28,089 nt of DNA from the IMG/VR virus record IMGVR_UViG_3300013005_000131, positions 1 to 28,089 of that record. One strand, given 5' to 3'. This document shows, in pieces, positions 1 through 28,089 of the stretch; position 1 is the stretch's first letter; every line of letters begins with the position of its first letter. Source of the stretch: a virus. A program made the translations under genes and the position numbers. Below the pieces are notes generated by a model. That model saw only the letters and a list, made by a program, of their open reading frames with translations. It was not told where the DNA came from and did not search any database.

Positions 1-45
1 AATGGACACGCCTTGAATACTTGCGGCGTAATCTTGAGTTGCCAT
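1..45 (-). CDS. Partial CDS (N-terminus only), downstream structural-region gene
   Basis: An ATG at 45 opens a frame that runs off the left edge of the window, giving 15 residues beginning MATQDYAAS. It is preceded by AAGGAG at 57-62, a good Shine-Dalgarno sequence, and follows the stop of the 292-aa structural gene by about 40 bases on the same strand. The position after the capsid genes suggests a head-completion or tail gene. Too little is present to assign a function. Confidence 0.7.
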   Translation of the reverse strand, partial: MATQDYAASIQGVSI

Positions 46-85
46 GTGTTTCTTTCTCCTTATTTAGCTATCAACGTAGATAATT

Positions 86-964
86 CTACGCTGTTAGATC
101 GATTCTTACTGCTAAGTGGACAGACGAATCAAAGTAAACCGCCGCTGGGCGGATTGCTTTAAGACGTATGTTGTTTTGATTTCCTGATACGTCATAGCCC
201 TGTGCTAGAGTATCAGTGACGACATCGATGTCGCCAAGAACAACCCTGACATCACCGGTGGCGTACATCCATTTGTTTATTGCGGTAGGCGTCTCTGTAT
301 CTCCAGCCGCGTCAGTTGGGCCTGCTCCTGAGTAACCAGAACCGATTACTATTGGAGTTCCACTAACAGTTCTGAGGCACTTCTCATTGCTGTCGGACGC
401 AGGATAAACTAAGTTCGAGCTTGCAAGAAGCGCGGCAACGTCGCGGGTCATGTGAATGACTCCTTGAATTCCACACGCTGAGGTTTCTCCAATTGTCTGC
501 TCAAGAAGCGCAAGAGCACGACGAGCAGATAGGGCTGTACCTGAGTTAAGTATCGTAGCGGCAGGATCTACTAGTGCTCGATTTGAGTGGCTTTCACCAA
601 TGCGAATCACACCGTCCCATAGCTCCTTCTCAAGAGCCTTCTGTGTAATACAGTCTGCCTGAAGTTTAATTCTTTCAATATGATCTACACCAAGTAGACC
701 TAATGTTGAGCGGTAGTCCTCAACCTCGATAAAAAATGGTTTAATCTCGTCATAGCGAGTTGGTGTTGCATTGCTTGCAATTGTGTATGACGTTGTATCT
801 GTGTCATCCCAGTTTTTAGCAGAGTAGACTCCACTGTCCCAGTATTGTGAAAAACCGCGTACCCACTGGTCTTCATTTGACTTTGTGTCAGGCTTAACAC
901 AGCCCAATAGGCCAAAGCCAGCACCCATAACCATAGGTGCTTCAAATACTCCCTTGAAGGCCAT
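86..964 (-). CDS. Putative virion structural protein downstream of the major capsid protein
   Basis: This 292-aa protein follows the major capsid gene after a 92-base gap. Its start is supported by AGGAAG a few bases upstream of the ATG. The C-terminal third (a WMYATGDVRVVLG segment, then an AIRPAAVYFDSSVHLAVRIDL segment) resembles a family I associate with actinobacteriophage head modules, found next to the capsid gene. Its closing beta-rich layout is reminiscent of an HK97-type capsid fold, but I cannot confirm this by eye. No signal peptide, membrane segment or catalytic motif is visible. It could be a second capsid-fold protein, a decoration or vertex protein, or a head-tail connector. 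The structural role is inferred from position and family impression; the exact function is unknown. Confidence 0.65.
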   Translation of the reverse strand: MAFKGVFEAPMVMGAGFGLLGCVKPDTKSNEDQWVRGFSQYWDSGVYSAKNWDDTDTTSYTIASNATPTRYDEIKPFFIEVEDYRSTLGLLGVDHIERIKLQADCITQKALEKELWDGVIRIGESHSNRALVDPAATILNSGTALSARRALALLEQTIGETSACGIQGVIHMTRDVAALLASSNLVYPASDSNEKCLRTVSGTPIVIGSGYSGAGPTDAAGDTETPTAINKWMYATGDVRVVLGDIDVVTDTLAQGYDVSGNQNNIRLKAIRPAAVYFDSSVHLAVRIDLTA

Positions 965-1005
965 CTTTACTTCCTAATCTAAAAGTTTGTTTGATTGTTT
1001 GTATC

Positions 1006-1031
1006 GGAGGGGCCCGTTTCCGAGCCCCTCC
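1006..1031 (-). other. Strong RNA hairpin with GAAA tetraloop between capsid gene and next gene
   Basis: On the transcribed strand, arms of 11 bases (1021-1031 and 1006-1016) pair completely, with one G-U wobble, around a GAAA loop. The stem is very GC rich. The bases after it are A rich (GATACAAACAATC), with no U run, so this is not a canonical intrinsic terminator. A 3'-end stabiliser or processing barrier for the abundant capsid mRNA, or a partial attenuator, is more likely. Confidence 0.7.
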
Positions 1032-1056
1032 TCAACATTACTAAAGTGGTTACGGC

Positions 1057-3075
1057 TTAGTACTCAATCGCCGCAGCTGTTGCGCCACCTGTTGTATCAC
1101 GGAGGGCTGCTGCCACGCCGTTTACGTTGATGGTGCTTGTGATCTGAAGTGATTCTACTCCGACGAACGCGACACCTTCGAAGGTCTCAACGAACATCTT
1201 GTAGTCGTTTGTGCCAACAAGTGTGCTGTCACGAACGATACCAAGATCCAAAGTACCACCATCAAGGAAGAGGAATGAACCCTCTGCGAATAGGTACCAT
1301 ACGAATGAATCTGGGAACTCCAGCATTGCTGCTGTGCCTTGTGAACCAAACACTGTTGCATCCAGAGAAGTACATAGGTTTACGCCGCGTGATGCTGCGT
1401 AGCCGTCGATTTCTGCGTATGCGTTAAGTGTGTTGTCGCCAGGCATTGCGATAGCTAGATCTGCTGCCATTGCATCCTTTACCCAGCCAGGAATGATTGC
1501 GCGAAGTGGCGCATCAGTCTCTAGACGGTGACGTGAACGGTAAGCTGCTGCTGCGCGGCCCATTTGAACCAAGAAATCGCGACCAAATCCGATTAGGGAT
1601 GTTGATGTGATTGCTGTTGAAGCAGCACCGATCTTAGTCATTAGGTTTTGCTCAGCTTCGCGTGCGTGCTGGATTAGACCAAGCTCGTTGTGACGAGCGA
1701 TCAATTCAGGATATGCACGTGTTGCAAGGTTACCGAACTGCATTTGTAGAGTTACAGCGTCAGTTGCGACGGTGGTCTCTGCTGCTGCAGCAACTGTCAA
1801 GCTAAGCTTGGTGTCAGTTCCTGGGTTTGTGTCAACTGCGTTTGTCCAAACACCAACAGCGTTAGCGTATGAGCTAAGTACTGGTGGAGTTACGAAGCGG
1901 ATACCGCCACGGTTAGCTTGGAACTTAGGTAGGCAGTCGCGCACTGGACGAGCGGTTGTTCCGATACCAAAGATATCGTACTTAACTTCGAATGGTGCAA
2001 CATGGCCACCAGAAGCAACAAGTGCCTCAGGAGCTGTTACTGCTTGGATTTTTGCCCAGTTTGATTCTGCATCATTTGTTAATGTGCGCTCTTCTGGGAA
2101 TGATGTTGAGAAAGAAGCAACAATGTGCTGCTCTCCATTTCCACCATTTACGTTGCGGAATCCATGAAGACGCTTTGCCATAAGGCCAGCTACTTCTGTC
2201 ATGTCCTTTACTTCGCTGCCTGCTGAGTAGCCAGGAATATCAGCACCCGCTGTGATTGCCACGGCGGCTACTGAAGCCTGAGCTACTGGGCGACGGTCAG
2301 CTGGAACTTCAATGTTTGAAGTTTCTTCTGATGATACTGCGGCGGTCACTGGTGCCTCCTGCTCCTTCTGCTCAATAACTTGAGCTGTTTCTGTTGTTGT
2401 TGATGCTTCAGCCTCAGGAGCAACTTCAGCTACAGCCTCGGCAACTGGTGCCTCGTCTGCTGATGCAGTTACAACAGGTGCTTCTTCAGCAACTGCTTCT
2501 ACCTTAGCTTCTTCGGCAGCGAATTCCGCAGGTGCGGCTTCTTCTGCCTTAACTTCTGTTACAGCTGCTTCTGCTACAGGTTCTGTTGCAGGTGCAGCTT
2601 CTACAGCTACCTCGGTAGCTGGTGTTGCTTCGACTACTGTCTCAGCGATTGTGTCGTCGGTCGATAGTTCCGAACCAGTTTCCACAGCAGTTGACGCTTC
2701 AGCCATCGGCTCTTTGTCTGCTGGCTTTTCCTCTTCCATAGCAGGAACAGCAGGAGCTTCTTCAGCTTCTTTGTCCTCTTCCATAGGTTCGGCTTCGCCT
2801 TCAGCCTTTGGAGCATCTTCAGCTTCACCCTTGACGCGCATTGCAGCCTCTGCGGCACGTGCAGCAAGTTCTTCAACTTGTGCTTCGCGACGCTTTGCTT
2901 CATTGCGTACTGTGTCAAGCATGTCAGCTAGTGATGTCATCGCATCTACTGTCTGGGGAGTTGGATCTTCCTTTTCAACCGTCTCAAATTCGCCGACAAT
3001 AGCACTTTGAAGCTCAGCGAGTTGATCCTCGTTAAGCTCAGTTAGTGTATCTAGCATTTCTTTAATACGGTCCAC
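1057..3075 (-). CDS. Major capsid protein, HK97-fold, with long fused acidic N-terminal (delta/scaffold-like) domain
   Basis: This 672-aa protein starts at a GTG with a strong GGAGGGA ribosome binding site. Residues 1-60 look helical. Residues about 60-255 are a low-complexity acidic stretch dominated by E, A, V and P. From about 260 (RRPVAQASVAAVAITAGADIPG) the protein becomes a folded capsid-like sequence, with an E-loop-like segment near 374-400 (RPVRDCLPKF, then GGIRFVTPPVL). The C-terminus has the strand-rich pattern of HK97-type capsid proteins. HK97-type phages without a separate scaffold use a cleavable N-terminal delta domain, and no scaffold gene is seen here. I infer that the protease encoded just upstream removes about 260-290 residues. 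The delta-like region is much longer than the 102 residues of HK97. Confidence 0.88.
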   Translation of the reverse strand: MDRIKEMLDTLTELNEDQLAELQSAIVGEFETVEKEDPTPQTVDAMTSLADMLDTVRNEAKRREAQVEELAARAAEAAMRVKGEAEDAPKAEGEAEPMEEDKEAEEAPAVPAMEEEKPADKEPMAEASTAVETGSELSTDDTIAETVVEATPATEVAVEAAPATEPVAEAAVTEVKAEEAAPAEFAAEEAKVEAVAEEAPVVTASADEAPVAEAVAEVAPEAEASTTTETAQVIEQKEQEAPVTAAVSSEETSNIEVPADRRPVAQASVAAVAITAGADIPGYSAGSEVKDMTEVAGLMAKRLHGFRNVNGGNGEQHIVASFSTSFPEERTLTNDAESNWAKIQAVTAPEALVASGGHVAPFEVKYDIFGIGTTARPVRDCLPKFQANRGGIRFVTPPVLSSYANAVGVWTNAVDTNPGTDTKLSLTVAAAAETTVATDAVTLQMQFGNLATRAYPELIARHNELGLIQHAREAEQNLMTKIGAASTAITSTSLIGFGRDFLVQMGRAAAAYRSRHRLETDAPLRAIIPGWVKDAMAADLAIAMPGDNTLNAYAEIDGYAASRGVNLCTSLDATVFGSQGTAAMLEFPDSFVWYLFAEGSFLFLDGGTLDLGIVRDSTLVGTNDYKMFVETFEGVAFVGVESLQITSTINVNGVAAALRDTTGGATAAAIEY

Positions 3076-3182
3076 TACTGTCCCTCCTCCGGGCCAGTCA
3101 CGACGAACGAGATATTCTCATTCGTCTCGTTGATCAGTCCAAGGCTGAGGGACTCCGCTGCAATAGCGTGGAGGCACTCCAC
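3075..3182 (-). CDS. Possible small ORF coupled to the capsid gene (35 aa)
   Basis: A GTG at 3182 opens a 35-codon frame (begins MECLHAIAAESLSLGL, ends TGPEEGQ) whose TAG stop shares its G with the capsid GTG start, giving TAGTG. The peptide looks protein-like and ends over the capsid ribosome binding site, an arrangement typical of translational coupling. There is no Shine-Dalgarno before its GTG; the upstream sequence is AT rich and contains TATTAT. The frame also stays open upstream of the GTG. It may be a leader peptide for capsid translation, or a chance frame. Confidence 0.4.
   Translation of the reverse strand: MECLHAIAAESLSLGLINETNENISFVVTGPEEGQ
3102..3126 (-). other. RNA hairpin in the capsid gene leader
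   Basis: Arms 3116-3126 and 3102-3112 pair over 11 positions, with one U-G wobble, around a 3-base loop on the transcribed strand, 27 bases upstream of the capsid GTG. A second perfect 6-bp hairpin lies at 3168-3182. There is no U run, so termination is unlikely. They may adjust capsid translation or protect the mRNA end. Confidence 0.5.
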
Positions 3183-3208
3183 CCGAATTGAATAATATAT
3201 TGCTTTTA

Positions 3209-6200
3209 TTAGGTTAATAGTCGAAGCATCTTACTTAACTCAGAGCTTATTTGGCTCTGGTTAAGGAAATCTCCTCCGGCCATATAGGAGCGTAGTCCTT
3301 CGGTAGCGACGTCCGCGTCCTCTTTACCGATCTTAGCCTCCACCCTCATAATCATGTCATCGACAAGGTCACGTAGGGCAGGAGGTAGATCGCTAAATCT
3401 TACCTTTGTAGCGTCTGCTCCAAAAGGTAAAGGTAGATTGGCGATTGTCTCGCCTAGAGCACGTGCGCTCTCACGCACGTTAGTTAGAGCCTGTGGGTTA
3501 AGAGCTCCAGAGTCGATACGGTCAATGAGTCCGATAACATCTGTTGCAGAGCGTGCAGCCTCAATGTAATCACCTGAGTTGCCCAGCCCTTCAGCCTCAT
3601 TAACCTTGTCAAGAACGTTTTGTAGACCAGAATCGCCAATATCCTGCTTTAGTCGAGCAAGAACTGTGCGAAACTTACCTTTAGCATCACGCGGTTGAGT
3701 CTTGCCAGAGACGTATTTAGCCTCTGGTTCACTGGACTCAACCGCTAATGCTTTTCCCAGGTCGTTTGTTTCCTCTTCTGCGGCTGCAACTAAAGGAATA
3801 CGTGAACGAAGACCTTCAACTGCAAAGCTAATCTCCTCTGAGGACATTGCCTTCCACTTTTCAGGGATGAGATCCGCACGGTCAAGAACGCGAGCGCGCT
3901 TCATGATGTGACGACGGATTGCCGCACGCTTTGAAGGCTTGCCACGTCCGTAGGCTTGGATTGAATCCTTTAATGAATCAACGTTTGTGATTGGGTAGGA
4001 TCCGTCTGGAAGAGCTAGACCCTTCTTTGCAAGCTTCTGGCGTACCTCACGTGAGATGTAGCCAAACCCATCCTCGTAGTCTTCTGTTGGAAGAACACGA
4101 GATGAAAGCTCAGTTATTTGAGCTTGAAGCTCTGACCTTCTTTTTGCACGAATATCGGCAAAACGCAGGCGAGCGTCATCAGCTTTGATTGAAAGCTCTG
4201 TTAGTTCTAACTGCTCAAGTTTTTGTACACGAGCAGCAAGTTCTGACACAGGGTCACTCTTCATCTTAGCCAGAGTGCTTGCGCCAGCGGCAACAAGTGC
4301 CATAACCTGTCCTGATGCGACTCGGGCACGAGCAATAGGGAACCCAGGGACATTTACCTGGCAAACCGCTACTAGCTCAAGGGCACCCTTAATTGGGCGC
4401 CAGTCTCCTGAAGGAGCTGATGCGCGAAGGGCACGGATTTGCTCCGGAGTTGCGCTAGGGCGTAGTGCTCCAGCAACCCAGATGCCATAGGCATCTTCTC
4501 CAGCATGAACATCTGATACAGCAGATCCTGTGTCGTCGTAGTGACGAGCAGCTGCTGCGGCGCTTGCCTCAAGTGATGCATGACCACCGGCAAGTGTTAG
4601 TTGACCTACAGGAACATCAGTTCCGTCGTCAGTGCGAACTACTCCTGTGTGGAAGTAGGCATATTTGCTCTTTGAGCGTGGTGGCTTAGTTCCATACGCT
4701 AGTCCAATGTGATCTACATGCCATGCAGCAATGTGACCAAACACCTGACCTTCATCTGTAACTGTAAGCGGTGTTGCTTTTTTAAGTTCTGGATTTGCAA
4801 ACCAGCTCTTTGGTGGGGTGACGGGGATTGCTCCAGCAACGAAACCGCATGCGACTAGCGACGCTGCTTCTGCCGGATCCACATCTTCCACATAGACTCC
4901 GTCAGGAATCACATCATCCTCCTGTATCTCATTTTCTTCCTCAACGAGGAAAATCTTGCATTCTTGGAATGCAGGCTTAGGCACCATAGTAACTCCCATA
5001 ACGCGTGCCTTAGTAATGTCCATTTTACCATTACCAACTTTACCTGGCTTATCTTCTCCAGCCTTTAGTTCTTCTTCTTGTGCTTCAAACATATCCATGT
5101 CGGCTGAAACTCCACGGATAAAACCTTCACGAACTAGACGTTCGGCTTCCTTACCGTATTCACCAGTATCAAACACGCCCGTGGCGTTTCCGATACCTTG
5201 CTCAACGCGTTCCATGCTTTCAATACGGCCTACGACTACAGACCCTGCATGGCCTTCGCCTGTTTTGATCTGCCACATCAATGGAAGTGGTAGCTCGCGC
5301 AGGTTAATTGCATCTTTTCTAAACTTACGGCCATCACCTGACTCGATTCCTTCAGGGATAACAAGAGGAATCACGAACTTGGCGCCTGGCTTTTCGTGCC
5401 CTGCTGCAACTAGGCCCATACGAGAACGAGCCTCGTTTGCCCGAGCGGATAGCGCTGCTCTTTCAATCATCTCTTCAGAGCTTACAACAACATCGGTGCT
5501 AAAGGAGTTACGTCCTCTTCCTTTTCTACCGTAAAGTTGACGATGTTCCTTGTCACCTGTCCACATTCCGGTCATTTCTTTATGACGGAGTGAGCAGTAG
5601 CCTTTTGCACGTGGACCCATGTACTTTGAAAGTTGACGCACGCAACGTGTCCAGTCACCTGCAGTGTTCCAGCGAATCTTCATTCCGCCCTTACCGATAG
5701 TCCAGTAACGACGCAAGGCTTCAGCGTTTCCACGATTACGGTCAAGGCCACCAGCCGCAGTTAGCGTTGGTCCCCATAGAACAGTAAGAATATGGTCTAC
5801 ATCTTCAGAGACGTAGATAGACGCTGTAACCGTGTTTGTGTCAATCTGTGTTAATACATCCTGCAGCGTCTCACTGTCAAGAGGCACAACTGGCGGAGGC
5901 GTCGCAGAGTTAAGGTCTGAGATGATGCCTTCATCACGAACCCACTCAGCTTCAACTCGCTTGTAAGCCATTGGAAGATTTGATTTAGAGCTAGCAGGCA
6001 CTAGTGCAATTAGGTCCATCACAGCTCGAGGATCATCTGGAGAAACAAGAGCTAAAAACAACGGCTGAACGTCAGAGTTGTCTGGTGTTAGTTCAACAGC
6101 AGCAGCTGAGGACATCATTCCTGATGCTCTAGTTACTGGCTGATACCAAAGACGATTTGGATAGGTAGTCTCACCAGTTTTCTTGTTTACAATTTTTTTA

Positions 6201-7921
6201 TTTAGCCAGGACTTAAGAAGAGGGTGATCATACGCATCGAGAGTAAGCGTTTTGCCTGTCATCTTTAAGATGTCAGCGCCCTTAGTGCCAGAGATATCTG
6301 GTGTACCAGCTCTATCAAGAGGAGTTGCACCTGCTGGAGCCTTGGTTGGAGTCTGCGCAGATGGTTTTGGCGCTCCTGGAACAGTTGCTCCTGGTTGCGC
6401 AGTAATAGAAGAGCCTGGCGCTGCTGGCGCAGGCGTATTTAACGGCTTAAACTGGTCTCGTTGCGATTTAACCCACGCTGGCCAGTTATTAACAATCTCG
6501 GCCATATCACTTGGGCGTAACGCAGGTAAAGTTCCAGGAATTTGAACGTTTGGACGGTCAATCGGTGTACGTGGCTGTGCAAGTATCCCTGTTGTGTCAA
6601 ACGCAGGAGTGTCAACAGTCTCTCTTGAGATCGCGCCAATGTACTTATCAACCTTTTCAGTTGATTGCGCTGGCACATCAGCGGTTGTTCCGTTATCAAA
6701 TTGAATTTTAACTGTGTTAGACTCAGGGTTAATTGCGCGGATTGTTCCGACGCCGTTTTGGACGTCACCACCGACAACAACACGAGATCCTTGTGACGCA
6801 AAACGACCTGACGCATCACGAACTTGACGCGCTGCGTTCTCAGAGCGCTCTTCAGGCGTGTACTTGCCATCTCCTTCAGCAGGAGCAGCAGGTGCTGTTG
6901 GTGCAGCAACCATCGCGCTGTCGACATAGTCCCAGTCAACCTCATTCATTGCGCGTGCAACTAGGTGAGCCTCGTCATAGTCAATGTCTTCAACAGAAAC
7001 ATATCTGTCAGGGTTTTGTTGTAGTCGTGCTGAGATAATTATTGCTGAGTCTGGGTCAATTACAACGTGCGACTTCTCAACGTAGTCATCTACATCGTCA
7101 AGCTCACTATCGTATAGATAAACGTCTCCGTTGTATAAACCTAAGTCGTCCCAGCCTAAGCCGTCCCAGACGTAGACGCTTCCATCAAAATCAATCTTGT
7201 AAAGACGGTCCATACCTGTGCCGTCAAGTCGTACTCGAGCAAGAAACTCTGGTGCAGTCATTGCTGGCTTCTCTTGAGCTTCCTTAAATGCATCTAAGTC
7301 AGAGGTATAAAGACGTGGTGCGTCATAGTCACTAATATCCTGCTCATAACCAGGAAGAACATAGCCATCAGCAGTTAGGGATTTTTTGTTTTCGCGTTCT
7401 ACGATTGCTTGCGCCCAGCGCCATCCCGCGTCGCCGCCCCAGAGAGCCCACGCAATACGCCCACGAGAAGGAAAGCCCTTTTCACCTGGCTGGTATCCTT
7501 GCGCCTTCTTATCAATCTCATGACGAGGAAAATACTTCGCAATATGACGGACCTTTTCGATCCCGATCTGCCCTCCCTTAGCAAGAGTGCGCGCGGTGTT
7601 GAGCCCAACTGGTGTACCTCCTCGCTTATGTTCTTTTCTCCATTCAATACCTTTTTTAGCTTCAACCTGAACTCCGCGAGGAATAGTGTACATACGTCCT
7701 GAAGCAACAATAACCTTAATTTCTAGGTCTGCTAAAGCACCTTGTGCAAGATCAAACATTGCCTGAGGCATCTCGTCAGAGCAAGGCGTCCAGCTGCTAG
7801 ATGAAAACATCTGCTCAGCGTTACCAGTCTCGATGACAAGGTTAACGTTCTTGTCTATTACAACAGCGTTATCCCCACTTTGGAATAAAACTAGTGAGTC
7901 ATTAACTCCAAGTATATTCAC
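3209..7921 (-). CDS. Capsid maturation protease fused into a 1570-aa multidomain virion protein
   Basis: Starts at a GTG directly after the TAA of the upstream gene, with GAGGAAG as ribosome binding site. Order of domains: a conserved phage segment at about 77-178 (EWRKEHKRGG ... FPSRGRIAWALWGGD); an RDASGRF motif and SH3/KOW-like module at about 367-420; a Pro/Ala linker; a segment at about 754-795 (RCVRQLSKYMGPRAKGYC); a prohead-protease-like domain at about 835-1000 with H891 in GEGHAGS and S939 in GVSADMDMF, the probable catalytic pair; the beta-rich domain at 1040-1210 usually attached to actinophage capsid proteases; a coiled coil at about 1220-1275; a basic segment at 1287-1353 (LAKKGLALPDGSYPI ... 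RADLIPEKW); and a C-terminal domain after RDAKGKF. Such proteases are usually far shorter. It should cleave the capsid delta domain and perhaps neighbouring virion proteins. Protease assignment is confident; the roles of the other parts are unknown. Confidence 0.85.
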   Translation of the reverse strand: MNILGVNDSLVLFQSGDNAVVIDKNVNLVIETGNAEQMFSSSSWTPCSDEMPQAMFDLAQGALADLEIKVIVASGRMYTIPRGVQVEAKKGIEWRKEHKRGGTPVGLNTARTLAKGGQIGIEKVRHIAKYFPRHEIDKKAQGYQPGEKGFPSRGRIAWALWGGDAGWRWAQAIVERENKKSLTADGYVLPGYEQDISDYDAPRLYTSDLDAFKEAQEKPAMTAPEFLARVRLDGTGMDRLYKIDFDGSVYVWDGLGWDDLGLYNGDVYLYDSELDDVDDYVEKSHVVIDPDSAIIISARLQQNPDRYVSVEDIDYDEAHLVARAMNEVDWDYVDSAMVAAPTAPAAPAEGDGKYTPEERSENAARQVRDASGRFASQGSRVVVGGDVQNGVGTIRAINPESNTVKIQFDNGTTADVPAQSTEKVDKYIGAISRETVDTPAFDTTGILAQPRTPIDRPNVQIPGTLPALRPSDMAEIVNNWPAWVKSQRDQFKPLNTPAPAAPGSSITAQPGATVPGAPKPSAQTPTKAPAGATPLDRAGTPDISGTKGADILKMTGKTLTLDAYDHPLLKSWLNKKIVNKKTGETTYPNRLWYQPVTRASGMMSSAAAVELTPDNSDVQPLFLALVSPDDPRAVMDLIALVPASSKSNLPMAYKRVEAEWVRDEGIISDLNSATPPPVVPLDSETLQDVLTQIDTNTVTASIYVSEDVDHILTVLWGPTLTAAGGLDRNRGNAEALRRYWTIGKGGMKIRWNTAGDWTRCVRQLSKYMGPRAKGYCSLRHKEMTGMWTGDKEHRQLYGRKGRGRNSFSTDVVVSSEEMIERAALSARANEARSRMGLVAAGHEKPGAKFVIPLVIPEGIESGDGRKFRKDAINLRELPLPLMWQIKTGEGHAGSVVVGRIESMERVEQGIGNATGVFDTGEYGKEAERLVREGFIRGVSADMDMFEAQEEELKAGEDKPGKVGNGKMDITKARVMGVTMVPKPAFQECKIFLVEEENEIQEDDVIPDGVYVEDVDPAEAASLVACGFVAGAIPVTPPKSWFANPELKKATPLTVTDEGQVFGHIAAWHVDHIGLAYGTKPPRSKSKYAYFHTGVVRTDDGTDVPVGQLTLAGGHASLEASAAAAARHYDDTGSAVSDVHAGEDAYGIWVAGALRPSATPEQIRALRASAPSGDWRPIKGALELVAVCQVNVPGFPIARARVASGQVMALVAAGASTLAKMKSDPVSELAARVQKLEQLELTELSIKADDARLRFADIRAKRRSELQAQITELSSRVLPTEDYEDGFGYISREVRQKLAKKGLALPDGSYPITNVDSLKDSIQAYGRGKPSKRAAIRRHIMKRARVLDRADLIPEKWKAMSSEEISFAVEGLRSRIPLVAAAEEETNDLGKALAVESSEPEAKYVSGKTQPRDAKGKFRTVLARLKQDIGDSGLQNVLDKVNEAEGLGNSGDYIEAARSATDVIGLIDRIDSGALNPQALTNVRESARALGETIANLPLPFGADATKVRFSDLPPALRDLVDDMIMRVEAKIGKEDADVATEGLRSYMAGGDFLNQSQISSELSKMLRLLT

Positions 7922-8980
7922 TTACTCTTCCTCCGTAATAGGTCCACCAACAACCCACGCGTTACATGTACGAGATGCCGCACACTTAAAATCTAAAGCT
8001 TCGCAGTACCCAAGCTCTGCCGCGTCAACCGCGTCCCAGGCATTATCACTTGAGGATCCGCCTTGCTCAATACCAGTTGTAATACAGTCAAGCATCTTAG
8101 GAGTGCGAATAAACATTACGCAGTTTCCACATGTGCTCTTTCGTGCCTCGTCGCCAGAGACTCCCCAGCGTGTTCCTTTATCGTCCCAGAACTCATCGTT
8201 TGGTTCATTTGGATTTAGCGGGCCGTAGCCTGCGTTCTTAATTGCATATTCACGATTTTCAAGATTAACAACAATGTCCTGTGTTGCAGGAGGGCAATCA
8301 CCATCTGCAGCTGCGGTAATAGGCTCAGACTCTTCGTCCTCGTATTGTGCAGTGTCTTCTGTGGTAAGAGTTTCATCATTACCCTCAGCCATATCGTAGA
8401 TCTTTATAAACTTAGGTGTTACCTCATGAACCTCTAGCCCGTCGATTGACTCGTCGTCTGCAGGCAGCTTAAACCATCCGCTATTTGAGCGGGCGTACAT
8501 TCCAGCCTCTGATGAGTAAATTAGGTACTTAACCTCTTGAGATTCAGTGTCAACTGCTGCATAAAGATTATCCTCTGGAGCAGGCGCGTTGGGAGTAAAC
8601 GCTAGTTTTACATCTGCCATGTACATCTCCTCTAGTGCCTCAGCAGGTACGGTAGTCCTAAGGCTCGAAGCCCATCTACCGTCTGTGTCTTGAAATGCTC
8701 GTACTGTATAAATCTTACCGTAACTTGAGAAAGTTATGTCGCCTCTCGACTCATTTACACGTACATCTTCAGGCCGAACAAGTGGGTAGTAACGTATGCC
8801 GTCAATAGTTGAGGCTCCTGCGTGAGGCTTGTCGTCAATCATCTCGACGTGAACTCCGTAGACCGGTTGAAGCATGACCTGCCCATCTTCACCTTTAACT
8901 GTCATAACCGCAGGACCGGCTAGAAAGCCTTCGTCAGTCTTCCACGCTGCCTCATCTGTAAACTTCAACTTATTTATCAC
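7922..8980 (-). CDS. Virion-region protein with C-terminal Cys-rich (metal or Fe-S like) domain
   Basis: This 352-aa protein starts at a GTG whose GTGA overlaps the TGA of the giant upstream gene, and it ends directly against the GTG of the protease gene, so the three are translationally coupled. Residues 1-200 look beta-rich, followed by an acidic linker. The C-terminal 110 residues carry C284, C287, C299, C326, C333 and C339 in the pattern CGNC ... C ... GYC ... DFKCAASRTC, followed by a conserved AWVVGGP. This spacing suggests a zinc or iron-sulphur site, like the small Cys-rich domains found in phage virion proteins. Placement between portal and protease suggests a head-associated role. 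The exact function is unknown, and metal binding is inference. Confidence 0.7.
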   Translation of the reverse strand: MINKLKFTDEAAWKTDEGFLAGPAVMTVKGEDGQVMLQPVYGVHVEMIDDKPHAGASTIDGIRYYPLVRPEDVRVNESRGDITFSSYGKIYTVRAFQDTDGRWASSLRTTVPAEALEEMYMADVKLAFTPNAPAPEDNLYAAVDTESQEVKYLIYSSEAGMYARSNSGWFKLPADDESIDGLEVHEVTPKFIKIYDMAEGNDETLTTEDTAQYEDEESEPITAAADGDCPPATQDIVVNLENREYAIKNAGYGPLNPNEPNDEFWDDKGTRWGVSGDEARKSTCGNCVMFIRTPKMLDCITTGIEQGGSSSDNAWDAVDAAELGYCEALDFKCAASRTCNAWVVGGPITEEE

Positions 8981-11900
8981 GACTTAGACTCTCCTGTTCC
9001 GGTAATGATAACCTCCTCGATAGGACGTCCTCCGATGTAGTTAATTCCTCTAGCCTTTAGCCCCTCAATGACGCCTACATGAACTTCCTTTGAGACTACC
9101 ATCACGTCAAGATCTTCCCAGGAGAGTCTTTGCTTAAACATAACCTCGTAGGCTCCAACCTGCGCAGCAGATATAACGTCCTTGTTCTTTGAGCGCTTGC
9201 CAAAGGCATCGGTGTAGTTTGCATAGAAGTCCAAACGTTGATACACCTTCTTAGGGTCAAAGTATAGTGTAGGCACCCAGTCGGTAGTTCCGTATCTCTT
9301 TCTATCAGCACTTTTTACCGGGCGAGTAAACACATAGTCAGCTCCGCCAGTTCCAACGTCAGCTTGACTGGACTGACCGTGAACTCCAATACCTTCTGTC
9401 CAGCGTGTTGTTGTTGAGAGAAGGCCTCCCTGTGGGTTATCAATGAATCCTACTATCCAGTCTGTCATTGTCTTTACTTTTTCCTCATCGCTCATACTGT
9501 ATTGAAGAACGCCAGGATTACGAAGGCCGTGACTCATAGCCTCTGGCTTGCCAGTTGCCTCCCAGATCTTTAACGCGCCTTCCTCAGAAAGGCGATATTC
9601 AATTCTCCCCGATGGGCCTGTCGTTACGATAACGTCGTCTACAGTTAGTCCCCACTTGTCCTTTACCTTTTCAAGACTTTCTGTTCTTGCCGCACCCTTA
9701 GGGTTTGTGTTCGCATCTGTCTTAGCATCAAAGATACTCATCAAGCGATTTTCAATAAGAACCTTTGCGTCTGCCGGTGTTGCAGGACGCACCTGACTTA
9801 CTCCTGCTAGAGCTAGTGCGTTAGCAATCTGGTCATCGGTAGCACCTGCTGGCGCTTGAATCTGCACCGTGTTGTGAAAGGCACGAGCTGGAGCTCCACC
9901 GTACCCTTTTGAGAATGTATCAGACGCATCTGGGTTAGCACGATGAATAGAGATAACAATTCCATCTTCTGTGGTAATCTTGTAAGTTCTTCCTATTGGG
10001 CTCTCATAGGCAGCCTCGGAAGCAGACAGATCTCCTACTCCGTCCTTGCCAACGGTTATTCTTGGAATACGCAGTTTGGTGACCTCTATACCTGCATCTG
10101 CTCTTTCCTGCTCAGTCATGCTTGCAATCTCGGCAACCTTTTTCTTACCGGCCCAGTTTGTAAGCTTAAACTTTAGCTGAATGCCGTCTACACCTTCAGG
10201 GTTACGCACGTGCATAACTCGAACATCTAGGTCTTCAATTGAGTCTGCGTCAACAGCAGCAGAGGCTCCACGCATTGCTGATTTTTTATCACTTGTGTCA
10301 AGAGCCTTCGCTACTGCGCCTGGCAGGGAAGGTACTGCCTCAAAGCTAGATAGTGACCAGTCAGCGGGGCTGTCTACAATCACAGGCTCAGCGCCCGCAC
10401 CAGTTGCCTTTGTTGTAGACTTCTTAGCTGTAGGTCCCTTAAAGTTTTCATCAAGTGTATTTGTAGATTTTAGAGTCTTACCTGAGCGCCACTTTACGAC
10501 GCCGTTTCCAAAATCTACTTGCGCGTAGTTATCCTTATTGACTTTTAGCACGGTGCCAATCACACCATCTTTGTCTGCAACCTTTACCCCTGCAAAGATC
10601 TGACTGCCAGTAGAGTCATCAATTGCTGCAAAGCCGTCAGGTACTTCAATTTCATCAGATGCGTCTACGTCAAGCTCTTCTAAAGGAGCTGAGTCAGTTC
10701 CATAAGGCTCGGATTTGTTTTGAGATATCTTTTCAAGTAGCGCGTCGTTTTCTTCCTTGGTTGGTTGACGCCACTTAAATACCTCAAGGCCATTTCCACC
10801 AGGCTCAAAGAAATCAGGTTTAGCCTCAGGCGTATAGTTTGTCTTCTTCTTTGCATCAATTATGTATACGGTTTCGCCATCAGGTGTTGCAGCAATCATT
10901 CCATCTTTCTCATGAACCGCAAGAATCTTTCCACCCTCTGGCATTCCATATGAGAAAAGCTTAACTAGTTCGTTTGCTGCATCATTAAGAATAGGTTCAT
11001 CTGGGAAAGGAGTATTTGGAGATGGCTTGGTTGTTGCTGGCGTTGCTTTTTCTCCAGCTGCAATTTCATCGCTAATATCGACTATGCCAGGAGCGACTAT
11101 GTCGGTAATTGCTGAGATGACGTCTGCATCTTCTGCCTCAGACCAGTCAACAAGGCCTTCCTCATCTATAGCATCACGTATCTGATCTGCCTTTTCCTTA
11201 GAGATCTTAGTGCCTTGAGCGTCTAGTAGATCTAGTATCATCTTCGAGTGAGCTTGAATTTTTTTATTATCGGTGTAGATGTCACCGTAGAACTCTTCAG
11301 GCACAAGATCTTCATCAAGAACTGACTTGTACTCTTTTGCAAAGTCGTCCATCTTGTCAAGCGGTACCTCTACTGTAATTTCATCAACGCCATCAACATC
11401 TAACTTAGAATCAACTACATACGGCAAAACTTCTTCGTATCCAGCAGGTCCGTTACTATTAGGATTAAAAGGACGAGTCCCGTCGTGAACAAACGACACG
11501 CGAACTTTCTTTCCGTCTTCAGTTAGTTGCGCGGTTGGCTCAAACTGACCAATGTCATCTTGCGGAGTTTCTGGTGTTGGAGTTTCTGGAGCTTCTGGCT
11601 CAGGGGACTCCGGAGCCTCAGGGGCTTTTGGGCCTTCGCCACCACCGCCGTCGTCGCCATCAATAACTGTTAAATACTTTGTGCTGAATACCACAGGCTT
11701 CTTACCGTCTGGCATCTTAACCCAAACGTATCCAGTGTTCTTGTCGTAGCGTGAGAACACTCCTTCAAGAACAACACCTTTCTTTTCATAGCGAATCTTT
11801 GCGCCTGGCTCGATAGGTGTTCCGTTTTTATCCTTATAAGGATTTGTTACAGATTCAGTTGCAACTGGCTCTGGAGCTTCAACAGGCGCTTCTCCTACAG

Positions 11901-14900
11901 CAGGCTCTGGCGCATTCTTCTTGTTCTCTTCTTCAATATACTCCTGAAGACTTATAAGCTGCTGATCAATATCATCAATGTTATTGAGCAACGCTATGTC
12001 GTCGCCAATTTTACCAAAGTCCGCTAGGTCGCGTAGCTCGCCGATCACGCCTGGTAGCTCTTCATCTGAGATCTCCCCATTACGCCAGTCAACAAGCACC
12101 TTGTCGATCTGATCCGCTACTGCTTGAAACTTCTTGCGAGCAGACGCGAGCATATTTTCATCAAGTGCGTACTCTTCTGCCCAGCTGCGAGCGTTATCGA
12201 GACGACTGTCAACCTCTGCGCTCTTGCCTTCTGGCGTTGAGACTGCCTCTGGGTCTGCGTCCTGCTCTTTGCTAATATCTGCGTTGTCAACTACAACAGA
12301 TGTGTCCTCACTAAGTAAATCGTAGCGCTCAAGAATAAACTGGCGACGAGCCTTTAGCTTATCCTTTATCTCTTGCCCTGCTTCTGGGTCTGTGACAATT
12401 CCATCAACCATCGAGTCAATGTCATCGTTAGATATCGCAAGAAGCTTACGGGCTGATTCCTTTTGTTGCTCATCGGTCATTGAGCCAAACACTGCAGCAG
12501 ACTGTGGGTTCATGCTAGGGTCACGTAACGTATCTAGTTCATTGACCTCGTTACCAAACAATGATCCCTTTGGTTTTCCCATAGCGCGGAACAAAAGCGC
12601 TCCACCTGGGTCTACACGGACTGGATTGCCACTGCCATCTGACATTACGTTATCAAATGCTAATCCTGCAACGTCCCAGTTTCCAAGCCACGCATCAACT
12701 GCAAAGCCTTCTTGCAACTTAGCAAGATACTCTGGGTCATTTAATTTTTGCTGTAGGTCCTGCTTGGAATCGATGATATCTGGAGAGAACGTCATCTTAA
12801 CTCCGTCGTCACCACTGCCAATTCCAATATCTGCTGCGTCAATTCCTAGAAGTTTATAGAACGCGGAAGCAAGAACTTCATTCTGTGCGTGTAGGTCGGA
12901 CTTAGGCTTCTTTACGTAGTAACGGTTTCCTTCAGCGTCCTCGTAGAAGCCGCCTTCGTTAGAACCAAGTTGTGGTCCAACCTTCTTCCAGCCTTCCATG
13001 TCGTACTCTGTTGAGAGTTCTTCAACTATGGCGTTAACTGGGTTGTCTGCACTTTGTTCTACAGGCTCGGCTTCTTCACTAGACGCTTGTGCATCTGGGT
13101 CTGCGTTTGCGATGTCATCAAGCAGCGCGTTTGTGTCAACACCTTGAATCTGTAAAGCATCACGAACAAGTTCTACGGCAACGGTAACTTCCTTGTCGTT
13201 ATCCCACTCGAGAATAACTTCACCAGAACCGTTTTCAATTGCTTGTCTAAATGTTTCAGTGAGAGCATCACGGTCATAGCTGCGTGCAACAACGTCAGGC
13301 TTGTCTTCAAAATCCTCAGGGAAATCTTGTTCTGCTCTTGACTCGTATGGAGCAGGATCAATCTTATGGTAACCTTCTGGCATCTCTGGAGATGCGTTAT
13401 CCTTTATCAAAAGTTCATTGTATGAAGTATCAAGTCCCTCAAGCACAGCATCACGCTTTGACAGCATCTCAATTTCAACCTTAAAGACTTTTCTTCCGTC
13501 TGGAGTATCTGTCTCCTTAACCTCTACTATCTTAAAGTTTCCTAGCATTCTGTGCTCTTGCTCGTTAAAGGTAGATATCGTCGTTAGGTCAACGGATCTT
13601 CCTTTGTTAGGCTTTACTGTAAAGACAATTGACGTCTTATCAGTTGACCTAGAAAGCGCACCTGCAAAAATCGAGGCGTTGATGTCACTTGTTGAGAACG
13701 AACGTGCGTCAAATGCTAAAACTTCACCATTTCTAATTTTTTCTATAAGAGGGCTGTCGTTTGGTACCTGCAAGCCTCGGTGCAATGACACCTGGTTGTA
13801 TCGAGAGGACTCAGTCATAAGTCTAAAGAAAGCGCCTGCAAATGATGTATCACTGTCGATAGATTCTCTTCCATCGATTAAAGCCTGCTTTGACTTAATA
13901 AGATCATTTATACTTCCATTTTTGTCAAAGAACTCTTTTACCTCTGACCACTCAGCAGAACCGTTATACTTTTTAATTGCAGCGTAGACGCCGTTGGCTA
14001 GTCTAGTCTTTTCAACGCCATCACTAATTCCCTCATCAAGAGCAGTGACGGTTGCCCATAAAGCTTGGAATGCTTGCTTCTCTTCAGGAGTAGCGTCTGG
14101 GTTAAGTGCGCCTCCGATGTAGTCGTCTAGTAGTTTTTCAAGATCCTCGGAGATGACGCTGTCATTGTCATTTACAGGATTTCCCTTTGCTTTTCTAATT
14201 GCATCTGCAAGTTCTACAATCTTAGGGTTTGGCTCGCCATTTCTGTTGAGCTCCATTAACTGTGAGACAAGTGCAGATCCCGAATCTGCAAGGGCAACAT
14301 CAACATTTGCTCTTGCGATAGCCTCTGCGTCCTCTGGGTCAATTGCGTCAAGCAGTGGAGTTTCAGCTTGAACGTTCTCCTCCTTGCGAAGAGACTTAAG
14401 AAGATCTTGATTTTTACTTTCGCCTAAGCCTGTGTCGTATAGTTGTGCAAGTAATAGGTCAACGTCATACCCTTGCTTCTTAAGCGCGAGATAGATTGCC
14501 TCTACTGGAACCCACTCTTCACCGCTATTGAAATCAAGAGCGCCAACACCTAGACCGACAGGCTTAGCTACTGGCTTCTTTTTCTTAGGGCCAGGCTTGC
14601 CTTTCTTTTTAGCTGGCTCGCCATCTTCATCAAGCTCTTCGTCTTCGTCATCTTCAAGAAGATCTAGCGCGTAGTCTTTTTTACCAACGACGCCTTGGAT
14701 AAATCCATCAACAAGTGCATCGGTTCCAAACTTGTTTGCAATAACTTCTGGGTCATCTGAGAAGTCAGAGCTCATCTCATCGTCAACGCGACCTTCGGGT
14801 TCAAAGCTTTCTGGACTCTGCAACTTCCATGCACCTTCAGGAGGAGTAAGTTTTGAGACAACAGATTCTTCAGAGGTGTTAACAACTTCTGGCTGTGCTG

Positions 14901-16611
14901 CAGGAGCCTCGGGAAGTTCTGCAATAGCTTCATCATCTGCACGAGGAACAGGAATAGTTTCTTTAAACCAAGGATCTTCTGGGTTGTGCTGTAGACTCTT
15001 AGAGTCGCCTGCCCACTCAACAACTCGAGGAATCTGCGCTTCAGCTTCTTCCCAGGTATCATACTTGCCAGTTCCGTTTTCATTCTTGTTAAACCATTGA
15101 GCACGATGGCCAAAACTAATCTTTCCTTCATCGTCAATTTCTGCAATGATGTCGACTTGGCCTTCTCCGTCTGCACTTGGCACAAGCTTAGTAAATGATC
15201 TAATTGGAAGAACATTATCAGTTGAGTACTTACTGATTCCGACTTCCCAGCCTTCTGGAATATCGCGACCTTCAATATCCTTGCCCTGTTCAAGCATCTC
15301 TTCAAACTTATCAACGTCCTCATTGTACTTCTTTTTCTTTTCTACAAAGAATGCTTCATCCTTTTCCTTCTTAGCTTCTAGCTCGTCGAGAGTAGCCTTT
15401 GCCGAAGGATTAAGCTTGTCGTAAGGATCTTTTTCAGATCCTGGAAGTACGTCAGCGTTTTCTGGTGCAGAAATGATACGCTTAAACTTGTCGTAGTCTT
15501 TCTGGTCTGCGTTTGCAAGATCCTGGATTTGCGCCCAGTCATCAACCTGTTCGCCAACCTGTGTACCCTTATCGCCGTTCTTGTCCTTGCGGAACAGCGT
15601 AAGCTTTCCATCTGCCTCGTCAACGATGTAGTCATCGTCAGATCCAAATGACCCATCTTCGTTTTTCTTCCAACCGGCAGGTGCGTCTAGGCGGGCAGCA
15701 ACAAGATCATCCTTGCTAGGAATACTTGCTCTCTTGTCAAGAATAGACGAAAGCTTTCCCTTAACTTTTCCTACAGCGCTGTCAGGAAGCAAAGCCTTAT
15801 ACGCCTGAGCGTTACTTGATTCAATTGGATAGATTCCATCAGGGATGTTTGCGTCACCCTTAACTTGCACGAGTCCACGGTTACCGTCTGTGCCAATAAA
15901 CTTTCCATTGATAGGAACGTTATTGCCGCCGATGTTAACTCTAAACCCGATACCACGGCCCATCTCAATCCAGCGTCCTAAACGGTCACGCCACTGCAGA
16001 CGCGCACGAGCGCTACGGGCAGCAGATGTGTTTCCAGCACCAAAACTAAATGCAGCGGTGAGAGCTGATAAGTAGATCTCACGAGGAACTGCTCCTGCAA
16101 CAAGAACCTGTAGTGAGGCGATTGCGTGTGAGTACTCTACTGAGTCTTTGTCATAGAAGTACGCTGCTGCGATAATTTCTCTTACATCCTCGTCAACGCG
16201 TGGGTCTGCTGCGATCCAGCGAGAACGAGCATGACGCAAGGCTGAGGCTGTCATCACATTAGAGCGAGATGATAGAGGGTGTCCTACTGGAAGTAGATCT
16301 CTATATGATACCTGTGAGTCAGTTGATATCTCTCCGGTGCATGCAAGACTAATAAAGGATGAAACTTCCTTATAGGCAACAAACTGACGAGTCTTTGTCT
16401 CTAGGCTTGCTGTCTTTGCTAGTGAGCGCTCTGCAACTAAAAACACAGCCTGTTGAGAAACGCGACGCTCTGCAGGTACCTTTGCATTTTCAATTGCCGC
16501 AAGATTGCGTAGCGACTGACGAAACGACACCTTGTTACCACGAACGTTTGCCTTAGGAACAACTTTAACCTTTTCTCTGTGTGAGATAAGTTCGTTAATT
16601 AGCTCGTACAT
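8977..16611 (-). CDS. Giant (2544 aa) virion-associated multidomain protein with ADP-ribosyltransferase and HipA/PI4K-like kinase domains
   Basis: Begins at an ATG abutting the upstream TAA, with AAGGAG 11 bases before. Visible parts: an N-terminal helical region; RDRLGRW near 208 followed by an SH3/KOW-like module; Asp/Glu/Lys-rich linkers; an approximately 70-100 residue repeat at 620-724 and 1102-1170; an ADP-ribosyltransferase domain with R945 (SLHRGL), STS 973-975 and ExE 1017-1019 (NEQEHRML), the R-S-E signature; a kinase-like domain at about 1190-1430 with K1234 (YYVKKP), NWD at D1313, FDN at N1321 and VDPGG at D1334, the HipA/PI3-4-kinase layout; SH3/KOW-like modules at about 1600-1655 and 2003-2050; a Pro/Glu linker at 1656-1695; and a conserved C-terminal module at about 2395-2535 (GLLSTTTRW, GQSSQAD, GGADYVFTR, EVMFKQ). 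It sits where MuF-type or ART head proteins often lie. I infer head packaging and injection, as for T4 Alt; no targets can be named. Confidence 0.85.
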   Translation of the reverse strand: MYELINELISHREKVKVVPKANVRGNKVSFRQSLRNLAAIENAKVPAERRVSQQAVFLVAERSLAKTASLETKTRQFVAYKEVSSFISLACTGEISTDSQVSYRDLLPVGHPLSSRSNVMTASALRHARSRWIAADPRVDEDVREIIAAAYFYDKDSVEYSHAIASLQVLVAGAVPREIYLSALTAAFSFGAGNTSAARSARARLQWRDRLGRWIEMGRGIGFRVNIGGNNVPINGKFIGTDGNRGLVQVKGDANIPDGIYPIESSNAQAYKALLPDSAVGKVKGKLSSILDKRASIPSKDDLVAARLDAPAGWKKNEDGSFGSDDDYIVDEADGKLTLFRKDKNGDKGTQVGEQVDDWAQIQDLANADQKDYDKFKRIISAPENADVLPGSEKDPYDKLNPSAKATLDELEAKKEKDEAFFVEKKKKYNEDVDKFEEMLEQGKDIEGRDIPEGWEVGISKYSTDNVLPIRSFTKLVPSADGEGQVDIIAEIDDEGKISFGHRAQWFNKNENGTGKYDTWEEAEAQIPRVVEWAGDSKSLQHNPEDPWFKETIPVPRADDEAIAELPEAPAAQPEVVNTSEESVVSKLTPPEGAWKLQSPESFEPEGRVDDEMSSDFSDDPEVIANKFGTDALVDGFIQGVVGKKDYALDLLEDDEDEELDEDGEPAKKKGKPGPKKKKPVAKPVGLGVGALDFNSGEEWVPVEAIYLALKKQGYDVDLLLAQLYDTGLGESKNQDLLKSLRKEENVQAETPLLDAIDPEDAEAIARANVDVALADSGSALVSQLMELNRNGEPNPKIVELADAIRKAKGNPVNDNDSVISEDLEKLLDDYIGGALNPDATPEEKQAFQALWATVTALDEGISDGVEKTRLANGVYAAIKKYNGSAEWSEVKEFFDKNGSINDLIKSKQALIDGRESIDSDTSFAGAFFRLMTESSRYNQVSLHRGLQVPNDSPLIEKIRNGEVLAFDARSFSTSDINASIFAGALSRSTDKTSIVFTVKPNKGRSVDLTTISTFNEQEHRMLGNFKIVEVKETDTPDGRKVFKVEIEMLSKRDAVLEGLDTSYNELLIKDNASPEMPEGYHKIDPAPYESRAEQDFPEDFEDKPDVVARSYDRDALTETFRQAIENGSGEVILEWDNDKEVTVAVELVRDALQIQGVDTNALLDDIANADPDAQASSEEAEPVEQSADNPVNAIVEELSTEYDMEGWKKVGPQLGSNEGGFYEDAEGNRYYVKKPKSDLHAQNEVLASAFYKLLGIDAADIGIGSGDDGVKMTFSPDIIDSKQDLQQKLNDPEYLAKLQEGFAVDAWLGNWDVAGLAFDNVMSDGSGNPVRVDPGGALLFRAMGKPKGSLFGNEVNELDTLRDPSMNPQSAAVFGSMTDEQQKESARKLLAISNDDIDSMVDGIVTDPEAGQEIKDKLKARRQFILERYDLLSEDTSVVVDNADISKEQDADPEAVSTPEGKSAEVDSRLDNARSWAEEYALDENMLASARKKFQAVADQIDKVLVDWRNGEISDEELPGVIGELRDLADFGKIGDDIALLNNIDDIDQQLISLQEYIEEENKKNAPEPAVGEAPVEAPEPVATESVTNPYKDKNGTPIEPGAKIRYEKKGVVLEGVFSRYDKNTGYVWVKMPDGKKPVVFSTKYLTVIDGDDGGGGEGPKAPEAPESPEPEAPETPTPETPQDDIGQFEPTAQLTEDGKKVRVSFVHDGTRPFNPNSNGPAGYEEVLPYVVDSKLDVDGVDEITVEVPLDKMDDFAKEYKSVLDEDLVPEEFYGDIYTDNKKIQAHSKMILDLLDAQGTKISKEKADQIRDAIDEEGLVDWSEAEDADVISAITDIVAPGIVDISDEIAAGEKATPATTKPSPNTPFPDEPILNDAANELVKLFSYGMPEGGKILAVHEKDGMIAATPDGETVYIIDAKKKTNYTPEAKPDFFEPGGNGLEVFKWRQPTKEENDALLEKISQNKSEPYGTDSAPLEELDVDASDEIEVPDGFAAIDDSTGSQIFAGVKVADKDGVIGTVLKVNKDNYAQVDFGNGVVKWRSGKTLKSTNTLDENFKGPTAKKSTTKATGAGAEPVIVDSPADWSLSSFEAVPSLPGAVAKALDTSDKKSAMRGASAAVDADSIEDLDVRVMHVRNPEGVDGIQLKFKLTNWAGKKKVAEIASMTEQERADAGIEVTKLRIPRITVGKDGVGDLSASEAAYESPIGRTYKITTEDGIVISIHRANPDASDTFSKGYGGAPARAFHNTVQIQAPAGATDDQIANALALAGVSQVRPATPADAKVLIENRLMSIFDAKTDANTNPKGAARTESLEKVKDKWGLTVDDVIVTTGPSGRIEYRLSEEGALKIWEATGKPEAMSHGLRNPGVLQYSMSDEEKVKTMTDWIVGFIDNPQGGLLSTTTRWTEGIGVHGQSSQADVGTGGADYVFTRPVKSADRKRYGTTDWVPTLYFDPKKVYQRLDFYANYTDAFGKRSKNKDVISAAQVGAYEVMFKQRLSWEDLDVMVVSKEVHVGVIEGLKARGINYIGGRPIEEVIITGTGESKS

Positions 16612-17700
16612 TTACTCGGTCTCCTTAACTGGCAAAAGGTCTGCGTCCTTTGACCCGTAGAGTGCAGACGCAAGAACTGCTGCTCGATCAAATGGAGACT
16701 CGTTGTCGCGTATAGCACGTAGCCAGGTTGCGCGTAGCGCTGGAACAATTTCGTAACCTTGACCAGATAGTTCCGCCATCGCAAGGATTGCATGCTCTGG
16801 TGAGTGGTAATCTTCTTCATTCTGTAATTCAACGTATAGCTCCTGGCTAGCATAGAGTGATGCAATGATTGAGGCATCACCTTTACTTGAGCGTGGGTGC
16901 TTTGCTGGCAGTAAATCATTGTCCTGCTTGTAATTTGCATTTGCAGGGCGACCGCTCTTTAACAAGCGCAGAAACGCATTGACGCGAGCAAATGCCCAGC
17001 CGTCTCTTGTCATTCCTGGACGATGTGAACTTGAAAACGCACCAGCGCCACGACGATACACAGCCTTAAGCATTCCAAGAGTTGCCTTACGACCTTCAGG
17101 CGCTTTCTCATTATGCTTCTTTACCTTCTCACGAAGCGTTGCCTCTGTTCGAGCGCTAAACACGATTTTCTTTCCACCCTTAGCAGATCCCTTAGGATTT
17201 CTCTTTGAGCCGTAGATGCGATCTTTCTTTGGAGCAGGACGAGACGCAGCAGCTGTAATCTGACTGTCTTCAACTTGAACAACACCATCAGGGATAACGG
17301 CAAAACGGCACTTGCCGTCATCTTCAATTGGCTGTGCAATAATCTTGCAAACTCCAGGACCTTCATAAAGAACACAGTTGATGCACTTAACACCAATTTC
17401 CTTATATTCGTTTTCTGCGGCAGGCGTGTATCCTGCCCAGATACCTGTTCGGTCCTCGTTAAACTTTCCATGCTCTTCAGCAATCTCTAAAAGTGCCTTA
17501 GCAAGATCTTGTTCTTCAGCAACGATGATTCCTGCAGATGTAAGCGAGTCTGCAAAATCCTTTGGTACGCAGTTGGGAACCATGTTCCCGTTCTTACCTT
17601 TCTTCATACCAACTTGCTTATACCCGTCCCAGCAAGGACCTTTACCATCTGCTGTTATTGGCGTGTATGAAGCAACAAGATCAACTGGCTCAAAGGACAT
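16612..17700 (-). CDS. Phage head-region protein with Cys4 site and conserved basic domain
   Basis: This 362-aa protein follows the portal gene by five bases, with a GAGG ribosome binding site overlapping the portal end. Three conserved parts are visible: residues 25-47 (GYKQVGMKKGKNG ... VPNCVP), a short motif seen in phage head proteins; C106, C109, C118 and C131 in a CINC ... C ... C pattern with an adjacent RFAVIPD, similar to the small Cys4 domains of phage structural proteins; and residues 160-272 (IYGSKRNPKGSA ... YRRGAGAFSS ... DNDLLPAKHP), a strongly basic domain that recurs in actinobacteriophage head modules. The C-terminal 90 residues look helical. The role is probably structural or DNA-facing inside the head. 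A metal ligand set is inferred from Cys spacing only. Confidence 0.7.
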   Translation of the reverse strand: MSFEPVDLVASYTPITADGKGPCWDGYKQVGMKKGKNGNMVPNCVPKDFADSLTSAGIIVAEEQDLAKALLEIAEEHGKFNEDRTGIWAGYTPAAENEYKEIGVKCINCVLYEGPGVCKIIAQPIEDDGKCRFAVIPDGVVQVEDSQITAAASRPAPKKDRIYGSKRNPKGSAKGGKKIVFSARTEATLREKVKKHNEKAPEGRKATLGMLKAVYRRGAGAFSSSHRPGMTRDGWAFARVNAFLRLLKSGRPANANYKQDNDLLPAKHPRSSKGDASIIASLYASQELYVELQNEEDYHSPEHAILAMAELSGQGYEIVPALRATWLRAIRDNESPFDRAAVLASALYGSKDADLLPVKETE

Positions 17701-17705
17701 TACTG

Positions 17706-19433
17706 TTACACCTCAGTAGTTGGAGTTGGCTCTGGTGTCTCTGTTGGCGTCTCTGTCTCCGCTGCTTCTGTTGCAATTTGCTGTGGTCCCTTAAGAAGTC
17801 GTTCAACCTCTGGCGGAATTGGTGCAAGTGATGTTGCCTGTGATGCAAGACGAGTTGCCTTCATAACGTCAGGAGCAACTGCTGCAAGCATTGCCTCTGT
17901 AAGCTCAGGTGTGATTGCACCCTTCTCTCTAAGCAGACGTAGCGCAACCTCTGTAGGAGTTGGGCCGTCCTGCTCTGTAAATCCGTGTGATCTGCGCCAT
18001 GCATCTCCAGAGATAACTCCCCGGTCAAATCCAGCATCTGCGTCGGCGGCGCGGTCATTGCGCGTAGCCACCTGTGATGGGTCATACCATACGCAGATGC
18101 GTTCTACCTGAGCTGGGTCGAACCCATTTGCAATCAGGTAAGGACGCAGATAAACAACTGTAATAGCGTCTGCAATCAGAAGCATTAACGGTTCGATATG
18201 TGCTTTGTATAGTGACTCATCAATTTGAAGAGCATTGGAATACTTAACGTTTGCAAGACCTGTAACGATGTCCTTTGGGACATCAAGGCCTTGTAGAATT
18301 CTTTCTAGAACACGATCTGCACGTTGTGCAAGCGCTGGGTCAAACGAGCGCTCAAACTTGAATTGCTTAATCTTGTCGCCAAGTTCTGCTGGACCACGAA
18401 TAATAAGTGGAACAACCGCAGATGCTGAATCCTCGTCACGAATAGGCGTTGTCATCGCATCCATAAGTTGATCCTCAAACTCGTCAGCCGCCTCCTCAGG
18501 AGTATAGGCTTGATTCATTGAGTCATCATCATCATACGGATAGTCAGGATCTGGTGAACCTGCAACAGAAAGCCCGTCCGGAAGATACAAGGCGCCAGCA
18601 TTTAGACGTGAGCGCGCTGTAGCACGGAACGTTCTGTTGAGGAGAAGTAGTTCTGAGCAAAGATCTAACAAGCCACGTAAGCTTGAGTCTGCTTCATCAG
18701 AGTAGCGTGGGTGCGCTCGCCAGACGCGACCGATAAACGCATTGTTTGGAAGTATAATTTGACCAGGTTGTTTTTGTCCTGTGTAGGAACCTGTTTCACG
18801 TCGAGGAATAATTGTGTACGCGCCCTTTTGGTCAATCTGAATCTCATCAACTGAACGGATATCCCATGTCTCAGGAAGTCCTTGACCTTGACGCTCTGGA
18901 ATTTGAACAAGGTAGCACTCGCCAGCTACTGCAAGGTTGAGTGCTGCATCACGGAGAAGACCAGCCTGACCGCCGTATGCTGAGTCAAGACGCACGATTG
19001 CACGCTCTGCCGCTGAGGCAAGACGCTCATCAATGAGAGGACTGTTGCGAACTGGAAGTGGAGGCTCTGCAGGATTATCAATTACTGCCGCAAAGATACG
19101 AATACGAGATATTACCGAGCCAACTAGACTGAAGGCATATTTAATTTCACCGATTGCGTCGTAGTATTCCCACGCCTCAGACTGCCAGGCATTTGATCCT
19201 GATGTTCTGCGACTACGGAATTGCTCGGCCTCGCCTTTGTCATTAAGACGAAGTTGAGATGCTGCTGCAGTAAGTCCACGAGGAGCTGAGTATGCGACAG
19301 GTGATGCAAAACCAGGAATGGTTGCTATCGAGCTAAGGGAAAGAGCAGGTGAGTTAATTGCACGACGAGTAGCTGCAGCCGACCTAGGGCGCTGTGATCT
19401 GTTGCCGTTTGAGTCACGGCTGAATACTGCCAC
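17706..19433 (-). CDS. Phage portal protein
   Basis: This 575-aa protein forms the presumed dodecameric ring at the capsid vertex through which DNA enters and leaves. It starts at a GTG with GAGGAG upstream. Support: length in the usual portal range, place after the terminase genes and before the protease and capsid genes, and typical portal sequence features. These include the early YAFSLVGSVISRIRIFA segment, the central alternation of helices with WRAHPRYSDEADSSLRG and ELLLLNRTFRATARSRL, and the later LDVPKDIVTGLANVKYSNA segment before the wing/clip region. The last 40 residues are Pro/Glu/Thr rich and probably disordered. The family is recognised by overall pattern rather than a catalytic motif. 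Confidence 0.87.
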   Translation of the reverse strand: MAVFSRDSNGNRSQRPRSAAATRRAINSPALSLSSIATIPGFASPVAYSAPRGLTAAASQLRLNDKGEAEQFRSRRTSGSNAWQSEAWEYYDAIGEIKYAFSLVGSVISRIRIFAAVIDNPAEPPLPVRNSPLIDERLASAAERAIVRLDSAYGGQAGLLRDAALNLAVAGECYLVQIPERQGQGLPETWDIRSVDEIQIDQKGAYTIIPRRETGSYTGQKQPGQIILPNNAFIGRVWRAHPRYSDEADSSLRGLLDLCSELLLLNRTFRATARSRLNAGALYLPDGLSVAGSPDPDYPYDDDDSMNQAYTPEEAADEFEDQLMDAMTTPIRDEDSASAVVPLIIRGPAELGDKIKQFKFERSFDPALAQRADRVLERILQGLDVPKDIVTGLANVKYSNALQIDESLYKAHIEPLMLLIADAITVVYLRPYLIANGFDPAQVERICVWYDPSQVATRNDRAADADAGFDRGVISGDAWRRSHGFTEQDGPTPTEVALRLLREKGAITPELTEAMLAAVAPDVMKATRLASQATSLAPIPPEVERLLKGPQQIATEAAETETPTETPEPTPTTEV

Positions 19434-19471
19434 TTATTACTCCTCGTCCTTGTTAACGGAACAGCTGGGCA

Positions 19472-19765
19472 TTACTTTTCCAGCCACGCGGTTATTACTC
19501 CTGCGGCTGCTGATAGCGCAAAAACAGCGCACACGGCAATCGTAGGTATAGGTACTATAATATAGGAAACTATAACTAGTGATGAGATCCAAAATGACAC
19601 ACACCAGTAGCAAGTAAGGAGGTAACCGATACCTCCATCGGCTGGCTTATACTTCTTCCAGACCTTCTTGCGGAACTTATCAAGAACTGTGTCCTCGATG
19701 ATAAGACGGCTAGCGCGGTAGACTGCAAGTGCTAATATGATGAAATTACCAAAGGCGATTTCCAT
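19472..19765 (-). CDS. DUF1360-like small membrane protein
   Basis: This 97-aa protein starts with a good AAAGGA ribosome binding site. It has an N-terminal hydrophobic helix (about 6-22), a basic cytoplasmic stretch (KFRKKVWKKYK), then GIGYLLTCYWCVSFWIS leading into a second hydrophobic stretch and a third at about 73-93. The LAVYRASRLIxED motif and the CYWC pair with following W match my memory of the DUF1360 membrane family, whose function is unknown. It lies between packaging and portal genes, 38 bases before the portal start. It might act in infection, superinfection exclusion or membrane anchoring. The family call is fairly secure; the role is not. Confidence 0.65.
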   Translation of the reverse strand: MEIAFGNFIILALAVYRASRLIIEDTVLDKFRKKVWKKYKPADGGIGYLLTCYWCVSFWISSLVIVSYIIVPIPTIAVCAVFALSAAAGVITAWLEK

Positions 19766-19777
19766 AGTTTATTCCTT

Positions 19778-20146
19778 TCATTCGGTTGGATCTTGGTCTG
19801 AGTACACGTGGCGATACGGATTCCACGAGCGTAAACGCGAACCGCAACCGCAGTTCTCGTCCTTCTTGTAGGCGAGCATCTTGCCCGTCTCGGTAAGGAT
19901 ATATGAATCCTCGGTTCTAACATTTGACTTGTGATGTTCGGTGTACCGTTCACGGAAGATAATCATTGGCCCTTCATTTCCGTCAACCGCAACCATTACC
20001 ACCTCGTCGGTCACAACGATACGAGCCTTTGTTACCTGATAGGCGCCAACTGTAATTGGCGCGGAGTGTAGGTCCTGTAGCGTAGGAACGAGGTCTGGCT
20101 GGGCAACTCCAACAAACGCGGGAAACACATCGTGAACAATCTTCAT
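19778..20146 (-). CDS. Small phage protein with C-terminal CxCG motif
   Basis: This 122-aa protein has a start (ATG at 20146) overlapping the stop of the preceding HTH gene as ATGA, so the two are translationally coupled. The first 80 residues look beta-rich with no recognised motif. The C-terminus carries CGCGSRLRSWNPY, a short conserved tail I associate with small proteins next to actinophage terminase and portal genes. Two cysteines could bind a metal only with other ligands. The function is unknown. Location suggests DNA packaging or head assembly, but that is inference. Confidence 0.6.
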   Translation of the reverse strand: MKIVHDVFPAFVGVAQPDLVPTLQDLHSAPITVGAYQVTKARIVVTDEVVMVAVDGNEGPMIIFRERYTEHHKSNVRTEDSYILTETGKMLAYKKDENCGCGSRLRSWNPYRHVYSDQDPTE

Positions 20147-20646
20147 TTGCCCAACCTTCTTGCCATTGCGCGATATGTAACGCCTGCCGCCTCGGCAAGC
20201 TCGCGAACTGGGACGTTTGACTCGTAAAGACGAGTGCAGATAGCTGTAAGTTCTTCATTGGCTGCAGCCTGCGGAGAGAAGCCTGTCATCTTTGAACGGT
20301 AGCGACGAGCCAGCGGAGACAACTGCTCGATACGTGCGCGTTCTGCTTCACTTATTCCTGGAGAGACTGGGCGTCGTGATACGTAACCGCGAGGTCCTGT
20401 CTTAAGCTTAGGTAGAGGAACTGGTACATCAAGAGGAGAATACTCGTGTTTACGGGTAACCCAAAACTTAACCGTAGAACGTCTACGCGGAGGATTACAG
20501 GCGTTACCTATACTTTGAAGAGGCCAACCTGCCTCGAACAACTGTCCTACGCGGGTGTAGAACTCCTTGTGAAATAAAGTAGAAAGAAGCTGAACCTCAG
20601 ACGCTGGTAGCTCCTGCTTACGTGCGGGACGACGCTTCTCTTCCAT
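20143..20646 (-). CDS. Two-HTH DNA-binding protein, paralogue of the gene upstream of terL
   Basis: I chose the ATG at 20646 (167 aa). An in-frame GTG at 20655 would add three residues, but it falls inside the promoter-like element shared with the gene starting at 22671. The N-terminal third contains a first HTH-like segment (LFEAGWPLQSIGNACNPP). A basic, Pro-rich middle follows (PRGYVSRRPVSPG), then LSPLARRYRS, and a clear C-terminal HTH (VPVRELAEAAGVTYRAMARRLGK). This order matches the protein encoded at 22081..22671 on the other side of the large terminase gene, including GWxLxSIG, the PxAxxxRS block and GVTxxAxxxRL. It may be a terminase small-subunit-like DNA recognition factor or a regulator of the late operon. 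DNA binding is well supported; the role is inferred. Confidence 0.65.
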   Translation of the reverse strand: MEEKRRPARKQELPASEVQLLSTLFHKEFYTRVGQLFEAGWPLQSIGNACNPPRRRSTVKFWVTRKHEYSPLDVPVPLPKLKTGPRGYVSRRPVSPGISEAERARIEQLSPLARRYRSKMTGFSPQAAANEELTAICTRLYESNVPVRELAEAAGVTYRAMARRLGK

Positions 20647-20666
20647 AACGTACACGATAACATGTT
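20646..20666 (-). promoter_or_regulatory. Promoter-like element shared with the 22671 gene
   Basis: The transcribed strand has ACATGTTAT followed by CGTGTACGTT and the ATG. The same ACATGTTAT lies at the same distance from the ATG at 22671. Here the -10-like hexamer (TATCGT) is poor, so the shared part may be an operator (AACATGTT is palindromic) rather than a promoter. Confidence 0.35.
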
Positions 20667-20673
20667 GTGTACA

Positions 20674-22071
20674 CTAGCGAACTTTAAAAACACCGCCGGT
20701 TCTATCGCTTGGAATCTTGCGACCTGCCATTGAGCGCGCGGTGATCTTTCCACCAACGAAACCAGCAGGAGGTTTAATGAGGAGCGCGGTTAATGCGTGT
20801 ACTAAAGCGTCAACGCGGTCTGGAGACTTACCTTCACCAGGAATCCACGAGATCATCTGTGACTCAAGGTCTGCGAGATATCCAACGTGGTGAACACGAC
20901 CTTGCTCATACGCGAGCGTAATTGGCTCTGCGCGTAAAGCCTTGCCATACTTGGAGTGAACCTCTAAAACCTTAATGCTTGGATCAATGGTGTTAATCGC
21001 GTTGCGAACGAGCGCACCGCCTTGGTTAACTTCCGCGACCACAGGGCAACCCCACTTGCGCGCCATTTGAACTACCTTGTTTGCCCACACGTCAGGAGAG
21101 CCGTGAACAGTTGCGTCTTCTAATACCCAAGAGTTGCGCTTATACAAATCGCGCTCGCCAGTTGACGCACAAACTACAATTCCACATTCATCACGAGGAT
21201 TCTCTGCAACTGACGGGTCAACGGCAACAACGCGCAACGGTGTTCCCATTGGAAGCTGTGATTCACGGCCACGGTCAATAAGATCTGGCGTCCAGAGCGC
21301 ACCTTCTACGTCCGATAGCATCTCGCCGTATAGTTCCTGCTGCGCTAGTCGAGTTCCTTCATACACGCCCTTGATGGCGTCTAGATACGCGTTAGAAAGG
21401 TTTCCCTGGTTATCCATAGTTGAACCACGGGTAATGATAACCTTTCCAGTTTTTTCAGCCTCGGCCATCAACGCGTAAAGAAGAGGAACTCTCTTTGGAG
21501 TTGTGGTAACAACGATCTTAGGATTAGATCCAAGACGGGTACCAACACGTAAGTTATCAAACGCGGTCATACCTGCCGCGTCAGGAGTTTGACGCCAGGC
21601 GGCAACCTCATCACCCCAGGCATGTGTAAATTGTGGACCACGAAGTGAATCCGGCTCATCTGCGGTGAAGCAAGTAGCCGTGTTTCCATTGGGCCAAGTC
21701 AAACGTCTCTTTGATGGTTCATACAGCGGGCGCTCACTTGGAGGCGTCACGTTGATGATTCCTGATTCACCTTCAACGATAACGTCACGAACGTCAGCGG
21801 CAGTACGAGCAACAAGCGCGAAACGTATTTGCCCCTTATTCGTGTACTTTGCTTCTTCTCTTATCCACTCCGCGGCGGTGCGAGTCTTTCCAGCACCGCG
21901 ACCTGCAAGATAGAGCCAGATATTCCAGTCATCGCCTTCAGGGCGTTGCTGCTCGGGACGACCCCAAAACGACCAGTCCCACTGTAAGCGCTCAGGATCA
22001 AATCCTTGAAGCGCCATAGCCTTTTGCTCGGGAGGTAGTTTGGCGATTTTTTCTGCCATTGACTCTGCCAT
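20674..22071 (-). CDS. terL: Terminase large subunit (packaging ATPase and nuclease)
   Basis: This 465-aa protein powers DNA packaging into the prohead and cuts the concatemer. The ATPase half has Walker A GRGAGKT at 57-63, Walker B FTHAWGDE ending at D153-E154, and the coupling motif VVTTTPKR near 186-193. The nuclease half has the RNase-H-like acidic residues: D near 284 in VVAVDPS, E near 346 in VVAEVN, and D near 417-420 in SPDRVDALVHAL. Length and motif order are normal for a complete TerL. The ATG has AAGGTAG upstream and lies nine bases after the stop of the preceding HTH gene, which fits a small-large terminase pair. Conserved catalytic residues all appear intact. Confidence 0.95.
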   Translation of the reverse strand: MAESMAEKIAKLPPEQKAMALQGFDPERLQWDWSFWGRPEQQRPEGDDWNIWLYLAGRGAGKTRTAAEWIREEAKYTNKGQIRFALVARTAADVRDVIVEGESGIINVTPPSERPLYEPSKRRLTWPNGNTATCFTADEPDSLRGPQFTHAWGDEVAAWRQTPDAAGMTAFDNLRVGTRLGSNPKIVVTTTPKRVPLLYALMAEAEKTGKVIITRGSTMDNQGNLSNAYLDAIKGVYEGTRLAQQELYGEMLSDVEGALWTPDLIDRGRESQLPMGTPLRVVAVDPSVAENPRDECGIVVCASTGERDLYKRNSWVLEDATVHGSPDVWANKVVQMARKWGCPVVAEVNQGGALVRNAINTIDPSIKVLEVHSKYGKALRAEPITLAYEQGRVHHVGYLADLESQMISWIPGEGKSPDRVDALVHALTALLIKPPAGFVGGKITARSMAGRKIPSDRTGGVFKVR

Positions 22072-22080
22072 GTTACTACC

Positions 22081-22671
22081 TTATTCTGTAGGACGAAGGT
22101 TGATGCGATTTTCTTCTAGGATTGGAGTGTACGCCTTTGACGCACCTGAAACGGGAGCCTTATATCCGTAACGTGCAAGACGAAAACGAAGAGCGCCGTG
22201 CGTAACACCAAGACGCTTTGCAAGACGGTACAGAGTCACACCCTCAACGGTGTGGGCATAGTTAACCAACCAGGTGTATTCCTCAGCCTCCTTGCGATAA
22301 GCCTTTCCATATGAACGTACCTGTTGCGCATATGGTTGAAGCTCAAGTAAGCGCTTTAGCGTTTCCTCGGATGGTTCAACAAACTGCGGTGAAGATTTCT
22401 CAACGATCTTTGGCGGCTCAGGGATTGGATACCCATTTGCGGCGACACGAATTGCCTCACTCATTGGGACGGCAACTGCAATCTGACGAATACGCTCACG
22501 GGTGACGCCGACGGCGATTCCAATTGATTCAAGCGTCCAGCCGCGCTCGCGAAGTGCCTTTATGTAGGCATAGCGCTCGAGCTCGTTGCTGGTGGTTCTA
22601 GCAGAAAGCGCGGTGAAGGTATCAAGTACCTCCTGCGGAAGAACGTGTCCTTGCTTAGTATGTTTTGTCAT
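22081..22671 (-). CDS. Two-HTH DNA-binding protein, candidate terminase small subunit
   Basis: This 196-aa protein lies directly upstream of the large terminase. A first HTH at about 45-65 (GWTLESIGIAVGVTRERIRQI) resembles sigma region 4-like helices. A helical middle contains LQPYAQQVRS, and a second HTH is at about 147-172 (VTLYRLAKRLGVTHGALRFRL). Similar two-HTH proteins occur next to actinophage terminase genes. Small terminases recognise the packaging site through HTH domains, so this is the best TerS candidate. A transcriptional regulator is the main alternative, supported by the palindrome over its own promoter. The ATG has no Shine-Dalgarno, but a TATAAT ends six bases before it, so the mRNA may be leaderless. 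Confidence 0.7.
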   Translation of the reverse strand: MTKHTKQGHVLPQEVLDTFTALSARTTSNELERYAYIKALRERGWTLESIGIAVGVTRERIRQIAVAVPMSEAIRVAANGYPIPEPPKIVEKSSPQFVEPSEETLKRLLELQPYAQQVRSYGKAYRKEAEEYTWLVNYAHTVEGVTLYRLAKRLGVTHGALRFRLARYGYKAPVSGASKAYTPILEENRINLRPTE

Positions 22672-22677
22672 GTGTAT

Positions 22678-22692
22678 ATTATAACATGTTAT
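22678..22692 (-). promoter_or_regulatory. Extended -10 promoter with 12-bp palindrome, likely leaderless start
   Basis: The transcribed strand reads TGTTATAAT, an extended -10 box, with TATAAT at 22678-22683. This places the transcript start at about the A of the ATG at 22671. The palindrome ATAACATGTTAT (22681-22692) overlaps the -10 box and could be an operator. No good -35 is seen at 17 bases. It would drive the packaging and head operon after the upstream terminator. Confidence 0.55.
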
Positions 22693-23170
22693 CGTGCGCT
22701 CTAGAACCAGGGCGGAATACTTGTGTACTGACGAGTAATAAGTAGTACATTAAGGCTAATTGCCTTGGGCGTGAGAGACCGAGGTTGTATACTCGGGAGT
22801 AACTTAGAAGTGTCTCCAACAATTTTTTTATAAAAAGATTTTTCTACCGAGAAGTAGAAAAAATAGCAGCAGGCACCTGCCTGTGCCTGTCCTTCATAAG
22901 TTTTTGTAGCAAAAAGGCTGTAAAGTGACATAGATAAATAATGTGTAGATATGCCTGTCTACACTATCTATAAGTAGTTTAGATTTATTTTTATAGTTGT
23001 AGTGTCTATGTCTTGTGTGTAGACAGACAGAGCTAGTGAGCTAGAGGCTAGCAGCTAGCAGACAGAACATCTGAGTGGAACTTAGATTACTTACGAGTAA
23101 CGAGCAGACCTGCCAGCCTTTGTGTTGTGAGCTAGCCTATAGGTCAAGTGCTTATACCTACAGAAATAGA
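22693..23170. other. Gene-poor region with inverted repeats and CTAG cluster
   Basis: No convincing gene is seen in this stretch between the lysis terminator and the packaging operon. It contains a 10-base inverted repeat CTGTCTACAC/GTGTAGACAG (22955-22964 and 23017-23026), a nested 7-base one (22943-22949 and 22958-22964), a 9-bp A/T hairpin (22839-22862), a CCGAG/CTCGG hairpin near 22777-22794, and five CTAG sites between 23033 and 23135, four of them within 26 bases. The place just upstream of the terminase genes suits a packaging (cos or pac) site or a regulatory RNA. Neither is proven. Confidence 0.5.
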
Positions 23171-23199
23171 AAGAGACCTGACATATAGTCAGGCCTCTT
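23171..23199 (-). terminator. Intrinsic terminator after the lysis genes
   Basis: On the transcribed strand, 12-base arms (23188-23199 and 23171-23182) pair around a TATAT loop with one G-U wobble. They are followed by the U-rich TTTCTATTTCT. It begins 15 bases beyond the stop codon of the peptidoglycan-binding gene. It separates the lysis transcript from the gene-poor region and packaging operon. Confidence 0.78.
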
Positions 23200-23213
23200 G
23201 CTATTGTTAACTG

Positions 23214-23735
23214 TTATTCTGGGACGACGACCATTACGTTTGGGTCGCCCTTGAAGATACGCTTAAAGGTATCAGCGTCCATGACGCCTGTTGCCTCTAG
23301 CTTATTATCTCCCTGGTATTGCCTTACGGATTCCTTGGTTAGGTCACCGTACCAGCCGTCAAGATCTGCTGAGGCATCGCCGTATCCTAGCTCCGCAAGG
23401 CGGCGCTGTAGGTGATGTACGGTTAGTGACTTACGTGCATAGATGTTCTTGTATACACATTGGGCAAGGAGTACCTCGTCCTTATCACCAAGGCCTACCA
23501 CGTGGGTAGCCTCCGTATCCTCAACCCGCTCCTTTGCCTTAGCCTTTGGGGCTGGCGCTGGTTCAGGTTCAGGCTCAGGTGTTGGCTCAGGCTCGATAGC
23601 CTCAACCTCTACCGCAGGTTCTCCAGAGGTAAACGTTGCTGAGTTAAACTCATACAGCGGTTCCTCTGTAGCCTTAGGCTCGTCCATAGGGACACCAGCC
23701 GCATAGGGCTGGTAGTTATCTTCGTTTTCGCTCAT
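23214..23735 (-). CDS. Peptidoglycan-binding protein with acidic Pro-rich N-terminus (putative lysin partner)
   Basis: This 173-aa protein has residues 1-75 acidic and Pro/Glu rich (EPEPTPEPEPEPAPAPKAKA) and likely disordered. Residues about 100-165 form a PG_binding_1-like repeat module (LTVHHLQRRLAELGY ... LDGWYGDLTKESVRQYQ ... GVMDADTFKRIF). That domain binds peptidoglycan and usually sits on a lysin. Here no catalytic domain is attached, but the gene directly upstream encodes an exported transglycosylase, so the two could form a split lysis system. No signal peptide is visible. The start is ATG at 23735 with AAGGA about 14 bases upstream, which is weak. It could instead be a virion wall-binding protein. 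Confidence 0.75.
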   Translation of the reverse strand: MSENEDNYQPYAAGVPMDEPKATEEPLYEFNSATFTSGEPAVEVEAIEPEPTPEPEPEPAPAPKAKAKERVEDTEATHVVGLGDKDEVLLAQCVYKNIYARKSLTVHHLQRRLAELGYGDASADLDGWYGDLTKESVRQYQGDNKLEATGVMDADTFKRIFKGDPNVMVVVPE

Positions 23736-23750
23736 AGGTTAAATATATCC

Positions 23751-24374
23751 TTACTCTGGTAAAGTGACCTTAACGACACCAGGGTATTCGTTAAGCCTCT
23801 TTAATGTAGACATACCCGCACCTGAACGATATGCGTTAGGACCTATGCCCCAAGAGCCAAAGTCCTTACCTCCGCCTGTCATCAGGTACATGACCTGTAC
23901 ATTAAGTACTGGGTCAAATAACTGCTCATTGGAAGTAAGCCCGAACTTCTTGCGACGTTCTGGTCCTAAATCGTAGATCATGTTGATTTGGTATATGCCG
24001 TATGAGCTGTCACCAGTTCTTGTACTCTTATTAAGAGCTAGCGGACGGGCGTTTGATTCCCGCATTGCTATACCCCAGGCAGTCTTATGTGCCTGACCTT
24101 CAAAGCCCACAGCTGAAAGAAGCTCTGAGAGTTGGCCACCAGATAGAGGTATCTTGCTGTTCCGGTAGGAAGCAAACACCTCAGCTGAAGTACGAACTGA
24201 TGCTGAAACTTCAGGTATGACCTTTGGTTCCAGCTTGCTATTTAGTTGTTCTGACTCGCTGGCAACTGCCTTTGGGTCAGGATTGAATTGCGACGACGCA
24301 GTCATTGCGACTGCAATCAGTGTCACCGCGTAAGCTACTGACGTCACTGCTAATTTCATCTTCGAAACTCGCAT
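23751..24374 (-). CDS. Exported lytic transglycosylase (lysozyme-like lysin)
   Basis: This 207-aa protein has a basic start and hydrophobic segment (residues 7-27, LAVTSVAYAVTLIAVAMTA) that looks like a signal peptide or membrane anchor. A linker follows to about 70, then a lysozyme-like catalytic domain: AWGIAMRESNARPLAL with E106 as the likely catalytic acid, GDSSYGIYQINMIYD (the SYGxxQI motif of SLT-type enzymes), and LFDPVLNVQVMYLM. It should cut the glycan strands of peptidoglycan on the outer side of the membrane. The start ATG at 24374 has AAAGGAGG upstream. It is followed after 15 bases by the peptidoglycan-binding gene, making a lysis pair. The signal sequence suggests export without a classical holin, as in SAR-type lysins, but that is inference. 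Confidence 0.8.
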   Translation of the reverse strand: MRVSKMKLAVTSVAYAVTLIAVAMTASSQFNPDPKAVASESEQLNSKLEPKVIPEVSASVRTSAEVFASYRNSKIPLSGGQLSELLSAVGFEGQAHKTAWGIAMRESNARPLALNKSTRTGDSSYGIYQINMIYDLGPERRKKFGLTSNEQLFDPVLNVQVMYLMTGGGKDFGSWGIGPNAYRSGAGMSTLKRLNEYPGVVKVTLPE

Positions 24375-24442
24375 GCTAGTTAGCCTCCTTTGTTAGGGGA
24401 CAGGGACAACCAAGCCCGCAGGCTTGGCGGAATGCGCTAGAG

Positions 24443-24814
24443 TTAGTTAAACCCCAACGACGATTCATATTCGCGAAGTCTTGAACGAGCTTCCTCGTCC
24501 TCAACCTCATGCATCGTCGACCACACGCTTCCCAACGCGTAGGCGTATTCCTTTCCTCGGGTAATAGCAACTTGGTTTTTGAAGTTGCTGTATCCAAGGA
24601 AATCTATTGAGTCATTCATCCAGCTCTTGACATCTTCCTTACTCGCCACAAGGCGGTATGGGTAGTCGGCATCTGGCGTTGACTTGATCTCGATACTTAG
24701 CATTGTAGCTAGCGCCTCGAGTGATTCACGGTCACGTGCACGGACCATCAGGTATTCAGGGTTGTCTCTGTGTTGAACAGCAGACACGAATCCAGTCTCA
24801 GTAAATATCCACAT
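24443..24814 (-). CDS. Conserved small phage protein of unknown function
   Basis: This 123-aa protein begins MWIFTETGFVSAVQH, a beginning I associate with a conserved family in actinobacteriophages, followed by MVRARDRESLEAL and a helical C-terminus. No membrane segment, Cys cluster or catalytic motif is visible. The start is supported by ACGAAAGGAC at 24824-24834, the same motif used by three other small genes in this window. It heads the stretch before the lysis genes, whose first start is 68 bases beyond its stop. Function unknown. Confidence 0.7.
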   Translation of the reverse strand: MWIFTETGFVSAVQHRDNPEYLMVRARDRESLEALATMLSIEIKSTPDADYPYRLVASKEDVKSWMNDSIDFLGYSNFKNQVAITRGKEYAYALGSVWSTMHEVEDEEARSRLREYESSLGFN

Positions 24815-24836
24815 CAGTATTACGTCCTTTCGTCAT

Positions 24837-24856
24837 GCGTCCAATAATAACATCAG
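24837..24856 (-). promoter_or_regulatory. Possible promoter for the 24814 gene
   Basis: The transcribed strand reads CTGATGTTATTATTGG, a degenerate relative of the CCTGATATAATTA element found three times further upstream (TGATGTTAT against TGATATAAT). It lies 30 bases before the start codon in a gene-free gap. No -35 is evident. Confidence 0.35.
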
Positions 24857-24874
24857 ACGCTGTTTTTTGGAAAC

Positions 24875-24901
24875 AAAAAGGGACAGAAATAGAACCTTTT
24901 T
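24875..24901 (-). terminator. Possible weak terminator
   Basis: On the transcribed strand, AAAAAGG and CCTTTTT arms pair over seven bases around a 13-base loop, with further T residues (GTTT) after the stem. It lies about 30 bases past the stop at 24931, between two transcription units. The A/T stem and large loop make it weak. Confidence 0.35.
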
Positions 24902-24930
24902 GCTTCATGGTTGTTTGTGAACTAGAACCG

Positions 24931-25128
24931 CTAAGCGATGTCTAGTTCTACTCCTTCGGGTAGTTGATCCATTGCCTCAGCCTCAACCTGGTATCCCTCG
25001 TCAAAGGAATACATGTGTTTGGCCTTGCGCATCTTGTCACCCGCAACGTAGAGTGTCATGTAAGGTGAGCCATCACTGTTCGTGATGTTCAGCTTATAGT
25101 ACTTTGCTACATCTTCCATAGGTGCCAT
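24931..25128 (-). CDS. Small hypothetical phage protein (65 aa)
   Basis: I prefer the ATG at 25128 (MAPMEDVAKYYKL), which lies eight bases after the stop of the previous gene and has AAGGTAGG upstream. The longer start at 25161 overlaps the previous gene by 25 bases and has no ribosome binding site. The protein is acidic (ending GVELDIA), with NITNSDGSPYMTLYVAGDKMRKA in the middle. No recognised domain, membrane segment or Cys cluster. Function unknown. Confidence 0.6.
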   Translation of the reverse strand: MAPMEDVAKYYKLNITNSDGSPYMTLYVAGDKMRKAKHMYSFDEGYQVEAEAMDQLPEGVELDIA

Positions 25129-25136
25129 AGTATCGC

Positions 25137-25718
25137 CTACCTTCCGAACTTCTTGCGGCATTCAGGCCCAAGCTGAAGATCCCTTGAAACCGGATCTGTT
25201 AGCTCGGCCCCACAGCTACCACAGCAGCTGTAGTGTTGCCCAAAGATCTTTGCGTACTTGTATGGGTCCTGGCTGATTACGTTCATAATCGTGATTGAGT
25301 CCTGTGAAGGCACACGATGACGCGTAAATCCGCCTACTGAGCCAGTTAGTCGGCGCATGTATAGGTTACCCATATATTCCTTAACCTCAATGAACAAGAG
25401 GTCACCAGTTAACGGTGTGCCTTCGAGTGAGATGTCCAGCTCGCTGGTAGGTATCGCGTACTTGCTTTTAGGCGCACTTGAAAGTGCTTCCTGAAGAAGT
25501 GATTTGGTAGCTCCTGGAACCTTTGTAGCTTTCTGAGGCAGACGGAGAAGAAGATCAATCGTGCTGGAAGCTTGCTTCTTAGTCAGCGTTGGAAGCATCG
25601 AGCGGAAGCTAGAAACTTGAATCGCATCAAGCTCGCGCTCGGTAAGTAGTGAATCAATGAAGGCTACCTGCTTTTCGCTAGCGGCATCCTTCACGATTGG
25701 AAGAGTCATTTGGGTCAT
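25137..25718 (-). CDS. Phage protein with helical N-terminus and C-terminal zinc-binding motif
   Basis: This 193-aa protein has a start (ATG 25718) overlapping the upstream stop as ATGA. The N-terminus has two SEKQ-type helical blocks (ASEKQVAFIDSLLTEREL and LTKKQASSTIDLLLRLP), an arrangement I know from phage proteins of unknown role. The middle looks beta-rich. The C-terminus has C165/C166, C169 and C187 in CCGSCGAELTDPVS ... LGPECRKKFG, the short zinc-like motif resembling the DUF6011 type. Both parts commonly occur together in actinophage non-structural proteins, perhaps nucleic-acid related. Zinc binding is inferred from spacing; function unknown. Confidence 0.7.
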   Translation of the reverse strand: MTQMTLPIVKDAASEKQVAFIDSLLTERELDAIQVSSFRSMLPTLTKKQASSTIDLLLRLPQKATKVPGATKSLLQEALSSAPKSKYAIPTSELDISLEGTPLTGDLLFIEVKEYMGNLYMRRLTGSVGGFTRHRVPSQDSITIMNVISQDPYKYAKIFGQHYSCCGSCGAELTDPVSRDLQLGPECRKKFGR

Positions 25719-25915
25719 CGCGCGTCTCTTTTCTTTTTAGCTTCTTCATACTTTACCTTTGACCACTCATCGAGGTCATCAATAAGCTTTGAGAAGCGAG
25801 CCTTGAACTCTGGGGTAAAGAACCCAACGTCCTTCTTGGCTTTACGGCGTGCTTTCTTTGTCATCTTAACTCCTGCGTAAAGTATCGGGCTGTCTGGTAC
25901 TAATCCGTGGAACAT
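25715..25915 (-). CDS. Small basic protein with two possible starts
   Basis: This 66-aa frame begins at ATG 25915 with GGAAAGGAG just upstream. A second in-frame ATG at 25864 (MTKKARRKAKKDVG, 49 aa) has its own AGGAG six bases upstream. The protein is strongly basic and helical (KKARRKAKK, then KVKYEEAKKKRDAR), with no known domain. It is coupled by ATGA overlap to the zinc-motif gene. The first ribosome binding site lies in the left arm of a perfect 13-bp inverted repeat (see 25921-25980), so the start used may depend on the transcript. Nucleic-acid binding is plausible from charge only. Confidence 0.6.
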   Translation of the reverse strand: MFHGLVPDSPILYAGVKMTKKARRKAKKDVGFFTPEFKARFSKLIDDLDEWSKVKYEEAKKKRDAR

Positions 25916-25920
25916 GTTGG

Positions 25921-25980
25921 GCTCCTTTCCTGGGGTCCTCTTGATAGGTTAATTATATCAGGTAGGGCCAGGAAAGGAGC
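25921..25980 (-). promoter_or_regulatory. Promoter inside a perfect 13-bp inverted repeat that overlaps the ribosome binding site
   Basis: GCTCCTTTCCTGG (25921-25933) and CCAGGAAAGGAGC (25968-25980) are perfect inverted copies. Between them lies the element CCTACCTGATATAATTA (25950-25966) with -10 box at 25952-25957, giving a transcript start near 25945. The 25921-25933 arm holds the ribosome binding site for the gene at 25915. A read-through RNA would contain both arms and hide the site; an RNA started at this promoter would not. Confidence 0.6.
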
Positions 25981-25986
25981 GAGAGG

Positions 25987-26157
25987 CTACGCCCTTTGAG
26001 CCAACAGTGCCATAGTTATGCCTGCCATACCCAAGGAAACCACCTTAGAGAGGCTCTCAGGGGAAATGAGGGCTACTCCCACGGAGAGCACGGCAAATGC
26101 CAACGCCAATACCGCAGGCCATACCAGCTCTTGGAGTCTAGTAATCCAGTTTGGCAT
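25987..26157 (-). CDS. Small membrane protein (56 aa), holin-like size
   Basis: An ATG at 26157 with AGGAATC upstream opens a 56-codon frame (begins MPNWITRLQELVWPAVLAL, ends ALLAQRA) ending TAG at 25987. It has two hydrophobic segments, about 12-32 (VWPAVLALAFAVLSVGVALI) and about 38-53 (VVSLGMAGITMALLA), separated by a short SPESLSK loop. It begins five bases after the HTH gene ends and stops seven bases before the inverted repeat at 25968-25980, filling an otherwise empty gap. Size and two membrane spans resemble small holins, but the lysis genes are 1.6 kb away, so this is only a possibility. Confidence 0.65.
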   Translation of the reverse strand: MPNWITRLQELVWPAVLALAFAVLSVGVALISPESLSKVVSLGMAGITMALLAQRA

Positions 26158-26162
26158 GATTC

Positions 26163-26342
26163 CTACTTGACTGGGCGTGTTCGGCCCTTGAGACGGCTGG
26201 AGCCATCCCGAATGGTAGTTCCTGATGCGTCGATGAGCTTGCGGGCCTTACCATAGGTAATTCCTAGCTCCTTGGCTACCTCAACTACCGGCTTGCCTTG
26301 GCTGTAAAGCTGAGCTGCCGCTTGCGGCGTTGCTTCTGTCAT
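26163..26342 (-). CDS. Small helix-turn-helix protein
   Basis: I chose the ATG at 26342 (59 aa) because ACGAAAGGTAC, the ribosome binding motif seen at three other genes here, lies just upstream. The frame stays open to a TTG at 26462, which would add 40 coding-like residues directly after the preceding stop, so a longer form is possible. The protein has an HTH (AAAQLYSQGKPVVEVAKELGITYGKARKLI) followed by a conserved SGTTIRDGSSRLKGRTRP tail, a combination I associate with small actinophage DNA-binding proteins. It is a likely regulator or nucleoid-type factor; no target can be named. Confidence 0.7.
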   Translation of the reverse strand: MTEATPQAAAQLYSQGKPVVEVAKELGITYGKARKLIDASGTTIRDGSSRLKGRTRPVK

Positions 26343-26464
26343 TTCAGTACCTTTCGTCGGTGTTTCTTTTAATTCGGCTGGAGGTTCTGCCTCTAGCCAG
26401 GCTCGGGACTTCCTATGAAGCTCCTCGGCCTCCTTGAGTAACCGCAGCTGCGAGCTACCCAAAA

Positions 26465-26779
26465 CTATTTTTCTTCCAGCTTGAGAGTCTCAAGGACAGC
26501 ACGACCAGTAACGGAATCCCGGATAAGGAATCCATCATCAGCGTGACAGCTCATGCAGAGATATTCGTTGCGTCGATGCGACGGGTCACGGAAAACCTTT
26601 TCTTGTTTGCCACACCTATCGCAGTAGGGTTTTAATGGATGCGAATGTGCGTATTGGCGTGAGTGTTCGGCGCACAGCAATCGTTCGCCGCACTCATAAA
26701 CAAGTACTTGAGATTCTTGGCAGCGTTCACATGTTCCGTAAACGTATACCTGATCTTTCTGAATCGTACCTCGCGTCAT
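26465..26779 (-). CDS. Double zinc-ribbon small protein
   Basis: This 104-aa protein starts at ATG 26779 with a strong GGAGG site. It contains two treble-clef or ribbon-like ligand sets: C17, C20, C36 and H39 (CERC ... CAEH), then C53, C56, C75 and C78 (CDRC ... CMSC). The second, with its YLCMSCHADDG ending, looks like a typical HNH- or DksA-like zinc finger, but no nuclease or other catalytic residues are evident. It is probably a nucleic-acid or protein-binding adaptor. It has its own sigma70-like promoter upstream (26801-26829) and is followed by the HTH gene. Confidence 0.7.
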   Translation of the reverse strand: MTRGTIQKDQVYVYGTCERCQESQVLVYECGERLLCAEHSRQYAHSHPLKPYCDRCGKQEKVFRDPSHRRNEYLCMSCHADDGFLIRDSVTGRAVLETLKLEEK

Positions 26780-26800
26780 TGCATCCTCCTGTTTGGTAGA

Positions 26801-26829
26801 ACTTTATCCTGTCTACCTAATCTTGTAAA
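26801..26829 (-). promoter_or_regulatory. Sigma70-like promoter
   Basis: The transcribed strand has TTTACA (26824-26829), a 17-base spacer, and TAAAGT (26801-26806), about 22 bases before the ATG at 26779. The predicted leader is about 15 bases and holds the GGAGG ribosome binding site. It overlaps the end of the preceding gene. Confidence 0.55.
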
Positions 26830-27080
26830 CCGCTATCCAAAACTCTTTGTCGCCTTGGGCCAAATTGGCTGGAAGGCAGCCCAATGTTGATGGACACCTG
26901 ACAGTCGATGTAATCAACGTGACGGGCGGACATCTTAAGGTTGCCTCTAGCCTTCGAGCCTAGCGGCACGTACTGAATCTCCTGTGGATTGTAGATGTAG
27001 TGCCCACAGGAGATACAGATCTCAAAGGTGTTGTCGTCTCTACGACGAGGAACCCTCTGGTCCTTTGCTATAAACTTCAA
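26817..27080 (-). CDS. Small CxxC protein
   Basis: This 87-aa frame begins at a TTG one base after the TAA of the upstream membrane protein gene, so it is probably translated by coupling; no strong ribosome binding site is seen. It has CISCGHYIYNP (C22, C25) and a later C60 with H54 or H27 as possible further ligands, and a basic start (RVPRRR). A zinc knuckle is plausible. The C-terminal 20 residues are not distinctive. Function unknown; the start is uncertain. Confidence 0.55.
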   Translation of the reverse strand: MKFIAKDQRVPRRRDDNTFEICISCGHYIYNPQEIQYVPLGSKARGNLKMSARHVDYIDCQVSINIGLPSSQFGPRRQRVLDSGLQD

Positions 27081-27081
27081 G

Positions 27082-27282
27082 TTAGATGTCTAGCTTTCGG
27101 CTACCTGGCTTATAGGCAACACCTAATAGTGGCTGAACCTTTACTTCATCCTTCTTGAACTTGTAGATCTTGTAAGCTATAAGTACTACTGCAACAGTGG
27201 CAAGTACCCACAGGCGAAGATATAGTTCGATTGTGTTGGGAATATAGAGACCTAGCTCCCAGTTTTCAATTACTAGTTCCAT
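27082..27282 (-). CDS. Small single-span membrane protein (66 aa)
   Basis: The ATG at 27282 has AAAGGAAAA upstream and follows the stop of the previous gene by two bases. The N-terminal 20 residues are polar (WELGLYIPNTIELY), one hydrophobic span is at about 22-41 (LRLWVLATVAVVLIAYKIYK), and the C-terminal 25 residues are basic, which predicts a cytoplasmic tail. No family recognised. It forms a tight group with the other membrane and Cys-rich small genes here. Confidence 0.6.
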   Translation of the reverse strand: MELVIENWELGLYIPNTIELYLRLWVLATVAVVLIAYKIYKFKKDEVKVQPLLGVAYKPGSRKLDI

Positions 27283-27284
27283 AG

Positions 27285-27521
27285 TTATTTTCCTTTTCTC
27301 TTTGAGTTAAATTCGTCATCGGCAACGTTGAAGCAGTGAAGTGCGAATACTAGAAGTGGAATACATCCACCAAGTACGAGAACTATTGCCGCAACAAGTG
27401 AGAGTAAGCTGGGAAAGATGAAAAACGTGTGAGCTGCGTATGGGAACCAGGCAACTGCTGCTACGATTAGTGCTGCGCCATAGCGGCGGTAACGGTATCC
27501 ACGAAACTTGTTTATTTTCAT
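27285..27521 (-). CDS. Small two-span membrane protein (78 aa)
   Basis: Begins at ATG 27521 with ACGAAAGGAC at 27529-27539 as ribosome binding motif, downstream of a promoter element at 27566-27582. A basic start (KFRGYRYRRYG) is followed by two hydrophobic spans at about 15-32 and 38-64, and a charged end (DDEFNSKRKGK). No recognised family. Its leader holds a short CCCAG/CTGGG hairpin and an eight-codon frame including its stop (MTKGLPK) whose TGA overlaps this ATG, so a coupled leader peptide is possible. Confidence 0.62.
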   Translation of the reverse strand: MKINKFRGYRYRRYGAALIVAAVAWFPYAAHTFFIFPSLLSLVAAIVLVLGGCIPLLVFALHCFNVADDEFNSKRKGK

Positions 27522-27565
27522 TTGGGAAGTCCTTTCGTCATTTACCCAGGTTCCTGGGCTTGGGA

Positions 27566-27582
27566 TAATTATATCAGGTAGG
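27566..27582 (-). promoter_or_regulatory. Extended -10 promoter element, copy 2
   Basis: The transcribed strand reads CCTACCTGATATAATTA, identical over 17 bases to the copies at 25950-25966 and 27828-27844. It contains TGATATAAT, a perfect extended -10 box (TGnTATAAT). The predicted start near 27561 gives a 40-base leader for the gene at 27521. No -35 is evident, as expected for extended -10 promoters. Confidence 0.72.
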
Positions 27583-27587
27583 TGCGA

Positions 27588-27794
27588 CTAGTCGCTTGTT
27601 ACTCCGAATGCTGTTAGGTACGAAGATCTTTCTTGTTGTTCGCGCAATGCTTCCATGTCGCGGGAGATTTGGTTGTAGGCATTCGCACAGTTGTAGCACC
27701 AGGTTTCAGTCTGGATTCCACCAAGCATGAATGCGTCTGTCCCTGAGTACACTAGCTCTGTGCTCTCGCACTTATATGTTTTGCATGTCTTCAT
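27588..27794 (-). CDS. Small Cys-rich protein (68 aa)
   Basis: Begins at ATG 27794 with ACGAAAGGTAC at 27799-27809 upstream, behind promoter copy 3. It has C4 and C9 near the start and WCYNCANAY (CxxC) in the middle, a plausible zinc site, and a Gln/Glu-rich helical end (SRDMEALREQQERSS). Its stop lies six bases before promoter copy 2, so it may be a single-gene unit. No family recognised. Confidence 0.6.
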   Translation of the reverse strand: MKTCKTYKCESTELVYSGTDAFMLGGIQTETWCYNCANAYNQISRDMEALREQQERSSYLTAFGVTSD

Positions 27795-27827
27795 TTTTGT
27801 ACCTTTCGTAGTACGTCGTTGTTGGAA

Positions 27828-27844
27828 TAATTATATCAGGTAGG
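27828..27844 (-). promoter_or_regulatory. Extended -10 promoter element, copy 3
   Basis: Same 17-base CCTACCTGATATAATTA on the transcribed strand, with -10 box at 27830-27835. The TGA of TGATATAAT is also the stop codon of the upstream 57-aa gene (27836-27838), so the promoter is built over a gene end. The predicted start near 27823 gives a 29-base leader for the gene at 27794. Confidence 0.72.
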
Positions 27845-28009
27845 TTCTCCACGGCGCTTGAATTCGGGGCGGCGCCTTGAGATTTCACACTGGTCTGGTT
27901 TTATCCCCTGGGACTTCAGCCAGCTCTTGGCGGCATCCTCATCGGTGAACTGTCCCGCCCAGACTCCGCTAGGCAGGAACACGTTCACCATTTCGTAAAG
28001 AGTACTCAC
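27836..28009 (-). CDS. Small phage protein (57 aa)
   Basis: A GTG at 28009 opens a 57-codon frame (begins MSTLYEMVNVFLPSGVWAGQ, ends FKRRGEPT) whose TGA lies in promoter copy 3. The start overlaps the stop of the edge gene as GTGA, so the two are coupled. The sequence FTDEDAAKSWLKSQGIKPDQCEI reads as a small alpha/beta fold, with a basic C-terminus. I do not recognise the family. Function unknown. Confidence 0.62.
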   Translation of the reverse strand: MSTLYEMVNVFLPSGVWAGQFTDEDAAKSWLKSQGIKPDQCEISRRRPEFKRRGEPT

Positions 28010-28089
28010 CAACGAACCTCTGGGTCGTTTTTGTTTACTCGGTGATCAAACTCAAGCACTGCAAGGAACAGTGCAATAGCAGCAGCAAC
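28006..28089 (-). CDS. Partial CDS (C-terminus of a membrane protein)
   Basis: The frame enters from the right edge and ends at TGA 28006-28008. The 27 visible residues have a hydrophobic run (VAAAIALFLAVLEF) followed by a polar tail (DHRVNKNDPEVRW), so at least one membrane span is present near its end. The stop overlaps the GTG start of the next gene. Family unknown because the body lies outside the window. Confidence 0.6.
   Translation of the reverse strand, partial: VAAAIALFLAVLEFDHRVNKNDPEVRW

What the first reader, a model, noticed from the sequence alone, without database searches (positions are those of the whole stretch)
8977..16611. 2544-aa phage protein combining ADP-ribosyltransferase and kinase domains in the head module
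One uninterrupted frame of 7.6 kb between portal and protease genes encodes at least two likely enzymatic domains, SH3/KOW-like spacers, an internal duplication and a conserved C-terminal module. Known T4 Alt is a head-packaged ADP-ribosyltransferase, and phage 'polyvalent' proteins combine several effector domains. A head-packaged effector with both ADP-ribosylation and phosphorylation activity would be an unusual host-takeover system. The domains are seen; packaging and injection are inferred.
Basis: partly seen in the sequence, partly recalled or inferred. Interest (0 to 1): 0.88.

Follow-up and report, generated by a model that had tools for sequence, protein, structure and literature searches.

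The report
Phage head-region ADP-ribosyltransferase–kinase fusion
A bacterial virus encodes one giant protein, next to its head-building genes, that carries an ADP-ribosylating enzyme fold, a protein-kinase fold and perhaps a third enzyme-like end; the kinase–ADP-ribosyltransferase pair recurs in many phages and is sometimes fused to capsid proteins, which suggests that some viruses carry kinases into the cells they infect.

Summary
The 2544-aa ORF is real. It lies on the MINUS strand between portal-side and prohead-protease/capsid genes, has relatives in 10 viral contigs and is under purifying selection. Pfam and PDB sequence searches find nothing significant in it, but structure prediction (pLDDT 88) gives two clear folds. 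Residues ~835–1062: mono-ADP-ribosyltransferase (R945, S-F-S, E1017-x-E1019; HopU1 Z 11.5). Residues ~1205–1440: CtkA/HipA-type kinase (CtkA Z 17.2), with K1234, E1245, D1313, N1321 and D1334 identical in 63 of 63 aligned sequences. The last ~200 residues look DarT-like (best Z 7.5: suggestive only). The pairing is not a one-off: 55 of 63 viral kinase representatives have an ART in the same or another nearby ORF, upstream or downstream. In some bacterial contigs the pair is fused to minor-capsid or MuF proteins, mostly beside terminase or portal genes, and one relative's record calls its protein particle-associated. The kinase family has no good Pfam, NCBIfam or PHROG match. Head packaging is supported by analogy only; injection, activity and targets are untested. 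Best reading: a head-packaged multi-effector protein, a new variant of polyvalent/MuF effectors.

The parts
8977..16611 (-). 2544-aa multi-effector protein (P0001)
15502..16611 (-). N-terminal region, residues 1-370; parts shared with Actinomycetia phage DSL-LC01 (24-275) and with a Microbacterium phage giant protein (181-344); candidate virion-docking part (inferred)
15970..15990 (-). RDRLGRW mini-motif (residues 208-214), of a kind shared with the protease fusion and many sister effectors
14332..14844 (-). region D1, residues 590-760, holding the first copy of the internal duplication
13426..14109 (-). ADP-ribosyltransferase domain, residues 835-1062
13777..13779 (-). codon of R945 (candidate catalytic Arg of LHRGL); R in 34 of 37 aligned window-type ART hits (near-duplicates included), K in 3
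13555..13563 (-). codons of E1017-Q-E1019 (ExE motif); E1019 in 37 of 37, E1017 in 35 of 37 (D in 2)
13042..13359 (-). region D2, residues 1085-1190, second (partial) copy of the internal duplication
12292..13029 (-). CtkA/HipA-type kinase domain, residues 1195-1440
11662..11814 (-). KOW/SH3-like spacer by eye, residues 1600-1650 (not tested)
   Evidence: sequence inspection only
10471..10605 (-). second KOW/SH3-like spacer by eye, residues 2003-2047 (not tested)
   Evidence: sequence inspection only
8980..10359 (-). conserved C-terminal module, residues 2085-2544
8980..9585 (-). DarT-like ART fold, residues 2343-2544 (suggestive only)
17706..19433 (-). portal protein (context)
16612..17700 (-). 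362-aa gene between portal and P0001; part of it resembles P0001 residues 19-133
3209..7921 (-). 1570-aa prohead protease fusion (context)
1057..3075 (-). major capsid protein (context; 71.6% DNA identity to the annotated MCP of DSL-LC01 over 1057-2262)
20674..22071 (-). terminase large subunit (context)

Best explanation
The gene encodes a head-packaged, multi-domain effector ('polyvalent' type) of an actinobacteriophage-like virus. It is made late with the head genes, taken into the prohead through its N-terminal part (inferred), possibly trimmed by the neighbouring prohead protease (inferred), and delivered into the next host with the DNA (inferred). There an R-S-ExE mono-ADP-ribosyltransferase modifies host protein(s) with ADP-ribose from NAD+, and a CtkA/HipA-type kinase phosphorylates host protein(s). 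A DarT-like C-terminal domain may add a third NAD-dependent activity. Shown: the ORF, conservation of the catalytic positions, purifying selection, the two folds as confident predictions, and the repeated coupling of this kinase family to ARTs and, in some relatives, to capsid proteins. Not shown: virion presence of this protein, injection, activity, targets.
For: AF2 model of residues 830-1440: mean pLDDT 88.4. Foldseek PDB: CtkA E 5e-6, Vis ART E 2e-5, both prob 1.00. VIA: CtkA Z 17.2 (3.2 A, 217 aligned), HipT 12.8, HipA 12.1, LepB 11.7; HopU1 ART Z 11.5 (4.5 A, 167), 6dre ART toxin 9.9, Vis 9.7. Kinase K/E/D/N/D identical in 63 of 63 aligned sequences, window included; ART E1019 in 37 of 37. 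hhalign of the window ART against 12 ARTs of relatives: E 4e-6, prob 87, with R and ExE aligned and STS one column off. ART in the same ORF in 43 and in another ORF of the locus in 3 of 54 viral kinase clusters; 55 of 63 viral representatives in the wider set. Phage_min_cap2-kinase-ART in 3 and Phage_Mu_F-kinase-ART in 1 of 9 scanned proteins, which had been picked because a local profile saw an ART in them; terminase and/or portal upstream in 3 of these 4 loci. Portal ORF upstream of the kinase ORF in 46 of 73 viral kinase loci, within 2 kb in 39. 'Phage particle associated protein' note on the Yersinia phage relative.
Against: No significant Pfam, PDB-sequence or PHROG match to either domain in the window protein itself. 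No ART detected with the kinase in 8 of 63 viral and 31 of 51 bacterial representatives, so the coupling is strong in phages but not absolute. No MuF/head Pfam domain in P0001. ART pairing was scored with a profile grown on the same loci, and a cluster was credited with an ART if any member had one. The STS motif is loose. No virion proteomics for this phage; the particle note is a record annotation for which no paper was found. No portal found in 25 of 73 kinase loci, and downstream of the kinase in 2 (for 11 of the 25 less than 2 kb of upstream DNA is held).
Confidence: 0.72

Rival explanations
1. The two enzymes act on phage components: the ART and kinase modify each other, the capsid, or packaged proteins inside the head (self-regulation or timing), rather than host targets.
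For: Both domains sit in one chain, or in genes of one locus, in most viral kinase loci examined; which side of the kinase the ART lies on changes repeatedly on the tree, which fits a functional pair.
Against: In bacterial contigs the pair rides on minor-capsid/MuF proteins like effector toxins thought to be delivered (PMC5576092 passages); T4 Alt is a precedent for host targets (PMC9503650 passages). No direct test either way.
Confidence: 0.12
2. The protein is not packaged: it is made in the infected cell or lysogen as an exclusion or late-takeover factor that merely lies among head genes.
For: No virion data for this phage; one relative, DSL-LC01, 'appeared to be a lysogenic phage' to its authors (PMC10611076 passages); a stand-alone 238-aa kinase gene exists in L061/L062.
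Against: Direct fusion to head proteins in relatives, a portal ORF upstream within 2 kb in 39 of 73 kinase loci, particle-associated annotation of a relative.
Confidence: 0.1
3. The kinase fold acts on a lipid or small molecule rather than on protein.
For: PI4KII-alpha (Z 13.5) and LepB (Z 11.7) are also structural neighbours; some viral proteins with the fold are named PI3K/PI4K-like. That LepB has PI4-kinase activity is recalled, not read here.
Against: Closest match is CtkA (Z 17.2), with HipT and HipA at 12-13, which are protein kinases (recalled); bacterial hosts in general lack phosphoinositide signalling (recalled).
Confidence: 0.08
4. The domains are catalytically dead and serve as internal head structure or decoys.
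For: STS motif is loose: positions 974-975 vary widely in 37 aligned ART hits.
Against: Catalytic positions invariant or nearly so; dN/dS 0.05-0.14 in both domains.
Confidence: 0.05

Closest known systems
Polyvalent proteins of phages and conjugative elements (Iyer, Burroughs, Aravind 2017, PMC5512222; passages read)
   Same: Very large multi-domain proteins, ARTs the commonest predicted protein-modifying domain, kinases also reported; virion-context ones predicted to be packaged and injected.
   Different: The ART family described there has an H-Y-D active site and the kinase family lost its C-terminal subdomain and lives mainly in (pro)phages of Verrucomicrobia-Chlamydia and Bacteroidetes; here the ART is R-S-ExE and the kinase is a full CtkA/HipA-type fold. 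Figures and supplements of that paper were not seen, so an ART-kinase architecture drawn there is not excluded.
MuF polymorphic toxins and MuF-VIP2 fusions (PMC5576092, PMC7302621; passages read)
   Same: Head-module effectors with ART domains; four relatives of our kinase-ART pair are fused to Phage_Mu_F or Phage_min_cap2.
   Different: P0001 has no MuF domain detected; the passages read describe no kinase next to the ART ('kinase' counted 0 times in PMC5576092, 'HipA' 0 times).
T4 Alt
   Same: ART of a tailed phage that acts at the start of infection.
   Different: Alt is head-packaged and modifies host proteins such as the RNA polymerase alpha subunit (PMC9503650); ours has a kinase and possibly a third domain, all untested.
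Helicobacter CtkA and HipA/HipT kinases
   Same: Fold (Z 17.2 and 12-13) and catalytic positions by analogy.
   Different: No significant sequence-level match for the window domain; the phage family has its own signature DAWLxNWD...DN...DxGG and sits in giant head-region proteins.
DarT DNA ADP-ribosyltransferases
   Same: Four DarT structures head the fold list for the C-terminal module; an invariant Glu (E2489, 10 of 10) falls at the conserved Glu of DarT in the profile alignment.
   Different: Z only 7.5, a level the tool warns can be a common arrangement; PF14487 does not match; profile alignment weak (prob 34).

Membership tests
ADP-ribosyltransferase superfamily (R-S-E mono-ART) | ART fold | tested here: met
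   predicted model: HopU1 Z 11.5, 4.5 A over 167; 6dre 9.9; Vis 9.7; Foldseek Vis E 2e-5
ADP-ribosyltransferase superfamily (R-S-E mono-ART) | Arg / STS / ExE motif | tested here: met
   R945 and E1017-x-E1019 align with those of canonical ARTs, STS one column off; S971-F-S973-T-S975 present in the window, loose at 974-975 in relatives
Pfam PF03496 ADPrib_exo_Tox | score over the Pfam cut-off | tested here: not met
   no hit for the window domain or any of 8 members of A2; proteins of relatives do pass
ADP-ribosyltransferase superfamily (R-S-E mono-ART) | NAD+-dependent transferase activity | not testable with these tools
   needs protein
CtkA/HipA-type kinases | two-lobed kinase fold with complete C-lobe | tested here: met
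   predicted model: CtkA Z 17.2, 3.2 A over 217 residues
CtkA/HipA-type kinases | catalytic Lys, Glu, Asp, Asn, Asp | tested here: met
   K1234, E1245, D1313, N1321, D1334 in 63 of 63 aligned sequences, window included; roles assigned by analogy
Pfam HipA_C / HipA_2 | profile match | tested here: not met
   window domain none; HipA_C weak in 6 of 63 (best E 0.0013), HipA_2 in 2 of 63
Polyvalent proteins | several effector domains in one protein encoded among virion genes | tested here: met
Polyvalent proteins | their specific kinase family (C-lobe lost) | tested here: not met
   C-lobe present in model versus description in PMC5512222
MuF polymorphic toxins | MuF domain in the protein | tested here: not met
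   no Pfam MuF in P0001; present in relative L211, Phage_min_cap2 in L201, L205, L209
T4 Alt-like head-packaged ARTs | presence in the virion | not testable with these tools
   only a record note on a relative
DarT | DarT fold | tested here: inconclusive
   DarT1 8baq Z 7.5, 4.2 A over 155; three more DarT entries 5.7-6.0; next fold 4.5
DarT | PF14487 profile match | tested here: not met
   0 of 3 records at E <= 10; none

The most novel reading that the evidence does not exclude
A widespread, unnamed class of virion-delivered dual effectors: a dedicated family of head-packaged CtkA/HipA-type protein kinases that is functionally tied to an ADP-ribosyltransferase, the two acting on the same host target or in a cascade (for example one modification licensing the other), with a DarT-like third enzyme in this lineage.
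Probability: 0.35. Interest if true: 0.88.

Novelty: new variant of a known kind. Interest (0 to 1): 0.73.

Why it matters
Head-delivered ARTs are known, and kinases in injected polyvalent proteins have been predicted (PMC5512222, passages), but the searches here found no report of a phage delivering a kinase, and this kinase is of another type. A family with no good Pfam, NCBIfam or PHROG match, joined again and again to ARTs and sometimes to capsid proteins, points to isolates (Gordonia phage Forza, Pseudomonas phage Dolphis, Morganella phage Mecenats66) in which virion proteomics and early-infection phospho- and ADP-ribosyl-proteomics could show whether phages inject kinases. It would also give a function to many giant 'hypothetical' genes next to portals.

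Tried and rejected
Plain sequence searches of the whole protein gave nothing useful: Pfam, PHROGs, PDB sequences, PADLOC; profile searches of the three domains against PDB sequences likewise (32, 33, 34, 51; LepB at E about 1 was the only lead, later borne out by fold). NCBIfam and PHROGs on 63 kinases: two stray NCBIfam hits in single members at E <= 0.01, none in PHROGs at E <= 0.001 (99, 100).

C-terminal module: Foldseek gave no hit at E <= 0.001 (63). DarT was tried three ways: VIA Z 7.5 (71), Pfam PF14487 no match (75), hhalign prob 34 (91). In one search I first aligned the wrong neighbour (the macrodomain partner next to DarT); one search corrected this. I keep it as suggestive. The first 258 residues of the module have no assigned fold; the rows there stay at Z 4.5 or less (START-like proteins and others), which I do not use.

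Rejected: that the kinase is the polyvalent kinase of PMC5512222 (that family lost its C-lobe). Rejected: that co-occurrence merely reflects ARTs being common beside such portals. Caveats: the ART profiles were grown from kinase loci, so lone divergent ARTs could be missed; the kinase-only ORFs (L164, L165) run to the end of the held DNA; only plus-strand ORFs were scanned. An earlier version used a hand-picked 40 of the 80 loci; one search replaces it.

Rows dropped: for A5, 18 near-duplicate kinase loci of 80 were left out by hand; one of 114 representatives was too short for the tree; 7 loci that repeat contigs already held were left out of the portal-distance count.

Literature: the ten searches brought up no paper that describes an ART-kinase pair in phage virion proteins, judged from listings and passages; only the open-licence PMC library was searched, and figures and supplements were not seen. 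Only passages were read of PMC5512222, PMC9503650, PMC7824862, PMC11077975, PMC10611076, PMC9503643, PMC3482391, PMC7302621 and PMC5576092. The Mecenats66 paper (PMC9503643) has 'ADP-ribosyl' and 'kinase' 0 times in its main text.

Full report
Observation. The window is a 28,089-base virus record. Reading in the gene direction, the order is terminase (20674-22071), portal (17706-19433), a 362-aa gene (16612-17700), P0001, a 352-aa gene (7922-8980), a 1570-aa prohead-protease fusion (3209-7921), major capsid protein (1057-3075). Relatives were found in 10 viral contigs, best-segment identity 72-100%; several are partial and one is identical over the whole protein. Actinomycetia phage DSL-LC01 carries a 3289-aa version in the same place. 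dN/dS against five relatives is 0.04-0.19 in every region measured.

Domains. Whole-protein family searches give nothing significant. I aligned relatives (A4, 56 sequences) and predicted residues 830-1440: mean pLDDT 88.4, pTM 0.55, that is, two good domains with uncertain relative placement. Foldseek against PDB: CtkA E 5e-6 and Vis E 2e-5, both prob 1.00, with Certhrax, ExoS, C3 and HopU1 among the ARTs and HipT and LepB among the kinases. VIA: CtkA Z 17.2, 3.2 A over 217 residues; PI4KII-alpha 13.5; HipT 12.8; HipA 12.1; HopU1 11.5, 4.5 A over 167; 6dre (titled 'ADP-ribosyltransferase toxin/immunity pair') 9.9; Vis 9.7. In the viral structure library the best five matches (E 5e-18 to 1e-11) include Gordonia phages Sixama and GodonK, one protein named portal protein and one named ADP ribosyltransferase.

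Catalytic positions. In 63 aligned kinases, window included, K1234, E1245, N1311, W1312, D1313, N1321, D1334, G1336 and G1337 never change; I assign K/E/D/N/D to ATP binding and catalysis by analogy. In 37 aligned window-type ART hits (near-duplicates included), E1019 is invariant, E1017 is E in 35 (D in 2), R945 is R in 34 (K in 3); positions 974-975 of the STS motif vary. A profile comparison of the window ART with 12 ARTs from relatives gives E 4e-6, prob 87; R and ExE align, STS is one column off. ExE is usually read as arginine specificity; that is recalled, not tested.

C-terminal module. Residues 2085-2544 are conserved down to DSL-LC01. The model (pLDDT 77) has no significant Foldseek hit, but four DarT entries lead the VIA list, Z 7.5 (4.2 A over 155) to 5.7, for model residues 259-460 (P0001 2343-2544), the next fold being at 4.5; the tool warns that Z under 8 may be only a common arrangement. 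A profile alignment with DarT proteins is weak (prob 34) but puts the invariant E2489 on DarT's conserved Glu. PF14487 does not match. I rate a DarT-like ART as about 60% likely.

The pair recurs. The kinase is shared with phages of quite other hosts: Yersinia fHe-Yen8-01, Enterobacter phiT5282EW, Aeromonas ST4, Morganella Mecenats66, Pseudomonas Dolphis, Gordonia Forza. Three of these were checked with Pfam: fHe-Yen8-01 (E 7e-8) and Dolphis (1e-7) carry an ART C-terminal to the kinase; Forza has kinase gp78 and ART gp80 (7e-18) as separate genes between portal and capsid. A viral-contig scan found 372 kinase relatives, of which the best 80 were kept; these fall into 54 clusters at 90% identity: ART in the same ORF in 43, in another ORF of the locus in 3, none found in 8. 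A wider set of 114 kinase-domain representatives (virus 63, bacterial contigs 51; a few proteins contribute two domains; an ART-bearing member was preferred within a cluster): in viruses ART downstream 28, upstream 18, both 5, another ORF 4, none 8; in bacterial contigs downstream 18, upstream 1, another ORF 1, none 31. On a tree of 113 of them, well-supported branches force at least 9 changes of the label 'ART upstream' and 10 of 'ART downstream'. Changes may be gains, losses or missed detections, but the two domains have clearly been coupled or reordered repeatedly. In a portal-anchored set, 15 clusters with at least 9 kb downstream gave both 5, kinase only 1, ART only 0, neither 9 (p 0.002; caveats under Tried and rejected).

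Link to the head. Of 73 viral kinase loci, 46 have a portal ORF upstream of the kinase ORF (39 within 2 kb), 2 have it downstream, and in 25 none was found, 11 of these with less than 2 kb of upstream DNA held (portal profile). A genome scan gave 56 kinase loci in bacterial contigs. Nine of their proteins, picked because the local profile saw an ART in them, were scanned with Pfam: three are Phage_min_cap2-kinase-ADPrib_exo_Tox (Acrocarpospora, Virgisporangium, Nonomuraea) and one is Phage_Mu_F-kinase-ART (Thioalkalivibrio); others combine the pair with 2H, NUDIX or WGR domains; 7 of 9 had a Pfam ART. Upstream genes in those four loci include terminase and portal in L201 and L211, terminase in L205, nothing recognised in L209. 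The fHe-Yen8-01 protein is annotated 'phage particle associated protein'; no paper was found for it.

Interpretation. The best reading is a head-packaged multi-effector protein: ART plus kinase, and perhaps a third enzyme. Known precedents: T4 Alt and polyvalent proteins (PMC5512222, PMC9503650), MuF toxins and MuF-VIP2 fusions (PMC5576092, PMC7302621). The polyvalent kinase described there differs (C-lobe lost, other hosts). I found no description of the CtkA/HipA-type kinase paired with ART in phages (searches listed under Tried and rejected). So it is a new variant of a known kind. Activity, packaging and injection of this protein remain untested.

Noticed in passing
window 15970-15990 (-), ~6820 (-), ~3691 (-): A short motif R[DN]xxG[RK][FW] occurs in P0001 and twice in the prohead-protease fusion; in 37 of 80 kinase ORFs (not deduplicated) against 8 of 731 other plus-strand ORFs of 150-600 aa (not corrected for length). 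Could be a head-docking or processing tag.
   Followed up: partly
window 3209-7921 (-): 1570-aa prohead protease fused to long extra regions, including stretches that match PHROG models named portal, protease or virion structural protein.
   Followed up: no
window 1057-3075 (-): Major capsid protein with a long Ala/Glu-rich N-terminal extension, scaffold-like by eye.
   Followed up: no
window 16612-17700 (-): Gene next to portal has a DUF5824 stretch and a part resembling P0001 residues 19-133 (E 3e-4), hinting at a shared head-associated module or duplication.
   Followed up: no
L061:8986-9699 and L062:4400-5113: Stand-alone 238-aa gene consisting only of the kinase domain, with a portal ORF downstream rather than upstream.
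   Followed up: no
L057, L067, L224: Proteins with two copies of the kinase domain (tree rows; L224).
   Followed up: no
L238, L241, L244, L247, L249, L251: Kinase in 2700-3500-aa proteins of Gastranaerophilales/Melainabacteria and unnamed uncultured bacteria without a detected ART: another architecture.
   Followed up: no
BFVD hits L7TJZ0 and R4T6E8: Haloarchaeal tailed viruses HSTV-2 and HHTV-1 encode proteins that match part of the ART-kinase model (E 3e-5 and 2e-5; HSTV-2's is named PI3K/PI4K-like), so the kinase fold may reach archaeal viruses.
   Followed up: no
L050:5075-7897 and L059:812-4438: Unusually long portal-containing ORFs (941 and 1209 aa, stop to stop) with the portal part towards one end.
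   Followed up: no
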